From Accumulibacter sp. (GTDB lineage Bacteria; Pseudomonadota; Gammaproteobacteria; Burkholderiales; Rhodocyclaceae): DNA of 64,000 bases. A program made the position numbers and the translations under genes. The DNA lies in the NCBI GenBank assembly GCA_024235715.1, contig JACKLW010000005.1:310001-374000 (forward strand), in the 5' to 3' direction. Shown piece after piece: positions 1 through 64,000 of the stretch (position 1 is its first letter; the number at the start of each line of letters is the position of its first letter). The notes under the pieces were generated by a model that did not search any database, had not been told where the DNA came from, and saw only the letters and a program-made list of their open reading frames with translations.

Positions 1-138
1 GCCGTCCGGGGCGTCTCTGGACGGGACCGGCCGGTAGCCACCTCAACTGGCCTCATGCCCGGCGCTTTGGCAGTGTCCGTCGTCGCTTACAATCGCGACC
101 AGGCCGGTACTGCCGGCCCAAGCCCTCCAGGAGCCTCA

Positions 139-777
139 ATGATCCCCACCGATGACCTGCTGCTGTTCGCCGGCGCGGCGCTGCTGATGGTGCTGACCCC
201 GGGGCCGAACATGATCTACCTGATCTCGCGTTCGATCTGCCAGGGGCGCAAGGCCGGCGTCATCTCCTTGTTCGGCGTCATCGCCGGCTTCCTGGTACAC
301 ATGCTGGCCGCGGCGATCGGGCTGAGTGCCGCCTTCCTCGCCATCCCGCTGGCTTACGAAGTCCTCAAGTGGGCCGGAGCCACCTATCTGCTGTGGCTGG
401 CCTGGCAGGCCGTCAAACCCGGCGCACGCTCATTTTTCGCGCCGCTGCAACTGCCGCCCGACGCGCACGCCAGGCTGTTCTGCATGGGTTTCGTGACCAA
501 CGCGCTCAACCCGAAGATCGCCGTGTTCTACCTCTCGGTATTCCCGCAGTTCGTCTCGCCCGAGCGCGGCTCGGTGTTCCTGCAGAGCATCGTGCTCGGC
601 TGCACGCAGATAGCAATCAGCTTCTCGGTCAACCTGCTCGTCGCCCTGTTCGCGGCAAGCCTGGCGTCCTGGTTCGTGCACCGGCCGCCATGGCTGGCGG
701 TACAGCGCTGGACGATGGGTTTCGTTCTGACGGCGCTCGCCGTACGCTTGGCGATGAACGAACGAGCAAGCGTCTAG
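139..777 (+). CDS. LysE/RhtB family amino-acid exporter
   Basis: Inner-membrane exporter of the LysE/RhtB superfamily, probably exporting an amino acid or derivative; the substrate cannot be read from sequence. The 212-aa product has the family length, about six hydrophobic segments, and the N-terminal signature LTPGPNMIYLISRS that marks LysE proteins, plus a central NPKIAVFYLSVFPQF motif typical of the family. I chose the ATG at 139 because it follows GGAG and starts directly at the first membrane segment; an in-frame ATG at 55 would add about 28 residues without family character. It is convergent with the next gene and seems unrelated to the injection system. Confidence 0.88.
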   Translation: MIPTDDLLLFAGAALLMVLTPGPNMIYLISRSICQGRKAGVISLFGVIAGFLVHMLAAAIGLSAAFLAIPLAYEVLKWAGATYLLWLAWQAVKPGARSFFAPLQLPPDAHARLFCMGFVTNALNPKIAVFYLSVFPQFVSPERGSVFLQSIVLGCTQIAISFSVNLLVALFAASLASWFVHRPPWLAVQRWTMGFVLTALAVRLAMNERASV

Positions 778-843
778 AGCTGAGGATTGCGCCAGGCCGC
801 GCGAACGATGCGGCGCCTGCGCGTCCTTCCTGGGTGCCCTTGT

Positions 844-1296
844 TCATTTTTCGCGAAGGTCAACGGTGACCACCTTCAGCACGGGTTTTGAACAGCGGTG
901 GTATGTGCATACCGCCGCCACAGATACCACGTTCACATCAGCACCCGTCAGCCGCCAGCTCTTTTCAAGCGAGGCGGCATCGTGCCCGAGTATGGCCGCC
1001 CTCACTCCTGGATTGAACACCTTGCCGTATTCGGAAATGAACTCCCCGCGGCTGACGAAATAGAACTTGCCGGGTCCGGTGTTCACTCGGAGGGGAAACA
1101 TGATCAACGGCTCCACCTTCTGCCAGTTTCCGGCCTCGATGGCGGAGCGGAACCTTTCGGCGAACTCCCGCAGTTCTTCGCTCGAAACCCTGCTCAACAA
1201 GAGATCCTGGGGGTAGGCCGGCTGTGCCGTCGCCACGGCGACAGCAATCGCCAGAGCGCGCACAACCGGAAAGAAGGATTGTCGCAAGCAGATCAT
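844..1296 (-). CDS. small secreted protein of unknown function
   Basis: 150-aa protein with an N-terminal signal peptide (basic start, hydrophobic core around residues 10-24, likely cleavage after PAYPQ). The mature part has a helical stretch (SSEELREFAERFRSAI) followed by a beta-rich part and two cysteines in CTYHRC. The helix-then-beta pattern resembles NTF2/SnoaL-like small folds but I cannot assign it. Start ATG at 1296. It is transcribed away from the PqqD-type operon and toward the LysE gene. No function is proposed. Confidence 0.6.
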   Translation of the reverse strand: MICLRQSFFPVVRALAIAVAVATAQPAYPQDLLLSRVSSEELREFAERFRSAIEAGNWQKVEPLIMFPLRVNTGPGKFYFVSRGEFISEYGKVFNPGVRAAILGHDAASLEKSWRLTGADVNVVSVAAVCTYHRCSKPVLKVVTVDLREK

Positions 1297-1545
1297 GACC
1301 AGCCAAAGAAGGTTGACACACCTGTACGGAAAAGGGGATTACAGGCACGGACTCAGTCTACCACTGCGAACTCCATTCGCGGCGCATCGCTCGCGAGGGA
1401 TGATGGATTGCCAGCGCCGGCGATCGCCGAGCGCCAACAGCCTGCGCAGTTCCTCCCAGATTCCTCCCTCGGGTTTACCAGATCATTTCCCAGAATGCTT
1501 CCCACGGCTGGCGAACAACGCCGCCACTGATCTGAGGAGAATGAT

Positions 1546-1800
1546 ATGGAAACCGCGGCAACCAAACCCCGACGACTGAAAGCGATCATCCTGAACGCCA
1601 ACGGCCACGCCTTCGACACCCGAACGGGGAGAAGCTACAGCCTCAATCCGCCCGCCCGGGTCGCCCTGCTGATGATGCAGGACGGAAAGTCGCGGCAGGC
1701 GATGATCGACGCGCTGGTCGCTCTTTGCGGACAGCCGAGCAGCGTCGTCGAAGCCGGTGTCGATGGCTTTCTTGAGCAGATGGCGAGGCAGGTGGCATGA
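1546..1800 (+). CDS. PqqD-like protein (RiPP recognition element fold)
   Basis: 84-aa protein with the PqqD pattern: FDTRTGRSYSLNPPARVAL, then a winged-helix-like stretch (SRQAMIDALVALCG) and a closing helix (VDGFLEQMARQ). PqqD proteins bind precursor peptides for modifying enzymes, so a peptide-chaperone role is the family expectation, not shown here. GAGGAG precedes the ATG. The stop overlaps the ATP-grasp start by four bases, so the two are probably co-translated. No precursor peptide gene is evident in the 249 bp upstream. A TTGACA hexamer at 1313-1318 followed 18 bp later by GATTAC could be a weak sigma-70 promoter. Confidence 0.75.
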   Translation: METAATKPRRLKAIILNANGHAFDTRTGRSYSLNPPARVALLMMQDGKSRQAMIDALVALCGQPSSVVEAGVDGFLEQMARQVA

Positions 1801-2909
1801 GCCGCCACGCCGAGCCGCCACAGTGGAAGGACTGGAACGTGGCCATCACCGGCATCAACGCCAGGCCCGACAACCCCGGCCCGGGCTGTGCCGTGGCCCG
1901 CTGCCTGCGTCACGCGAGCGGCTTTCGCGGCCGCCTCATCGGCCTCGCGTACGCGACGCTCGACGCCGGTCTCTACCTGCACGAAAGCTGCGACAGCGGT
2001 CACCTGCTGCCCTACCCGGCGACAGGTGCGGCGGCGCTGCTCGAGCGGCTCGACGAAGTGCTGTGCCGTGATCGCATCGATGCCGTGCTGCCATGTCTCG
2101 ACGCCGAGCTTGCGAACTTCATCGCCGCCGAAGACCAGCTCAGGCGGCGCGGCATCCGCCTCCTGCTGCCGCAGATCGCACAACTGCGCCGCCGCGACAA
2201 GGACCGCCTGCCCGCCCTGTGCGCCGACGCCGGTGTCGCCACGCCGGCCGTTCGTCGCCTCGCCGACGAGCGCTTCTTCGATCACCGCGAAGCCGACGGA
2301 TGGACCTTCCCCCTGGTGATCAAGAGCGTCTTCTACGACGCCTGGATCGTGCATTCGGCGCCAGAAGCGCGCCAGCGCTACCGGCAGATCACCGCCGCCT
2401 GGGGCTATCCGGTGCTGGTCCAGAAGTACGTCCACGGCGACGAGGTCAATCTCACTGCGCTGGGCGACGGCAGCGGCGCGATGATCGGTGAGGTGATGAT
2501 CAGGAAGCAGGCGGTCACCGACAAGGGCAAGGCATGGGCCGGCGTCGCCATCGACGACCCGGAACTGCAGGAAGCCGGGCGTCGCCTGTTCGACACGCTC
2601 AAATGGCGCGGTCCGCTCGAACTCGAAATGCTCCGCGACGCCGCCGGCACTCTGCAGCTGATCGAAATCAATCCGCGCTTTCCGGCCTGGATCTTTCTCA
2701 GCCACGGCGTTGGCCGCAACCTGCCAGCCGCTCTGCTGGCCTTGATGAACGGTGCGCGACCCGAACAGCTCGATCTGGCCCCGCCACGCCCGGGCACCGG
2801 TTTCATCCGTCACGCCCAGGAAACGATCGTCAGCCTCGATGAAATCGCCACCCTCACGGCAAGCGGCAGCACGCTGCGTCCATGCGCCCCCGCCAGCCTC
2901 GCCGCCTGA
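1797..2909 (+). CDS. ATP-grasp enzyme (carboxylate-amine ligase type)
   Basis: 370-aa ATP-grasp enzyme, a class that activates a carboxylate as an acyl phosphate and joins it to an amine or thiol. Visible: an N-terminal Rossmann-like half (NVAITGINAR; IDAVLPCLDAE), the nucleotide-binding lysine around K176 (PLVIKS), the hinge (VLVQKYVHGDE, about 207-216), and the metal-binding end (LELEML about 274-279; IEINPRF about 289-295). It resembles the carbamoyl-phosphate-synthase-like group used in natural-product and peptide ligations; the substrate is unknown. Four-base overlap with the PqqD-like gene and close linkage to a PLP decarboxylase suggest peptide or amino-acid modification. Confidence 0.85.
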   Translation: MSRHAEPPQWKDWNVAITGINARPDNPGPGCAVARCLRHASGFRGRLIGLAYATLDAGLYLHESCDSGHLLPYPATGAAALLERLDEVLCRDRIDAVLPCLDAELANFIAAEDQLRRRGIRLLLPQIAQLRRRDKDRLPALCADAGVATPAVRRLADERFFDHREADGWTFPLVIKSVFYDAWIVHSAPEARQRYRQITAAWGYPVLVQKYVHGDEVNLTALGDGSGAMIGEVMIRKQAVTDKGKAWAGVAIDDPELQEAGRRLFDTLKWRGPLELEMLRDAAGTLQLIEINPRFPAWIFLSHGVGRNLPAALLALMNGARPEQLDLAPPRPGTGFIRHAQETIVSLDEIATLTASGSTLRPCAPASLAA

Positions 2910-2928
2910 ACCCCACAAGGAGAAAAGA

Positions 2929-4341
2929 ATGCACACGATGACCTGGGAAACGCCGCGCATCGCGCCCGTTGAACTGCACTCGCTGAACAGCTTCGGCCGC
3001 CGCCGCACCCATACCGACAGCCAGTCGGAAATCGATGGCGTGCCGCTGGCGACGCTTGTCGAGCGCTACGGCTCGCCACTCTATGTCACTTCCGAGCAGC
3101 GCCTGCGCGCCAATATCCGTCGCATCCGCCAGGCCTTTACGAGACGCTACGCGCAGGTGATTCACGGCTGGTCATACAAGACCAACTACAACGGCGCCGT
3201 CTGTTCGATCCTCCACCAGGAAGGCTCCTGGGCCGAAGTGGTGTCTCGCTTCGAGTACGAGAAGGCACGCGCGCTTGGCGTGCCGGCAGAGCACATCATT
3301 TTCAATGGCCCGAACAAGCAGCGCCCGATTCTCGAACGGGCGATCAGCGAAGGCGCGCTGCTCCATGTCGATCATGCGGACGAACTGGCGCTGATCGAGA
3401 GCATAGGCGAAGAACGCCGCGAGAGCGTTCCGGTGACGCTGCGCGTCAATTTCGAAACCGGTTACAGCGAGCCCTGGAGCCGCTTCGGCTTCAATCTCGA
3501 AAGCGGCGCGGCCCGCGCCGCGATCAACAAGGTCAAGGCCAGCGCGCACCTGCACATGAACGGCCTGCATTGCCACATCGGCACCTTCATCCTCGACCCG
3601 CGTGCCTACGCCGCCGCGATGACCACGCTGTGCGCGCTGGCGCGGGACATCGAAGCCGACGGCACTCGCCTGAGCTACCTCGATATTGGCGGCGGGCTGC
3701 CGTCGTGCAACGCCCTGCAAGGCATCTATCTGCCCCCCGAGCAGGCTACGCCGGACATCGAGGAATACGCCGAAGCGATCTGTAGCGCCTTCCTGGAAGG
3801 AACTGCCTACCGACGCGAAGCGGGTGAACAGCGTCCGGCACTGATCTTCGAAAGCGGCAGGGCCGTCATCGACGACGCCCAGAGCCTCATCGCCTCGGTA
3901 GTCGGCCGCAAGGAAACCGCCGACGGCCGCCCGGCCGTGATCCTCGACGCCGGACTGAACGCCCTCTTCACGGCGCTGTGGTACGACCACCCGGTCAAGC
4001 TCGCTTCGCCAGCGCGCGGCCAGCCGCGCGATACCGTGCTCTACGGACCGCTGTGCATGAATATCGACGTGGTCCGGCACTCGGTGCAATTGCCACCGCT
4101 GACCATCGGCGACCTGCTGCTGATTGCACCGGTGGGCGCCTACAACACCACCCAGTCGATGCAGTTCATCGAATACCGTCCGGCGGTGGTCCTCATCCAC
4201 GGCGACCGCGAAGTGAGCCTGATCCGCGCTGCCGAAGACCTCGAACTCGTCTGCGCACCGGAACGGCTACCGGCACATCTGGCAAGGGCCAAAGCGGAAG
4301 CCGTCGCCCGCTTCGTTCCGCCGCGCATGGCGGGCGGCTGA
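2929..4341 (+). CDS. PLP-dependent decarboxylase, fold type III (DapDC/ODC-like)
   Basis: 470-aa member of the ornithine/diaminopimelate/arginine decarboxylase group with an alanine-racemase-like barrel. The PLP lysine is K84 in SYKTN; HCHIGTF and the phosphate-binding glycine loop LDIGGGLPS follow. The C-terminal barrel carries YGPLCMNIDVV, the segment that holds the active-site cysteine in LysA relatives. Substrate is unknown; it need not be diaminopimelate because the gene sits in a specialised operon with PqqD-like and ATP-grasp genes. Start at 2929 is set by AAGGAG six bases upstream; the upstream in-frame extension lies inside the previous gene. Confidence 0.85.
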   Translation: MHTMTWETPRIAPVELHSLNSFGRRRTHTDSQSEIDGVPLATLVERYGSPLYVTSEQRLRANIRRIRQAFTRRYAQVIHGWSYKTNYNGAVCSILHQEGSWAEVVSRFEYEKARALGVPAEHIIFNGPNKQRPILERAISEGALLHVDHADELALIESIGEERRESVPVTLRVNFETGYSEPWSRFGFNLESGAARAAINKVKASAHLHMNGLHCHIGTFILDPRAYAAAMTTLCALARDIEADGTRLSYLDIGGGLPSCNALQGIYLPPEQATPDIEEYAEAICSAFLEGTAYRREAGEQRPALIFESGRAVIDDAQSLIASVVGRKETADGRPAVILDAGLNALFTALWYDHPVKLASPARGQPRDTVLYGPLCMNIDVVRHSVQLPPLTIGDLLLIAPVGAYNTTQSMQFIEYRPAVVLIHGDREVSLIRAAEDLELVCAPERLPAHLARAKAEAVARFVPPRMAGG

Positions 4342-4342
4342 A

Positions 4343-6514
4343 ATGCGTGCCCTGAGCGACGCCACGCGCAGCCTGCTGGACGCCTATGGCGCGCTTTTCC
4401 TGGCTCGGCAGCGCCTGGTCGGCGCGCTGGTCCTGGCGGCAACCCTGTGCGACCCGGCAACCGGCCTCTGCGGCCTCGTCGCCGGCTTGGCGGCAATGCT
4501 CACGCGCGGCTTGCTGCGCTTGCCGGCCCTGCCTGGCGAGGCTGACATCCTCAACGCCATCTACGGCGGTCTCGCCCTGGCTGCCTTCTACGCCAGCGAA
4601 CCGCGCCTGCTTGCACTCGCCGCATTTGGCGGCCTGCTGACCGTGCCGCTGGCGACCGCGCTGCGCCAGATGCTCGCCGGCCCCTTCGGTGCACGCGGCC
4701 TGCCGCTGCTCGGTGCGCCTTTTCTCTTCGCCGCATGGACACTGCTCGCCGTAGCCAAGGGCATCGCCCTGCCCCTGCGCACCGCATGGCCGGCCTGGCC
4801 GCCTACCCCCGACTGGCTGCCGGCCGAGGCCGCCGCGACCGCATACTCGGCCTTGTCCAAGGTCGGCGCCCTGTTCTTTGTGGCGCATCCGCTGGCCGGC
4901 ATTCTGGTTCTGGCCGCCCTGCTCATTGCCTCGCGGATCCTGGCCCTGCTCGCCGTCGCTGGCGGCCTGCTGGCGAACGCGCTGCTTTCCGCAGTCGGCG
5001 CGCCGCCGATGCCTGGCCTGGCGCTATCCGCAGCATTCAACGGTGCTCTGGTGGCCATCTTTGTCGGTGGCCTGCTCGCCGTGCCGACGCGGCGTACGCT
5101 GGCCGTTACGGCCGGCGCCGTGCTGGTGGCCAGCGCGCTGTCGGCCGGCATGCTCGCGCTGTCCACTCCGTTCGGCGTGCCGCCGTTGTCGGCGCCGTTC
5201 GTCCTCACCGTCTGGCTGGCGAGCGCGGCACTGCGTGCCGAAAGCAGCGCCTGCTGGGCGCGCTTCTGGCTCGCGCAGCCCGCCTGTCCCGAGGACAGCC
5301 TGGTCAACGTGCGCCTCGCCAGTGCCCGCGGACTGGCCAGCGGCAGCACCGCACTGCTGCCGCCATACGCCGGCCGGATGAGCATCGCGCAGGCGGTCGA
5401 GGGCGGGCATACCCATCAGAGTGCCTGGCGCTACGCAGTCGACTTCGTCGCCACCGTCGACGGCCAGAGCTTCCGCCGCGACGGTTCCCGGCTGAGCGAT
5501 TTCCACGCCTTCAACCAGCCAGTGCTGTCGCCGGTCGGCGGCCACGTGGCGGCCATTCGCAACGACATCGCCGACAACCGGCCTGGCGAGATGAACGTGG
5601 TCGAGAACTGGGGAAACCACGTCCTGATCGACATCGGTGGCGGGCTGTACGTGCTGTTGGCGCATCTGCGTCGGGGCAGCATCAAGCTTGCACCCGGCGC
5701 AGGCGTCGCACCGGGTGCGCCGCTCGGTCGCTGTGGAAATTCCGGTCGCTCGGCACAGCCGCATCTGCACATGCACGTCCAGCGTGGCTTCCGGCTGGGT
5801 TCGCCAACCGTGCCGTTTCATCTCGCGCACTGCCTGATCGACGGCCGTGAGTTCGCGCTCGATGGCCAGCCGGGCGAGGGTCAAACGGTCGAGACGCTGG
5901 CCGGCGAAACTTTGCTGTCCGACGCCTGCTCGCCCCGGCCTGGCCGCGAATGGCGGTTCAAGGCCGCTGACAGCGAGTGGCAGCTTGCCGCCGAAACGGG
6001 ATTGCTGGGCGATACCCGCCTGGTTTCGTCCGTCGGCAGCTACGTACATGCGACCCGTGCCCGCAGCCTGCTGGCTCTCCATCAACGGCGCGGTTCTCCG
6101 GATACGCTCCTCGACGCCTTCGTCCTGGCCTTCGGGATGATGCCCTTTGCCGCGCAAGCGCTGCGCTGGCGCGACGCGGCGGACGCCTCGCTGTTGCCGC
6201 TGCCGCTCTCGCTGCGGCTTGCGCGGCGCTTGCGCCACCCCTTTGGCGCCAATCTCGACAGCCGCTGTGAACGCCGTTGGGACGCCACTCGCCAGCTTTG
6301 GTGCCAGCGCTCACGTCACCGGCTGACGGTCGCCGGCGGTGAAATCGAAGCCGTGAGCCTCGGCTGGATCTGCGAATCCCGCGGTCCGGTGGCCTTCTCG
6401 CTGGTGGTCGCCGGGCACACGATCGCCGAAGCAGCGCTTGTCGGCTACGGCAATCGTGGCGATCATGAAGGCCCGGCCTGGTCGGCCGCCCTTCTGCAGG
6501 CATCCACTCCATGA
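4343..6514 (+). CDS. urea-transporter-like membrane domain fused to M23 metallopeptidase
   Basis: 723 aa. The first ~310 residues are a run of hydrophobic helices with the duplicated urea-transporter layout; GLPLLGAPFLFAAWTLL and a later PLSAPFVLTVWLA are the matching repeat signatures. Residues ~340-500 are a LytM/M23 domain: HTH (356-358) and D367 in WRYAVDF, then GRCGNSGRSAQPHLHMHVQ with the zinc motif HLHMH at 474-478. The C-terminal ~220 residues are unassigned. M23 enzymes cut peptidoglycan cross-links or glycine-rich peptides, so a periplasmic peptidase tied to a solute channel is expected. It starts two bases after the decarboxylase stop and overlaps the kinase gene by four. Confidence 0.8.
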   Translation: MRALSDATRSLLDAYGALFLARQRLVGALVLAATLCDPATGLCGLVAGLAAMLTRGLLRLPALPGEADILNAIYGGLALAAFYASEPRLLALAAFGGLLTVPLATALRQMLAGPFGARGLPLLGAPFLFAAWTLLAVAKGIALPLRTAWPAWPPTPDWLPAEAAATAYSALSKVGALFFVAHPLAGILVLAALLIASRILALLAVAGGLLANALLSAVGAPPMPGLALSAAFNGALVAIFVGGLLAVPTRRTLAVTAGAVLVASALSAGMLALSTPFGVPPLSAPFVLTVWLASAALRAESSACWARFWLAQPACPEDSLVNVRLASARGLASGSTALLPPYAGRMSIAQAVEGGHTHQSAWRYAVDFVATVDGQSFRRDGSRLSDFHAFNQPVLSPVGGHVAAIRNDIADNRPGEMNVVENWGNHVLIDIGGGLYVLLAHLRRGSIKLAPGAGVAPGAPLGRCGNSGRSAQPHLHMHVQRGFRLGSPTVPFHLAHCLIDGREFALDGQPGEGQTVETLAGETLLSDACSPRPGREWRFKAADSEWQLAAETGLLGDTRLVSSVGSYVHATRARSLLALHQRRGSPDTLLDAFVLAFGMMPFAAQALRWRDAADASLLPLPLSLRLARRLRHPFGANLDSRCERRWDATRQLWCQRSRHRLTVAGGEIEAVSLGWICESRGPVAFSLVVAGHTIAEAALVGYGNRGDHEGPAWSAALLQASTP

Positions 6515-8082
6515 TCCGCCTGACCATACAACGCAAGGTTTTCCTGGCCACCTTCGCCCTGGCGACGGCCATGGCCCTGCTGCTGACCCTGATCATGCGC
6601 TGGAATCTGGGCGACGGGTTCGCGCGCTACACGAGCGCCGCCGAGCTGGCGCGCCTCGACGGAATGGTCCGCAACATCGAAGGCGAATACGCGAGGCACG
6701 GCAACTGGGATTTCATGCGCGCCGAACCCGAGCAGACCTGGCCGCGCTTGTCGCGCCCGTATCTGGAGGGCAGCCCTGATCGTCAACGGCCCGAACACCC
6801 AGCAGGCTTTCCACCGGGCTTCCCACCTGGCCTGCAGCCGCCGCCGTTCCGGCAGGGACAGGGTCCGGGGTCTGCAGGCCGGCCTGAACCACCGCCATCG
6901 CCCGCAGGTGCCAGCTCGCCGCCGGACACGGGAGACCCCGGCACACAGCGGCAGCGGGATCTGCCGAACGCTCGCCCGCCGTTCGACGTTCTTCGCGTTG
7001 GCCCGCGCCTGGCGCTCGTCGATGCCGACGGCAAATGGCTGGCGGGCAACGCCGAGGCCAGCGGCGTCGGCGCCGCCACGGCAATCACCTACCAGGGGCA
7101 TGTCGTTGGTCAGCTGACACTGCGGGCGGCGCCATCCGCCGAACGCGAACTCGACGCCGCCTTCCTGGCCAGCCAGACCGACAACATGCTCGTTGCGGGC
7201 CTGGCAGCGCTGGGCTTTTCGCTGCTCGCGGCATGGCTGCTGGCGCGCCATCTGCTGGCGCCGATCGGCGATCTGGCGCGCGCTGCACGCCAGATCGCCG
7301 GCGGCACGCTCGATGCACGCATCCAGATACGCAGTGAGGATGAACTGGGGCAACTGGCGGCCGATTTCAACGACATGGCCGAGCGCCTGGGTCGCGTCGA
7401 GGAATCGCGCCGGGCCTGGATCTCGGAAAGTTCGCACGAGCTGCGCACGCCACTGGCCGTCCTGCGCGCCGAGATCGAGGCCATGCAGGACGGCGTGCGC
7501 ACGCCCAACGCGGCGACGCTGGCGCGTCTGCACAAACAGGTGCAGCAGTTGACCAAGCTGGTCGACGACCTGCGCCTGACGCTCGATCGCGAACCCGCCG
7601 AGGGGGCAATGGAGCGCGAGATGGTGGCCCCGGTGGCGGTCCTCGAAGAGACCATCGAGACCTTTCGCGAGCGTTACGACGCGGCCGGTATCCGGCTCGA
7701 CAGCGCGCAGCTGGTTGATGCCGGCTGGCAGGTCTGCGGCGATGCCGGGCGCCTGATGCAGGTGTTCGGCAATCTCCTCGAGAACAGCCTGCGCTATACC
7801 CGTGCCGGCGGTCAGCTGAGGATCACCGCGCGAGCCAGCAAGCAGCAACTGCTTCTCGAATTTGACGACAGCGCGCCGGCGCCGCCCGCGGCCGCCCTGC
7901 CGCGCCTGTTCGAACGTTTCTTCCGTGCCGAACCGTCACGCAGCCGGGCTTTCGGCGGCTCGGGCCTGGGCCTGGCGATCTGCCGGACCCTGGTCGAGGC
8001 GCACGGCGGCCAGATCAGCGCCACCGCATCGGCGCTCGGCGGCCTGAAAATTCGCATAGAACTCCCCCTGGAAAAACCATGA
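6511..8082 (+). CDS. sensor histidine kinase (BaeS-like)
   Basis: 523-aa membrane histidine kinase. TM1 is near residues 8-30; the sensor region to ~224 contains a long proline/glycine-rich insert (about 88-157); TM2 (about 225-247) leads into HAMP, then HisKA with phospho-acceptor H309 in SSHELRTP, then HATPase with an N box (GNLLENSLRYT) and G2 box (GGSGLGLAIC). The G1 position reads FDDSAPA, missing the usual DxGxG glycines. It overlaps both neighbours by four bases, so it is probably made with the regulator and may sense the product or substrate of this operon or envelope stress. Confidence 0.92.
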   Translation: MIRLTIQRKVFLATFALATAMALLLTLIMRWNLGDGFARYTSAAELARLDGMVRNIEGEYARHGNWDFMRAEPEQTWPRLSRPYLEGSPDRQRPEHPAGFPPGFPPGLQPPPFRQGQGPGSAGRPEPPPSPAGASSPPDTGDPGTQRQRDLPNARPPFDVLRVGPRLALVDADGKWLAGNAEASGVGAATAITYQGHVVGQLTLRAAPSAERELDAAFLASQTDNMLVAGLAALGFSLLAAWLLARHLLAPIGDLARAARQIAGGTLDARIQIRSEDELGQLAADFNDMAERLGRVEESRRAWISESSHELRTPLAVLRAEIEAMQDGVRTPNAATLARLHKQVQQLTKLVDDLRLTLDREPAEGAMEREMVAPVAVLEETIETFRERYDAAGIRLDSAQLVDAGWQVCGDAGRLMQVFGNLLENSLRYTRAGGQLRITARASKQQLLLEFDDSAPAPPAAALPRLFERFFRAEPSRSRAFGGSGLGLAICRTLVEAHGGQISATASALGGLKIRIELPLEKP

Positions 8083-8759
8083 GCCGACGTATCCTGATCG
8101 TCGAGGATGAAACCGACCTCGCCCAGATCCTCGCCGAATACCTGCAGCGCGACGGTTTCGTCGCCACCACCATCGCCGACGGCCTGGTGGCGATGAGCGA
8201 GCTGCGACGGGCGCCACCCGACCTGCTGCTGCTCGACCTGATGCTGCCCGGCATGGACGGCATTTCGATCCTGCGCGAGCTGCGCAAGACCTCCGAGCTG
8301 CCGGTGATCATGGTCACCGCGCGCAGCGAGGAAATCGACCGCCTGCTCGGACTCGAACTCGGCGCCGACGACTACATCTGCAAACCCTACTCGCCACGCG
8401 AAGTGGTCGCCCGTGTGAAAACCGTATTGCGCCGCACACAAGCCGCAGCCGGCGCCACCGCGACGGTGGCCGGGTCAGTGCTCGAAATCGACGCCGAAGC
8501 CCTGCAGGCGTGCGTCGGCGGCAGGAAGCTCGAACTGACACCAAAGGAATTCAGGCTGCTGCAGGTGCTGGCCGCCAGGCCGGGACGCGTCTTCTCGCGT
8601 GCGCAACTGCTCGACGCGCTCTACGCGGACAACCTCGAGGTGTCCGAACGCGCCATCGACAGCCACCTGAAGAACCTGCGCAGGAAACTCGCCCCGGCTT
8701 TCCCCGACGAGGAGCCGATCCGATCGATCTACGGGATCGGGTTCGCCTTCGAGGCCTGA
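8079..8759 (+). CDS. OmpR/PhoB-family response regulator (BaeR-like)
   Basis: 226-aa regulator: receiver domain with the acidic pair E9/D10, phospho-acceptor D53 (LLLLDLMLPGMDG), the conserved T/S in VTAR and K in CKPYSP; then an OmpR-type winged helix (LTPKEFRLLQVLA ... RAIDSHLKNLRRKL ... IRSIYGIGFAFE). Cognate partner of the preceding kinase by four-base overlap. It is the last gene of the operon; 13 bases separate it from the convergent end of the injection-system cluster, with no clear terminator between. Target promoters are not identifiable here. Confidence 0.94.
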   Translation: MSRRILIVEDETDLAQILAEYLQRDGFVATTIADGLVAMSELRRAPPDLLLLDLMLPGMDGISILRELRKTSELPVIMVTARSEEIDRLLGLELGADDYICKPYSPREVVARVKTVLRRTQAAAGATATVAGSVLEIDAEALQACVGGRKLELTPKEFRLLQVLAARPGRVFSRAQLLDALYADNLEVSERAIDSHLKNLRRKLAPAFPDEEPIRSIYGIGFAFEA

Positions 8760-8772
8760 CCCCGGCAGCCCC

Positions 8773-9945
8773 TCAGCTCTCGCCCGCAACAGCGTCGGTC
8801 GACGACCGTGGGTGCCCTGACGGCCTGATTTGCGACAGCAGCTGCTCGAGTGACCGTCGCAGGGACATCGAGTCGGCCGGCGCAGCACCGGCGTCGAGAA
8901 GCGACACCCCCCAGCGTGCGATCTCCTGTGCTGCTTCGACTTGCGCGCAGTCGAGCGCCTGTTCCGCCCAGTCATGCACCTGGCGCAGGAAACCGGCGTC
9001 GAAGGCCGTCGCCAGGTCGGCTGCTTCCATCGACCGGCAACGCACGACGCCCGGCGCTCCGGCATGCGCGGTCAGCCCGACGTCGCTGTCGCTGCCGGCG
9101 GGACCGGCCCGGCCCGAGGCCGCGTGCGGCGCCAGGCCATAGCTCTTGCGCGCCCAGGCGACTTCGGCGTTGCCCGAGTTCATCGGCAGGTCGAACGTCT
9201 TCTTGAACCATTGGTATCGGTACAGGCGGTTCAGCCCGCCGAGGCCGCCGGTACCGCCTTTCGCGCCCTTGCCTGCGCTGCCGCATTCGCCGGGCGCGCC
9301 GGCATCTGCGCAGGCTTCGAACGGCGTTGGCGATGGCGCGCCGCTGCTCACGTCGACGCCGCCGCCGTCGCCACCGCAACCGGGTCGCCCCGGCGGCAGG
9401 CCGTCGCCGCCCCTGCCACCATCGTGACCGTGCTCGCCGTAGGCGACCGAAAGAAAGTAGGACAAGCCGAATTTCTTGAGCACTCGGCCGCCGAAGGGGC
9501 CGCCGTCCTTGGCCTTGTTGAACGCGCCGTCGCGCGCCCTGGGGGTGGTCGGCTGCAAGCCATTGCCGCCACCCTGACTATCCCCACCCGGCGAACCGCA
9601 GGCCAGCAGCCGCGGTACTGACAGCAGGCGCTCGCAGACGATGCGAATGACGCCGCCGTCGGCGCCCGCAGCGCCGTCCTGACCGGCCTGCCCGGCGTCG
9701 GCCCGAGGCGCGCTCCAGGCCAGCGGCGGCGCGCGGCCACTGACGTCGATCAGCGCTTCGTCGGCAGACAGTTCGCGACAACGAATCGCTACCGTCCCGC
9801 CCGGGACGACGAATTCACCGCGTACGCGCACCAGGTCGGCATCGACGGCAATCTCTCCGATGCCGCGGGCGACCAGCGTCTGCGCCAGGCCGGCGTCGAG
9901 TTCGACGCAGCGGCCGACGATCCTCAGCTTCGCTGTTTCAGGCAT
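8773..9945 (-). CDS. glycine-rich eCIS-linked protein of unknown function
   Basis: 390-aa last gene of the cluster. The first ~75 residues are beta-rich (DADLVRVRGEFVVPGGTV) and resemble in pattern the N-terminus of the gene before it (ADELVVDRSLDLPVRT). Residues ~85-300 are very rich in Gly, Ala and Asp with collagen-like GxxG spacing (AGQAGQDGAAGADGG). The last ~90 residues are helical. I prefer the ATG at 9945 because GGAGG lies five bases upstream; the longer in-frame start at 9957 is GTG. It overlaps the previous gene by eight bases. No catalytic motif; it could be an adhesin-like or partner protein of the 792-aa protein. Confidence 0.6.
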   Translation of the reverse strand: MPETAKLRIVGRCVELDAGLAQTLVARGIGEIAVDADLVRVRGEFVVPGGTVAIRCRELSADEALIDVSGRAPPLAWSAPRADAGQAGQDGAAGADGGVIRIVCERLLSVPRLLACGSPGGDSQGGGNGLQPTTPRARDGAFNKAKDGGPFGGRVLKKFGLSYFLSVAYGEHGHDGGRGGDGLPPGRPGCGGDGGGVDVSSGAPSPTPFEACADAGAPGECGSAGKGAKGGTGGLGGLNRLYRYQWFKKTFDLPMNSGNAEVAWARKSYGLAPHAASGRAGPAGSDSDVGLTAHAGAPGVVRCRSMEAADLATAFDAGFLRQVHDWAEQALDCAQVEAAQEIARWGVSLLDAGAAPADSMSLRRSLEQLLSQIRPSGHPRSSTDAVAGES

Positions 9946-12316
9946 CTCCACCTCCACTGTCGGCCGGCAGCATGTCCACTTCCACGCGGGCGATCGCTGG
10001 CGCGGCAGCCGCCTGGACGCTCCTGGCGCCCGCAGCCATGGTCCGGAAACCGGTGATCACCGCCGACCCGGAAAACTGCAGTTCGAGACACTCGCAGTCC
10101 GACAGGTCGAGATGCGGATTTCCTTCGGCTGGGAGACTTATCCGCCATTCGGTGAACGGCGTCGGCTCGAAATAGACGCCGGCCACACTGGCTATCGGCT
10201 CGCCACCGAAGCTCACCTCGGCCGCCGTGTCGACATCGCCTGCGAGCGGGAACTGGCTCACCCCCGCGCGATGGCGGTAGCCGAAACCGAGGCGCAGCGG
10301 GCGACCGGCGAAATCGAAGGCGCGCTCGGGACTGCCATAACGATCGCGGTAGTGGTCGCTGGTCGACAATTGCAGGAGAACCTCCTTCCCCGGCGGACAG
10401 CGCGCACCGCGCAGGTAGGCGCGCACCTGCGAAACGCGGATACGCGCGTAGTGCGGAAAGTTCTCCGGGTCCATCGGCAGATCGATGGCCACGCTCCCGT
10501 GTGTCGCGAACTGCTCGCGGCGGACGGCATCGAACGCCACCGGCAGCTGCTGGCTCCAGGCCTGTGGCCGGGGGTCGAAGCGCTCGAAGGCCTGCACCAG
10601 ATCGTCGGCGGCGCGGCCGAGCGCGGCGCGCAGTTCGGCGCCACTCATCGCCGGGTCGGCTCGCGCCTGGCCCTCGTCGAGCGCAAAGTAGTGGTGCGCG
10701 GCGGCGAGGTTGTCGATCGCCAGCAGCACCCGCGCCTTGATGTCGTCGCGCGCCCGCTCGAAGCGCAGGCGCAAGGATTCCTGCAGCGGCTCGCCGGCGG
10801 CGATCGCCGCGATCTCGGCCTCGACCGCGGCGTGGTCGGTCTGGTCACGCTCCAGCGTCCACACCATCTGCAGGAAAGCCTGCGCGTCCTCGATGACGTG
10901 CTCCTGTGCAAAGAACTTGGCCTTGCCGCGAATCGCCAGCTTGCGGATCTCGCGCAGGTACTCCAGCGCTCCCGGCACCTCGGCGTCGATGGCCGGCTGC
11001 AATACCGGTCCGACATCCTCGACGATCAGGTCCCAGTCCTCCCCGGCGACGCCTGCGCCGGCGTCCGGCAGCGTCCTGGCCTCGTTCTCGATCCTCGCCG
11101 CCAGGTCGGCGGCTGAAATCCCGGCGGCGACGGCCTCGCGCACCTTGTTGAGCCCGTCGACGATCGATTTGAGTGTCTCGACGCCGCCCACCGCATCGAC
11201 AATGCGCTTTATCGCCGCAATCACGCGGGCGATGCGGCTTGCCGCCTCGGCAGCACCCTTGCCTGCCTCGGCAGCCGTCGCCGCCCCGGCAGCCGCGCCG
11301 GCCGGATTGGCCATGCACACCGACGCTATTGCGATACCGATGCCCAGCGCCGCCGTAAGCGACGCCCAGATGATCTGTTCGCGCTTCCAGCGCTCCAGCC
11401 CCGCTTCGAACTCGGCGTTGGCCTCATTCACGGTCGTCAGTTGCGTCCTGAGCAGCGTGTCCTTCTGCTCCAGCACGCGCCGCGAGGCGACGAGACTGCC
11501 CTCGCTCTGCTCGAACAGGTGCCTGGTCAACCGCGCGGCACCGGCCACCCGGGCAAGCAGACTCTGCGCCGCGCGCCTGCGCCCGGCGAGATCGTACTCA
11601 CGGTCATCGACGACCCGCAAATCGGCTTCCACCGCTTCGAGCGCGTCCACCAGCGCCTGCGCCTGCGTCACGTAGAGCTCGCGGTCGAGATACGGCACCA
11701 CGGAAAAGCGCCGCACCGGCGAGCACAGCAGGCTGAGAAGCTGCATGCTCTCGGCGAAGAGCCGCGCCTGCGCCGGCTCGCCGACACTGCCGCTGACCAC
11801 CCACTGCGCGCGCGCCATGGCCTCCAGCGGACTGCGCACGCGCAGGGCACGGGCAGACTGCAGTACGCCGACCAGCACCAGCGGATCACCGGGCAGATCG
11901 GCCAGTTCGCTGACGGCGATCTGCGATTCCGCAGCGGCCGGCGTGAAGTGCAGCGCATAGCCTTGCGCCCTGGCAAGGGCCGCATCGAGGGGCACTCTGA
12001 GGCCCATGAAACGCAGCGCCAGCGCCGCGGCGGCGTCGCCCTCGATACGCCCGACGAATACTCGCCAAGATGCTGCGCCATCCGAAGCGGCGAACGAGAG
12101 CGTCGCCGGCGTCGGGCAGACAAGCACGCGCGCGTGCAGGTCCAGCGTGCGAACAGGCAGATCAAGGGAACGGTCGACGACCAGTTCGTCGGCGCAGATG
12201 AGCACCGACTGGTCGGCATGAACCCGGGAAAGCGCTGCGGCGATCGCTGCCAGAGAGAGCCTTCCAGGCTGGACGAAGCGCCTCGGTGCGGAGTTCGATT
12301 CGGCCATCGGCATCAT
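9938..12316 (-). CDS. large helical eCIS-linked protein, candidate pore-forming toxin
   Basis: 792 aa, no signal peptide. Domains by eye: beta-rich N-terminus (1-180); long helical part with coiled-coil character (215-315); hydrophobic stretch about 315-348 (IIWASLTAALGIGIAIASV then an Ala/Gly run); a second long amphipathic region (~350-520); and a C-terminal beta domain (~590-760) with repeated beta hairpins. Long helices flanking one hydrophobic segment is the general plan of alpha-helical pore-forming toxins (HBL/Nhe, Xax types), so a membrane-acting effector is inferred from architecture only. The ATG overlaps the phospholipase stop by four bases. It might instead be a structural or adhesion protein. 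Confidence 0.55.
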   Translation of the reverse strand: MMPMAESNSAPRRFVQPGRLSLAAIAAALSRVHADQSVLICADELVVDRSLDLPVRTLDLHARVLVCPTPATLSFAASDGAASWRVFVGRIEGDAAAALALRFMGLRVPLDAALARAQGYALHFTPAAAESQIAVSELADLPGDPLVLVGVLQSARALRVRSPLEAMARAQWVVSGSVGEPAQARLFAESMQLLSLLCSPVRRFSVVPYLDRELYVTQAQALVDALEAVEADLRVVDDREYDLAGRRRAAQSLLARVAGAARLTRHLFEQSEGSLVASRRVLEQKDTLLRTQLTTVNEANAEFEAGLERWKREQIIWASLTAALGIGIAIASVCMANPAGAAAGAATAAEAGKGAAEAASRIARVIAAIKRIVDAVGGVETLKSIVDGLNKVREAVAAGISAADLAARIENEARTLPDAGAGVAGEDWDLIVEDVGPVLQPAIDAEVPGALEYLREIRKLAIRGKAKFFAQEHVIEDAQAFLQMVWTLERDQTDHAAVEAEIAAIAAGEPLQESLRLRFERARDDIKARVLLAIDNLAAAHHYFALDEGQARADPAMSGAELRAALGRAADDLVQAFERFDPRPQAWSQQLPVAFDAVRREQFATHGSVAIDLPMDPENFPHYARIRVSQVRAYLRGARCPPGKEVLLQLSTSDHYRDRYGSPERAFDFAGRPLRLGFGYRHRAGVSQFPLAGDVDTAAEVSFGGEPIASVAGVYFEPTPFTEWRISLPAEGNPHLDLSDCECLELQFSGSAVITGFRTMAAGARSVQAAAAPAIARVEVDMLPADSGGGDA

Positions 12317-14220
12317 TCCGACACCCGCGACTTCTTCCCGCCGCGTCTTGCGCCCCCCTTGCCCAGCCGCTCCAGGCGCGCCAGCGCGGCATCCTGCTTG
12401 CGTATGCGAGCAATCTGGCGGACTGCCTTGTCGTACTTTTCCTGAGTCACGTCGTCACCCATCAGCTGTGCTGCCAGGAGCGCACTCTGGATGGCGTTGA
12501 GCGGTGCGTCCGGCAGCGTCGGCGCGGCTTTCAGGACCGCGCGCGGGCGGGGTATGTCAGGCAGGTCGGTGCGCGGGCTGCTACGGGCAAGCACCGGCGC
12601 CAAGGTCGGTGCGGCCGCGACGCGCCGGCTCTTCAGCCACCGTCCACCGGCGCGAACGGCAAGATCCTGCCAGTCGCGAAGGGTGGCCAGGATCGATGTG
12701 TGATCGAACTCCGTAGCCACCGCGGGCGCACGGAACACCGTTCCCGGCTCGATCCATGGCGACACCAGTACCGCCGGCACGCGTACCCCGTAGCGATCGA
12801 AGCCGAAGGGCTTCTGCGGCTTGCTGCCATCCGGCCTGATTGCCCCCCAGGGGGTCGGCACGTGGTCATAGCAGCCGCCGTGCTCGTCGTAAGTGATGAC
12901 CAGCAGGGTATTGCGCCAGCCCGGACCGCTGCTTACGGCCGCCCATACCTCCTGCAGGAAGCGGTCGCCGGCCGTGACGTCATGAGGCGGGTGCTGGTCG
13001 TTATTCTTCTCGAGAAAGCTCGGCTCGACAAACGAATAGGAAGGCAGCGTGCCGAGCGCGGCATCGTTGCAGAAGTCGGTGAGACCACGAAAATGACCCT
13101 GCAGGCTCGGGCTGCCCAGTTGCGTGACGAACTGGGCGCGGGTCAGTGTCGGCGTGGCGATGCTGTCTGCGTAGACCTTCCAGGTGATGCCCAGGTCCTG
13201 CAGGACATTGAAGATGGTCGGCGTGTTGTAGTAGAGCGGATTCGGTGGCGTCCAGTCGTCCAGGTCCTTGTCGAGGTTGTTCACCCGGCCGCAGGAGGTG
13301 CCCGCGTGCACAAAGGCGCGATTGGGCCAGGTCTGGCAGGGCAAGGAAGCGAACCAGCGATCGCACACCGCATAATTGCGCGCCAGAGCCGAGAGCACGG
13401 GGACCTGCGCCGGACTGAAGCAGTCCATGATCAAACGCCGGTCGGCATCGGTCTGCTTGCTGGAACGAATCGCGTCGGCGAAGTCGACAACGAAACCCTG
13501 CATGCTGGCAGGCTCGCCGGCCGCCGGTTTCTGCGTGCCGAACAACTGGTAGCTCATGTAGCGAAACTGCTCGTGTGGATCCGGGTCGGGGACGATCGGC
13601 GATCTCGCCTGCGCCGAAACGTACGCTCGCCGCTCCTCCGGCACTTCGTCGCCGGACTTGCCGACGTCGGCGGCGTTGATCGGATTCCAGTAGCGCGCCG
13701 GCTCGAGTCCGTCGAAAACCGGCGGCGTCTGTGCCGGAATGTTGTGCGAAGGGTGGTTGCCCTGTTCGGCATAGAGCCAGCCGAGGAGGTTGTCGAAGGA
13801 GCGGTTCTCCATCATCACCACCACGACGTGCGCTATCTGTGCCTTGCCGAGCGGGCGCGCCGGTGCGCGCGGCCAATCGAACGGCCAGCATTGGTCAACC
13901 CGCCACGGGCTGCCCGGGAAGTGTTTTCCGGCCACCTTCGCTGTCCCGTTTGCCCGCACGCGCACCGCCGTCGCCGCCAGTTCCAGGGTCAAGGTCAGGG
14001 AAACGGCGAAACCGGTGCGCAGTCGGCCCGGGCCCACCATGGCGTCCACCTTGAAGGTGCGGCTGAGGCTGCGGGGCGACAGGGTGCCGGAACCGATGCG
14101 TTCTCGGCCCGCCTTCGGTAGTGGTTTGGGAACCACAAAGTACGCCGTCACCCGCAGCTTGTCGGCGCTGAGCACCGTATAGTCGATCTCGAAGACTCCG
14201 GCATAACGAATGCTGGGCAT
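12313..14220 (-). CDS. phospholipase C / acid phosphatase family enzyme, likely eCIS cargo
   Basis: 635-aa phosphoesterase of the bacterial phospholipase C family. Catalytic signatures: MMENRSFDN (metal-binding Glu-Asn and nucleophile region, about 136-144), HPPHDVTAGDRF, TYDEHGGCYDHV and GVRVPAVLVSPWI. The family normally carries a Tat signal peptide; here the enzyme has none and begins with a ~125-residue beta-rich domain, followed at the far end by a basic Lys/Arg-rich tail. Absence of an export signal plus a place inside the eCIS operon fits a loaded effector that hydrolyses target-cell phospholipids. The ATG at 14220 has GGAG upstream; an alternative TTG lies at 14232. Confidence 0.85.
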   Translation of the reverse strand: MPSIRYAGVFEIDYTVLSADKLRVTAYFVVPKPLPKAGRERIGSGTLSPRSLSRTFKVDAMVGPGRLRTGFAVSLTLTLELAATAVRVRANGTAKVAGKHFPGSPWRVDQCWPFDWPRAPARPLGKAQIAHVVVVMMENRSFDNLLGWLYAEQGNHPSHNIPAQTPPVFDGLEPARYWNPINAADVGKSGDEVPEERRAYVSAQARSPIVPDPDPHEQFRYMSYQLFGTQKPAAGEPASMQGFVVDFADAIRSSKQTDADRRLIMDCFSPAQVPVLSALARNYAVCDRWFASLPCQTWPNRAFVHAGTSCGRVNNLDKDLDDWTPPNPLYYNTPTIFNVLQDLGITWKVYADSIATPTLTRAQFVTQLGSPSLQGHFRGLTDFCNDAALGTLPSYSFVEPSFLEKNNDQHPPHDVTAGDRFLQEVWAAVSSGPGWRNTLLVITYDEHGGCYDHVPTPWGAIRPDGSKPQKPFGFDRYGVRVPAVLVSPWIEPGTVFRAPAVATEFDHTSILATLRDWQDLAVRAGGRWLKSRRVAAAPTLAPVLARSSPRTDLPDIPRPRAVLKAAPTLPDAPLNAIQSALLAAQLMGDDVTQEKYDKAVRQIARIRKQDAALARLERLGKGGARRGGKKSRVSE

Positions 14221-14297
14221 GGCTTGCTCCAAAGAACAGGGAATTCAACATGATCCTGGGCAGGACATCGGTGTGCGGCCGTGCAGCCGCCCGTCGC

Positions 14298-14918
14298 TCA
14301 GCATGATTGCCGACCTACCCAGTCGACCCACTGATCCGCCGCGGCGTCGCGCAGCGGCTGCGGCGCGTCGGGAAGGTATCGCCCGAGTTGGATCCAGAGC
14401 TGCTGCCAGTCGCGTTGCGCAGCCAGTCCGGGCACCAGCCGGCGGAGAATCAGGAAGGCCCGTGCCCTGGTCATCAGACCCGGGGCCTTGAGCAGCGGCA
14501 CGACGCTGGGCAGCACGGCCGGGCCAAGGTCGGTCAGTCCATCCGTGGACAGGGTGTCGGGCTCGCGCATGATGTCCGGGTAGTCGTCGATGGTCCGCAG
14601 CAAGGCGTCGAGGGCACGCGGGTCGCCGATCCGGACGAGGCCCTGCGCGCCACGCGCCCGCACCTCCCCGTCGGGATCATCGAGCATCGCGGCGAGAACG
14701 TCCGCTGCAGACGGGTCGGCAATCTCGGCCAGCCCCTGCGCGATCCTGGCGCGAAGCGCGCCGCGCGCCGTGGCAAACGCCTCGAGCAGGGCCGAAGTGC
14801 TATCCCGGCCGCGACGAACCAGTTCGGCCAGCGCCAGCGCCCGGTCGTTGAAGTGGCTCGCCGAGAGACCGTCCACCAGTTCGCGCACGCCGCGGCTGTC
14901 AGGGGGTCGCGGGGACAT
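14298..14918 (-). CDS. HEAT-repeat protein
   Basis: 206-aa all-helical protein with HEAT/PBS-lyase-like repeats: successive units of the form DPSAADVLAAMLDDPDGEVRARGAQGLVRIGDPRALDALLRTI. Such repeats form a curved protein-binding scaffold. No catalytic residues. It overlaps the end of the upstream DUF4157 gene by 20 bases, so it is co-translated with that protein and may be a chaperone or adaptor for it or for the phospholipase 77 bases downstream. Start at 14918 (ATG). Confidence 0.75.
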   Translation of the reverse strand: MSPRPPDSRGVRELVDGLSASHFNDRALALAELVRRGRDSTSALLEAFATARGALRARIAQGLAEIADPSAADVLAAMLDDPDGEVRARGAQGLVRIGDPRALDALLRTIDDYPDIMREPDTLSTDGLTDLGPAVLPSVVPLLKAPGLMTRARAFLILRRLVPGLAAQRDWQQLWIQLGRYLPDAPQPLRDAAADQWVDWVGRQSC

Positions 14919-16725
14919 GGCTGAAGCTCAGGACCACCCGACGATTGGCCCAGCGATTGGCCTCTCGGCTCTGGTCCGCGCCGACCGCCGCATTACCTCC
15001 CTCGTCGCCAGTTCCGGCGTCGGTGGTGGCCGCCGTGGACGCGCCACGGCCGATGATGATGCCATTTATTTGGCCAGCCGCGACGCCCTTGGCAAGCATT
15101 GCCCCTTCGACGGCCTGTGCGCGCCGCAGCGACAGGTCGCGGTTGTAGTCGCTGGCGCCGCCGGCCTGGTCGGCGAAACCTTCGAGCGAGAGTTCGACGT
15201 CCGGATTGCGCGTCAGGTAGGGGAGGAAGGTATCGATCTTGCCCTCCTCGGTGGCATTCAGGACGTCTCTGTTGAAGTCAAAATAGAAGGTCACTGGTTC
15301 ATGCACGTAGAAGTCGCGATGACGTTCGAGTGCTTCGCCAAAGGTCGCCGAGGTCCCTGCCTCGACGTGCAGGTGTTCGTTCGTCACGTGTCCGGCGTTG
15401 ACCGTGAAGCCCCAGTTAACGGCGCCATAGCTGACCATCGTGTCTTCCCCGATGGCTGCGCTTTCGAAGGTCCAGGTGATCACGTCGGTCGGACTGCGGG
15501 TACCCGGAAAGTCGTACATCGACGCCGTGCGAATGTCCGCGGGGTCATCGGAACGCTTGTAACCCGGCACCTGCCCAAGCGGATTTGCGCCGATGCCGCT
15601 ACCGCGCGATGCTGGCTGCTGGGTCGTGCCGCCGAATCCGACGGTCCCCGGCGCCGCCGCCCCCCAAGCATAACGCGGCGACAGCGGGGATCCCTGCGGG
15701 ACACCCGGACTGGCCGCATTCGGCCGATGCAGCACATCGGTCTTGAAGCCACCCTCGATCCCCCGCAAGGGGTCCTCCTCGGTACGCAGCCCGGGATCGC
15801 CGAGTGCGCCGCGCGGCGCCTGCGCCGCTGGCATCGATACCGCATTGACGTCGGCGCCGCTTGCGTCGAGCGTGTTGTTGACCTGCCAGATGCCGATGAC
15901 GTTGGAATTCGGCTCGCCGATTCCCGGAACGAAGCGCAGGTAGCCGTCCATGCCACTCTTGGTCGGCGGCGTATTCAGCGCACCCTCGCGACTCTGCAAC
16001 TCGATCTCGAAGAGGCTGTTGCTGCCGGGAATGATGTAGGTAGCGGCAAAGCTGCACTGGATTGGCGCCGGACCTGATCGTGCGCTCAGCGGGGCGGCAG
16101 CACCAGCACGCGACCCGCCCGATTGCTGGATCACGTGTGCCAGCTCGTGGGCGGTCAGTTCGTCGCGCCCGGGGCCACGCCCCTGGCCATAAAAGATGTC
16201 TGCCCCATGCGTGAAGGCGTTGGCGCGCAGGTCGCGGTTCAACAGTGCCGCCTGCCGGTCGGTATGCACGCGCACATGGCCGAAATCGGTCGCGAAGCGC
16301 TGCTCCATGAAACTGCGGGTAGCGGCGTCCAGCGGTCGCCCGGTGCTGCCGACAAGAGCGGACGGCACGTTCACAGGCGTTCCCGGCTGCAAGCGTCTTG
16401 GCGGCGGCGCCTCGGCCGCAGACCTCGTGGCGGTGGTCGTCGCGATCCCGACCTGTTTCGCCGCCCGGTCCGCCTCAAGCTCGTGACGGTCGCCCGGCAT
16501 CCCAAGCGCAACCGTACCGGCAGGCACCGCCTTGCGCATGAAGGCGGGAACGCCCGGCCTCGTCCCGGTCCCAGGCGCAAGGTCGGGACCGTCGGTGCTT
16601 CCCGGCCAGGCGCCCTGCCGCCAGGAGGAAAAGCGCGGTATGCCGCTGCGCATGTCGCCGCTTTTCGCATCTTTGGCGGAGATCTTGGCACCCTGCACGC
16701 CAGTGGCACGTGATTTGAAAGTCAT
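14899..16725 (-). CDS. DUF4157 protein with C-terminal OmpA-like domain
   Basis: 608 aa. DUF4157 lies around 128-205: GRPLDAATRSFMEQRF, FGHVRVHTD and the zinc-peptidase-like motif HELAH at 193-197. DUF4157 is a known marker of eCIS cargo and is thought to take part in loading or processing. A beta-rich middle (210-460) of unknown fold follows, then an OmpA-like domain (about 480-600: FYFDFNRDVLNATEEGKI ... LEGFADQAGGASDYN). OmpA-like domains bind peptidoglycan; in cytoplasmically made cargo that is unexpected and may aim at target wall. The ATG at 16725 follows GAGGAGGAG; a TTG at 16761 is less likely. Confidence 0.85.
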   Translation of the reverse strand: MTFKSRATGVQGAKISAKDAKSGDMRSGIPRFSSWRQGAWPGSTDGPDLAPGTGTRPGVPAFMRKAVPAGTVALGMPGDRHELEADRAAKQVGIATTTATRSAAEAPPPRRLQPGTPVNVPSALVGSTGRPLDAATRSFMEQRFATDFGHVRVHTDRQAALLNRDLRANAFTHGADIFYGQGRGPGRDELTAHELAHVIQQSGGSRAGAAAPLSARSGPAPIQCSFAATYIIPGSNSLFEIELQSREGALNTPPTKSGMDGYLRFVPGIGEPNSNVIGIWQVNNTLDASGADVNAVSMPAAQAPRGALGDPGLRTEEDPLRGIEGGFKTDVLHRPNAASPGVPQGSPLSPRYAWGAAAPGTVGFGGTTQQPASRGSGIGANPLGQVPGYKRSDDPADIRTASMYDFPGTRSPTDVITWTFESAAIGEDTMVSYGAVNWGFTVNAGHVTNEHLHVEAGTSATFGEALERHRDFYVHEPVTFYFDFNRDVLNATEEGKIDTFLPYLTRNPDVELSLEGFADQAGGASDYNRDLSLRRAQAVEGAMLAKGVAAGQINGIIIGRGASTAATTDAGTGDEGGNAAVGADQSREANRWANRRVVLSFSHVPATP

Positions 16726-16792
16726 GGCTCCTCCTCTGGTCGCTACCTTCTTTGCTGGCAACGAGCCGGCCCTGCGCGGAAGGCGCGCCGGC

Positions 16793-17461
16793 CTATTCGG
16801 TGCCCATCGGCACGACAGGCAGATGGCCGGTTTTCACCCAGATCACCGTTTCCACTTCGGTATACGGGCAATGCGCGCTGAGGTGCGGGCTGCGTAGCCA
16901 GCTGCCCGCCGGATAGCGGCCGTGTTCATCGATGAATTCGCCGCTGAGCACGAGGATTTCCTCGCCGCCCCAATGCCGATGCAGAACGAAACGTTCGCCC
17001 GCCGGCCATTTGACGAGCGCCACCTGCTCGGCTTCGTACGAATGCAGCGGCATGACCTGGAGTCTCCCCTGGCCGGGTAGCCAAGGCGTGCTGGCGGTGT
17101 CGATGCGTACGCTGCTGCTGTCGCCGGGGGCGAACTGGTGCAATTTCACGAACAGCACGCAACCTCCTTCGCTGAAGGGCGCATGGCCAGTGCCGGGTGA
17201 ATTTCGAATGTAGCTTCCAGGTCCGAAATCACCGCCGTCGTCGGAGAAGATGCCTTCAAGCACGAAAATCTCTTCGCCACGGGGATGTCGATGGTGGCCA
17301 AAACGAGCGCCAGCATCGTAACGGACGATACTTGTCGCATGCCCGCTCTCGGCATCCTCGCGCGCCAGCGGCTTGCGCCACACGCCTGGCATCGGGCTGG
17401 CTTGCCAGGGCACGGTGCTGCTGTCGATGCGCACCGCCCGGGCGAAATCAATGTTCAGCAT
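16793..17461 (-). CDS. double-cupin protein (ChrR-like)
   Basis: 222 aa with two tandem cupin units. Unit 1 carries HHRHPRGEEIFVLEG and unit 2 HRHWGGEEILVLSGEF, each with the His/Glu metal-ligand set (HxHxxxEE form), and each unit has the GSWLRSP/GSYIRNSP turn typical of anti-sigma ChrR-type cupins. Function in an eCIS is unknown: it may bind metal or act as a small-molecule oxygenase or sensor. It starts 13 bases after the emfourin-like gene and ends 67 bases before the next DUF4157 gene. Confidence 0.82.
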   Translation of the reverse strand: MLNIDFARAVRIDSSTVPWQASPMPGVWRKPLAREDAESGHATSIVRYDAGARFGHHRHPRGEEIFVLEGIFSDDGGDFGPGSYIRNSPGTGHAPFSEGGCVLFVKLHQFAPGDSSSVRIDTASTPWLPGQGRLQVMPLHSYEAEQVALVKWPAGERFVLHRHWGGEEILVLSGEFIDEHGRYPAGSWLRSPHLSAHCPYTEVETVIWVKTGHLPVVPMGTE

Positions 17462-17474
17462 CGGCCTGGCTCTC

Positions 17475-17897
17475 TCAGGCGCTAAAAGGCGGGCCGGCCA
17501 GCGCCATGAGTGCCGCGCGCACGCGAACGAAGGCCGGCGGCGCGGCGCTGCGCTCGATGATCACCGAATGGCGCAAGTCGCCCAGAGTGGCATCGATCTC
17601 GTCCCGGAAACCGTCGCGCCCCGCCGTCAAGATCTGCTCCGGCAGCGCGAAGAAACCGCCGTCGACCAGCGCGTCGGCAAGCTCTTGCTGTTGCCCGCGG
17701 TCCAGCCGCCGCAGCGGCTGCTCGGGCCACGGCGCACTCCAGTGCTCGCCGCGCGGGCAATCGCGCGTCTCGACATAGGCGAACAGCGCGCCCGCGGGCG
17801 TCACCCGGATGCGCTGGTTCCCGCGACAGCTGATGGCCTGAATCCGGCGGAACTCGATTGCCGGCCTTGCAAAGCCGGCGCCACTCCCGGCGCTCAT
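17475..17897 (-). CDS. small protein with emfourin-like pattern, candidate metalloprotease inhibitor
   Basis: 140 aa. The C-terminal ~70 residues (LDRGQQQELADALVDGGFF, ALPEQ, a DGF turn, then HSVIIERSAAPP and a closing helix) match by eye the pattern of protealysin-inhibitor (emfourin) proteins: helix, FF-x-LP, Asp-Gly-Phe strand, His-x-Val strand. Emfourins inhibit M4 metalloproteases and sit beside their target gene. Here the ATG overlaps by four bases the stop of a DUF4157 protein with a second zinc-protease motif, which supports an inhibitor or immunity role. The family match is visual only. An ATG further upstream would run into the protease gene. Confidence 0.5.
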   Translation of the reverse strand: MSAGSGAGFARPAIEFRRIQAISCRGNQRIRVTPAGALFAYVETRDCPRGEHWSAPWPEQPLRRLDRGQQQELADALVDGGFFALPEQILTAGRDGFRDEIDATLGDLRHSVIIERSAAPPAFVRVRAALMALAGPPFSA

Positions 17898-19852
17898 GTG
17901 ATGCTCCACTCGGATTGCGCGATGTCGGGTGCAGTCATCCGGCCGAGCGCCTCCCACAGGGTAACGTAATGACGCGGCAGCACGTCGACGCCATTCGACA
18001 TCTGGCTTGCGGTATCGACACCCCACACCGCCGGCCCGGGGACGCCGGCAGCGGTGACCAGGCCAGAATAGAGCGTCTGCTGGGCACCGAGAGTGCCGGT
18101 GGTGTTGTTCTGGTACTCGTCGGGCAGACCGAGCATGTGACCGAACTCGTGCTCGCCGACCGAGTAGCGATTGGACGCATAGGTGGTCTCGAAGGCGTGA
18201 TCCACCGAGATGTCCGCCCGGCGGCTGGCGGCGTCGCCGGCGGTGCCAACCGGCCCGTGGCCGAGAACGCCGATCGGCTGCGTCACGCCGAGGCCGGCGA
18301 GGAAGCTGCGTACCGCCACCGCGCGCCGCTCGGAAAGGTCTACGTTATGGGTGGCATCACCGTCGAGACTGGCGAAGCCGTCGACCTTGAGAGGAATCAG
18401 GGGATCGGACGGGTTCTTCTGCTTGGCCGCGTCGGCAAAGGCAGTAAGCGCCGGACGCGCCGCCGGACTGATGACATCCGAGTCATTGCCGAACAATACC
18501 GGCGAGGCTGCCGCCGCGGCGAGCGCGCTCTCGAGGCGCTGGCGCTCGGTGGTCGCCACACTGCCGCTGTTGAAATCGGGCTCTTCTCGCACGTCGGACT
18601 GGTAGAGGTCGGCGGTCGCCGGCCGCTCTGGATGCGCCACATCGGGGTCGTTGGTCGCCGACTTGTAGTCGATCCCCGGCCCCGGGCTCTTGTGCACGGT
18701 GGTCACGTAGTGCGCCGAGGCGTCGTCGGCCACCTCGACCGGCATCACCAGCGGGATCGCCCTGAAGTCCCAGCAGGGCTTGGTCGAGGTCATCGTATGC
18801 TGAGCGCTCCAGCGGGCCGAGACGCGACCGATGTAGTCGCGCTTGAAGTCGGCCTTTTCCGTGTCGCTCCAAAAGAAGCGACTGAGGTCCTCGCCGGCCA
18901 TGCTGCGCGTCAGCCATTCCAGCATTCCCGGCGCGTTGTCGGCGGAGACGAAATTGAACTTCATCTTCACCGTCACCGGCATCAGCCCGACCAGCGGGAA
19001 ATAGTCGGCGTCGAACATGCCGAAGGTGGTCGACGGAATGTAGCGTTCGAGGTGCATATGGCGCAGCGCGAAGGCATCGCGGCGCACACCCTCTTCCGGC
19101 GTCAGGCAGGTGCCGAACAGGCCGTCGAAAAGCGGCGTCGGTGCCGCCGGAACACCTGCCGGCAGGGGCACGCCGGCGTCGGTCGGGCCGGCCGCCGCCG
19201 CAGCCGCAACTGCCGCATCCGGAGTGACACCGGCATCGGGCGTGACGCCCGCGTCAGGCACGCGGGAAACGGTGTCTTCGGCACCGCCGCTGACCACATG
19301 CGCGAGTTCGTGCGCGATCAGCCGGCGTCCGGAGTCGGACTCCGGCTCGTAGCGGCCGGGGGCAAACACGACGTCGTTGCCGAGGGTGAAGGCGCGCGCT
19401 GCCAGCGATCGTGCCATCGCCCCTTCGCGCGGTCCGCTGTGCACGCGCACGGCGCCGAGATCACGCCCGAAACGCGGCTCGAAGAACTCGCGTGTAGAAC
19501 TCTCGAGCGGACGGCCAGAACCGAGTCCGGGCAGCGAAGCCGACAGCGGGCCGCCGCTCCCCTCGGCCGAACGCTGGATGCCGGAAGCGCAGCTGGCGCA
19601 GGGCGCCACCGGCGTACAACCGCTGCATCCTTCAGGCGCCATCACCGCATCGGCAACGCGGTCTGCCTGCCGCTCGCCCGCATCTTCCGGGCGGGAGACT
19701 TTCAGGCCGCGCGCGGCAAGAAATCGCGGAACCCCCTGGCCAGGCGAAGGCGCAGTGCTTCGCACGACACGCGAATCCATGCCCCGCGCGACCGCCGCAG
19801 CCCCGCTCCTATGGGCGCCTTCGACGCCGCTTCGTCCATAAGTCCGAGTCAT
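17894..19852 (-). CDS. DUF4157 / OmpA-like / metzincin-like protein, candidate protease effector
   Basis: 652 aa. Order: basic N-terminus with a Cys cluster (CSGCTPVAPCASC, ~76-88); DUF4157 (~110-190) with HELAH at 181-185; low-complexity linker with DAGVTPDAGVTPDA repeats; beta-rich middle; OmpA-like part (~465-550: VLFGNDSDVISPAARPAL, LKVDGFASLDGDATHN); and a C-terminal HEFGHMLGLPDEY (568-580). The last matches HExxHxxGxxD, the zinc site of snapalysin-type metzincins, so a real second protease site is likely. No signal peptide. It overlaps by four bases a small emfourin-like gene, suggesting a protease-inhibitor pair. Confidence 0.82.
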   Translation of the reverse strand: MTRTYGRSGVEGAHRSGAAAVARGMDSRVVRSTAPSPGQGVPRFLAARGLKVSRPEDAGERQADRVADAVMAPEGCSGCTPVAPCASCASGIQRSAEGSGGPLSASLPGLGSGRPLESSTREFFEPRFGRDLGAVRVHSGPREGAMARSLAARAFTLGNDVVFAPGRYEPESDSGRRLIAHELAHVVSGGAEDTVSRVPDAGVTPDAGVTPDAAVAAAAAAGPTDAGVPLPAGVPAAPTPLFDGLFGTCLTPEEGVRRDAFALRHMHLERYIPSTTFGMFDADYFPLVGLMPVTVKMKFNFVSADNAPGMLEWLTRSMAGEDLSRFFWSDTEKADFKRDYIGRVSARWSAQHTMTSTKPCWDFRAIPLVMPVEVADDASAHYVTTVHKSPGPGIDYKSATNDPDVAHPERPATADLYQSDVREEPDFNSGSVATTERQRLESALAAAAASPVLFGNDSDVISPAARPALTAFADAAKQKNPSDPLIPLKVDGFASLDGDATHNVDLSERRAVAVRSFLAGLGVTQPIGVLGHGPVGTAGDAASRRADISVDHAFETTYASNRYSVGEHEFGHMLGLPDEYQNNTTGTLGAQQTLYSGLVTAAGVPGPAVWGVDTASQMSNGVDVLPRHYVTLWEALGRMTAPDIAQSEWSIT

Positions 19853-19855
19853 CTC

Positions 19856-20146
19856 TCACCTCCCCCGCGGATCAATGTGCCCACGAATAGTCGATCGCCA
19901 GCGACGAAACAGAACTGCACAGAGGCTGCCACACGCCGCCGAAACCGCTAGCGCCACGGCGGCCCACAGCCATCCGCACTGCAGTGCGGTCGCGGCGACC
20001 ACGACCATCCACGCTGCAACGGCCAGCACATGCGGCCAACGGCGTCCGGCCGATTGCCCACCGTACCACCAGGCCCACCAGACGGTAACCGAATTGGCAA
20101 TCAGCACCAGCCGCCAACACAGCGTTCCGTCGCCTTCAATGATCAC
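19856..20146 (-). CDS. small membrane protein
   Basis: 96 aa with three hydrophobic segments (about 10-28, 40-55, 62-82) and an Arg-rich end. It overlaps the TPR gene stop by four bases and ends three bases before the next DUF4157 start, so it belongs to the cluster. A membrane protein inside an eCIS operon could anchor the particle or be a lysis/release factor; no holin or other family is recognisable. Confidence 0.6.
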   Translation of the reverse strand: MIIEGDGTLCWRLVLIANSVTVWWAWWYGGQSAGRRWPHVLAVAAWMVVVAATALQCGWLWAAVALAVSAACGSLCAVLFRRWRSTIRGHIDPRGR

Positions 20147-21300
20147 GCTTTCATCGCCTGCAGGATCACGGCCACCATCTCGTCGAAACGTGCGGGCCCG
20201 AGCAACTCATTGCGCAGACGATCAATGTGTGCGCGGAACACCGCCTCTGCCGCCGGCCAGCGGCGGTGCCGGGCGATGGCAAGACCCGTCGCCAAGGTCC
20301 GATAGGCCTCCGGGAAGGCCTTGCCCGCGGTCTGGATGCCGGCCACGAACAGCACCATACTCACCAATCCAAGCAGGTTCCCTTGTTCCGCATACCCTTT
20401 CGCCGCGCGTAGACACGCGCTAACGGCTTCGCCGCCTTGCTGTTGCGCAGCGTTCGATCGCGCCATTCCGAGATCGATAAGGATGCCGAGGTCCGGCTGC
20501 GGGAACTCGCGGCATAGTTCCGCAGCCTCGGCGAACAACTTTTGCGCCTGCGTCTGCTCAGCGCGCGCCACCAGCAGGCTGCCGAGTGCCACATCCATCT
20601 GGACCACCTCGCGCCAGACGCCTGCACCCCTGAGCATTGCGCGTGCCTGCTCCAGATGGCGCACGGCCCTCGGAACGTCCACCAGGCTGATGAACACGAA
20701 GGCCAGCGACTGGCTCGCCTGGATACGTTCTTCGACAAGTTCCTCGGGCAGCTGACGGAGCGCCTGCGATAGCGCACCACGGGCGGCATCGACCGCGTTG
20801 GCCTCGAGGTGATACTCGCCAAGCGCCAGTTGTCTTAGAGCGACAATAGAGTCGCCATGGCCGGTCAGCGGAATCGCCCGTAGCGCCTGCCAGGCGTCGT
20901 CGAGCCGCTGCTTGCGCAGCAGCACCCGGACCCGGCTGATCGCACACCATTGGGCAAGTTCGCCGGCAGCATCGCCAGCCAGCGCGACGGCCTGCTCCAG
21001 CAGGGCCAGTGAACCATCCAGGTCCAGCCGTCGCATGCGCACCAGGGCACGCCGCAGAACAACGTGCACTCGGGCCTCGCTGTCACCCAGTTCATCGGCG
21101 AGCAGCTCCGCCTCGTCGAGCCAGCCATCGACCGGCGTCGGCCATTCCGGGAACACCGGGTGGGCAAATGCGGCACGCAGCAAGGCGTCGAGATGGAGCC
21201 GCGCCGAGCCGCGCGCACGGCTGATCGGGACATCCATCAAGCGATCGGACAGCAGGCTTGCTACCCCGTTTTCGACGTCACTAGGCGAGTGCCGACTCAT
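20143..21300 (-). CDS. TPR-like helical repeat protein
   Basis: 385 aa of helix-turn-helix repeats with TPR spacing (for example ALLEQAVALAGDAAGELAQ; DAARGALSQALRQLPEEL; RHLEQARAMLRG; QKLFAEAAELC). TPR proteins act as adaptors or chaperones. It lies directly after the 1474-aa DUF4157 protein, overlapping it by 20 bases, and is a candidate loading chaperone. Start at 21300 has AGAGGAA upstream; the longer in-frame extension is inside the DUF4157 gene and is not protein-like. Confidence 0.72.
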   Translation of the reverse strand: MSRHSPSDVENGVASLLSDRLMDVPISRARGSARLHLDALLRAAFAHPVFPEWPTPVDGWLDEAELLADELGDSEARVHVVLRRALVRMRRLDLDGSLALLEQAVALAGDAAGELAQWCAISRVRVLLRKQRLDDAWQALRAIPLTGHGDSIVALRQLALGEYHLEANAVDAARGALSQALRQLPEELVEERIQASQSLAFVFISLVDVPRAVRHLEQARAMLRGAGVWREVVQMDVALGSLLVARAEQTQAQKLFAEAAELCREFPQPDLGILIDLGMARSNAAQQQGGEAVSACLRAAKGYAEQGNLLGLVSMVLFVAGIQTAGKAFPEAYRTLATGLAIARHRRWPAAEAVFRAHIDRLRNELLGPARFDEMVAVILQAMKA

Positions 21301-24300
21301 CGCTTTCCTCTTCTTCGCTGACCGCGACTCCCGCTTCCGCCGCGGCTTCCGTCTCTGCTTCCGGCCCCTCGTCAGGGTGGCCGGCGGTGCCGCCTTCGCG
21401 CATGGCCTCGAAGTACGGTCTGTGCGTCGCCTCGAAGTCGACGATATAGGTCTGCCCCGCCATTTCCTCGGCCTCCAGCACGTCGTCGTGGGCGGCAAGA
21501 TCACCCTGCAGGGCGAGCGCATCGTCGCGAGTTGCGCGCGAGTCGTCGATATTCGCGTCGGCCTGTGCCATCGATTGCCGGTTGCGCTCCTGCTCCTCGA
21601 CGGCCTGCTCGCCGACCGCTTCCAGACCGGCATCGGTTTCGTCGAGGCTACCGGTACGGGCTTCAATGTCCTGCCCGCCACCTTCGATCTCGGCCTCGAT
21701 CTCGTCCAGACCAAGCGCCTGGTTGATCATACCCATAATGAACTCGTTGATCGACTGCATCACCTCGTTGACCTTGCGCCGCACTGCCCGCACGGCCGGC
21801 GCAACCAGCCCGTCCCAAAGAGCGCCGGCGGTCGCATCCCAGGCACGCTCCAGCCAGCTGCGCGAGCGCGGCTCCTCGGGCTTGGGCTCGACACTGACCC
21901 CCTGCCCTTCGGACTGCACGCCGTCCGCCTCCTGCTGACCACGCGCGGCGTCGCCCGACGCCGCGGCCCCCTGCGTAGACATTTCCTGCTGCGAACTCGA
22001 AGCCTGGTCGAGCTTGTTCTGCTCTGCCGCCACCGTTTCCTGTTCGCCCGCGGCAAAACTCTGCTGCCCGGCGTTGCGCTGCACCAGCGTGTCTGCCGCA
22101 TCGCGGGCAGCCGTGTTGTGCCGCTCGGCATCGACGGTCTCGGCGATATAGTCGTTCACCACCTCCATCGCGCCGGCGATATCGGTACGCTGCTCGCGAA
22201 TCGACGTCAGCGCCGACGGACTGTAGGGGACCGGCGATGGTGGCGTGGCCGGTGCTTCGCCCGTTGCTCCTGGTGCCACGCTTGCATCGATTGCATCTGC
22301 CAGGGCCGTGTCGCTCTCAGGCGGAGGGGCGGTAGGCCGGGATGCGGCGGGACCGGGGGACAGGTCGGTAGCGACCGTGGCCAGCGCCTCGCCACCCGCG
22401 GCCGTCGACGTTTCCGACGTCACTGCTTCGCTGCCTGCGCCGCCGTCGCCACTCTCAACTTTGGCACCACTTTCGCCGCTCTCGCGCCGCGCGTCGGGGC
22501 CGGCCGGCGGCCGGTCACCGCCTTCGCCAAGCCCGCTGGACAACCCGAGCTGCGCTAGCATCCAGTCACCGACCGCAAGGCTTTGCGTCTCGACCTCCTG
22601 CGAGCCGCGCACGGCAATCCGCCCTATGCCGGCGACCGATCGATCGATCAGCGTGCGCGGAACGGCACCCTCGAAACGGCCTGCAAAATCGACCGTCGGA
22701 CCGAACAGGGCGCGCGCGCCGGTATCGGCGGTCTGCCAACGATGACCGGCCACGAAATGGGCGTCGAACAGCAGGCGCTGCGAGGGATCGTTCGGGTTCA
22801 CCCAGATGCCGGTATTGCCCTCGCGGCGGAGGGCGTCGAAGAAGGCCTCGCTGCGGAAGTAATCGGCATCGAAACTGCCGGTCAACGGCGTCGGTGAAGC
22901 GCCGCCGCTGCCAAAGGCAGGACCGCCTCGTGCCAAGGCTTCCGCTTCGCGGGTGGTGCGCACGAACGGCACGTCAAGCGCCGCACCCGCGCCGCCCGGC
23001 GGTCGCCGCGCCGAACGCGTGCCGAACTCCGTCCATGGCGAGGTCGCCCGCGTCGTTCCGCGCGGCGTCACCAAAGGCGCATTGGCAAGCTGGATGTAGC
23101 GCGGGTCGTAGGCGACATGCGGTGCGTCGAGAACCGAGATGGTGTGATGCGGTGTCTTGTATACAGAGGCCCGGGTCGCCTGCTGCCGGAAAGCCGCGAC
23201 CTCGGCTTCAGTCCATTGCGCAGGCGCATTCGGGCGTGCATTGAGCTGGCGTGCGAGGTCGGCATCGGTGATCGACGGATTGGCGGTGAGCGCATTGTTG
23301 ATGGTCGTCGCCTCGTTGCGGCGCAAACCGTCGAGGAAGGTCTGCAGGCGCGTGCCCGGCCGGCCGAAAACCAGTCGGCCGGTGGCCGGGTCCGTGCGCA
23401 AGGCGAGATTGTTGAAATTGATCTCGGGGAACTCCGTGGCCGGCATGCGCGACTGCAGGCGGGCGCGCGCGGCGGCCTCGGCCAGCGCGCCGCCGCGCTG
23501 CGCAGCGGCCAGCTCGGCGCGCAGGCGCCCGCCGACGAAGCCATGGTGCGCGCGCTCCGAGCGGGCAAACAGCAGCCGTGCCAGGTCGAGGTTTTCTCCA
23601 TAGACGCGACTGGCGTAGCGTCCGAGGCGCGAACCACCGATCCAGCGCCCCACAGAGGAGCCGGCGACGCCGCGGCCAAGCCTGCGCAGCCCGCCCGAAG
23701 CCGCAGTCGCACCGCGACCGAGCAGGCGTCCGGGCGCGCTGCCCAGAAGTCCCCGCGCGCGCGCGCCGATGGCGCCAAGACCGCGCCCGGCGACGCGACC
23801 GACACCGGTGCGACCGACCGCCCTTGCCGCACGACCGGCGGCGGTTGTGGACAGCGCGGTACGCAGGCCGAAGTCGCGCGTCCGCCCCATGAAGGTGTGA
23901 AAACGTCCGGACACGCCGCCGCCAAACCTGCGCACGGCGCCGGCGGCACCGCTGCCCGCGCGACCGACTGCGGCAGCCGCCCGGCCGATTCGCCCTGGTT
24001 GCGCGGCTAGCCGGCCAGCGGCGCCGGCGACGCGACTGCCCGCCCCGCGTGCGGCCCGGCCGACGAGTCGCCCGACCCGGCTGCGCCCCAGCATCCGTCC
24101 CGCCCCGGGCGCCACGGCGGTAGCCACCGCAACGGCACTCATCACCGTTCCCATGGCGTCCTGGCGTACCATGCCGAGCAGGCGCCGGCGCTCGTCGGGA
24201 TCGGTCTCGTTCTTGAGCCGATAGTAGTTGTAACCGGTAAGAATTATGCCCAGCACCAGGCTGATGCCGTCCAGAATCAGCGCCGCCACGTCACAGAAGC

Positions 24301-25705
24301 GCCCTACGGTAAGCAGGAACGCGCCGACCGGCGGAACCAGCAGGCTGAGGATGAAGCCGCTGACGGTGGCGACCAGCCCGATGATGCCGACGATGCCGCC
24401 GAGCTGCCCGGTGACATCGCGTATCGTCGCCAGCGTGCGCAACCAGAGCGGCTCGGCCTCGTAGCCAGTGCGCGGCGCACCCGGCTGCAGTCCCTCGCCG
24501 GCCAGCCCCTGCAGGGCGCTTGCCTCGGGGTCGGTTATCTGGCGGTCGCCAAGCGCATCGGCTGCATCGAGCAGAGCCCGCGTCTGCGGGTCGAGAGACG
24601 CGATGCGCTCGTCCGAGAGGTTCCCTTCCAGATAGGCCGCCACCTCTTCGCCGACCAGGCTCTCGAACTCGGCAGCCGGGCCGGGCTGCTGCACCTCCGT
24701 GCGCAGACCTTCGCCTGGCGCAGCGGCGCCCTCGCGCCGCGCGGCGCGACCACGCTCGCCATCCCCGCCGCCTTCGCCTTCATCGCTCTGACCGGCCTCG
24801 CCTCCTTCGCCATCTCCGCTCGCGGCCGCCTCCTCGTCCGCTGCTTCCCCCTCGCCGCTGCCGCTCTCGTCCTCGACCTCGCTCAGCGTAGAGCGGGTAC
24901 CCGGATTCAGCTCGACGCTGCTAGCCGAAGCATCGGCACCTGCCGCCGGTGTTGCCGCCAGCCGCGACTCCATCTCGTCTTCCGAGAAGCCAAAGGACTG
25001 CCCGGCTGGCGCATCCGCGCTCGCCGCGGCGCTGGCCTCGCCAGCCGGATCCATTCGCCGTCGCAGAGCCGTGTCCCCGCGCCCCTGCTGCAAGACGTGT
25101 GCCGCTTCATGGGCGATCAGGCCCGGATCATCCGGGCGCTGCCGCTCACCCAGCCAGACGTCGCTACCCAGCGTGAACGCGCGCGCGCCGAGGCGAGCAT
25201 TCGCGTTCGCCGCCATCGCTCCCTGATGTACGCGAACGTGCCCGAGGTCCGCACCCAGCGTCGCTTCAAGCCGCGGTCGCAACGAGGGCGCCAGAGGCTG
25301 AACGGAGTCACCTCGTTCAGCGCCAGGTCCGCCTTGGCCATCGTCGGGCGGGTCGGCGCGCAAACTCTTGCGCCGGACGCTCGGCTGGCCGTTCGAGCGG
25401 CCGCTTCCCCTGTCCCCGGCACCAGCCGGCAGGTCGGCACGTGCAGGCCTCTCGCCGCCTGCAGAAAGGAATCGTGGCAAGACGGGTTGGTCGTGCAATA
25501 CTGCCTCGGCGACTTCATCTGCCTCACGCTCCAGCGGATCGTCCTCGGCACCGACTTCAAGCTTGGCCTGCACCGGCCGGGGCGACAGAAATCGGGGGAG
25601 CCCTGCCTCCTCGCGCCGGCCGGGCAACTGCTCAGGAGCTTTGCGGCCGTCCGCGCCAACGGACTCGCGGTCGGTCCTCCGAACAGAGCTCTGCAGGCTG
25701 TTCAT
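21281..25705 (-). CDS. giant DUF4157 protein with membrane and Arg-rich regions, candidate toxin
   Basis: 1474 aa. DUF4157 ~135-210 with HEAAH at 199-203; acidic Glu/Gly/Asp run ~270-320; hydrophobic helices ~425-492 (GGIVGIIGLVATVSGFIL, GAFLLTVGRFCDVAALIL); strongly basic Gly/Ala/Arg region ~535-705; a globular region ~705-1080 (includes TPHHTISVLDAPH and FDADYFRSEAFFDALRR); then acidic, Gln/Ala-rich coiled-coil segments to the end. No signal peptide. The set DUF4157 + translocation-like hydrophobic part + basic part + globular domain resembles a self-translocating polymorphic toxin; the activity is unknown. Start ATG at 25705 overlaps the ATPase stop by four bases. Confidence 0.78.
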   Translation of the reverse strand: MNSLQSSVRRTDRESVGADGRKAPEQLPGRREEAGLPRFLSPRPVQAKLEVGAEDDPLEREADEVAEAVLHDQPVLPRFLSAGGERPARADLPAGAGDRGSGRSNGQPSVRRKSLRADPPDDGQGGPGAERGDSVQPLAPSLRPRLEATLGADLGHVRVHQGAMAANANARLGARAFTLGSDVWLGERQRPDDPGLIAHEAAHVLQQGRGDTALRRRMDPAGEASAAASADAPAGQSFGFSEDEMESRLAATPAAGADASASSVELNPGTRSTLSEVEDESGSGEGEAADEEAAASGDGEGGEAGQSDEGEGGGDGERGRAARREGAAAPGEGLRTEVQQPGPAAEFESLVGEEVAAYLEGNLSDERIASLDPQTRALLDAADALGDRQITDPEASALQGLAGEGLQPGAPRTGYEAEPLWLRTLATIRDVTGQLGGIVGIIGLVATVSGFILSLLVPPVGAFLLTVGRFCDVAALILDGISLVLGIILTGYNYYRLKNETDPDERRRLLGMVRQDAMGTVMSAVAVATAVAPGAGRMLGRSRVGRLVGRAARGAGSRVAGAAGRLAAQPGRIGRAAAAVGRAGSGAAGAVRRFGGGVSGRFHTFMGRTRDFGLRTALSTTAAGRAARAVGRTGVGRVAGRGLGAIGARARGLLGSAPGRLLGRGATAASGGLRRLGRGVAGSSVGRWIGGSRLGRYASRVYGENLDLARLLFARSERAHHGFVGGRLRAELAAAQRGGALAEAAARARLQSRMPATEFPEINFNNLALRTDPATGRLVFGRPGTRLQTFLDGLRRNEATTINNALTANPSITDADLARQLNARPNAPAQWTEAEVAAFRQQATRASVYKTPHHTISVLDAPHVAYDPRYIQLANAPLVTPRGTTRATSPWTEFGTRSARRPPGGAGAALDVPFVRTTREAEALARGGPAFGSGGASPTPLTGSFDADYFRSEAFFDALRREGNTGIWVNPNDPSQRLLFDAHFVAGHRWQTADTGARALFGPTVDFAGRFEGAVPRTLIDRSVAGIGRIAVRGSQEVETQSLAVGDWMLAQLGLSSGLGEGGDRPPAGPDARRESGESGAKVESGDGGAGSEAVTSETSTAAGGEALATVATDLSPGPAASRPTAPPPESDTALADAIDASVAPGATGEAPATPPSPVPYSPSALTSIREQRTDIAGAMEVVNDYIAETVDAERHNTAARDAADTLVQRNAGQQSFAAGEQETVAAEQNKLDQASSSQQEMSTQGAAASGDAARGQQEADGVQSEGQGVSVEPKPEEPRSRSWLERAWDATAGALWDGLVAPAVRAVRRKVNEVMQSINEFIMGMINQALGLDEIEAEIEGGGQDIEARTGSLDETDAGLEAVGEQAVEEQERNRQSMAQADANIDDSRATRDDALALQGDLAAHDDVLEAEEMAGQTYIVDFEATHRPYFEAMREGGTAGHPDEGPEAETEAAAEAGVAVSEEEESDESALA

Positions 25706-27660
25706 CCCGACCACCCCATGGCGCTGGGCAGTGGCTTGCCAAGCTTGCGATACTCTGCGGCAACACCGGCCAACAAGGCGTCCTCGTCAAGCGCGGTTCC
25801 GCGCTGGCGCGCCAGCGCGGCCGCGGCGAGCACAACATTGCGGATATGGCCGCCGGCCAGATCACTGGCTGAAGCGAGGCGATTCAGGGTTGCCGCATCG
25901 AGCCCGTGCGCATCGCCGAGATGTGCCAGCCACAGTGCGCGCCGCTCCTCGGGTCCGGGTGTGGGAAATTCCAGGATCGCGTCGAGCCGCCGCGTGAATG
26001 CCGAGTCGAAGCGCGCGCGGCTGTTGCTGGTCAGCAGCACGATGCCCTCGAAGCTCTCGATGCGCTGCAGCAGGTAGTTCGTCTGCTGGTTGGCGAAGCG
26101 GTCGTTGGCGTCCTTGACGTCGGTGCGCTTGCCGAAAAGCGAGTCGGCCTCGTCGAACAGCAATACCACCTCGGCATGCTCGGCGCGGGCGAACAGATCG
26201 GACAGGTTCTTTTCGGTTTCGCCGATGTACTTGCTGGTTACCGAGGCCAGATCGACCCGGTACAGCGGCAGCCCGAGACGCGTCGCCACCCAGCTCGCGG
26301 CGAGCGTCTTGCCGGTACCCGACGGCCCCACCAGCAACGCGCGCACGCCCGGCCGATAGCGGGTACGCGCGGCGGCCCCAAGACCCTCGGCGAGCGTGTC
26401 GCGCAGGCGGCAGCGAGCCAGCAGGGCGTCGAGTGCGCTACGCAGCGCCGGGGTCATGATCAGTGCCGCGTCCGGGATATCTTCCGCCAGCAGTTCGGCG
26501 AGCGCGCCGAGGTCAGCCCCGACGCCGCTTCGCGCCACCTGCGTCACATGCGCGATGTCCAGTTGTTCGCCGCCACGCGCCGCGGCAGAGCGCGCCGCCT
26601 GGCCGAGTTCGGCGATCCGTCCGGCACCGTGGCGATGGTGAGCCGCGAGCGCCGAGATGGTTTCCTCCGAGGGTGTTGAACCCAGTACGCTGCGCCACAG
26701 CTGGCGGCGCTCGCCGGCCGCCGGCACCGGCAGGCGCCACTGCGCGACCGCACCGCCAGCCTCGACACTGCCTTCGAGCCCGCAGGCCACCAGCAACGGC
26801 CCCTGATGCCCGGCGATCCGCGGCGCCTGCCGCCGCTCGCCGGGTGCCAGCGACACGCACCACACCGGCAGGCAAGCGGAGAGCCATAGCCATGGCCCGA
26901 GCCCGGCGGGCGCCTCGCCCTCGAAAAAGACCGCCCGCGCGCCCACGGCTGCGGCGACACGCGCCGCCGCGGCGCGTGCCTCGAGCGCCTGCCCGCTGCG
27001 GATCAGCAGGGTACGCACGCCATCGTCCACCAGACCGGCACCGTGACGGCGCGCCTCGGCGATCGTCGAGTCCGGCAGGGACGGCAGCGCCCCGGCATGG
27101 CTATCCACGCCGTCGAAGCAACCACCGCGGCCGCTGAGCGCAAAGAGCAGCGGCTGCGCCACCCGCACGCTGCGCTCGCACAGCGGGCGGTCTTCGGGAT
27201 GCAGGCGGATGATGCCGTGCCGCCTTGCCGGCCCGTCGGCCAGCGCAGAGAGCACTTCGTGCTCACCCAGGCGCTGACAGAGACTCGCGATCAGCCCGAC
27301 GGTCGGACGCGCTTCGCCGACCGGGTGCTGCAGCCAGATCAGCGCACGGGCAGCCATCGGAACCAGCTCCGCAGCGCGGCCAAGCGCCAGCGCCAGCGTT
27401 TCGGCGAGACTCAGTTGCTCGTGCGCAGCGAGGGCATGCAACAGGCGGTCGAACTCGGGCGGCTGTGCGCTCCACGCGGACAGCGCGGCCTGCATGTCGA
27501 TCGATCCGGCGCTGGTCGCCAGCCCGTCCGAGTGGCTCTCCAGCCAGGCCAGCTCCGGGCCGGTTTCAGTGCCGCTGCCCTCGGCCAGGAGCGCGAAGGC
27601 GATATCCGCGAGGCTTGGCGCGAACCGGGTTTCAGCGCGCAGATTCTCGGGCCGGTTCAT
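25702..27660 (-). CDS. AAA+ ATPase of the eCIS (Afp15/Pvc15-like)
   Basis: 652 aa. The C-terminal AAA+ domain has Walker A GPSGTGKT (445-452), Walker B VVLLFDEAD (about 498-506), sensor-1 LLTSN and arginine finger region FTRRLD. The N-terminal half has a degenerate second ATPase-like part (LIRSGQALEARAAAARVAA). ATPases of this type are a regular eCIS component, thought to help assembly or cargo loading; ClpV features are absent, which separates it from type VI systems. It overlaps both neighbours by four bases. The long in-frame 5' extension is discarded because ATG at 27660 fits the ATGA junction. Confidence 0.9.
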   Translation of the reverse strand: MNRPENLRAETRFAPSLADIAFALLAEGSGTETGPELAWLESHSDGLATSAGSIDMQAALSAWSAQPPEFDRLLHALAAHEQLSLAETLALALGRAAELVPMAARALIWLQHPVGEARPTVGLIASLCQRLGEHEVLSALADGPARRHGIIRLHPEDRPLCERSVRVAQPLLFALSGRGGCFDGVDSHAGALPSLPDSTIAEARRHGAGLVDDGVRTLLIRSGQALEARAAAARVAAAVGARAVFFEGEAPAGLGPWLWLSACLPVWCVSLAPGERRQAPRIAGHQGPLLVACGLEGSVEAGGAVAQWRLPVPAAGERRQLWRSVLGSTPSEETISALAAHHRHGAGRIAELGQAARSAAARGGEQLDIAHVTQVARSGVGADLGALAELLAEDIPDAALIMTPALRSALDALLARCRLRDTLAEGLGAAARTRYRPGVRALLVGPSGTGKTLAASWVATRLGLPLYRVDLASVTSKYIGETEKNLSDLFARAEHAEVVLLFDEADSLFGKRTDVKDANDRFANQQTNYLLQRIESFEGIVLLTSNSRARFDSAFTRRLDAILEFPTPGPEERRALWLAHLGDAHGLDAATLNRLASASDLAGGHIRNVVLAAAALARQRGTALDEDALLAGVAAEYRKLGKPLPSAMGWSG

Positions 27661-29264
27661 GAGTGATCGATCCCGTAATGAAAGCGCAGCACCCGTCCCA
27701 GCCACGGCACCCAGCCGGGGTCGATATCCAGCCCGGCACGGCGAACGCGCAGGTCGACGGCGTCGATTGCCTGGCGGACATCGACGTGGGTCGCGGTGAT
27801 GGTGATGGCGGCCGGGCGACAGACCAGCGAGTGAAGGCCGATGCCGACGTGCAGACGCAGATGGCGACGGCAACGCGCAAGCCATCGCCCTGCCTCGCGA
27901 CCCGCGTCTTCGTCGACGATCAGCGGTGGGGCACACAGGAGCCACGCCGGGTCGTCGTCGGGAATTGGAAGCCGCAACAGCAGGATGGTGAAAATGCGTT
28001 GCGGCAGATCACTGCGCGCCGCGTCTTCGCACAGCAAGTCGGCCAGGCCGAGCCGCACCAGCAGCGGCACCAAAAACAGAAGACCGCCGGCGGCGGTCGG
28101 TACGTCGATACTGGTCTGCGCGACATCTGCGTCGACGACGGCGGGCAAGTCGTCCGAGGCGTCCCCAGCGGGTACATCTGTCGCAGCCCGGGTAACTTGC
28201 CGCTGCGGCGATGGCGGCTTGGGAGGAGTGGCGACAGTGACGGTCACGGACAATTCGCAGGCAGCAAGTGCAGGCGGCGCGGCGCGCGAAACCGCGCCGG
28301 AAGATTCCTCTTGCGCCGCTGACGCGCTCGCGGTGAACTCGCCGTGTCCCGTTTCGGGCACAACGGGTCTTCCGTCTGCCGGTGCCGTCACGGGCGCGCC
28401 GATACCGGCGAGCGGCGGTGCCGAAGACGCCGCATCGAGTTCCGCAGCGGCTTGCTCGTTGTCAGCAATACCGGCGTTGGCGGCACGCGCGGCAGGCGCC
28501 GCTTCCAAGAGCGCTTGCGGCGCCGCAGCCGCGTCGGGGTCCGGGCGGGCCTGCCGATCGACGTCGGCCCCACAGACAGCGGCCATGTCGAGCAGCCAGC
28601 GATGCCGGACATCATCGACACCAAGACAGGCGCCCGACCAGTCGAGCAGCGATCGCCAGCGTGGCGCGTGCACACGCCGGGCTGGCTTCGGGGCCCCAGC
28701 ACAGGCACGCTGCAAGCGGGTCGTATCGTCGGCCGCTAGTGCCAGCAGGAGAGCGGCGCAGGCACTCTCGCCATGCGCCGCCAGCTGCCCAATCCAGCGC
28801 GGCAGTGCGGCTGGTGCCTCGGGCAGATCTGCCAGCGACAGGGCGACAAGGCGCAGCGCGGCGCCGGTGCCGAGCGCGGCTCGATAGCCCTTCACCAGCA
28901 TTGGCCAGCACCATGCCTGGCGTGAAGCGGCAGCGAGTATCAGACGGGTCAGCGCCATGTGCGCCGTCAGTGCATCGTTGAAACGCACGACCGCCGCAGC
29001 GGCCAGCGCGGCGTCGTCCAGCAACTCGCCATCGACGGCGATGAGGTCGCGGCACAAAGCTTCCAGCTGCTGCGCCACCTGCTGCGGCGAGGCCCCGGCC
29101 GCGAACGGCGGCAGCCGCAGCCGGCGCAGCAGCAGCACCTCGGCACCATCGCCTGGCAGACTGGCCGTACGCAGCGCGTCCTCGATCAGGAAGCCGGCAT
29201 GGCGCGCGAGGGCGTCGGCCGGCGCGCGGATCGACAGGCGGCGGACCGTGCGCTCGGCGAGCAT
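27657..29264 (-). CDS. tape-measure-like eCIS protein (CIS_TMP type)
   Basis: 535 aa. N-terminal helical domain (~1-200), a low-complexity Ala/Pro/Ser linker (~245-375), and a C-terminal domain with GLLFLVPLLVRLGLADLL and the end motif RAGLDIDPGWVPWLGRV..FHYG. The leucine-rich LFLVPLL and the final PGWVPWLGR motif match what I know of contractile injection tape-measure proteins that sit just before the AAA+ gene in eCIS loci. It is short for a tape measure; particle length would then be modest. It is separated by four bases from the stop of the 1649-aa gene. Confidence 0.65.
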   Translation of the reverse strand: MLAERTVRRLSIRAPADALARHAGFLIEDALRTASLPGDGAEVLLLRRLRLPPFAAGASPQQVAQQLEALCRDLIAVDGELLDDAALAAAAVVRFNDALTAHMALTRLILAAASRQAWCWPMLVKGYRAALGTGAALRLVALSLADLPEAPAALPRWIGQLAAHGESACAALLLALAADDTTRLQRACAGAPKPARRVHAPRWRSLLDWSGACLGVDDVRHRWLLDMAAVCGADVDRQARPDPDAAAAPQALLEAAPAARAANAGIADNEQAAAELDAASSAPPLAGIGAPVTAPADGRPVVPETGHGEFTASASAAQEESSGAVSRAAPPALAACELSVTVTVATPPKPPSPQRQVTRAATDVPAGDASDDLPAVVDADVAQTSIDVPTAAGGLLFLVPLLVRLGLADLLCEDAARSDLPQRIFTILLLRLPIPDDDPAWLLCAPPLIVDEDAGREAGRWLARCRRHLRLHVGIGLHSLVCRPAAITITATHVDVRQAIDAVDLRVRRAGLDIDPGWVPWLGRVLRFHYGIDHS

Positions 29265-29268
29265 GGGC

Positions 29269-32200
29269 TTACCTTATCTTCACGCTGGCGAGCCGAGCGC
29301 TATTCATCGCCACCGGACTGTCGGCGGCGACGAACTGTACCCGCGTTTCAGCGGCAAGCTCCAGCCGGTTGCCCTCGACGTGCAGCACCGTGGTGGAGAC
29401 CTCGCTGCTCGCCAGGTCATCCACCCGCGCCCGCGCCACTACCCGGTCGGCCTGATAGACCAGCGCCTGCATTCCGACCCTGAGCTTGAGACCGTCGGTA
29501 ACGCGGATTGGCAGGCGAATACCCGGCACGGCAGTGACCGGCGCCGGCAGGCGGCCCGAGATGATGCGATTGACCGGTGCGTGGCTGGCCAGCAGCAGGC
29601 ACATGTGCACCACGTCGTTGATCAAGTCCTCCGCCTCGCGGTCGCCGGCCTTCATCTGCCCGAACAGCCAGTCGGCATAGGCCTGCAATTGCCGTCTCGT
29701 TTCATAGCTCAGTTCACCCCAGCGTGGCAGGCCAGCGAGGTTTCTCAGCCGCGGCGTGGCATCGAACTGCGACAGGCGCTCGGCCCAGTCGAGACGTATC
29801 GCCGGGAGGACTTCGGAGAAAGCCTCGTGCAGGCAGGCGGCAATCCGCGAGATGTCCTCGAACACCTTGGCGGCCTGGCTGGCGACCGCGCCGCTGCCGT
29901 GCTCGCCGTCGATCAGGTCACCCAGCGAGACGACCTTCTCGGCCTCGGCGCGAGCGCCCTGCCAGCCCAGCGCACCGATCACCAACGGGTCGATGCGGGT
30001 TGCCGCGACGCGCAATTGCTGTACGGCGGCGAGTTGCTTGCCCTGCAGCGCAGCAATCGCGCCAGCGATGCCGCTTACGGTACTGGCTACCGGTTGGGCC
30101 GCCACCCTGAGGTTCATGATCTGGCTGCGCAATTGCGCCGACTGCATGGTCTTGACCAGCAGATCCACCCGGTCGAGCTTGTCGAGCAGCGCCGGCAAGC
30201 GTTCGAACCAGCGCGACGGCGCCTCGCGCACCACCGCCAGCAGATCGGCGAGTTCGTCGGGCGCATCCTGGTGCGCCATTAGACAGGCCGGCACCGGCGC
30301 TTCGAGCAGGCCAGGATCGAGCTGGCGCAGCGGTGCCGGGCTGATCAGTTCGGCCTCGCGCGGTCGTTGGTAGGCGACGAAGCTGACGTGATCGCGCAGG
30401 ATCTGCGCGCGGCGATCGTTGATTGCCGCCAGCCGTGCCTCTTCCTCGGCAATCAGCGCGCGCGTTACCGCCACGTCGTGGCGCGCCTCGGCCAGATCCT
30501 CGCCCACAACCTGCAGCGTTCTTTCCAGAGCGCCGGCCTGCGTCCGGAGAGTGTCGAGCAGCGACTGGCTCAGGGAAATGGCGTCGCGGTAAAGCTTGAT
30601 GCGGCCTTCGAGCTGGCGCATCAGCGCCACGGTGTTGTCGGAGAGGTCGGCGCCATCGGAAAAATAGGCCGACTCGTCGACCTTGCTGCGGCGCGGCGCC
30701 TGCAGCATCAGCGACAGGCGCCAGCGCTGCTGGAGTACGGTACGTAACGGCAAGCTGCGGCGCAGGCCGTTGAGCGTGTCCTGCTCGGCGGGGTCGGTGC
30801 TGTCTACGATCGGCAGCGGGCGGTTGGGATCGCCCACTTGCGTCTCGTCGTCGTAGAACAGGGCCGGATCGCCACGCACGCCGTGAAAAGCCACGCCCTC
30901 GAAAAGACCGGCGCTGTCGCCACCGTCCTCGCTCTCGAGCGCATCGGCCAGGGAAATCAGGCCGCGCACCGCTTCGTAGCGAGTGGAAGTGGTGTAGTCC
31001 TTGGCCTCGTTGGCCTTGGGCGCCTCGAGCCGCTCGGCGATACTTACCGTACGCACCTCGGCCTTGCCGATCAGCGGCGCGGCGTTGGTGATGTCGAAGG
31101 GAAGGAAGCTGGTGCCGGCGCTCAGCAGCTTGGCGCTGGTGGCATCGCGCACCTGCGCGTTCTGGTTCAACGCCGTGCCGGCGGTGACGCTGAAGCCGCT
31201 CCCTTCGGACTGAAGCAGCGCCTGTCTCCCGGTCGACCCGAGATTCAGTGCCTGAGTGTCGCCGCCGGCGAACAGCGTGCTCCCACCGGCGCGGGCCGAG
31301 GTGGTCGAAATGCTGCCGGCCGACCCGACCGTCCCGCCGGCGGCAGCCGCCGCCGGCGCCGCCGACCGGGCCCTCGGCGTCGCCGGAGCGTTCTTCAGTT
31401 CGTCGAAGAAGCCGGCGATCCGCTCGGTGGACGCCACAGCCGTCTCGGCCTGGGCGATGCTGGCCAGGGCCGGCGAAACTGCCAGCCGCGTCGCTGCAGT
31501 CGTGCCAAGCACCAGCTGCCGTACGCGATAGATGTCGGTCTGTACCTTGACGAAGTTGTAGTCCACCAGGTCGTCGGCACGGTCAGCGCGGCTCTTTAGA
31601 TAGGCGACGAAGCCCTGCAGCCCGCGCTGAAAGATCTGGTAACGTTCCTGCGTCGAAAGGTGACCGAGCGCCGGGTTGTCGTAGAGCCGCAGCAGCGCCT
31701 CAACCTGGCCGTTCACTGCCGCGCTGGTCGGCGCGCGCAGATCACGCGCCGCGAGGAACTGCCAGTTGCCGCGTTGCTGTGCACCGGCCGGCAGCGTGCG
31801 CGAGAACCACTCGCGCTCGACATTGGCGGCCGACAATGCGCCGGCGCTCCCGAAAGCCGCACTGCCATCAAAGAAAGTGAAGGCCATGCCGTTCAGCGCC
31901 GTGCCGGCCACGTCGACCCCGTTGGCGGCATCCACCGGCACCTCGAGCCGCAGCCAGCGCCCCGGCCGTGGAATCGCGCCGAGGCGCCGGCGTGACGGCG
32001 TACCTTCGACGCCCCAGCTGATGCGACTCAGCCCCCAGTACGCGCGATGGTCCCAGCCCGCGGCGCTGCGCCATTGCAGCATCAGCTGCGTCGGTGGATT
32101 GTCGGGGTCTACGAACACCCATACGTAGAGCCGCTCAGCCACCGCGGCCGTGAAGGTGGCGCTGGCGTTCTCGAAAAAGTGTTGATGCAGGCCAGCCTGC

Positions 32201-34218
32201 GCCGGCTCGCTATGGCCCCCGCCGGCTGGCGCGCCGCTGCCATCGACTGGCAGAACGGCCGTCGAAGCCTCGAACGGTGCCCACAGGTCGTTGTGGGTCA
32301 TGAAGTCCCAGCGCTCGTCGCCATTCTCCTGAGCGGCAGTGGGAAGGACGCTGCAGAACCACTTCCGCGGCGCGCCATTGGTGGCTACGGCGCCGGTCAT
32401 CGCGAACGCTGCCTGGCCATCGTAGAGGGTGAAGGCCATGCCGTCGGCGGCCAGACCCTCTAGACCAACCAGCGCGGCCGGCAGTCTGAGCTGCAGCCAC
32501 TCGCCGGCGTCCGGCAGGTCGCCGGCGCGCGCACGCGAAACGGTCGCGTCGGTACCCCAGGCTATGAGATTCTCGCCCCAATAGGCGCGATGGTTCCAGT
32601 TGCCGGCATGCCATTGCAGCATCAGGGTGCGCGGCGGATTTTCGGGGTTCAGATAGACCCAGGCGAACAGTTGCTCACCGGCAGCGACCGCAAGCGTTTC
32701 GGTGGCCGCTTCAAAGAAATGCTGGTGCACGCCGGCACGCAGCCCCGAGCGATGTCCGCCGCCGGCAGGCGGCGGGCCCCAAGGGGCGAGCGCTTCCGTT
32801 TCCAGCGCTTCGGGATCGTCGGCAATTGACGGCACGGTCAGTGCCTTGCCGGTGATCGCACGGGCCAGCACCGACGCCCGTGTGCGCAGTCCCTGTCGGG
32901 CACCGAGTGCACGCGAGCGCTGCAGCTGGAAAGCAGCCAGGGTGCTGGCAAATTCGGGGTCGATCACCTCACGGATGAGCAGGCGCGGCTCGAACAGCGA
33001 CTGCGGCACCGGAACCAGCATGCGTACCCGCTCGCCCAGCGCCAGGTCCAGCGGCGCCAGCGAGGCCGCCTCGGCCAGCGCGGCATCGAGCTGTTCGGTC
33101 GGCAAGGGCACGGCATCGAGGGTGAAACTGGCAGGGAAGAAGCCGCTGCTCAAGGTCGCCAGATCGACGACATGCGCCGGCAACAGGCCGAATGGCGGCA
33201 GCTGCGCGTAGTCGGCAGCGAGCGTCGGAGCATCGGGCGACGGCTCGCCGGCCGATGCAATCTGCTCGGCGAGTTGTTCGAAACGCGCCTGCCACAGCGC
33301 CGGCAGCCGCCAGTGGATGCCGAGGCCATCGGCGGCGCCTCCCATCCGTCCGTAGCGGGCGTGGCCGCCGCTTCTTACAACGCTGGCGCGGTCGAGGAAC
33401 AGCGGCGTCCAGTCGGCAGCGCAGGCAAGCAGCCCGACCGGTACGCCAAACGCCTCCCAGGGCAGGGCCTCGTCGGCGGCAAGCATGCGTTCGGCGTTGA
33501 AGATGCGCCACGCCAGATCGTTGCGCCAGCGCCCTGGCGCGCCAGCCGGCATCGTCGGCAGGCTGACAAACTCTTCCGGCCAGGCGTACCACAGCAGCCG
33601 GGCTGCATCGCCGATGCGCCAGTCCTCGAAGGCGATCACATTGCCGCTGCCGCAGCCCTCCAGCGAACACGGGTCGGTGGCGTCCAGCTCGCCGATGCGG
33701 TCGGCGGTAACTGGCTGCAGAACAAGGATGCCGACCCTCGGCAGCGCATCCGGCAAGGCCGCCACCACCGCGCCAAGCGCCGGGCCAACCACCTTGCTTG
33801 CCACACTACCACCTGCGCCGCCGGCACTACCCATGCCGGCAAAGGCTGACGGGTCGGCCACGGCCGGCAGATCGGCCAGCGCCACTTCCAGCGCCTGCAG
33901 CACGCGCACGTCTTCGCCGTCGACACTCAGGCCCTGTCCCTGCATCAAAGCCAGCCGCGTGCCGGCAAGGCCGCCCGCGCTGTTGAACAGGGCCGTCTCC
34001 AGTCCGCGCACCACGCCCGGCGTGAAGGCCTGGCCGCGCAAGGCGATGTGGCGCGCCGCCCAGTTCTGGCGGCCCGACAGCGTCGGCCCGGTAAGCGTGC
34101 GGCCGGCAAACAGGTTTGGCCGACGCAGCCACCAGCGGCTGGCGTCGGCGGCATTCTCCGGCGCGAGACCGACGATATGCTCGCCAGCCAGGGGCCTGTT
34201 GATCGGTGTGATGCTCAC
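29269..34218 (-). CDS. very large eCIS accessory protein with duplicated jellyroll-like modules
   Basis: 1649 aa. Two ~125-residue modules (about 484-607 and 665-790) share the frame GGGH..AG.HQHFFE, W(V) ... NPP..LMLQW, W.HRAYWG, I.WG, SR.R.G..P..G.WL.L and GMAFT..DG.AAF; this pattern is seen in concanavalin/LamG-like beta modules of surface proteins, so glycan or target binding is possible. The rest is beta-rich at the N-terminus, with a coiled-coil around 1100-1300 (LEGRIKLYRDAISLSQSLL) and a helical C-terminal part. Start is GTG at 34218, supported by a near-perfect AAGGAGGTG. Possible roles: fibre, cage or baseplate extension. Confidence 0.72.
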   Translation of the reverse strand: MSITPINRPLAGEHIVGLAPENAADASRWWLRRPNLFAGRTLTGPTLSGRQNWAARHIALRGQAFTPGVVRGLETALFNSAGGLAGTRLALMQGQGLSVDGEDVRVLQALEVALADLPAVADPSAFAGMGSAGGAGGSVASKVVGPALGAVVAALPDALPRVGILVLQPVTADRIGELDATDPCSLEGCGSGNVIAFEDWRIGDAARLLWYAWPEEFVSLPTMPAGAPGRWRNDLAWRIFNAERMLAADEALPWEAFGVPVGLLACAADWTPLFLDRASVVRSGGHARYGRMGGAADGLGIHWRLPALWQARFEQLAEQIASAGEPSPDAPTLAADYAQLPPFGLLPAHVVDLATLSSGFFPASFTLDAVPLPTEQLDAALAEAASLAPLDLALGERVRMLVPVPQSLFEPRLLIREVIDPEFASTLAAFQLQRSRALGARQGLRTRASVLARAITGKALTVPSIADDPEALETEALAPWGPPPAGGGHRSGLRAGVHQHFFEAATETLAVAAGEQLFAWVYLNPENPPRTLMLQWHAGNWNHRAYWGENLIAWGTDATVSRARAGDLPDAGEWLQLRLPAALVGLEGLAADGMAFTLYDGQAAFAMTGAVATNGAPRKWFCSVLPTAAQENGDERWDFMTHNDLWAPFEASTAVLPVDGSGAPAGGGHSEPAQAGLHQHFFENASATFTAAVAERLYVWVFVDPDNPPTQLMLQWRSAAGWDHRAYWGLSRISWGVEGTPSRRRLGAIPRPGRWLRLEVPVDAANGVDVAGTALNGMAFTFFDGSAAFGSAGALSAANVEREWFSRTLPAGAQQRGNWQFLAARDLRAPTSAAVNGQVEALLRLYDNPALGHLSTQERYQIFQRGLQGFVAYLKSRADRADDLVDYNFVKVQTDIYRVRQLVLGTTAATRLAVSPALASIAQAETAVASTERIAGFFDELKNAPATPRARSAAPAAAAAGGTVGSAGSISTTSARAGGSTLFAGGDTQALNLGSTGRQALLQSEGSGFSVTAGTALNQNAQVRDATSAKLLSAGTSFLPFDITNAAPLIGKAEVRTVSIAERLEAPKANEAKDYTTSTRYEAVRGLISLADALESEDGGDSAGLFEGVAFHGVRGDPALFYDDETQVGDPNRPLPIVDSTDPAEQDTLNGLRRSLPLRTVLQQRWRLSLMLQAPRRSKVDESAYFSDGADLSDNTVALMRQLEGRIKLYRDAISLSQSLLDTLRTQAGALERTLQVVGEDLAEARHDVAVTRALIAEEEARLAAINDRRAQILRDHVSFVAYQRPREAELISPAPLRQLDPGLLEAPVPACLMAHQDAPDELADLLAVVREAPSRWFERLPALLDKLDRVDLLVKTMQSAQLRSQIMNLRVAAQPVASTVSGIAGAIAALQGKQLAAVQQLRVAATRIDPLVIGALGWQGARAEAEKVVSLGDLIDGEHGSGAVASQAAKVFEDISRIAACLHEAFSEVLPAIRLDWAERLSQFDATPRLRNLAGLPRWGELSYETRRQLQAYADWLFGQMKAGDREAEDLINDVVHMCLLLASHAPVNRIISGRLPAPVTAVPGIRLPIRVTDGLKLRVGMQALVYQADRVVARARVDDLASSEVSTTVLHVEGNRLELAAETRVQFVAADSPVAMNSARLASVKIR

Positions 34219-34234
34219 GATCCACCTCCTTCAG

Positions 34235-36202
34235 TCATTTGCGCGTGGCCCCGGCCTTGTCGGCGGGCGCGCTCTTGCTTGCCGCTGGCGTCCCCTTGCG
34301 ACGCTTGCCCGATGGCGTGGTGGCGGCCTTTTCGCCGGCAGCCGTAATCGTCCCTTCGTCGCGCTTGTCGGCCGCTGCGCGTGCTGCCTGCGCGGGCTGT
34401 GCCTGCGCAGGCTTTGCCGGCGCGGCCTGCCGAATCGGCTGCGGACGCAGAACCGTACGCGCCATGCCCGACAGCTCGCTACCTCTGGCACTGGCGGCTG
34501 CAAGGTCGGAGCTTCGCCAGTCGCCACCGCCGGCCATTGCCTGCAGTGCGGTCTTGCTCGGCACGGTGTCCGGTCGCGAGCGCTCGAGGCGGGTCAGACC
34601 CTCGCCGACGCCGGGCGCCGACAGGTCGGCCGCGACCCGCAGCACGGCCGCCTGATCGAGCTGCTCGACCTGGCCGAGTTCGCCCAGCGCGGCGGCGGTG
34701 AGACTTGGCGATGCAAGGAAGCGCGGACTCGCCAGAAGGCTCTGGACTTCCAGCGCGGCGCGCGGCGTGGCGCGCGCGAGCACCCGGTTGGTGGCGCCTT
34801 CGAGACCCAGGGCGGCAAAGCGCGGCGCCTCCGTGTCGAAAGTGTCACGACCGGCGACACGGATCGCTTCGCCGGCCAGATCGTCGCGATAGGCAAGATT
34901 GCGCCGGCGCACGAACCACAGGTTGGGCAGTGCCGCGAGCCGCGCCCACTCCGCCTGCGCGGGGTCGCTCGGCTCGACTGCCGGCGGCAGTCGCGGAATG
35001 CGCAGCTGCTGCAGGATCTCCAGCGGCTTGCGCGTCGCCACCAGATTGATCGCCGCCGGGCGCAGGCTGCGGGTACGCGTGCTGAGACGGTTGCTCACCG
35101 CGCGCCACTCGTTGCGAGGGATCGGCGCCAGCAACAGCAGCGAGGTCGATTCGAGTGTCGCCGATGGCGCCTCGAGGTCGATCGGTGGCAGCAACAACGC
35201 TTCCTCGACCAGTGCCGGCAGCTCGTCCTCCGGGATGATCGAGAAATCGACGGCCATTTCGGGCGGGAAGTAGCGCTGCGTGAAATCCCGGCTGTCGATC
35301 ATCCCCGCCGGAACCGGCCCGGCCGACGGCAGCAGCGGAAAGTTCTCGCGCGCCGCAAAGCCGCGCCCGCCGCTGGCCAGCAGTATATCGGCAAGATGCA
35401 CCTGGTGCTGGATCAGGTGCGCCAGCCGCAGCGCCCGGGGTGCGTGGCCAAGGCCCGGCAGGTCGGCGCGGTCCGCACCCAGTTCGCGGCGCACCATGGC
35501 TTCGTCGATCCACACCACGACGTTGTTCGCAAGCGCCAGCATGGCCAGCGGCAGGACGTTGGCCGACAGTCCCCGCTCGGCGTCGCCGGCAAAGATTGCT
35601 GCCGCCGCCCGACCACGCCGCGCATTGAGTGCATCGGCGGCGCCATCGTCCTGCCACGGCACCAGCACGATCGCCGTGGCTTCGACCACGTCGCCGTCCT
35701 CGACGGTACGCTGGCCGGTGATCGAAGTCGGATAGGCGCCTGTAGGCGTATCGGTGTATTCGACCGGGCGCAGTGCCAGGACGAAAAGGCCGGTGCGGTT
35801 GCGCAACGGCGACTGCGGCACCCTGCCGAGTCCGAAGCGCGCCGACAGCTGCTCGGCACGCGGGATGTCGGCGAGCCGCAGTTCGATGCTTCGCGTCAGC
35901 AGCACCAGTTCACCAGCCGCCGTGATGCCGTGCCCGGCAGCCACATTCACCCGGTCGCCGGCGCTGCCGCGCTCGACGTCGAGCCCGCTGGCGACGCCAC
36001 TGCCGGCGGCCTGGCCGAGATCGGCCTCGCGGGTGAGGATGTACTGCTGGTCGCGGATCAGGTCGCGCGCAGCAAGGAAGCGGCCGTCGAAGTAGCGTGG
36101 CCGTTCGCGGCGCGGATCTTCGATCAGCACCCCGGCGTCCTTGAGCAGCGCCACGTCGTCGGGGCCGAGGGTTTCGCGGGTCTTGCCAGTCGTCAGATTC
36201 AT
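34235..36202 (-). CDS. eCIS-associated protein of unknown function with basic tail
   Basis: 655 aa. The N-terminal ~100 residues (RYFDGRFLAARDLIRDQQYI ... GSGVASGLDVE ... GHGITAAGELVLL) resemble those of the next gene downstream in the map (HYATGMLLDAGDFADEQTYH ... LAGLRVRQV), so the two are probably related at their N-termini. The C-terminal ~70 residues are Lys/Ala/Pro-rich and unstructured. ATG at 36202 has GGAGG upstream. Likely a particle component because it lies among baseplate genes; no enzymatic motif seen. Confidence 0.65.
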   Translation of the reverse strand: MNLTTGKTRETLGPDDVALLKDAGVLIEDPRRERPRYFDGRFLAARDLIRDQQYILTREADLGQAAGSGVASGLDVERGSAGDRVNVAAGHGITAAGELVLLTRSIELRLADIPRAEQLSARFGLGRVPQSPLRNRTGLFVLALRPVEYTDTPTGAYPTSITGQRTVEDGDVVEATAIVLVPWQDDGAADALNARRGRAAAAIFAGDAERGLSANVLPLAMLALANNVVVWIDEAMVRRELGADRADLPGLGHAPRALRLAHLIQHQVHLADILLASGGRGFAARENFPLLPSAGPVPAGMIDSRDFTQRYFPPEMAVDFSIIPEDELPALVEEALLLPPIDLEAPSATLESTSLLLLAPIPRNEWRAVSNRLSTRTRSLRPAAINLVATRKPLEILQQLRIPRLPPAVEPSDPAQAEWARLAALPNLWFVRRRNLAYRDDLAGEAIRVAGRDTFDTEAPRFAALGLEGATNRVLARATPRAALEVQSLLASPRFLASPSLTAAALGELGQVEQLDQAAVLRVAADLSAPGVGEGLTRLERSRPDTVPSKTALQAMAGGGDWRSSDLAAASARGSELSGMARTVLRPQPIRQAAPAKPAQAQPAQAARAAADKRDEGTITAAGEKAATTPSGKRRKGTPAASKSAPADKAGATRK

Positions 36203-36248
36203 GACTCATCCTCCAGAGCAGCGCTTTGCACGCCATTCATCCTGCTGT

Positions 36249-37229
36249 TCATCCGCCCACCAGCCCCATTGCCCCGGCAAGCATGCCCAGGTGCGGCAGC
36301 ACGCGGCGACGGCCGTTATCGACGATCGCATCGCCGCTGCGTGCCGGCGGGTCGCCGACCGCCACCGGAACGAAGACCCGGGCGAGAAAAACCGCCGTCG
36401 GGTCGAGACCCGGCGGATGCCCAGGCGCCGCCGGCAGTTCGCCCGTCGCATCGCCGCTGCCGCTGATGTCGGGCCAGCCGTCGAGCACCACGTCATGCAG
36501 CGCCGCGCGGCGCTCGGCGGGAGTGAGCGCCGAAAGATCGCGGTCCTGTTGCGGCAGGCCATCGAAGTTGTCGTCGAGGCCGTCGCCGCGCAGCACCAGG
36601 TGCACCTCGAAGGCATCACGCAGGCGCGAAGTCTGCACGGCGTCAAGCGCGTCGAAGGGCCCACTGGCAAAAGCCGGCGTGAGCGCCTGCCGACAGGTGA
36701 CGAAGCGCACGAAAACATCTGCGATCACGGCCCGCGCCGGCAAGGCCGGTCCGTCGGCAATGAGCCGTGCACTGGCGAAGCGGTCCAGGTTGTCAAGTGC
36801 GGCGAGGCGCAGCGCGTCGCCGCCGTCGCGCGCCAATTCGCCGTCGAACCAGCGCGTGACGCGCAGGCACACCGCGCGTGGCAACTCCACCAGGCGACCG
36901 AGCCTGTCAACCGCGAGACCGGGGGATATACGGACTTCCTCCACTGCTTCGCCCGCCGCGGGGACCTGGCGCACCCGCAGACCGGCCAGCGTGCCGCCAG
37001 CGAAGAGGCCAGCCGCGCCGGCTGCATCGGGATCCATGCCGTCAGGCAGGCGGCGCGCTCCGGCCCCGCTGACAAAGGCCAGCGCTCGCGCCAGCCGGTT
37101 GCGGTGATAGGTCTGTTCGTCGGCAAAATCGCCGGCGTCGAGAAGCATGCCCGTCGCGTAATGCGGGCGCGCCGCATCGGGCAGCGCGTAGAGCGGGTCG
37201 TCGGACGGCGGGCGAAGGGTGCTGTTCAT
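36249..37229 (-). CDS. eCIS-associated baseplate-region protein of unknown function
   Basis: 326 aa. N-terminus (YATGMLLDAGDFADEQTYHRNRL) similar in pattern to the 655-aa protein. A middle section (VRISPGLAVDRLGRLVELPR) follows the same GxxVDxxGxxVxL turn seen in that protein. Overlaps the previous small PKD-fold gene by four bases (start 37229, upstream stop at 37226). Probably a structural or docking protein. Confidence 0.65.
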   Translation of the reverse strand: MNSTLRPPSDDPLYALPDAARPHYATGMLLDAGDFADEQTYHRNRLARALAFVSGAGARRLPDGMDPDAAGAAGLFAGGTLAGLRVRQVPAAGEAVEEVRISPGLAVDRLGRLVELPRAVCLRVTRWFDGELARDGGDALRLAALDNLDRFASARLIADGPALPARAVIADVFVRFVTCRQALTPAFASGPFDALDAVQTSRLRDAFEVHLVLRGDGLDDNFDGLPQQDRDLSALTPAERRAALHDVVLDGWPDISGSGDATGELPAAPGHPPGLDPTAVFLARVFVPVAVGDPPARSGDAIVDNGRRRVLPHLGMLAGAMGLVGG

Positions 37230-37546
37230 GTTTCGCTCCTGGATTTTGCGGGTTTGCGCGCCCGCGTCTTGCGCGGCTTGGCCGGTGTCCGGATGCGGGT
37301 ACCGACCGGGTCGCCGGTCGGCGGCAACACCGGCACCACGGGTGGCCGGGTGACTGGCGGTCGAACCGGCACCGGGATCACGACCTCCCGGGCAACCACC
37401 ACGTCCACCATGTCAGGCGCACTCTGGCGCCCGTCATTGCTGACCACCACCAACTGGAAGCGGTGAATGCCGACCGCGAGGCCGGCATCCACCACCACCA
37501 GCGCGTCGCTGGTCGTGACGGTACGGCCCCTGACAAAAGTGGTCAT
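37226..37546 (-). CDS. small protein with half PKD/Ig-like fold and basic proline-rich tail
   Basis: 106 aa. Residues ~1-52 (DAGLAVGIHRFQLVVVSNDG then MVDVVVAR) look like only the second half of a PKD-type domain (the G-x-H/Y-x-F-x-L-x-V strand, turn, and V-x-V end strand). Residues 53-75 are Pro/Val-rich, and the rest is Lys/Arg-rich (TPAKPRKTRARKPAKS). GGGGGAG precedes the ATG. It follows a gene that ends with the first half of a PKD domain, so fold completion between the two products is suspected. Overlaps the 326-aa gene by four bases. Confidence 0.7.
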   Translation of the reverse strand: MTTFVRGRTVTTSDALVVVDAGLAVGIHRFQLVVVSNDGRQSAPDMVDVVVAREVVIPVPVRPPVTRPPVVPVLPPTGDPVGTRIRTPAKPRKTRARKPAKSRSET

Positions 37547-37568
37547 GCGATCGGCTCCCCCTGACCGC

Positions 37569-37880
37569 TCAGGGCTGGCCCATGTAGGTCCACAGATAGC
37601 TCACTACCCGCCCGCCGCCGGCGTCGAAGGATCTGCTGCCGTCGAGGTTGAAACTCGTCGCGAAGTTCACGCTGCGTGGCGCGCCGAGCACTGCGGTCGG
37701 GTTTTGCGTATCGGCGACGATGACCACCACCTCGTCGGGTATTGAAGTATTGCCGGAGTCGTCCACCACCACCAGACGGAACGTGTGGCGCCCGAGCGGC
37801 AGCGCGTTGTTGGCTGAAATGGTGACCTCGACGGTTGGGGTGTCGGTCCTGACTTCCTGGTTGATGACGAACTCGGCCAT
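37569..37880 (-). CDS. small protein made of two PKD half-domains
   Basis: 103 aa. Residues ~12-55 (LPLGRHTFRLVVVDDSGNTS, PDEVVVIV) fit the second half of a PKD fold; residues ~60-103 (NPTAVLGAPRSV, FNLDGSRSFDAGGGRVVSYLW) fit the first half of another PKD fold and end right after the Y-x-W-x strand. AAGGAG precedes ATG at 37880. This order (second half then first half) is a circularly permuted or linking arrangement between the upstream 896-aa protein and the downstream 106-aa protein. Confidence 0.75.
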   Translation of the reverse strand: MAEFVINQEVRTDTPTVEVTISANNALPLGRHTFRLVVVDDSGNTSIPDEVVVIVADTQNPTAVLGAPRSVNFATSFNLDGSRSFDAGGGRVVSYLWTYMGQP

Positions 37881-37935
37881 GATGGGCTCCTTGGGTCGGA
37901 TGGTGTTGCCTGTGTTGCTTCCTGAATGCGGGCGC

Positions 37936-40626
37936 CTACTCGGTGAAGCGCCATCGATACTCGGTGATGCGCCGGCCCGGCGCGGCGCTGGAACCGCCGC
38001 CGTCGAGCACGAAGCTGCTACCGCGCGGAACGCTCATATCGGGGCCGGCGTTGGCCACCGGCGGCGCGGTGGGGAGCCGCGCGAGCGCACCCGACAAACG
38101 CGGATCGAGGCTGCCGAAGCCGAGCACGTAGTCGCCATTGCCGAGGCTGCTCACGCCAATCCGGGCCGGAACGCGTGCGCGCGGTGGGCCAAGGTAGGTG
38201 TCGACACCGACCAGACTAGCGATGCCGACCAGCAGCGGCCACGTCGCGGTCTCGACTTGCACCTCGACATGGGCGGGCGACTCGAGCTCGACGATGCGAC
38301 GGATCAGGCCCAGATCCTGCGCCTCGACGTTCTGGTGCACCAGGACCATCGCGCGGAACGCGAGCTTGTCGTAGAAGGCCAGCACTGCCTCGCGCTCGGC
38401 AGTCGAAATCAGCTCGTCGCGGAACAGCGCCAGCAGTTCGACGCGTTCGGCCTCGCCGAGAACCAGGGTGTCGCCGACCACCGAGTTGCCACTGATCACC
38501 AGTCCCGGCAGCAGCGGATCGTCCTCGACATTGAGGTTCACGCCGAGCAGCGTGCTCATCAGCCGGCGCATCCGGAAGCCTTCCAGGACGACGATTTCAC
38601 CGCCGCGCACGCCGCCGTCGCTGGCGATGTCGAGTGCCAGTCGCAAGCCGCGGCGGGTGCCGTGGTAGCGCGCCAGCTCGCTCGAATGGAGGAGCCACTC
38701 GCGCCGCCGATCCTCCGGCAGCGCCGCGTCGAAGGCCACCCCCAGCCAGCCGCCAAGCCATTCGAGCGACTCTTCCTGCGCAACCGCGGGGTCAGTGGTC
38801 AGATGTGCTCCAGCGACGCGGTCTTCGAGCGGGGTGAGGACGCCTTCGACATTGCCCAGCAGGCGTTCGAGGAAGTCTGCCGGCGTGGCTTGCGGGCGGT
38901 AGGCGACGATGCGCGCGTCCTCGTGGCGCAGCGTCCAGCTGGACGCGCCGTCGCGCAGCAGCCACAGCACACCCGCGGTCAGCACTGCAACGCGTGCAGC
39001 CTCGCCGAGTGCCAGCGTGGAGCGCAGTTCGCCCGGCAGGGCGGCTGCGTCAAGGTCGGTGGCCAGCAAGGCATCGACCACGGCCACCGCCACCCCGGGG
39101 CTTTCCGCCGCGGCGCCGAATTCGCTTTCACGGTAGAGCCGCGGCAGGTACCTATCGCGGTAGGAGAAGCGCGATCCGTAGGCGCGCAGCGCGGCAAGGT
39201 CCGGGGAATCGCGCCCCTCGCCGAAGAACTCCACCCGCAGCCATAGATAGCGGCCGCTGAGCGCCCGTACCCGATGCGTGGCGCGCTGGATCATCGCCGT
39301 CCACAGTCCGGCGCGGCCGGCCTCGGGAGTCCCCCAGGCGCCCAGGCCGGGATGTCCCGGCAGCTCGGAAGGCTGACGTTCCCACACGGCGTGCGGCACG
39401 GGACCGGCTGGCAGCGCCGCGTCGGGCAATTCACCGAAGACATGCGCGTGCCATTCATCGACCGTCGCCACGCCCGGCTCGGCGCTGGTCGCCAGCCATA
39501 CCAGCAGGCCGCAGCCGGCCGGCAGGCGTGCTTCGGCATAAAGCCGGTGCCAGACGGTCTGCTGGTCGCCGCTGTCTACCAGATGGGTCGCCGCGACGCT
39601 GAAGTTCGCCGCCTCGCCACGGCGGGCGAGGTTGGCCAGCGACAGCCGGTGGAGCGGCTCGAGCGCGCCGCCAGCCAGCGGGTAACGTGGCGGATCGTCG
39701 AGGCGATGAGCAAATGGTGCTTCTTCTGCGTCGGCGGCAAGCGGGTAGATATCCCCGGTCGGTTGCAGCGTCAGCTCGCCAGCGGGCGACAGGCGCGGCA
39801 CCCACACCGGCGCATCGCGCCGGCCGGGCAGACGCGCGCCGATCCGGCCCTCGCCGAGCCAGTCGATCGCGTAGGCGAAAGCTGCGCCGGCCAGCGTCTG
39901 CGCCGGCCCGAGCGTACCGCGCTGCCGGTCGAGCAGACGCAGGCGGCATTCGCCATCGCCGAACCATGACAAGAGGGCCAGCGTACCGTCGGGCGCGAGC
40001 GCCAGCGACTGCGGCCGTTCGCCGGCCGGCCATGCCACGCCGTCGAAAACCTTCACGGTTGGCGGGCTCGGGTTTTCCGGAACGGGGCGGAAAGTACCCG
40101 CTGCGTAATCAGCGGCCGGGCGCTGCGGCTGCACGCAGCCGGTGAGCCGGGCGAGGCGGCCACTGGCACGTTCCAGAAGCCACACACCGGCAAACGGATC
40201 GACCGCAATACGCCACGCCTGGAAGGTCGGCGTCGGCAAGACGGTATCGGGCCAGCGACCACGCAGGTCATGCAGCAACAGGCGATCGCTGAGGGCCACG
40301 TACAGCACGTCGTCAAAGCCGGCCGCAAAGTCCTGCGGCCGCTCGGCAAGCGGCAGCAGGGTCGCGGCCGCAGGCAGATGACTGACGGAGACGATGGCCA
40401 TCTCGGCATCGTCCCAGTGCGAGCTGGCTCCGTGCCGATCGACCGAGCGCGGCAGGCGCTCGAGCGCCGCTGCGGCGATCGCCGCAGCGTCCGCCGGGGC
40501 TGCCGAGAGGCTGCGCTCACTGGCGAGGCGCAATGCGCGACAGCCGGCACGGTAATCGACATGACTGCGCCCCGGCCAGTGCCGGTCGTCGGCAAGCAAC
40601 CAGAAGCGCTGGCCGTTGGCGTCCAT
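37936..40626 (-). CDS. P2 gpI-like phage tail protein with beta-propeller-like N-terminus and half PKD C-terminus
   Basis: 896 aa. The N-terminal ~450 residues show repeated WD/NHL-like strands (VLYVALSDRLLLHDL, PQSLALAPDGTLALLSWF). Residues ~640-720 contain EESLEWLGGWLGVAFD, RREWLLHSSELARYHGTRRG, the signature of tail protein P2-I (Afp12-like) that links baseplate wedge and fibres. The last ~45 residues (PPVANAGPDMSVPRG, FVLDGGGSSAAP, ITEYRWRF) are the first half of a PKD domain and then stop. Start ATG at 40626 shares one base with the baseplate J stop; the longer ORF start is discarded. Confidence 0.85.
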   Translation of the reverse strand: MDANGQRFWLLADDRHWPGRSHVDYRAGCRALRLASERSLSAAPADAAAIAAAALERLPRSVDRHGASSHWDDAEMAIVSVSHLPAAATLLPLAERPQDFAAGFDDVLYVALSDRLLLHDLRGRWPDTVLPTPTFQAWRIAVDPFAGVWLLERASGRLARLTGCVQPQRPAADYAAGTFRPVPENPSPPTVKVFDGVAWPAGERPQSLALAPDGTLALLSWFGDGECRLRLLDRQRGTLGPAQTLAGAAFAYAIDWLGEGRIGARLPGRRDAPVWVPRLSPAGELTLQPTGDIYPLAADAEEAPFAHRLDDPPRYPLAGGALEPLHRLSLANLARRGEAANFSVAATHLVDSGDQQTVWHRLYAEARLPAGCGLLVWLATSAEPGVATVDEWHAHVFGELPDAALPAGPVPHAVWERQPSELPGHPGLGAWGTPEAGRAGLWTAMIQRATHRVRALSGRYLWLRVEFFGEGRDSPDLAALRAYGSRFSYRDRYLPRLYRESEFGAAAESPGVAVAVVDALLATDLDAAALPGELRSTLALGEAARVAVLTAGVLWLLRDGASSWTLRHEDARIVAYRPQATPADFLERLLGNVEGVLTPLEDRVAGAHLTTDPAVAQEESLEWLGGWLGVAFDAALPEDRRREWLLHSSELARYHGTRRGLRLALDIASDGGVRGGEIVVLEGFRMRRLMSTLLGVNLNVEDDPLLPGLVISGNSVVGDTLVLGEAERVELLALFRDELISTAEREAVLAFYDKLAFRAMVLVHQNVEAQDLGLIRRIVELESPAHVEVQVETATWPLLVGIASLVGVDTYLGPPRARVPARIGVSSLGNGDYVLGFGSLDPRLSGALARLPTAPPVANAGPDMSVPRGSSFVLDGGGSSAAPGRRITEYRWRFTE

Positions 40627-42938
40627 CAGCAAACCTCGGGCACGACCGGCACGGCGACCGCGCTGTCGTCGGCAAAGGGATTGGGCAACGCCGACAGGTC
40701 GCCCGGCGCACCACTGCTGCCGCTGCCAGCCGGGTTGTCCACCGCCACCACCGACAGCAGTTCGGGCAATTGCCAGGCAGCAAGTTTCAGCGACTGGGTG
40801 GCATCGGGCGTGTTGCGGGTCAACAGCCGCCATTCACCGTGGCCGTCGATCTCGGCCCGTTCGAAGAGGTTGACGCCGGCAACCTCGGCGACGCCGGCAA
40901 CCCGCGAGATCTCCACTTCCAGCTCGCGTTCGCGCACCGTGCGACCGAGCGGCCAACCGGTGCCGCCAGGACCATACGGCGGCAGCGGCCACAACAGCCG
41001 GCGCAGCGCTTCGCGCAGCTCGAAGAGAACCGCCTCGCGGCCAAAGCCGTCGCGGATGGTCACCGCCACGGAGACGCCCAGCGGCACGTATTCGCAGCCG
41101 ATCACGTACAGCTCGGTGGCCAGCGGCGTGCGTACCGACAGATGCGCATGCACCCGTTCGATGAAAGGCCGGTCGGGGCGCGGATTCGGCGCCTTACCGA
41201 AAGCACGCGCCGGCAAGACCATCACGCTGACCACGCCGGGCACGTCGAAGCGCCGCTCGCGCGGCTTGAAACGCGGCATCACCTCGACGCGCGCAACATC
41301 CGTGCCGGGCACTTCCTGCGCGAGGCGACGATAGTCGTCGGCGGTCACCGCGCGCTCGCGATGACGGAGCAGCGACGGAATCCGTTGCTCGGCCCGCGCC
41401 AGGGTTTCGGCATCCTCGCCGCCCTCGGTCGCCAGCGGCTGGAGAACCTTGATCGCCGGCAGACTTCGCGGCGCGCCGACCAGCCTGGCCGACGCCAGCT
41501 CGGTAAGGCTTGCCGCCGGCAGATTGCCGGCGCGCCCGCCGCCGAAGCGGCCATAGGCCAGGCGGATGCGCATCTGCCGCTCGGGCACCCGACCGCGCAC
41601 GCCGTCGCCGAAGCGCAGCGTACCGGCCTCGGCATCGAGTTCGAATACCGCCGCCTCGCGCGCCACCGCCGCGTCAGCCGAGATCGCCGCGAGGTCGTCC
41701 ACCCGCGTCCAGGACTGGTAGCCGCGGCCAGCTTCCTCGACCTGGATCTGCAGCGTTTCGGCATCGACCGAACCGCCTGGCAACTGGAACAGCTGATCGG
41801 CAGCGCCGGTGGATACCCCCAGCACCCGCCCTGCGAGCGTGTTGCGCTGATCGACTGCCACTGCGTTAATGCCTACCCAGGCCAGCTTGAGATTGGCAAC
41901 ACCGCTGCCCGGCTTCGGTCGCAAGCGCAGCCAGCCGATCAGCCGGGCGGCCTTTTCCGGATCATCGAGACGCGGTGGGTTGTCGCCCACGCCGGCGCGC
42001 GGGTTGTCGCCGACGTCGTTCACCGGCGCCCAGATCAGCGATTCATCGGGCATCGGCAGGCGCAGCACCCCCGCCCGGGTCAGTCCCGCGGTGGTGTCGT
42101 TGGCGTCGCCCGGGAAGGGCTCGACGCTGAGGTAGTCGGCATTGACCCCGTCGGCAGCGCGGGTCACCACCTCCCAAAGCACCGGCACGCGTGCGCGCTG
42201 CCCCACTTCCTCGAACAGCGCCGGTGCGGCGATCGCCGGCACGACTCCGACCGAAAGCATGGCCGTGGCGCCGCTGTCGTCCCCGCCAAGCGCGGCACGC
42301 GCAGCGGTATTGCTGGCAGCCTGCTGTTCCGGACGCTGCGCGGCCGGCGCCATGAGCGCCAGCCACAAGGCACGGTCTGCGCTCATGGCGAAGACATCGA
42401 CACCCTCGCTGGCGGCCGCCTGGCCACCCTCGAACAGTGGCGATGCGAGATAGCCTTTGGCGGCGCCATCGATGCGATGCACCTTTTGCAGGCCGGCGAT
42501 CACCGCTTCCATCCGCGCCGCGTCGGCATCGCCGAGCGCCTGCTTGTACCAGGCCTCGGCGACGACCGGCAGCAGCGTGGTTTCGGCCAGCGTCTCGAAG
42601 GGTACCGGGGCCTTGACGCGGGCGCCGGCGGCAAGCGTCACGGCGGAAAGTTCGCTGGGCTGGGCAAAAGCCAGACTTACGATGCCGCCAGCCGGCCGAG
42701 CCGGCCGCAAGCCCTGGCCGAGCAACTTGAGAAACACCAGCCGCTGACGCTCCGGAATCAGGTTTACGCGGTAAAGCAGCGCATCGCCGAGCCAGGCGAA
42801 CAACTCCAGCAGAGTTCGGCCGGGATCGCCGAGGCGCGGATTGGTCCATTCCGGCGTGTGGGCCGGAATGCGGGCCAGCAGGTCTTCGAGCAGGTCGTCG
42901 AAGCTGCGGTCGTCGAGACGCGGAGGCAGGATGGGCAT
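40626..42938 (-). CDS. baseplate J-like assembly protein (Afp11-like)
   Basis: 770 aa, large baseplate wedge protein. Features: N-terminal FDDLLEDLLARIPAHTPEW and GRTLLELFAWLGDALLYRVN, the mark of eCIS/P2-J-type baseplate proteins; middle LRFGDGVRGRVP; and C-terminal RAVTADDYRRLAQ. Together with gp25 and P2-I-like proteins it builds the wedge around the hub. Start at 42938 has GGAGGT upstream; the extra 11 codons in the longer ORF are not needed. It shares one base with the downstream P2-I gene. Confidence 0.92.
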   Translation of the reverse strand: MPILPPRLDDRSFDDLLEDLLARIPAHTPEWTNPRLGDPGRTLLELFAWLGDALLYRVNLIPERQRLVFLKLLGQGLRPARPAGGIVSLAFAQPSELSAVTLAAGARVKAPVPFETLAETTLLPVVAEAWYKQALGDADAARMEAVIAGLQKVHRIDGAAKGYLASPLFEGGQAAASEGVDVFAMSADRALWLALMAPAAQRPEQQAASNTAARAALGGDDSGATAMLSVGVVPAIAAPALFEEVGQRARVPVLWEVVTRAADGVNADYLSVEPFPGDANDTTAGLTRAGVLRLPMPDESLIWAPVNDVGDNPRAGVGDNPPRLDDPEKAARLIGWLRLRPKPGSGVANLKLAWVGINAVAVDQRNTLAGRVLGVSTGAADQLFQLPGGSVDAETLQIQVEEAGRGYQSWTRVDDLAAISADAAVAREAAVFELDAEAGTLRFGDGVRGRVPERQMRIRLAYGRFGGGRAGNLPAASLTELASARLVGAPRSLPAIKVLQPLATEGGEDAETLARAEQRIPSLLRHRERAVTADDYRRLAQEVPGTDVARVEVMPRFKPRERRFDVPGVVSVMVLPARAFGKAPNPRPDRPFIERVHAHLSVRTPLATELYVIGCEYVPLGVSVAVTIRDGFGREAVLFELREALRRLLWPLPPYGPGGTGWPLGRTVRERELEVEISRVAGVAEVAGVNLFERAEIDGHGEWRLLTRNTPDATQSLKLAAWQLPELLSVVAVDNPAGSGSSGAPGDLSALPNPFADDSAVAVPVVPEVC

Positions 42939-43018
42939 GTCAGACCTCCGGCGAGGTGGACAGCGCGGCACTGCGCCCAGCGCGCGTCAGGGAAGATGAG
43001 CCTGGGGGTCGTGTCATT

Positions 43019-43420
43019 TCAGCCTTCCTCCAGTCGAACGGTCACGGCCAGCGCGCCGGGCGTGCCGGAGCGTGCCAGCCGATAGGCAATCTCCACCCGC
43101 AGATCGGCGGGCTGGTCGGGGACTTCGAGCACCTCCACCCGATCGAGCAGGATGCGGCGCTCCCAGCGGCCGAGCGAATCCATCACCCAGTCGCGAATCT
43201 GGCGGCGCGTGGCAAGGGTGTTGGGTGCATGCAAGAGGCGGTCGAGCCCGGCACCGAACTCGGCGCGCATCAGCTGCTCGCCCGGGCGGGTGCTGAGGAT
43301 GACTCGGATGGCCTGGCGGACGCTGGCTTCGAGATCCGGCCAGTCGAGCCGGCCGTGCTCGTCCGGCAGCGCGAACAGGGGCCAGCCGATCAGCGGCCGC
43401 GGGAGCTGACTGGCACTCAT
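43019..43420 (-). CDS. gp25-like baseplate protein (Afp9-like)
   Basis: 133-aa gp25/GPW family baseplate wedge protein. Motifs: VRQAIRVILSTRPGEQLMRAEFGAGLDRLL is the family core (residues ~34-63), with R-x-x-x-FG typical; C-terminal beta strands RVEVLEVP and VEIAYRLA. Length fits the family. Its ATG overlaps the stop of the 598-aa gene by four bases. An 80-bp gap separates it from baseplate J; it holds only that gene's ribosome-binding site. Confidence 0.92.
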   Translation of the reverse strand: MSASQLPRPLIGWPLFALPDEHGRLDWPDLEASVRQAIRVILSTRPGEQLMRAEFGAGLDRLLHAPNTLATRRQIRDWVMDSLGRWERRILLDRVEVLEVPDQPADLRVEIAYRLARSGTPGALAVTVRLEEG

Positions 43421-45213
43421 GAGTCACCTCCGCTCTTTTTGGGGAAGGGAATGCAGATCTTGATGAACATCATCCAGCGGAAGAACAGGTCGAACAGCGA
43501 CAGAAAGATGTTCAGCACGATGAAGGCGCAGATAGTGATGATCGGAATGTTGAAACTGCAGATCCACCCCAGCTTGAGGCCGCTGTCGGCCGGCTTCTTG
43601 CCATCCATCAGGTCTAGCGGATCGCCCGACAGCAGGTTCTGCATCGACGCCGGCACGGTGAAGGCGACATTGGGCTTCAGCTTCTTGAGCATCTCCTTGT
43701 CGCCCGGGTCGGGCAGCGGCACCTGCACCGGCGGCGCACCGCTGCCTTCGTACCACGGCGCAATCACGAAGGCCGGGCTGTAGTCGCCCCAAACCGTGCG
43801 TGCCGGGCAGCTGCCTTCGGGCTTGAGACGCACGAAGGCGCGCAGCACGTAGCGCGCGTCCGGCGCGTCGAAGCGCCCGGCGACGCCCGTCACCGCGTCG
43901 AAGCGTACGCGCAGGCAGGCCGACAGCGCGCGCGCCAGCGAATCGCGGGTTTTTGCGTCGAGTGCCGGCCAGCCGGCCGGGATGGTCGGCGCCGGCGAAA
44001 GAGACTCCTCGTTGAGCAGGATGCGGCTCGCCGCGGCAAGAAAATCGCCCGCCGGGTGGCTGCCGGCGATCGGCTTGCCAGCCGAGTCGGCCAGCGGCAG
44101 GGCGATGCCATTGAGCACGCTCAGCAAAGCGTCGGCCTCGGCACTGTCGCCAAAGGCATCGAACTCGACCGCTAACTGGCGCAGCAGCAGCAGCAGGCGC
44201 TTCATGGCGCTGCGATCCGAATCCGCCGCATTGCCGGCAATCGTCGCCAGATCGGGGGTGAGCAGGCGCCCCGGCCGCGGGAAGCTGTCGGCGAGACCGG
44301 CCAGCGGACCAACCAGGTGCGCCTTGAAGTCGTCCGTGCCCGGACCGAATGCCGCCTCGTCGAATTCCGGTGCACCGGCTTCCGCCTGTTCGCTGCTGGT
44401 CGTCGGAATCAGGCCGTAGAACAGCGTCGCCGCCGCCGCCTGGCAGACATCGGGCGGGGCGATGAACATTGGCACCACTGCTTCGTTGAGCAGTGCGTCT
44501 TCCTGCGCGGCCAGTAGCGCGCTCACCTCGCGGTCGAGCACCGCCTGGCCGGTGGTCGGCCGGCTGAGCCGGCGCCGTGCTTCGGGATCGTGCCGGTTGC
44601 CGCTCGCTGCGGCGTCGGCGGCAGTGGCGATACGTGCCCAGCCCTTGAGGCTTTCGCCGGCGCGCATCCAGCCCTGCTTGATCTCGCGTCCCTGGGCATC
44701 GCGCACCAGGCGGCGGATCACCATGCCGGCGCCGTCGACGCGCTTGGGGTCGATGCGCGGCTCGCCCGGCGTGTCGCAACGCGCTTCCATCACCGCCAGG
44801 TTGAACTGACGCTGGATCGGCTGGAAAAGCTTGAGCACCTGTGCGCCTTCGGCAGCGCGGCGGATGCCTTCGACACGCTTCTGCTCACTCTCCTGCCCGC
44901 TCCGTCCCAACGACCCGTCCACCGTATCCAGCGCACGCCCGCCGGCGAGGCCCAGTTGGCGGCTGGCGCTGCGCAGCCGGTCGAAGAGTTCGCGGCCACC
45001 GTTGCGTTTGCCGCGCGGCCGGGTGTCGGTACCGCTGGCAACCGTACTCGCGCGCGCCAGACTGCTGCGCAGACCGACGCGCCCGTTGACGTCGCGCAGA
45101 CCGGCCAGCACCGCCTCGATGAAATCCTCGTCGCTGCGCTGCAGGATGGCCGGCGCGCCAGCATCGCTGAGGTCTCGCGGTGCCGAGAGAATGATCTCGT
45201 GATGGCTCACCAT
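43417..45213 (-). CDS. eCIS protein of unknown function with C-terminal transmembrane segment
   Basis: 598 aa, mostly helical and soluble for the first ~540 residues, with no recognised motif. The end (~557-594) is strongly hydrophobic (FNIPIITICAFIVLNIFLSL, then FFRWMMFIKICIPF) and closes with a basic tail, suggesting one or two membrane helices. Placed between spike and gp25, where other eCIS have Afp10-type or accessory proteins. A membrane anchor in the baseplate operon would make the system act from inside the cell. Start ATG at 45213 overlaps the spike stop by seven bases; the longer ORF start is discarded. Confidence 0.7.
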   Translation of the reverse strand: MVSHHEIILSAPRDLSDAGAPAILQRSDEDFIEAVLAGLRDVNGRVGLRSSLARASTVASGTDTRPRGKRNGGRELFDRLRSASRQLGLAGGRALDTVDGSLGRSGQESEQKRVEGIRRAAEGAQVLKLFQPIQRQFNLAVMEARCDTPGEPRIDPKRVDGAGMVIRRLVRDAQGREIKQGWMRAGESLKGWARIATAADAAASGNRHDPEARRRLSRPTTGQAVLDREVSALLAAQEDALLNEAVVPMFIAPPDVCQAAAATLFYGLIPTTSSEQAEAGAPEFDEAAFGPGTDDFKAHLVGPLAGLADSFPRPGRLLTPDLATIAGNAADSDRSAMKRLLLLLRQLAVEFDAFGDSAEADALLSVLNGIALPLADSAGKPIAGSHPAGDFLAAASRILLNEESLSPAPTIPAGWPALDAKTRDSLARALSACLRVRFDAVTGVAGRFDAPDARYVLRAFVRLKPEGSCPARTVWGDYSPAFVIAPWYEGSGAPPVQVPLPDPGDKEMLKKLKPNVAFTVPASMQNLLSGDPLDLMDGKKPADSGLKLGWICSFNIPIITICAFIVLNIFLSLFDLFFRWMMFIKICIPFPKKSGGDS

Positions 45214-45893
45214 ATGTTCCCCGCTCCCGGTGTGTAACTGGTGGAAACCACCGAAGTGGCCTGCAGCACCTCGCACTTGACGATGCCCGAGAATTTGGCC
45301 ATCGCGGTGTCGACGGTCACCATGCCGGCACTGACCTTCACCTGCGGTGCCTCGACCTTGACCTCGGCGCTGGCGGTGATGCTTATCCGCGCCGCCTCCA
45401 TCTCCACCCGGTTGCCGTTGGAATCCTCGACGGTGACCTTGCCCGGTCCGTCGGACAGCGTCAGTTTCTGCCCGCCCGGCGTCTCGAGCACCAGTTGCTC
45501 CTGACCCTGCTGATCATCGAGCGTGACCGTGACGCCGTTCTTCGAACGGATGCGCTTGAAGCGATTGCCCTCGTCGCCGAGTTCGGCCGGTGCCGCGTTG
45601 GCGCCACTCCACAGTCCCCCGATCACCAGCGGATAGCGGGCGTCGCCCTGCAGGAAGACCACCAGGACTTCGTCATCGACGTCGGGCATCAGGAAGGCGC
45701 CGCGGTCGGCACCGGCAAAGGGACACACCACCCGCGCCCAGAGCGGCGCATCCTGGCCGTCGAAGGCGTCGCAGGCAAGCAGGCGGAGCTGCACCCGGTT
45801 GCGGCGCTCGGGATCGGCGATGTCGACCACGCGGGCAAGCTGGACACCGTTGAGCCATCCGGCGGCGGGCTGGAAGAGAGGCGCGCGATCCAT
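45207..45893 (-). CDS. spike protein, gpV/gp5-like (Afp8 C-terminal type)
   Basis: 228 aa. N-terminal OB-fold (LNGVQLARVVDIADPERRNRV, LWARVVCPFAGADRGAF, DVDDEVLVVFLQGDARYPLV) as in gp5/VgrG spikes, followed by a beta-helical repeat part (KLTLSDGPGKVTVEDSNGN; RISITASAEVKVEAP). It trimerises to form the puncturing tip below the hub. The hub (gpD) part is a separate gene immediately upstream with a one-base overlap, whereas in Afp8 and VgrG they are fused. ATG at 45893 fits that junction. Confidence 0.92.
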   Translation of the reverse strand: MDRAPLFQPAAGWLNGVQLARVVDIADPERRNRVQLRLLACDAFDGQDAPLWARVVCPFAGADRGAFLMPDVDDEVLVVFLQGDARYPLVIGGLWSGANAAPAELGDEGNRFKRIRSKNGVTVTLDDQQGQEQLVLETPGGQKLTLSDGPGKVTVEDSNGNRVEMEAARISITASAEVKVEAPQVKVSAGMVTVDTAMAKFSGIVKCEVLQATSVVSTSYTPGAGNIW

Positions 45894-46987
45894 CAGGAAG
45901 CTTCTCCGAGGTAGGCACACTCGCCGATGAACTCGGTGCGATAGCCGGCGCGCACATCGTACCGATGGCAGGCCCTGACGACGTAATAGCTGTTGTCCCA
46001 GCGCCCGGACAGGCCACTGACCGCGACGGTCGTGCCGACCCGCAGCTGGGCATTGCCCTCGGCGACGCCGTCGAGGCGCACGAAGCGCCGCGCGCGCTGG
46101 TCGAAGGCCGCCTCGGCAACCGCCTGGGCCTCGCCATCGCTGGCCAGCGCCAGGTGACCGAGGTGCTCGCTGCGCCGCTCGAGTGCGCGCGACAGCCAGT
46201 CGGCGCCGCTGGTCCCGCTGCCGGGCCCGCCGTGGCTCAGGCTGCTGGCCTCGGCGCTGACCGCGCTGCCAGCGACCGGATCCCAGCCCGCGGCGGTGAT
46301 GCTGCTTACCTGCTGCGCGAGATCGGCGACCACCCGGGCACGCGCCAGCTGGCCATGCAGCTCGAGACTTAGCTCACCCCGCCGTACCTCGCCGCGCGGC
46401 GCCACCTGCAGCTCTTCGCCGACGATCTGCAGGTCGCCATCGAAACGCCCGAGCAGCCGTCGCAGGAAGGCGAGATCACTCTCATTGAGTTGCGCCCAGG
46501 TGCCGATCGGCTCGGCCAGGCCCTGAACCGCAGGACGCAGCCCCAGCTCGCTGGCCACCGCGTTGACCACGTCGGCCGGCGACATGTCCGCGTAGACCTT
46601 GCTGCGGCGGGCCATGCGGGCGCGACCGAGCGGGTCTTCGGCGAGCACCACCAGTTCGGGTGGCGAGCCCTGCGCGAATTCGGCCTCGAGGCCGCTGACC
46701 ACGCCGCGAAACAGCTCCCGGGCCTGGTTTTCGTCGCCTGCATAGACCTCGATGGCCGTGCCGAGCGCGAGCCGCGAACCATCCTCGAAGGCGTATTCCG
46801 CTGCTGCGTCGGTGGTGCTGGCCCAGTTCGAAAAACGCAATTCCGCGGTCGTCATGCCGCCCTCGGATTCCTCGATACGCATGCCGATGAGCAACTCCGA
46901 GACACGCAGATCCTCCTGCCCGGCGAGCCGCAACGTGGGGCGGGCACGATAGACGGCGGATTGGCTGACGGAAGTCTCGACGGGCAT
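45893..46987 (-). CDS. hub protein, gpD-like (VgrG/Afp8 N-terminal type)
   Basis: 364 aa of the phage late-control gpD / gp27-like hub family. Signatures: PTLRLAGQEDLRVSELLIGM at the start, FRGVVSGLEAEF, YADMSPADVVNAVASELGL (the classic gpD segment), LNESDLAFLRRLLGRFDGDL, and the end RWDNSYYVVRACHRYD. It forms the ring that carries the spike and connects to the tube. Its ATG is 12 bases after the 57-aa gene stop and its stop overlaps the spike ATG by one base. Confidence 0.92.
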   Translation of the reverse strand: MPVETSVSQSAVYRARPTLRLAGQEDLRVSELLIGMRIEESEGGMTTAELRFSNWASTTDAAAEYAFEDGSRLALGTAIEVYAGDENQARELFRGVVSGLEAEFAQGSPPELVVLAEDPLGRARMARRSKVYADMSPADVVNAVASELGLRPAVQGLAEPIGTWAQLNESDLAFLRRLLGRFDGDLQIVGEELQVAPRGEVRRGELSLELHGQLARARVVADLAQQVSSITAAGWDPVAGSAVSAEASSLSHGGPGSGTSGADWLSRALERRSEHLGHLALASDGEAQAVAEAAFDQRARRFVRLDGVAEGNAQLRVGTTVAVSGLSGRWDNSYYVVRACHRYDVRAGYRTEFIGECAYLGEAS

Positions 46988-46999
46988 CGCAGCGTTCCC

Positions 47000-47173
47000 C
47001 TAGTCGGCCTGCCAGCGCAGCCGGCGTTCGTCGCGTAGCGCCAGTTCACGCAGCGTCGCTTCGACTGCCTCCGCCTCGCGGGCCGCGTCGGGCCCGGGTG
47101 CGGCGCTGGCCGCCGGCGCTTCTTCCCGCTCCGGCCGCACTTCGGCCTGCATCTCTTCGATCATGATCGGCAT
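47000..47173 (-). CDS. 57-aa DUF5908-like eCIS protein
   Basis: Short gene found by reading the gap between hub and tube-initiator genes. ATG at 47173 with AAAGGAG six bases upstream, stop TAG at 47000. The product begins MPIMIEEMQAEVRPE, with the MPI-x-I-x-E-x start that I associate with DUF5908 proteins, very small proteins found at this exact place in eCIS loci. The middle is Ala/Pro/Glu-rich and the end is helical (TLRELALRDERRLRWQ). Function is unknown; a small stapling or assembly factor is possible. Confidence 0.72.
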   Translation of the reverse strand: MPIMIEEMQAEVRPEREEAPAASAAPGPDAAREAEAVEATLRELALRDERRLRWQAD

Positions 47174-47190
47174 GAATCGCTCCTTTGCCC

Positions 47191-48321
47191 TCAGCGCGAG
47201 CCGATGACGAACTCGGCGTCACCGCCAACATTGGCCTTCAGGCCGCTGCCACCGCCGTCGATCAGACGACCACCGACCGCAACCTTGCCGGCACTGGAAA
47301 TGGTCGCTGCGCCCTGCAGCAAGTTGCCCGCGGAGAGAGGCCGCGAACTGACCGAACTCTCGACCCGCAAACCGGAAAACCCGGCGCTCGCCGACAATCC
47401 CGCGCCGGCCGAAACGCCGCCGCCGATGCTCGGGCCGGCGCTGCCGCCGACATTCAATCCCGCCCCGCCACCGACACCGAGCCCGGCGCCCCCGCCGAGA
47501 CTCAGTCCAGCCCCGCCACCCGCTGCAAAGGCCGCCGCCGGCAACAGGTTCGCACTTCCCCCGGCCGACGCCACCGCCGAAGCGGAGAAAACACCACCCG
47601 CCGACGCACCTATGCCGGCCGAGAATCCTGCACCGACCGAGGCACCTGCCGAGAAACCGACGCTGGCCGAAGCGCCCACCGCCAGCCCGCCGCCGGCACC
47701 GAAGCGCAGGCTTGCAGATCCGTTGGCCGACGCGATAGCGCGTGCTGCGCGCGGGTCACCGGCCTTGTTGGCGGCCCCCTGTGGACCACCGAGCGGGCCT
47801 TCATCGTCGGGCACGACCACCGGTTCCGGGCTGAGATCACCGTCCACCGAGGCATGGTCGCTGCTGGTGCCGCCCTCGAAGGTCACGTCCTGACTCGACA
47901 GGGTGAGATTGATCGACGAGCGCAGCGGCAGTCCCCCAGCAGCAAAGAAGTCGATCGTCTCCTTGTACTGCTCGACCATGCCGGTGAAGGCGTAGGCGCC
48001 CCAGCTGAACTTGACCACCGGCGGCACCTTCTTGCTCTGGCCCTCGGGCACCGGTTGCAACAGCTGCGCCATCCTGTTGGTGGTGATGCGCACGTCCTCG
48101 CCGGTGTCGGTGCTGTCGAACACCACGTCCATGGTCAGCTTGGCCGTGGTCTGGCTGACATACTGCTTCTTCTTCGCGCCCCTGCCCTCTTCCTTGAGGG
48201 TGTTCGAAACCGTGTGCTGCAGGCTGGCGGGATTGAAATGCACCGGCACCGTCACCTTCGGGCCGGTCATGGTTTCGAAGGTGGCGGGTTCGTCAACGAG
48301 GTCGGCGGGGAATTCGGGCAT
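47191..48321 (-). CDS. tube-initiator-like CIS protein (Afp7 type) with glycine-rich extension
   Basis: 376 aa. Residues 1-150 match the CIS tube/Afp7-type protein that joins tube and hub: VTVPVHFNPASLQHTVSNTL, LTMDVVFDSTDTGEDVR, VVKFSWGAYAFTGMVEQYKE. Relatives usually continue into a LysM domain. Here residues ~200-316 are instead an almost pure Gly/Ala/Ser/Val repeat (GGGAGLSLGGGAGLGVGGGA) followed by ~60 ordinary residues. GAGG precedes the ATG. The Gly-rich part may be flexible or fibrous. Confidence 0.82.
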   Translation of the reverse strand: MPEFPADLVDEPATFETMTGPKVTVPVHFNPASLQHTVSNTLKEEGRGAKKKQYVSQTTAKLTMDVVFDSTDTGEDVRITTNRMAQLLQPVPEGQSKKVPPVVKFSWGAYAFTGMVEQYKETIDFFAAGGLPLRSSINLTLSSQDVTFEGGTSSDHASVDGDLSPEPVVVPDDEGPLGGPQGAANKAGDPRAARAIASANGSASLRFGAGGGLAVGASASVGFSAGASVGAGFSAGIGASAGGVFSASAVASAGGSANLLPAAAFAAGGGAGLSLGGGAGLGVGGGAGLNVGGSAGPSIGGGVSAGAGLSASAGFSGLRVESSVSSRPLSAGNLLQGAATISSAGKVAVGGRLIDGGGSGLKANVGGDAEFVIGSR

Positions 48322-48329
48322 GGCGAACC

Positions 48330-48794
48330 TCAGCTCACGAGCACCAGGCCCTCATGGGCCAGGTGCAATTCCTCGATACCGATCTCGCTGCCCTTGGCAT
48401 TGAGGTCGGCGGCCTTGAACTTCACCGGCATCGCGCGGCGCAGTGCCCAGCGCACCACCGCTTCGTCGGCGCTGTTGCGCATTTCGATCTCGACCTGCAG
48501 GCGATAGGCGTAGGCACCGGCGCCAACCTTGGCGAACCAGTTCCACAGGTCGCGCGTGTCGGTCATGCCACGCTTGAGCACCACGGTGGCGAAACTTACC
48601 TGACCGGCACGTTGTACCGCGCCGTAGTTGCTGCCGCCGACCTTGATCACCTTGGGCTCCATGGTCGCTTCCAGTCCGCTGCAGTCCGAGAAAGCGCCCT
48701 GGCACAGCGGCACGTCTGCACCGCTGGGGTTGGCCAGCGACTGCTGGCTGAAGCTGACATGGAAGCGGAACACGTGCAGCGGGATGTCATTCAT
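48330..48794 (-). CDS. tail tube protein 2 (gp19-like, Afp5 type)
   Basis: 154 aa, T4 gp19-like inner tube protein: FRFHVSF, CSGLEATMEPKVIKVGGSNYG, VVLKRGMTDTRDLWNWFAKV, ALRRAMPVKFKAADLNAKGSEIGIEELHLAHEGL. These match the tube pattern of the 147-aa paralogue. In Afp the second tube protein joins tube to baseplate, which fits its position next to the Afp7-like gene. ATG at 48794 overlaps the sheath-2 stop by one base; the much longer ORF in this frame is a read-through of the sheath gene's other frame. Confidence 0.92.
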   Translation of the reverse strand: MNDIPLHVFRFHVSFSQQSLANPSGADVPLCQGAFSDCSGLEATMEPKVIKVGGSNYGAVQRAGQVSFATVVLKRGMTDTRDLWNWFAKVGAGAYAYRLQVEIEMRNSADEAVVRWALRRAMPVKFKAADLNAKGSEIGIEELHLAHEGLVLVS

Positions 48795-50344
48795 CAGGCC
48801 ACCTCGCGCAGCGGCTGTGCCGCGCCACCGCCTGTGAGATCGAGCACAACCGTGATGCGCTCGACCGCTGCTGCCGGCAGGATGCTCACTTCGGCGCGCA
48901 GGCGGCCGTTGTCGAGATCGCTCTGGCTCATGGTGCTGCGGTCGCAGCGCACGCGGAAGGCCTGCTCCGGCGAATCGCCGCCGAGCCCGCCTTCCCGCCA
49001 GAAGGCCGTCAGCAGTTGCCCGAGACTGCGCTCGATGCGCTGCCACAGCGCCGGTCCGCTGGCCTCGAAAAGCGCCGCTTCGCCGCTGCGCCGGGCAGCC
49101 CGCAGCAGCGCAGCCATCAGCCGGCTCACCCCGCCCGCCCGCCAGGCCACATCGGCGCTGGCGGTGACATCGGAATGCAGGGTCCAGCCTTCCGCTGAGG
49201 GGGCGATCACACACACGCGCCGGGCGAGTCTGTCGGACGGCGTCTCGCCCATGCCGCTCCAGGCCAGCACGGGTTCGCTGCCCGACACCGCGGCGAGACG
49301 GGTGCCAGCCACCGAGCGGAAAGTACCACGCGACAGGGCATTGATTGCCAACAGGCCGGCGAGCAGACCCTCCGGCGCTTCGAGCGCGCCCGGCAGGTCG
49401 GCACTGTGGCGGGTTCTGAGCCACGGCCAGGCCAGTTGTACGAAGGCGCTGGCGGCAGCACGGCCGGCGTTGCTGCTGTCCGGCACCGCAAGCACGCCGG
49501 CGTTGTCGAGGTAGGCGTGAAAATCGGCCTGCGCCCAGGCGTCGCCATCGCGTGCGTCGCGCATCGGCAGCGGCAGCGCTGCCACCAGCAGCATCTCGCG
49601 ATGCAGCCGGGCGACGCGCTCGCGGGCAGTGCCAAGGGCATTGCGCCACGCAATGAAACCGTCGTGATCGGCGCGCGGCGGCGCCAGATCGCGCAGGCCG
49701 ACATCCTGCTCCACCACGGCCGTGGTATTGGCCGAGCACTCGACGAAGACCTCCGGCGAGCTTGGCGGCTCGACTGCAACATCGACGATTGCCGGTTCGG
49801 CCGCGCAGATGTCGGCCAGATCGGGGAGGCACACGAGCGTCACTTCGGGCAGTCCGGCGAGATGAGCGATGCCGATCCAGCTTGCCGGATCCATCGGACT
49901 CGCAGAGCTGGCAAGCAGCGCCGCAAGCCGGACCGTGCGTTGCGTCGCACGGTTTCCGGCGGGCTCGAGGTAGGGCCACGGATCGCCGCAGCGCACAATC
50001 AGCGCGCGCCGCCCGCCATTGGCAAAGAAGCTGCGCACCGCAGCGCCAAGATAGCTTGCGCAGCCCCGCCCACCGCTGCCGACCGGCCGCCGCTCCCAGG
50101 CAAACAGGGCGTCGAAGGCATTCCAGCTTTCGACCACCACCGGAAGCTGCAACAGGGCCTCGACCTCCGTATCCGGCCGCGCCCACGGCCCGCCGATCCA
50201 GCGCGCCTCGGCCAGTGCCGCACGTACGCTGGCAGGCAACGGCGTCGTGCGTCGCGCCACGTAACCGACGAAACAGGCCACATCGACCCGGTTCGGATCG
50301 GCAGCCGCAGCCGACGGCGCCAGGGTGAAGGACAGGCCATTCAT
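48794..50344 (-). CDS. second, divergent tail sheath protein
   Basis: 516 aa. C-terminal motif FRVRCDRSTMSQSDLDNGRL is shared with the main sheath (YFVRCDRSTMTQNDLDNGRL), and the N-terminal part has the sheath element AVRSFFANGGRRALIVRCGD, corresponding to AVRAFFNEGGSRLYVSRAVG in the main sheath. The rest is divergent, as in accessory (Afp4-like) sheath forms at the baseplate. ATG at 50344 is chosen because the longer ORF overlaps the tube gene; Shine-Dalgarno is weak, and a 21-codon ORF just upstream ends on the start (ATGA). Confidence 0.85.
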   Translation of the reverse strand: MNGLSFTLAPSAAAADPNRVDVACFVGYVARRTTPLPASVRAALAEARWIGGPWARPDTEVEALLQLPVVVESWNAFDALFAWERRPVGSGGRGCASYLGAAVRSFFANGGRRALIVRCGDPWPYLEPAGNRATQRTVRLAALLASSASPMDPASWIGIAHLAGLPEVTLVCLPDLADICAAEPAIVDVAVEPPSSPEVFVECSANTTAVVEQDVGLRDLAPPRADHDGFIAWRNALGTARERVARLHREMLLVAALPLPMRDARDGDAWAQADFHAYLDNAGVLAVPDSSNAGRAAASAFVQLAWPWLRTRHSADLPGALEAPEGLLAGLLAINALSRGTFRSVAGTRLAAVSGSEPVLAWSGMGETPSDRLARRVCVIAPSAEGWTLHSDVTASADVAWRAGGVSRLMAALLRAARRSGEAALFEASGPALWQRIERSLGQLLTAFWREGGLGGDSPEQAFRVRCDRSTMSQSDLDNGRLRAEVSILPAAAVERITVVLDLTGGGAAQPLREVA

Positions 50345-50417
50345 GCGCGTACCCGCGGGGAGAAACCCGGGACGTGCAGTGCAGCCTGCAGACGACTGCG
50401 CATCATCGCTCTTGCGC

Positions 50418-50861
50418 CTATGCCTGGATCTCGAAGCCTTCGGCCGCCAGGACGATCTCCTCCATCGCCACGTCGCCGCCACCCTTGCCGGCCAGCGTCG
50501 GGCCGGTGTACTTCATCGGGATGCAGCCACGCAGCAACCAGGTGCGCACGGGGTTGTGCGCTTCGTCGAGCAGCGTCACGGCGACCGTCTTCTGGGCCGC
50601 CGGACCGGCGGTGCGCGTTTCGTCGATCCACGACCACAGGCTGTCGAAATTGACGATGCCGCGCTTGAGGGTGACGTCGCTCACCTTGTGCACGCCGGCG
50701 ACCTTGCGCACATGATTTTCCTTGTCGTTGCCGGAACGGTATTCGGCGACGGTGACCTCGGTGCCAATGCCGGAAACGTCGGAGAATCCGCCGAATTCCT
50801 CGCCGCCATCGAAGTTGACGACGAAGTTGAAGGCGCCATAGGGTGTGATTCGCTCAGCCAT
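50418..50861 (-). CDS. tail tube protein 1 (gp19-like, Afp1 type)
   Basis: 147-aa T4 gp19-like inner tube subunit: FNFVVNFDG, GFSDVSGIGTEVTVAEYRSG, VTLKRGIVNFDSLWSWIDE, WLLRGCIPMKYTGPTLAGKG, MEEIVLAAEGFEI. It is the probable main tube subunit because it directly follows the main sheath gene. GAGGGGGA lies upstream of the ATG. 17 bases separate it from the sheath stop. Confidence 0.94.
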   Translation of the reverse strand: MAERITPYGAFNFVVNFDGGEEFGGFSDVSGIGTEVTVAEYRSGNDKENHVRKVAGVHKVSDVTLKRGIVNFDSLWSWIDETRTAGPAAQKTVAVTLLDEAHNPVRTWLLRGCIPMKYTGPTLAGKGGGDVAMEEIVLAAEGFEIQA

Positions 50862-50878
50862 GGTTCAGTCCCCCTCGC

Positions 50879-52636
50879 TCAGGCACGGGCATCGGCGGTC
50901 TTCTGGCCGATGCGGAAGATTACGAATTCGGCCGGCTTGATCACCGCCACGCCGATCAGGCAAACCAGGCGACCGTTGTCGAGGTCGTTCTGGGTCATCG
51001 TGCTGCGATCGCAACGCACGAAGTAGGCTTCCTCGGTCTTGGTGCCGAGCAGCGCCCCGTTGCGCCACTCGTTGTAGAGGAAGTCGGAAATCGTCTGGCG
51101 CACGTTGGCCCACAGCCGCTCGCCGTTGGGTTCGAAGACCGCCCACTGGGTGCCACGGTCGATCGACGACTCGATGTAGTTGAAGTAGCGCCGCACGTTC
51201 ACGTATTTCCACTCGGGGTCGGACGAAGCCAGGCGCGCGCCCCAGACGCGGAAACCGCGACCTGAGAGGTAGCGCAGGCAGTTGACGCCGATCGGGTTGA
51301 GCATTTCCTGCTGGGCGAAGTTGATGTCCAGTTCGAAACGCAACGCGCCGCGCACCACTTCGTTGGCGGGCGCCTTCCAGACGCCGCGTTCGACGTCGTT
51401 GCGGGCATAGATGCCACTGACAAAACCGGACGGCGGCAACGCCAGCTCGCGCGGAATGTCCTCGCGCCCGGGCCGGGCCAGCGGGTTGGGCACCACCACC
51501 CAGGGGTAATACACCGCCGCGTAGCGCGAATCGATGAGACCGCGCAGGGTGCGCGCCTGGCCCGGGGTCTGGTCACGCGGCAGGTCGAGCACCGCGATGC
51601 GGTAGGCGCGGCGCGACTCGGCGTGCGAGATCAGCAGGTTGCTTATGGCCTGCGTCTCCGCGTAGGCAGAAGAGCCCGGCGCAGCAACGATCGAGATGTC
51701 CTCGAGGCCGGAGAGCTCACCCAGCGCCAGCGCATAATTGGCGGCCACCGGCGCGGCACCGTCGAGTCCGCCGGCCAGCGCGATGCGTCGCTCAAGCTCG
51801 CCAGCGGCGTTGGTCGTGGCGCCGGTGAACAGGGCATCGCGCAGTTCCAGCGCGCTGACGTTTGCACCGATGCTGATCGCGAACATGTTCTGCAGGTGAT
51901 CGGCGCGCCGCGCCGGGGTGGCCGACATGACGTGGCCGACCCAGGCCGGATGGCTGCGATCGAAGCCGAGACCGTCGAAGCTCAGATCCTCGCCGTCGGC
52001 ATCGATCGCCACCACCAGCAGGCTGACGACGCGCGGCGTGTCGGCAGCGAGCGTGGCCGCCACTTCGGCGGCTGCGCTCGGGTCGGTCGCCGGATGCCAG
52101 TCGTTGCCGACCTTGAGGTGGTAGGCGGTGCCGCCGCCGGTGCCGGTGACCAGCAGGGTTCCGCCAGGCGCATTGGCCATCGCCGTCGCGGCCACCGGCG
52201 AGAGTTGCTCGCGCACCACCACCAGGCCATTGCCGATGCTGCCCGGAAAGCGCGAGACGAAGATCGCCGCCTCGTCCGCTGCGGTCCCGGCCGGCGTTAT
52301 CTCGCCAGCAGCAGTCGCCGCCCCGGCGCCAACCGCCCGCGAGACATAGAGCCGCGAGCCACCCTCGTTGAAGAAGGCCCGCACCGCGTGCGCAAGGTAG
52401 TTGGTATTGGGGGCCGGAGCGCTCAGTGCGAGATCCGAAATGCCGCCGTAGATGCGCTCGAAGTCGCCGAAGCTGGTCAGCAGTTCGGGGACTTCCTGGT
52501 CATCGGTCGTGGCGCGGAACGGCCCCTTGCGGGTGGGACCCACGAAGGCCGTGGTGCTGGTGCCCACGCCCTCGATTGACTTGGCGCGGAAGCTTGTTTC
52601 CTCGACATAGACGCCGGGAGCTAGGTACTCGGGCAT
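50879..52636 (-). CDS. contractile tail sheath protein (Afp2/3 type)
   Basis: 585-aa sheath subunit. Classic start MPEYLAPGVYVEETSF and GVGTSTTAFVG; AVRAFFNEGGSRLYVSR; C-terminal domain with GFRVWGARLASSDPEWKYVNVRRYFNYIESSI, WAVFEPNGERLWANVRQTI, VRCDRSTMTQNDLDNGRL and a final beta strand EFVIFRI that exchanges with neighbours. Sheath contraction drives the tube into the target. AAGGAG precedes ATG at 52636. Confidence 0.95.
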   Translation of the reverse strand: MPEYLAPGVYVEETSFRAKSIEGVGTSTTAFVGPTRKGPFRATTDDQEVPELLTSFGDFERIYGGISDLALSAPAPNTNYLAHAVRAFFNEGGSRLYVSRAVGAGAATAAGEITPAGTAADEAAIFVSRFPGSIGNGLVVVREQLSPVAATAMANAPGGTLLVTGTGGGTAYHLKVGNDWHPATDPSAAAEVAATLAADTPRVVSLLVVAIDADGEDLSFDGLGFDRSHPAWVGHVMSATPARRADHLQNMFAISIGANVSALELRDALFTGATTNAAGELERRIALAGGLDGAAPVAANYALALGELSGLEDISIVAAPGSSAYAETQAISNLLISHAESRRAYRIAVLDLPRDQTPGQARTLRGLIDSRYAAVYYPWVVVPNPLARPGREDIPRELALPPSGFVSGIYARNDVERGVWKAPANEVVRGALRFELDINFAQQEMLNPIGVNCLRYLSGRGFRVWGARLASSDPEWKYVNVRRYFNYIESSIDRGTQWAVFEPNGERLWANVRQTISDFLYNEWRNGALLGTKTEEAYFVRCDRSTMTQNDLDNGRLVCLIGVAVIKPAEFVIFRIGQKTADARA

Positions 52637-52696
52637 GGCAGGTCTCCTTCGATCAAGCGTGCCGGGCCACGGATGCCCGGATTACGGACTCGCTGC

Positions 52697-53506
52697 CTAT
52701 GGCAGATCGAGGCCCAGGTTGAGATTCAGGGCGCCCCGCGCGGCGAGGCTGACGTTTTCCTGTGTTGTCGCCAGCACCGCGCGACGGGTTTCGATGTCGG
52801 CAGGGTCCACGAGCGGCGGCGACGCCGGCGCGCGACCGGCACGGACATCGACGATCGGCGTGCGGGTGCCCAGCGCCGGATCGAAATAGACTTCGACCGT
52901 AGCGGCGATGCTGGTCACCACGACCGCGTTCTCGTCCTCAGACCAGGTGGTCACGGGCACGCCGACCACCGGTACCAGAGCTTCGCCGCGCCAGTCACTC
53001 ATGCCGCGGGCGAGCACCGTCGCGCCGGCCACCACCCGCAGCAGCGCGCCGCCAAGGGCTGCGCCATCGGCGTTATCGGTGACACTGGCGCGCACGGCTG
53101 TCCAGTTGGTCCCCAGCCCGGCAGCAGCGCTCGGATAGAGCGGAATATCCAGCGCCACGAAGAGCGAGTCCGGTGAATTCGCGCCCGCCTGCGGGTCGCG
53201 TGGCAGATCGATCATGGCAAGGCGTGGGAGATAGCCCCCGACGGGGTCGCGCAGTGTGATCTCGAGCTGCTCGCTGCCGACCGCAGGCAAGTCCGGTGGC
53301 GCCTCGAAGGCTGCGGCATGGCTGGGCAGGCGCGACCATTCGTGGATCACGTAGAGGCCGCTGCGATTACGTGCAATGCGCGCGCCAGCACCGGACACTT
53401 CGAGTGGGCTGCGCAATGCCATACCCGTCGTCCCATCGACCGGCCGCAGCGCAGCAAGCACCCGCCATTCGTGGCGTTCGAGTTCGTGCAGCGGTCGCAC
53501 TCTCAC
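52697..53506 (-). CDS. eCIS-associated beta-rich protein of unknown function
   Basis: 269 aa. N-terminal half GLYVIHEWSRLP and LEITLRDPVGGYLPRLAMIDLPRD; second half resembles a carboxypeptidase-regulatory-like/prealbumin beta-sandwich (GALLRVVAGATVLARGMSDWRGEALVPV). Start is GTG at 53506, overlapping the DUF4255 stop (GTGA). Position between cap and sheath genes suggests a structural or assembly role; no known Afp counterpart recognised. Confidence 0.6.
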   Translation of the reverse strand: MRVRPLHELERHEWRVLAALRPVDGTTGMALRSPLEVSGAGARIARNRSGLYVIHEWSRLPSHAAAFEAPPDLPAVGSEQLEITLRDPVGGYLPRLAMIDLPRDPQAGANSPDSLFVALDIPLYPSAAAGLGTNWTAVRASVTDNADGAALGGALLRVVAGATVLARGMSDWRGEALVPVVGVPVTTWSEDENAVVVTSIAATVEVYFDPALGTRTPIVDVRAGRAPASPPLVDPADIETRRAVLATTQENVSLAARGALNLNLGLDLP

Positions 53507-54090
53507 GATGCCTCTTCACCGAAGGCGAAGCGCCCGCTGACCACCGGGCGGAACTGGCTGTCGTCGCTATCCGGGTCGATCCGTACCAGCCTCGCCACGT
53601 AGGACACCGACAAGCGATAGGAGGGCGTCAGTGCGTCCCAGATGCGCATCACGTCCTCGGTGGCCAACTCCGAGGGTACGATCTGGATGACCTCGTCACT
53701 TGCCCAGCCGGCATCGGGCGTCAGCGACGATGCGTCCAGCACCGGGAATTCGTGCAGCTGACGCAGCGCCCAGGTGAGCGCCACCTGCTCATCCTGTGGC
53801 GTCATTCCCCAACTGCTCATGAGATAGTGCAAATCCAGGCCGAGTGGCGCGACCCGACCGTCGGGCGAGCGCAGATGGGCGCTCTGGCGGGAGTGCTCAT
53901 TCACGGCAAGACGGTAGAGAAACAACGTGATGCGGTTGCGCTCCTCGCTGTCGCTGGCCAGTTGTCCCGCGCTCACCAGTTCGAAATCGCAGGCGGGCAT
54001 GGCGCGACCGCCAACCGCCGCCGGATAGGTATTGCGCAGGAAAGTCGCAATCGAAGTCCCCACCGAGTGCACCCCGAATACGTTTGCCAT
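53503..54090 (-). CDS. DUF4255 protein (Pvc16/Afp16-like tail terminator)
   Basis: 195 aa with the DUF4255 frame: SVGTSIATFLRN at the start; RNRITLFLYRLAVNEHSR; LGLDLHYLMSSWGMTPQDEQVALTWALRQLH; ELATEDVMRIWDAL; YRLSVSYVARLVRID. DUF4255 proteins cap the distal end of the eCIS tube and sheath and set the end of assembly. ATG at 54090 has a strong GGAGGAGG; the longer ORF start (54378) gives non-protein-like sequence. It is the first clear gene after the sigma-54 promoter. Confidence 0.92.
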   Translation of the reverse strand: MANVFGVHSVGTSIATFLRNTYPAAVGGRAMPACDFELVSAGQLASDSEERNRITLFLYRLAVNEHSRQSAHLRSPDGRVAPLGLDLHYLMSSWGMTPQDEQVALTWALRQLHEFPVLDASSLTPDAGWASDEVIQIVPSELATEDVMRIWDALTPSYRLSVSYVARLVRIDPDSDDSQFRPVVSGRFAFGEEAS

Positions 54091-54289
54091 CTTCCTCCTC
54101 CGGGAAATCACCGGCCTCGACACCTGCCTCGAAGTCGCCACCGCAGCCCCATCGTCCAGGCGCTGGCGGTTTCGCTGTCTGCCCCGTTGCGAGCAGCCCG
54201 TCGAGCAAGCGCTTGGCGAGTAGCGGCGGGCAGGCGAGCCCATACTCGATGCGCTCCACGATAGCGGCCATACCCCTGCAACGCGCCAT
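53897..54289 (-). CDS. doubtful small ORF between promoter and DUF4255 gene
   Basis: An ORF starts at ATG 54289, about 50 bases after the predicted sigma-54 transcription start, with AGGAGA 11 bases upstream. Its first ~50 codons have high third-position GC and protein-like content (IVERIEYGLACPPLLAKRL). It then runs 190 bases into the DUF4255 gene in another frame, which makes the full-length product unlikely. Either only its start is translated (leader), a frameshift has occurred, or it is chance. Not recognised as any family. Confidence 0.25.
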   Translation of the reverse strand: MARCRGMAAIVERIEYGLACPPLLAKRLLDGLLATGQTAKPPAPGRWGCGGDFEAGVEAGDFPEEEDGKRIRGALGGDFDCDFPAQYLSGGGWRSRHARLRFRTGERGTTGQRQRGAQPHHVVSLPSCRE

Positions 54290-54352
54290 TTGTCCGCACT
54301 CTCCTGATTGATGTCGCGCCAGGCGGCGCGGCGTGTTTTCCGAAGTACAGCA

Positions 54353-54366
54353 GCAAGGCTCGTGCC
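54353..54366 (-). promoter_or_regulatory. sigma-54 (-24/-12) promoter of the eCIS operon
   Basis: On the minus strand: TGGCACGAGCCTTGCT, identical to the sigma-54 consensus TGGCACG-N4-TTGC(A/T), with GG (54366-54365) and GC (54354-54353) exactly ten bases apart. Transcription would start near 54341 and run left into the DUF4255 gene, giving a ~250-base leader. Sigma-54 promoters need an AAA+ activator; one is encoded 1.8 kb away (55171-56166). Confidence 0.75.
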
Positions 54367-54436
54367 AGCGTCTGGCACCGTTTTAACTCCATGTATCGAC
54401 GGGCCTTTCTGCGGGCGCCAACGCTCGCCGGTGGCA

Positions 54437-54460
54437 AAGCGGGTCGTGGACGACCCGCTT
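54437..54460. repeat. 24-bp palindrome, candidate activator site (UAS) or hairpin
   Basis: Arms AAGCGGGTCGT and ACGACCCGCTT are perfect inverted repeats of 11 bases around a 2-base centre (54448-54449). It lies about 70-95 bases upstream of the -24 element of the eCIS promoter on the minus strand, the usual distance for an enhancer site of a sigma-54 activator. As RNA it could also fold as a terminator-like hairpin, though no T-run follows. Confidence 0.55.
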
Positions 54461-54518
54461 CAGAGCACCCGCAGTACCCCCGTTCGCCGTTGCCGGCCAC
54501 CCGCATCGTGACGCAGGC

Positions 54519-54540
54519 CCCCGGAACAGGACGTCCGGGG
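54519..54540. repeat. short inverted repeat
   Basis: Seven-base arms CCCCGGA (54519-54525) and TCCGGGG (54534-54540) around an eight-base loop. It lies between the winged-helix gene and the eCIS promoter. Function unknown; part of a region unusually rich in inverted repeats. Confidence 0.35.
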
Positions 54541-54578
54541 AGAAAGCGGACGTGGCGGAAACGGCGGGGCAACTTCGA

Positions 54579-54608
54579 CCCGGGTGGGTCGGTTTTCCCC
54601 CACCCGGG
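54579..54608 (-). terminator. terminator-like hairpin after the winged-helix gene
   Basis: Perfect 10-bp stem: CCCGGGTGGG (54579-54588) with CCCACCCGGG (54599-54608), 10-base loop. It begins 32 bases past the stop of the 85-aa gene on the minus strand. No U-tract follows, so it would be a weak or Rho-assisted terminator, separating the regulator genes from the eCIS operon. Confidence 0.45.
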
Positions 54609-54639
54609 CGCCGCGGCAGCGGCCCCGGTCGGCCACCGC

Positions 54640-54897
54640 TTAGCCGCCGGAGGACGTCCCCGAGCGCTTGTCGGCGCGCAAATAAAGGACATGGCGGTCG
54701 GCGTTTTCGCGGCGGCGCAGCAGCCCTTGCGCCTCCAGGCGAATGAGCGCCGCTTCGACGCGCTCGAGATCGACTCGCCAATGGCTGGGTAGCCACCACT
54801 CGCAGATGCCATCGACGGTATCGGCAGCGTCCGGATGACTGTGCAGATAGCGCAGGATTGCATCCACCACCTCGCTAAGTCTTGGCTGCGGCTGCAT
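54640..54897 (-). CDS. small winged-helix-like protein
   Basis: 85 aa. RLSEVVDAILRYLHSHPDA, then VDLERVEAALIRLEAQGLL and RHVLYLRAD: helix, helix, recognition-type helix and beta wing, as in small MarR/LexA-type winged helices. It is in the same direction as, and 273 bases downstream of, the sigma-54 activator gene, and just upstream of the eCIS promoter. A DNA-binding or protein-interaction role in regulation is likely but not shown. I prefer ATG at 54897; an upstream start at 54954 is possible. Confidence 0.6.
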   Translation of the reverse strand: MQPQPRLSEVVDAILRYLHSHPDAADTVDGICEWWLPSHWRVDLERVEAALIRLEAQGLLRRRENADRHVLYLRADKRSGTSSGG

Positions 54898-55170
54898 TGG
54901 CTTTCTTCCGTGGAGCAACACGTACTTGAAAGCAATGATCGTGCTATGCACCACGCGGTCGCCGCGAGCGCCAGCTGCAGGAACGAAAACCGGTCGCCGT
55001 GGCTTGCTGCCGCGCGCAGGGAGTCGCTGGCGGGCAGCGGAAAGGGCAATCAGGTCGCTAACGTCGACACCGGGAAACGCAGCAAGAGGGAGCGCCGGAG
55101 CGGTCGTGCCGGTCGCTCGGGACGGGGAGACCCGCCCCGGAGAGGTCAGAGTGGTGAGTCAGGCGACGCG

Positions 55171-56166
55171 TCAGCTGCGACGGAAGTCGGCGGGCTCGAT
55201 ACCGTGCTTCTTGAGCAGCTTGCCAAGCGCGCGCCGCTCCTTGCCCGCCAGGCGGGCCGCGCAGGATACGTTGCCGGCGCTTTCCGACATCAAGCGGAGC
55301 AGCTGACCGCGTTCGAACACCTGCAGCACCTGCTGCTTGGCGTCATTGAAGTTGAACGTCGTCGGACTGGCAAGGCGACGATCGGGTTGCATTCGGCGAT
55401 CGCAATCGCGAGCGTTCTCTCGAACCAGGATGGTGGGCTCGTCGCAGAGCAGGAATTCGCGTTGAATGCGATTCTGCAATTCGCGGACGTTGCCCGGCCA
55501 CCCATAGGCGAGCAGCCATTGCAGGGTATCGGGGTGCAGTTCCTTGACCGCCAGGTGGTACTGGCTGGCGGCTTCGGCGACGAAATGGCGGGCCAGCAAC
55601 AGCGCATCTTGCCCGCGCGCCCGCAGCGGCGGGACGTGCAGTTCCATGGCCGCGAGACGGTAGTAGAGGTCGGCGCGAAACTCTGTCCGGTTGATCGCTT
55701 GCGAAAGATCGCTGTTGCACGCCGCGACGACGCGCACATTGGCCTTCTCCGTCAGGCTGCTGCCCAGGCGACGGTACTGACCATCCTGCAGAAAGCGCAG
55801 TAGGCTGACCTGTGCCTTGCCACTCAGGGTGTCCACTTCGTCAAGGAAAAGGGTACCGCCATCCGCCTGGGCAATCAGACCGAGCTGGCTCTCGCGGGCA
55901 TCTGTGTAGGCACCCCGCGCGTGACCGAAAAGCTCGTTCTCGACCAGATGATCGGGCAGCGCGCCGCAGTTTACCGGAATGAACGGCCGATCCCGACGCT
56001 GCCCCTGATAGTGAATGGCGCGCGCGGCCATTTCCTTGCCACTACCGGTTTCACCGCTGATCAGCACCGTGCTGTCGTAGTGCGCGACCCTGGCGAGCAT
56101 CGTCAGCATCTCCCGGAACGCGACGGATTCGCCGATGAAACCATTCAGCGCAGCCAACTTGCTCAT
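55171..56166 (-). CDS. sigma-54-dependent activator without receiver domain (PspF-like)
   Basis: 331-aa enhancer-binding protein made only of AAA+ and Fis-type HTH domains. Walker A GETGSGKE (38-45); sigma-54 contact loop GAYTDA (85-90) in place of the usual GAFTGA; Walker B GTLFLDEVD (104-112); arginine finger region FRADLYYRL; HTH around 285-325 (SAGNVSCAARLAGKERRALGKLLKKHGI). No sensor or receiver domain, so control must come from another protein, as with PspA/PspF. ATG at 56166 has GGAGGGT. Three sigma-54-type promoters lie within 1.9 kb, making them natural targets. Confidence 0.92.
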   Translation of the reverse strand: MSKLAALNGFIGESVAFREMLTMLARVAHYDSTVLISGETGSGKEMAARAIHYQGQRRDRPFIPVNCGALPDHLVENELFGHARGAYTDARESQLGLIAQADGGTLFLDEVDTLSGKAQVSLLRFLQDGQYRRLGSSLTEKANVRVVAACNSDLSQAINRTEFRADLYYRLAAMELHVPPLRARGQDALLLARHFVAEAASQYHLAVKELHPDTLQWLLAYGWPGNVRELQNRIQREFLLCDEPTILVRENARDCDRRMQPDRRLASPTTFNFNDAKQQVLQVFERGQLLRLMSESAGNVSCAARLAGKERRALGKLLKKHGIEPADFRRS

Positions 56167-56465
56167 CGTCACCCTCCAATTCAGGCGCATCCGAGAGCGC
56201 CCGACTTCTCCAAGAAGACATCGGACCTTAACAAATCGTTTCGCCATGCGTCCAATCAACTATGTGAATGAACGTCACCCGCGACGCTGGTGGCCGTCGC
56301 CTGAAATTCCCGGCATCGGCGCCGCGATTTCCCTCGCCTGTTGCGCAGACGCGGCAAGCAAATGCACACAGATGCACCCTCGTGACGCCCGCTGACGTTT
56401 CCCGTCCACACGATGCGAGCACGCGCACGCGATCGCGATGTGTGCTCGGCCCGCGTGGCGCCATG

Positions 56466-56489
56466 TGTCGATAAACTTTACACTGACGG
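56466..56489 (+). promoter_or_regulatory. upstream motif TGTCGA-N4-CTTTACA shared with the PEP-CTERM gene
   Basis: TGTCGA TAAA CTTTACA CT GACGG at 56466-56489. The same arrangement, TGTCGA GATT CTTTACA GACGG, occurs at 57426-57447. The motif is 58 bases upstream of the -24 GG here and 94 bases there, so it is a good candidate binding site for a shared sigma-54 activator. Confidence 0.55.
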
Positions 56490-56545
56490 CTCAAGCCAGC
56501 CGAAAAAATCCTCTATCTTGTTGATTGATTGCGGTATAAATCTTA

Positions 56546-56560
56546 TGGCGCAGATTTTGC
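56546..56560 (+). promoter_or_regulatory. sigma-54 promoter of the Cys-rich secreted protein
   Basis: TGGCGCAGATTTTGC: GG at 56547-56548 and GC at 56559-56560, ten bases apart, with TTGC intact and TGGC-C partly conserved. Predicted start near 56572, ~95 bases before the ATG at 56666. The 499 bp between the activator gene and this gene (56167-56665) hold this promoter, the upstream motif and otherwise nothing I can name. Confidence 0.6.
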
Positions 56561-56665
56561 TTGGTTGTTTTCAAGGTTGTGCCAGACAAGGTCCCGGACG
56601 GGTGGCGGACGGTCACCGCGCGGAAGTTTTTGGCACCGATGTATTCACTATCAGGAGAATCGGAC

Positions 56666-57094
56666 ATGAAGCGTGCAATGCTCACAGGTGTCGCCTTGCT
56701 GGCACTGGTTTCAGGGGAAGCCTTGGCGGCCTGCGGTGCACCATACATGAGCGAGGCGGACGTCAAGACCTTGCTTGCCGGCAACACGGTTTGCTCTCCG
56801 CGGAACTGCAGCGCAGGCTCCTGCGAGTGGCAAGAGCAGCACAGGGGAGGCCCCGCGGGCGGTGAACTGTGGGATTACAAGAGGGGCCCGGGCAACACCA
56901 TGGACCCGGAACAAAAGGTCGGCACCTGGAGCATCACCGGCGACGGCGGAATCGTAAGCGCAGGCAAAGTCGCGCACGGCTACAAGAGTGGCACGTTTGT
57001 CTATAACGTCAAAGATGACGGCGGCAACCATTCTTTCTGCGGCGCCAACGGCGAGTTCACGTTCTCGGTCAAGTCGGGAGCGGTAGGCTGTTAG
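56666..57094 (+). CDS. small Cys-rich secreted protein
   Basis: 142 aa with a clear signal peptide (MKRAMLTGVALLALVSGEALA, cleavage before ACG). The mature protein has six cysteines (ACG, VCS, NCS, SCEW, FCGAN, VGC), suggesting disulfides, and beta-strand repeats (VGTWSITGDGGIVS; SGTFVYNVKDDGGNH). GGAG precedes the ATG. Preceded by a sigma-54 promoter and the shared upstream motif. No family recognised; it is probably an extracellular or matrix protein. Confidence 0.75.
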   Translation: MKRAMLTGVALLALVSGEALAACGAPYMSEADVKTLLAGNTVCSPRNCSAGSCEWQEQHRGGPAGGELWDYKRGPGNTMDPEQKVGTWSITGDGGIVSAGKVAHGYKSGTFVYNVKDDGGNHSFCGANGEFTFSVKSGAVGC

Positions 57095-57268
57095 TCGCGC
57101 CGCTGAGCAGCGCCGGTGTTGGTGTGCGAGTCGGCAGAGCGGGCTCGCCCAGCCCTTCGGGCGTCGCGACACCATCATCGGCGATGCGGTCCTGTGCCCG
57201 GAACGCGGGCTCTGTCTGACCCTTCTAGACCCTTCCCGCAGTCCGCTTGAAAATCGGGTCACCCCCGC

Positions 57269-57292
57269 GGCCGAGGATGGTCTTCCTCGGCC
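57269..57292. repeat. perfect 9-bp hairpin in a 668-bp non-coding stretch
   Basis: GGCCGAGGA (57269-57277) pairs with TCCTCGGCC (57284-57292), loop TGGTCT. It lies 175 bases after the Cys-rich protein gene with no T-run. The stretch 57095-57762 otherwise holds the upstream motif at 57426 and the sigma-54 promoter at 57541; the first ~300 bases contain nothing else I can assign. Confidence 0.4.
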
Positions 57293-57425
57293 CAACCGGG
57301 CACGCTTCGCTCCAAACGCCGGCAGCGCCATCCGCTCGCTTCACCACCCATGTGGCTGCAGCGATTTCCTGACGTGGAAGCTGCCCCCGTCCTGCCGCGC
57401 CACCCGGCAGCCGCCCCTGGAGCAC

Positions 57426-57447
57426 TGTCGAGATTCTTTACAGACGG
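57426..57447 (+). promoter_or_regulatory. second copy of the TGTCGA-N4-CTTTACA upstream motif
   Basis: TGTCGA GATT CTTTACA GACGG. Matches the copy at 56466 in all 18 non-spacer bases; only the two-base CT before GACGG is absent. Sits 94 bases upstream of the -24 element of the PEP-CTERM gene promoter. Confidence 0.55.
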
Positions 57448-57539
57448 CCCCAATGAGATGCCGCTGAAATTCCGGAAATCGCGCAAAGAAACAGGATTTT
57501 GGTATTAATATCAACGCAGCACACTCACAATCCAAGACT

Positions 57540-57555
57540 AGGCACGATTGTTGCT
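57540..57555 (+). promoter_or_regulatory. sigma-54 promoter of the PEP-CTERM gene
   Basis: AGGCACGATTGTTGCT: differs from consensus TGGCACG-N4-TTGC(A/T) only in the first base; GG (57541-57542) and GC (57553-57554) are ten bases apart. Start predicted near 57566, leaving a ~200-base leader before ATG 57763. Sigma-54 control of PEP-CTERM genes through a PrsR-type activator is established in related bacteria. Confidence 0.72.
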
Positions 57556-57762
57556 TATATCTTGGTGCAAACAGCAAAAGCTCCAATAGAGTATCTGCTT
57601 TCGGGTTTTTGGCGCCCAGTGGTCCGCTAGGCAAAACGTGGGACGATGAGTTCAGCAAGGACGCTTGCCAGTAGTGTTGGCTTCCGACTTGATGTCCGTA
57701 CGGCTGTTTCGCAAGCACAGCACTTGTCACAATCTGTCCCATTAACTCGAAAGGAAAACACC

Positions 57763-58446
57763 ATGAAATTGAGCCACGTTTGCGCGGCCCTGCTGACCGC
57801 CGGATTGCTCTACAGCGCGTCCTCGTTTGCGGTTCCTGTCGTCCTCGACTTCGAAGGCGCCGGCAACCAAGCGGCCCTGCAGAATTTTTACAACGGCGGC
57901 ACGGACAGCCAGGGCCACTCCGGTACGAACTACGGCGTCACCTTCGGCGGCTCCACCTTGGCCCTTATCGATGCCGACGCCGGCGGCGACGGCAATTTCG
58001 CAAACGAGCCATCACCAAGCACGATCTTCTTCTTCCTGACCGGCGCCAGCGCTGTGATGAACTATGCCGCGGGTTTCGACACCGGGTTCTCGTTCTACTA
58101 CACCTCATCCACCCGCGCCACAGTCACCGTTTACGACGACATAGACGGCGGCGGCAACGTTCTCGCCACGATCGACCTGATTGCCCAGAACACTGGCAAT
58201 AACTGTACTGGCGACCCGAGCGGGACCTTCTGCAACTGGGACGCGATAGGGGTGGCCTTCGCCGGCATAGCGAAGTCGGTCGACTTTGGCGGCACGCAGA
58301 ACCAAACGGGTTACGACAACGTCACCTTCGGTGCCGCGACGCCCTGCGGTCCCAACGGATGTAGCGAAGTTCCCGAACCCGCATCCCTCGCACTTCTTGG
58401 CCTCGGCCTGGCAGGTCTCGGTTTCGGTCGTCGCAAGCGCGCCTGA
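57763..58446 (+). CDS. PEP-CTERM secreted protein
   Basis: 227 aa. Signal peptide (MKLSHVCAALLTAGLLYSASSFA), a beta-rich body (VVLDFEGAGNQ, FGGSTLALIDADAGGDG, STRATVTVYDDIDGGGNVLATIDL), and a C-terminal sorting signal VPEPASLALLGLGLAGLGF followed by GRRKRA. The PEP motif, hydrophobic helix and Arg cluster are recognised by an exosortase, which removes the tail; such proteins associate with exopolysaccharide and floc matrix. AAAGGAA precedes the ATG. The exosortase gene is not in this window. Confidence 0.93.
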   Translation: MKLSHVCAALLTAGLLYSASSFAVPVVLDFEGAGNQAALQNFYNGGTDSQGHSGTNYGVTFGGSTLALIDADAGGDGNFANEPSPSTIFFFLTGASAVMNYAAGFDTGFSFYYTSSTRATVTVYDDIDGGGNVLATIDLIAQNTGNNCTGDPSGTFCNWDAIGVAFAGIAKSVDFGGTQNQTGYDNVTFGAATPCGPNGCSEVPEPASLALLGLGLAGLGFGRRKRA

Positions 58447-58467
58447 GCTGCGACCAACCATAGTTTG

Positions 58468-58513
58468 TCCACCAGCTATCTGTCTCCGGTTGACGGGGAA
58501 GATGGCTGGTGGA
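58468..58513 (+). terminator. long hairpin after the PEP-CTERM gene
   Basis: TCCACCAGCTATC (58468-58480) pairs with GATGGCTGGTGGA (58501-58513): 13 bp with one G-T, 20-base loop, starting 22 bases after the stop. No T-run follows, so it is a candidate terminator or 3' mRNA stabiliser. The rest of the 340-bp gap to 58786 shows nothing else clear. Confidence 0.5.
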
Positions 58514-58786
58514 GATGGATGCGCTCCGGCCGCCCCACCACGCAAGACGGTTGATTGGCCGGCAGCATGTCTGTCCGGGGCGCTCGCACGAGCCCACCCC
58601 CACCCCTCGTTTCCCCCTGTGCTGCGACGTCCAGCGCTCTTCCGGGACCAGACCGTAAGGGCATGTCGCGGCAGTCGGTGCCAAGGCCCCGTATTTTCCC
58701 TCGCCGGCAGACGCCGCCTGGGCATGATGAACAGGTAGAATGTTGCTCGCACCGCACGGGGTGCCAGCTTGTAGAATAGGGCTTCC

Positions 58787-61700
58787 ATGCCCCACGCCCA
58801 ATCCACCAGTCAGCAGACAGGCGCAGCCGACACTGGCGCCAGACAGCGCTTCCTTGTCTGGCTGGCCTACATCGGCTTCGTCGTCTACGGCAGCCTGGTG
58901 CCGATGGAGCTCAAGTCACTGTCGTTCGACCAGGCCTGGGCCGCTTTCCAGAAGTTGCCGATGCTCCACCTCGCCGTCTGGCAGCGAGCTGACTGGATCG
59001 CCAATGGCGTACTCTATTTTCCCGCCGGCTTCCTGACCTTCGCCCTTTTTGCACGCGTCAGGAGTGTGCTCGGACGACTGCTGGTGTCGGTCGGCGCGGC
59101 ACTCTTCTGCTTCTCGCTGGCATTGACCGTCGAGTTCACGCAGCAGTTCTTTGCGCCACGGACCGTCTCAATGAACGACGTGGTCGCGGAGTGGATCGGA
59201 AGCGTCCTGGGCATCATCGCCGCATGCTTCTGGTCCGAGTGGTTCCGCAAGGCGCTGGCCGCCCTGGCTGGCAAGCTCGGCCAGCTGACGAGCCGCATTC
59301 TGCAGATGTACGCCATCGGCTACGTTGCCTTCAGCCTCTTCCCCTTCGATTTTCTTCTGTCTGCGGCCGAATTTGCGGACAAGGTGGACTCCGGCGCCTG
59401 GGGCTGGTTTCTTTCCGAACAAAGCACCAATCGAGGGCCAATCATCCTGGCTGCCAAAGTGCTGGCCGAGATTCTGGCCGTGATACCCCTTGGCGTGATG
59501 TTGGGCCGCTGGAACGTCGCCAGACAAATGCCGGCAACGCGCCACGCAGTGCTTTTTGGAACGTTGCTCGCCCTGGCCATAGAAGCGGCGCAATTCCTGA
59601 CTTTTTCGGGCGTCAGCCAGGGCGTCTCCCTGTTGACCCGTGCCGCCGGCATGTATTGCGGCGCTCGCCTGTGGCGTGACCGGGCGCAGTTCGCCCGGCT
59701 CCCTGTCCATGCCGCGAACAGGCGCCTGCTGCTGGCGTTCGTCGTGCTCTACCCGCTCGCGCTGGCCGCGGTAAACGGTTGGTTCAGCCAGAGCTGGCAC
59801 GGCATTGCAGGAGCGGCCAGGACGTTCGCCCTGACACGCTGGCTGCCGTTCTATTACCACTACTACACGACCGAACACGCTGCCCTGCTGAGCCTGGCCT
59901 CGGTTGCGCTGATGTACGCCCCGGTTGGCGCATTCGCCTGGCTGCGTTCGTGGTCGCCGGCCATGGCCTTGTGGACCGCCTGCCTGGCGGCGAGCGTCAT
60001 CGAGTCCAGCAAGCTCTTTCTGACGGGCCTCCACCCCGACCCGACCAATCTCCTGATTGCCGGTGTCGCTGCATGGTCGGTGACCACGCTGCTGCAGAAA
60101 CTGCAGGCGGCGTCCGCGCAGAGGAAGGAGGCGGTGCCGCCGGCCGCAGCCCTGTCGCCGCAGGACCCCGTCGCAGACGTTTCGCTCGCCGGAAGGGGGC
60201 GCCGCCTGTCACCCGCCTGGCTGGCGGTCTCGGCAACTGTTCTGCTGACTGCCTGGGTGGTTATCGACTTTCCGTTCGCTCCGCTGCTCTTCGGCACGCT
60301 GCTCGTGTCCTACGCAGCCTTGCTGTGGTTCAAGCCGCTTTTCCTCTGGGTGGCGATTCCCGCCGCCATTCCGCTGCTCGATCTCGCACCCTTGAGCGGA
60401 CGCTTCTACCTGGACGAATTCGACTTCCTGATCATGATCAGCCTAGTGCTTGGTTTTGCCCGCATCCCGCCCGCTCCCCGCGGCTCGTACCGGGATCTAT
60501 GGGGTCTGGCGGTGGCCTGCCTGATGGCCTTGAGCATCGCCCTGAGCACCACGCTCGGCATGCTGCCCCTGGCGCTGCCGGATGCCAACAGCTTCAACAA
60601 CTACTACAGCCCGTACAATGCCTTGCGCATCGCGAAGGGCGCCCTGTGGGCGCTGTTGCTGCTCGCCCTGATGCACCGCTTCACCGCCGGCGGTCGCAAT
60701 ATCCGCGGCTGCTTCGCGGCGGGCATGGTGACAGGTCTCGCCGGAACGGTGGCGGTGGTGATCTGGGAACGCGCCGTGTTTCCAGGCCTGTTCAATTTTG
60801 CCGACATCTATCGGGTGACCGGCCCATTTTCCGCCATGCACACCGGCGGAGCCGACATCGAGACCTATCTGACAGCGGCGCTGCCGTTCGCGGTCGTGCT
60901 CACCTTGCGGGCGCACTCGCTGCTTGGCCGCCTGACGGGTGGCCTGCTGATCCTTGCCGCGAGCTATGCAATCGGGGTGACTTTTTCACGAGCGGGCTAC
61001 GCCGGCTTTGCGGCAGCCTTTTTTATCGCCTGCCTGAGTGCCGTGCTGCCACGCAGAAGGACGATGGCGGAGCGCTCACCGCGAGATCCGGCAGCCGTGC
61101 CGGTGGACGCTGCACACGCCTCCCACTCCGGCGCGACGACCGGCTCACGCATCTTCCGCTGGGCGGCACCCGCGGCACTGCTGGCGCTGGCCGCTGCCGT
61201 CGTGCTGCCGATCTACAGCGGTGCCTTTGCACAGGAACGCCTGGCGATGGTGCGCGCTGATCTGGCAGCGCGCCAGGCGCACTGGGCGGATGCGCTGGCG
61301 ATGCGTGACCCCGGCTTGCTTACCGCCCTGCTCGGCATGGGCATCGGCCGCTTCCCGCAAACCCACTACTGGCGCAGCAGCGAAACCAGGGCCGGCAGCT
61401 ACCAGCTGAGCAAGGAAGCGGCCAATACCTTCCTTACGCTCGGCGCAGGTCACGCGCTATACATGGAGCAGTTGGTCAGCGTGGCGCCCGACCAGGAGTA
61501 CCTGTTGCGCCTCGACACGCGCAGCCCACATGCCGGCGCCGTGCTTTCGGTCTCACTGTGCGAGAAACTGCTGCTCACCTCCAGGCGATGCGTCAGCAGG
61601 ACGATCAGCGCCTCCCGGGAAGACCGCGAATGGCAGCGGCACGAATTGCGCCTGCCTGGCGGCGACGTCGGTGGCGGCCCCTGGCTGTTGCGGCCCCCGG

Positions 61701-62128
61701 TAAAGCTTTCGCTCTACAACACTTCGCACACCCGTATCGATATCGACAATGTGCAGCTGCTGGGCCCTGAAGGGCAGCAACTGTCCCGCAACGGAGACTT
61801 TGCGAGCGGTCTGGATCAATGGTTCTTTGCCGTCGACCGGGATTTGCCCTGGCACATCTGGAGCATGCCATTGACAGTCTTCTTTGATCAGGGCTTGCTC
61901 GGGATCCTTGCTTTCGCCGCGCTGCTGGGTCTGGGGATGACGAGAACGGCTCGGCAAGCCCTGACCGGCGACCTGCTGGCCGGAGCCACTCTCGCGGCAC
62001 TGACCGGTATCCTGCTGATCGCCACGGTCGACTCGATCATCGACACACCGAGATTCCTGCTGCTGCTTATCCTGCTGAGCTGCGTGGGATGGGGTGGCAG
62101 CACACGGCGGCGCGAACACGGGCGGTGA
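58787..62128 (+). CDS. giant membrane protein: repeated VanZ-like units fused to O-antigen-ligase-like polymerase
   Basis: 1113 aa. The first ~430 residues contain three VanZ-like units (each short helices plus a conserved polar end such as TVEFTQQFF, IEAAQFLTFS, IESSKLFLTG). After a soluble linker (~440-475), residues ~480-830 resemble a Wzy/O-antigen ligase-type polymerase (GVTFSRAGYAGFAAAFF is typical). Then a soluble ~170-residue part with a carbohydrate-binding-like beta-sandwich (LYMEQLVSVAPDQEYLLRLD, LSLYNTSHTRIDIDNVQLLG), and final helices. Probably polymerises or exports exopolysaccharide beside PEP-CTERM proteins. ATG at 58787 has a poor ribosome-binding site. Confidence 0.75.
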   Translation: MPHAQSTSQQTGAADTGARQRFLVWLAYIGFVVYGSLVPMELKSLSFDQAWAAFQKLPMLHLAVWQRADWIANGVLYFPAGFLTFALFARVRSVLGRLLVSVGAALFCFSLALTVEFTQQFFAPRTVSMNDVVAEWIGSVLGIIAACFWSEWFRKALAALAGKLGQLTSRILQMYAIGYVAFSLFPFDFLLSAAEFADKVDSGAWGWFLSEQSTNRGPIILAAKVLAEILAVIPLGVMLGRWNVARQMPATRHAVLFGTLLALAIEAAQFLTFSGVSQGVSLLTRAAGMYCGARLWRDRAQFARLPVHAANRRLLLAFVVLYPLALAAVNGWFSQSWHGIAGAARTFALTRWLPFYYHYYTTEHAALLSLASVALMYAPVGAFAWLRSWSPAMALWTACLAASVIESSKLFLTGLHPDPTNLLIAGVAAWSVTTLLQKLQAASAQRKEAVPPAAALSPQDPVADVSLAGRGRRLSPAWLAVSATVLLTAWVVIDFPFAPLLFGTLLVSYAALLWFKPLFLWVAIPAAIPLLDLAPLSGRFYLDEFDFLIMISLVLGFARIPPAPRGSYRDLWGLAVACLMALSIALSTTLGMLPLALPDANSFNNYYSPYNALRIAKGALWALLLLALMHRFTAGGRNIRGCFAAGMVTGLAGTVAVVIWERAVFPGLFNFADIYRVTGPFSAMHTGGADIETYLTAALPFAVVLTLRAHSLLGRLTGGLLILAASYAIGVTFSRAGYAGFAAAFFIACLSAVLPRRRTMAERSPRDPAAVPVDAAHASHSGATTGSRIFRWAAPAALLALAAAVVLPIYSGAFAQERLAMVRADLAARQAHWADALAMRDPGLLTALLGMGIGRFPQTHYWRSSETRAGSYQLSKEAANTFLTLGAGHALYMEQLVSVAPDQEYLLRLDTRSPHAGAVLSVSLCEKLLLTSRRCVSRTISASREDREWQRHELRLPGGDVGGGPWLLRPPVKLSLYNTSHTRIDIDNVQLLGPEGQQLSRNGDFASGLDQWFFAVDRDLPWHIWSMPLTVFFDQGLLGILAFAALLGLGMTRTARQALTGDLLAGATLAALTGILLIATVDSIIDTPRFLLLLILLSCVGWGGSTRRREHGR

Positions 62129-62436
62129 CGGCGGCAAGCAACTCACGCACTGCCGAAGGTGACTACGAGCGACCTTCTCCCGCTTACCAAGATCCGCATC
62201 TCTGTGAGACTATACCCCCCCAGTCGTCACGGCGACCATTGGAGGCGTGTATTCATCCTGCCGGCGGTCATCGCCGGGAACGATTCATTACTCGTGAACC
62301 GTCGCCCGCACCGCGCAGGATGATCAGGCCTCTTGCCACCAACAAGGCTCTCTGGAGCACGTTTGTTAGCCGTTCGGGCGCCACTCGGCGTGCGAATGCG
62401 CTTTGCTCCGGACGAACCGCAGAGTCGAAACATGCC

Positions 62437-64000
62437 ATGCACGAAAAACTTTCCGGCCAGGTCGATCTCACCCGCTTGCTGAACCCGGCCTCGGCACCGG
62501 ATCTGATCGCGTCGCTTGACTTGCGCAGCGCCTTGACCGCGCGTGACGCAACGGCGGCCTGCGCGCTGATCGGGTCGCCGCGCTTCCAGGACCAGAACGA
62601 CCAAAACCTGGCTTCCGAGTCTGGGCCGGCAGCGGCACTCCTCAAGGCCTGGCAGCGCTCGGGCCCGGAGGTCTGCCCGGGAATCCACGGAGCCTACGCA
62701 TTTGCCATCGTCGACGCGCGGCGCGAATGTGCCTTCCTGGCGGTTGACCGCTTCGCGATTCAGACGCTTTGCTACCGCGCCGATGCGCAGACGCTCGCCT
62801 TCTCCGACCGTGCCGACTGTGTCGAGGGCGGCGGCAGCGACCTGGACCCGCAGGCGATCTTCGACTACCTGTACTTCCACATGATCCCGGCGCCACGCAC
62901 GATCTTCAAGAGCGTGCGCCGGCTGCCGGCAGCGCACGCCCTGCTCGTGGACCGCCAGGGCGTGCACGAGATACGCCATTGGCCGCTGCGTTTCGACGAG
63001 CAGCATCGGCAACCGTTCGCGGCGACTCGCGACAACTTCCGCAAGCTGATTCGCGATGGCGTTGCCGACGAGATCGCCGGCCAGCAGCGCGTCGGCGCCT
63101 TCCTGTCCGGCGGCACCGACAGCTCGACGGTCGCCGGCATGCTCTGCGAAGTCTCCGGCCAGGCAGCGCCAGCGTATTCGATCGGCTTCGCCGCCGAAGG
63201 CTATGACGAGATGGAGTATGCCCGCCTGGCTGCCAGGCATTTCGGTTGCGAGCACCACGAATACTACGTCACCCCGGCGGACCTGCTGGCCAGCATCCCC
63301 GCGGTCGCCCGGCATCACGATCAGCCTTTCGGCAACTCGTCCGCCCTGCCCGCCTACTATTGCGCCAGGATGGCGGGGGCCGACGGCTGCACCAAGATGC
63401 TCGCCGGCGATGGCGGCGACGAGTTGTTCGGCGGCAATTCGCGCTACGCGACGCAGCGCCTGTTCGAGTTCTACCAGTCCGTTCCGGAAAGTCTGCGGCG
63501 CCGCATCGAGCCACTCTGCGGGGATGACAGCATCCTGCGCAGGATCCCGGGCCTCAGGCAGGCGAGCGGTTATGTTCGCCATTCACGCGTACCGATGCCC
63601 GATCGGCTGCAGACTTTCAACCTGGTCATGCAACTCGATCCGGCCAATGTGCTCGGCGCCGACTTTCTCGCGCAGATCGATGTGGGCGAGCCGTCAAGAC
63701 ACATGCGGGCGACCTGGAGCGAATGCCGGGCACGCAGCCTGATCAATCGAATGCTGGCCTACGACTGGCGCTACACGCTGGCCGACAGCGACCTCCCGAA
63801 AGTGCGCGGAGCGACCGAAATGGCAGGCCTGGCGGTCGGCTATCCCCTGCTGTCTGACCGCTTGACCGACTTCTCGATGACCCTGCCCGCGAACTGGAAA
63901 CTGCGCCGCTTCAAGCTGCGCTGGTTCTTCAAGGAGGCTTTGCGCGGTTACCTGCCCGATCAGATCATCACCAAGTCAAAGAAAGGCTTCGGACTGCCAT
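62437..64000 (+). CDS. asparagine-synthase-like amidotransferase lacking the glutaminase cysteine (partial, runs off window)
   Basis: At least 521 aa, truncated at the window end. The synthetase domain is intact: PP-loop SGGTDSS (224-230), LAGDGGDELFGG, and KSKKGFGLP near the end. The N-terminal glutaminase domain is recognisable by IHGAYAFAIVDA and AVDRFAIQTLCYRA but does not begin with Met-Cys; the nucleophile Cys2 is absent. It may use ammonia or another amine, or rely on a partner. Such enzymes occur in exopolysaccharide/PEP-CTERM loci. No ribosome-binding site supports ATG 62437; an in-frame ATG at 62320 would add 39 residues. The 62129-62436 gap shows nothing else. Confidence 0.8.
   Translation, partial: MHEKLSGQVDLTRLLNPASAPDLIASLDLRSALTARDATAACALIGSPRFQDQNDQNLASESGPAAALLKAWQRSGPEVCPGIHGAYAFAIVDARRECAFLAVDRFAIQTLCYRADAQTLAFSDRADCVEGGGSDLDPQAIFDYLYFHMIPAPRTIFKSVRRLPAAHALLVDRQGVHEIRHWPLRFDEQHRQPFAATRDNFRKLIRDGVADEIAGQQRVGAFLSGGTDSSTVAGMLCEVSGQAAPAYSIGFAAEGYDEMEYARLAARHFGCEHHEYYVTPADLLASIPAVARHHDQPFGNSSALPAYYCARMAGADGCTKMLAGDGGDELFGGNSRYATQRLFEFYQSVPESLRRRIEPLCGDDSILRRIPGLRQASGYVRHSRVPMPDRLQTFNLVMQLDPANVLGADFLAQIDVGEPSRHMRATWSECRARSLINRMLAYDWRYTLADSDLPKVRGATEMAGLAVGYPLLSDRLTDFSMTLPANWKLRRFKLRWFFKEALRGYLPDQIITKSKKGFGLP

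What the first reader, a model, noticed from the sequence alone, without database searches (positions are those of the whole stretch)
37226..38090. PKD-type domains split in halves across three consecutive eCIS genes
The 896-aa tail protein ends with only the first half of a PKD domain (ANAGPD..V, LDGGGSS, Y-x-W-x-F). The next product (103 aa) begins with a second half (LPLGRHTFRLVVVDDSG, VVVIV) and ends with another first half (LDGSRSF, YLW). The third (106 aa) begins with a second half (GIHRFQLVVVSNDG, VDVVV). Each gene has its own ribosome-binding site. This looks like a chain of proteins joined by completing each other's beta-sandwich, as in donor-strand or split-domain assembly. I know of no such description for eCIS. 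The halves are seen; the joining is inference.
Basis: partly seen in the sequence, partly recalled or inferred. Interest (0 to 1): 0.82.

Follow-up and report, generated by a model that had tools for sequence, protein, structure and literature searches.

The report
PKD domain split across three genes
In a bacterial phage-tail-like injection machine, two small folded domains are each cut in half, with the halves encoded in three neighbouring genes, so at least two of the proteins must probably meet and complete one another to fold; this arrangement is kept across many bacteria and no description of it was found.

Summary
In this Accumulibacter-like eCIS locus (minus strand) the Tail_P2_I protein ends in the first half of a PKD domain. 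The 103-aa product is a second half plus a first half, and the 106-aa product starts with a second half. It is no sequencing accident: 24 distinct loci keep three genes with separate stops and starts, and no fused form was seen. Of 33 tail proteins found with a profile that leaves the PKD part out, 21 end in the half: 19 have both small genes, 2 are cut by contig ends. The other 12 lack the half and both genes. In two loci the third gene is a bare 53-aa second half.

Joining in trans is therefore likely, but the partners are not settled. Profile alignment and gene order favour a chain tail-103-106. AlphaFold2 instead closes the 103-aa protein on itself and leaves the tail half unfolded, at modest to low confidence, and a weak covariation test leans partly the same way. 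A multimer prediction or a pull-down would decide.

The parts
37936..40626 (-). Tail_P2_I/TIGR02242 baseplate protein, 896 aa; its last about 43 residues are the first half (strands A-C) of a PKD domain
   Evidence: Pfam Tail_P2_I 29.4 bits (cut-off 20.6) and PKD_4 2-41/85 at residues 854-894; TIGR02242 52.7 bits (cut-off 51.85)
37939..38067 (-). first PKD half at the C-terminus of the tail protein
   Evidence: aligns with positions 59-101 of the 103-aa family
37569..37880 (-). 103-aa protein: second PKD half (residues 1-57) followed by a first PKD half (58-103)
   Evidence: 18 of 18 family members match both PKD models at E up to 0.1; spans the joint of two tandem PKDs in 6nz0 and ColH
37887..37892 (-). 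Shine-Dalgarno-like AAGGAG of the 103-aa gene
   Evidence: read; AGGAG-type stretches also stand before the 103 start in the loci that have a gap between tail and 103
37226..37546 (-). 106-aa protein: second PKD half (residues 1-51), then a proline-rich basic tail
   Evidence: hhalign to 103 positions 1-61, 98.9%; PDB profile match to KIAA0319L second half, E 1.5e-5
37555..37558 (-). short GGAG stretch before the 106-aa gene
   Evidence: read
36249..37229 (-). 326-aa CIS13-like protein, next gene; its start overlaps the stop of the 106-aa gene by 4 bases
   Evidence: weak partial match to NF053767 CIS13_fam, 27.4 bits against a cut-off of 370; coordinates
34235..36202 (-). 655-aa second CIS13-like protein
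   Evidence: weak partial match to NF053767, 22.1 bits
40626..42971 (-). baseplate J-like protein, 781 aa, upstream of the tail gene
   Evidence: TIGR02243 217.8 bits, Baseplate_J

Best explanation
Two tandem PKD (Ig-like beta-sandwich) domains extend the C-terminus of the eCIS baseplate Tail_P2_I protein, but each is cut in the loop between strands C and E (strand names by general knowledge of the fold), so the extension is made as three separately started, neighbouring polypeptides. The tail protein supplies the first half of PKD1. The 103-aa protein supplies the second half of PKD1 and the first half of PKD2. The 106-aa protein supplies the second half of PKD2 and, in most loci, a proline-rich tail. 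The pieces join without covalent bonds by completing each other's beta-sandwich, helped by translation from adjacent, sometimes overlapping, genes. SHOWN: the halves, their register, the conserved gene split, purifying selection, and joint presence or absence. INFERRED: that the halves bind in trans, that the order is serial, and that the product is a short arm or tether at the baseplate edge. The arrangement most likely arose by one gene fission inside a PKD domain, followed by tandem duplication of the whole split domain (inferred).
Confidence: 0.48

Rival explanations
1. The 103-aa protein closes on itself as a circularly permuted Ig-like domain (order E-F-G-A-B-C, with strand A as part of the linker). 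The tail half and the 106-aa half complete each other directly. Only one PKD domain is then joined in trans, and the 103-aa protein binds in some other way.
For: Closed AlphaFold2 model of the 103-aa protein alone and the same strands with the tail half present; tail half and 106 half covary given the tail core (p 0.017 with 12 loci, 0.061 with 15 loci) and the two halves of the 103-aa protein covary most.
Against: The 103-aa profile matches tandem PKD arrays colinearly, with the canonical strand-A motif invariant in 18 of 18. The structural neighbours listed for the lone model are not PKD and its strand A-B region is at pLDDT about 60. Halves in one gene may covary through shared rate alone. 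The gene lies between the other two in all 24 complete loci.
Confidence: 0.27
2. The pieces are leftovers or independent small proteins that never associate; the half domains are flexible tails.
For: No binding has been measured; Pfam scores are below curated cut-offs; AlphaFold2 leaves the tail half without strands.
Against: Median dN/dS 0.17-0.31 on every piece; core motifs kept over pairs only about 41-44% identical; all-or-none presence in 31 of 31 tails that can be judged; 53-aa bare second halves kept in two loci.
Confidence: 0.1
3. A programmed frameshift or stop read-through makes one fused protein.
For: The stretch between tail stop and 103 start is open in frame in L012, L011 and L017.
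Against: The gap between tail and 103 is of every frame class (mod 0, 1 and 2) with varying length (a 4-base overlap to 91 bases); every junction has a stop and a new start.
Confidence: 0.02
4. Sequencing or assembly error splitting one gene.
For: None found.
Against: The same split in 24 distinct loci from isolates and metagenome-assembled genomes.
Confidence: 0.01

Closest known systems
Tandem PKD arrays (KIAA0319L, PDB 6nz0; clostridial collagenase ColH)
   Same: Same fold family; the 103-aa profile spans the joint of two tandem domains
   Different: There one polypeptide; here cut in mid-domain into three genes
Donor-strand complementation in chaperone-usher pili (listing and recall)
   Same: Ig-like subunits completed by a neighbour; a grammar of starter, middle and end pieces
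   Different: There one donor strand per joint with chaperone and usher; here about half a sandwich (three strands) per joint, and no chaperone or usher was looked for
Split Ig-like domains of RTX adhesins (PMC10865825, passages)
   Same: Ig-like domain discontinuous in sequence
   Different: There split by a domain inserted in one chain; here split between genes
eCIS fibres with PKD/Ig modules and Tail_P2_I adaptors (PMC12923769, passages and sections 8 and 11)
   Same: PKD modules on an eCIS; Tail_P2_I protein as fibre adaptor likened to TssG
   Different: There PKD modules decorate eBAP4 fibre genes; here they extend the Tail_P2_I protein itself, in halves

Membership tests
PKD domain (Pfam PF18911, PF22352) | sequence match to the PKD profile | tested here: met
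   Tail and 103-aa protein match; 18 of 18 of the 103-aa family match both models at E up to 0.1; the 106-aa family matches through profile comparison and the PDB, not by Pfam in the window itself
PKD domain (Pfam PF18911, PF22352) | a whole domain in one polypeptide, above the curated cut-off | tested here: not met
   17.5-24.6 bits against a cut-off of 27; each match covers about half of the profile or less
eCIS | sheath, tube, hub, baseplate J, Tail_P2_I, AAA ATPase and eCIS_core protein in one locus | tested here: met
Donor-strand-complemented pilus subunits | an Ig-like fold completed by a stretch of the next subunit | tested here: inconclusive
   Sequence halves fit; AlphaFold2 runs on single chains do not show it; no multimer run possible
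Donor-strand-complemented pilus subunits | dedicated periplasmic chaperone and outer-membrane usher | not tested
   not searched; eCIS assemble in the cytoplasm (recalled)
RTX-type split Ig-like domain | both parts in one chain around an inserted domain | tested here: not met
   parts lie in separate genes

The most novel reading that the evidence does not exclude
A genetically encoded, self-limiting protein polymer: the tail protein carries only a first half (starter), the 103-aa protein carries a second and a first half (repeat unit), and the third protein carries only a second half (cap). The 103-aa protein could then insert in several copies, building an arm of variable length on each baseplate protein by beta-sandwich completion, switched from a self-closed form to the chained form during assembly. 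This would be a way of building fibres that I know of in no contractile injection system.
Probability: 0.12. Interest if true: 0.85.

Novelty: new variant of a known kind. Interest (0 to 1): 0.62.

Why it matters
If true, a contractile injection system extends its baseplate by joining half domains made from separate genes. That would be a natural split-protein joint, kept in 24 distinct loci, which could be tested at once in the test tube and might serve as an orthogonal protein-joining tool. It would also explain small genes of unknown function next to Tail_P2_I genes. In PubMed Central, searches for contractile injection with PKD (2 and 3 papers, all listed), Accumulibacter with contractile injection (0 papers), and eCIS with Ig-like, split or beta-sandwich (56 papers, 15 listed) showed no description of it in title or abstract; only passages or sections of four papers were read. 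Subscription papers and bioRxiv preprints are largely not in that library.

Tried and rejected
Fused or intermediate forms: none among the 24 distinct complete loci and 33 tails. Other phyla were hardly tested: the one scan of all species reaches close relatives only, the phylum search with the 103-aa profile stayed in the window's phylum, and of the two plasmid loci fetched from other phyla one (Rhodococcus) has the tail gene followed after 2 bases by the next large gene, while the other (Deinococcus) was not examined.

Plasmid, phage and viral collections: the 103-aa protein had only partial, weak PKD-type hits in 1 plasmid record and in 2 records of one phage and none confirmed in viral contigs (118 pattern matches, none a relative). 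The tail core had no plasmid match.

Long open frames with PKD hits (L002, L018-L028, L037) were set aside as ordinary unsplit PKD proteins; 19 complete domains from them served as yardstick and 13.

Covariation of halves: low power, related loci; reported mostly as evidence on the rival side, not as proof. The first version did not control for the tail core.

Half-domain trees: first halves group (98/97), second halves do not (58/10). Scores of tail half against 103 half beat the best complete domain in 2 of 4 loci only; 103 against 106 halves in 4 of 4.

Tail tree: 34 rows; three half-less tails (L087-L089) were left out and L009, L011, L012 and L040 added. The independent-pairs count there was run with the same label on both sides, so it shows only that at most three independent contrasts exist.

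Profiles: the tail-half profile was built from 10 sequences, 7 of which belong to tails among the 21 scored, so those seven match by construction; L092-L094, L096, L097 and L099-L102 were not in it. L101's third gene was missed at E 1e-4 and found by position.
Full report
What was checked. The minus strand carries an eCIS: sheath, tube, hub in two genes, TIGR02243 baseplate protein, Tail_P2_I protein, two proteins with weak CIS13 matches, an AAA ATPase and an eCIS_core protein. The finding lies between the Tail_P2_I gene and the first CIS13-like gene.

The halves. Pfam matches end or start in mid-domain: tail residues 854-894 on PKD_4 2-41/85, 103-aa residues 26-55 on K319L-like PKD 56-84/84, 103-aa residues 59-99 on PKD_4 2-41/85. 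All 18 members of the 103-aa alignment (one, L016, from a decayed locus) match both models. The 106-aa protein of the window has no Pfam PKD hit, but its family aligns over 57 columns with the first 61 positions of the 103-aa family and hits the second half of a KIAA0319L PKD domain in the PDB (E 1.5e-5). The tail end aligns with positions 59-101 of the 103-aa family. The 103-aa protein is thus a 106-like half followed by a tail-like half. Searched as a profile against solved structures, it lands colinearly on the joint between two tandem PKD domains in KIAA0319L (6nz0, whole-sequence E 8.5e-9) and in collagenase ColH (E 9.8e-4). From W of the first half to G of the second, the five loci measured have 29-45 residues per junction, against 19-33 (median 28) in 19 complete domains.

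It is conserved and coding. 22 rows were read; five repeat another row, leaving 17 distinct loci, and all 17 have three genes, each with its own stop and start. One search adds seven (L092, L093, L097, L099-L102), making 24, plus two cut by contig ends (L094, L096). One further locus, L016, has the 103- and 106-like genes beside a broken tail gene. Gaps between tail and 103 run from a 4-base overlap to 91 bases and fall in all three frame classes, so read-through or a fixed frameshift cannot be the rule. Median dN/dS over 12 related loci is 0.18 for the 103-aa gene, 0.31 for the 106 half and 0.25 for the tail half.

It comes and goes as one unit. A profile of the tail core without the PKD part found 33 distinct tails in six searches: 7 of 369 genomes of the class, 16 of 28 of the genus, 4 of 11, 1 of 13 and 1 of 5 of three orders, and 9 of 150 of a family (five repeats removed; cut-offs 1e-12 in the first two, 1e-60 in the rest). 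21 end in the first half (11.1 bits or more) and 12 do not (0.6 bits or less, or no score); the best of 598 reported shuffles, out of 660, has 8.2 (seven of the 21 belong to sequences from which the profile was built). Of the 21, 19 are followed by both small genes and 2 end with their contig. Of the 12, none is, within the up to 1.5 kb held beyond the match. On the tail tree, three half-less tails (L071, L095, L098) lie among bearers, best read as losses of the whole module. At most three independent contrasts exist there, too few for a sign test.

The strongest single fact is the third gene of L101 and L102: 53 residues, a bare second half with nothing after it (21.7 and 32.6 bits with the 106 profile, shuffles at most 6.3). 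Three strands of a beta-sandwich should not be a stable protein alone (established knowledge), so a partner is expected. The same holds for the tail half.

What speaks against the serial chain. AlphaFold2 on the 103-aa protein alone gave a closed sandwich (pLDDT 71.2, pTM 0.62, five models 71 to 54) whose listed neighbours are not PKD domains; that it is closed is read from its strands and from neighbours that span residues 5-103, as the coordinates could not be seen. With the L012 tail half in front on one chain (stop read as Gly; 14 rows, only three of them holding the tail half), AlphaFold2 gave the 103-aa part much the same strands and left the tail half without strands (pLDDT 60.1, pTM 0.53, five models 60 to 37). 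Partial Mantel tests given the tail core favour the two halves of the 103-aa protein (which share a gene) and, less firmly, tail half with 106 half; they do not favour tail half with 103 half, and 103 first half with 106 half is significant in one of two sets. I therefore hold the chain at about one half and the permuted, self-closed 103-aa protein at about one quarter.

Mechanism and origin. On the favoured reading, the Tail_P2_I protein ends in an open half sandwich. The next gene's product completes it and offers a new open half, and the last product caps the chain and carries a proline-rich, often basic tail. In L071, which lacks the module, the tail protein itself ends in a proline-rich basic stretch, so the small proteins may lengthen an arm whose working end is that stretch. 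Against this, the module-less L098 ends in a proline-rich but not basic stretch, L095 has only three prolines, and the third genes of L101 and L102 lack any such tail, so this cannot be the whole function. First halves of tail and 103 group together against complete domains (98/97) and the 103 and 106 second halves score above the best of 13 complete domains in 4 of 4 loci, though second halves form no supported group. One fission followed by tandem duplication of the split domain gives exactly this pattern. That is inference.

Literature. PMC12923769 (passages and sections 8 and 11 read) describes Tail_P2_I adaptors likened to TssG and PKD modules on eBAP4 fibres; no split Tail_P2_I extension was seen in what I read. 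PMC8213781 has no mention of PKD or Accumulibacter in its main text (term search). PMC11406892 (passages) concerns a PKD-like domain in a phage receptor-binding protein. PMC10865825 (passages) describes split Ig-like domains within one chain. Donor-strand papers were seen only as a listing.

Verdict. A real, conserved and, as far as these searches show, undescribed gene architecture. Joining in trans is likely, its wiring is open and cheap to test.

Noticed in passing
L101 774-935 (minus) and L102 3259-3420: Third gene reduced to a 53-aa bare PKD second half.
   Followed up: yes
L016 1300-2048: 103- and 106-like genes intact beside a broken tail gene and downstream of an open frame that reads like GMP synthase (by eye): a decaying locus.
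   Followed up: partly
L011 2108-6967: One open frame of 1619 aa ends like the tail protein with its PKD first half, about twice the usual length: apparently the baseplate J-like and Tail_P2_I proteins fused in this Thauera locus.
   Followed up: no
window 45207-46987: The VgrG-like hub is split into a GPD-like and a baseplate-V-like gene, overlapping by 28 bases as called; a Rhodococcus plasmid locus shows two genes as well (L090).
   Followed up: no
window 48330-50186: 618-aa frame with the gp19 tube domain only at its C-terminus (residues 473-614); the first 470 residues have no Pfam or NCBIfam match, unless the start is called too early.
   Followed up: no
window 29269-34218: 1649-aa protein between the CIS13-like genes and the ATPase, with no Pfam or NCBIfam match at E up to 10.
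   Followed up: no
genus search (L075-L089): Within the genus, 16 of 28 genomes carry an eCIS-type tail by the core profile; 9 have the PKD half and 7 (L083-L089) belong to other, PKD-less lineages, so the genus holds more than one eCIS type.
   Followed up: partly
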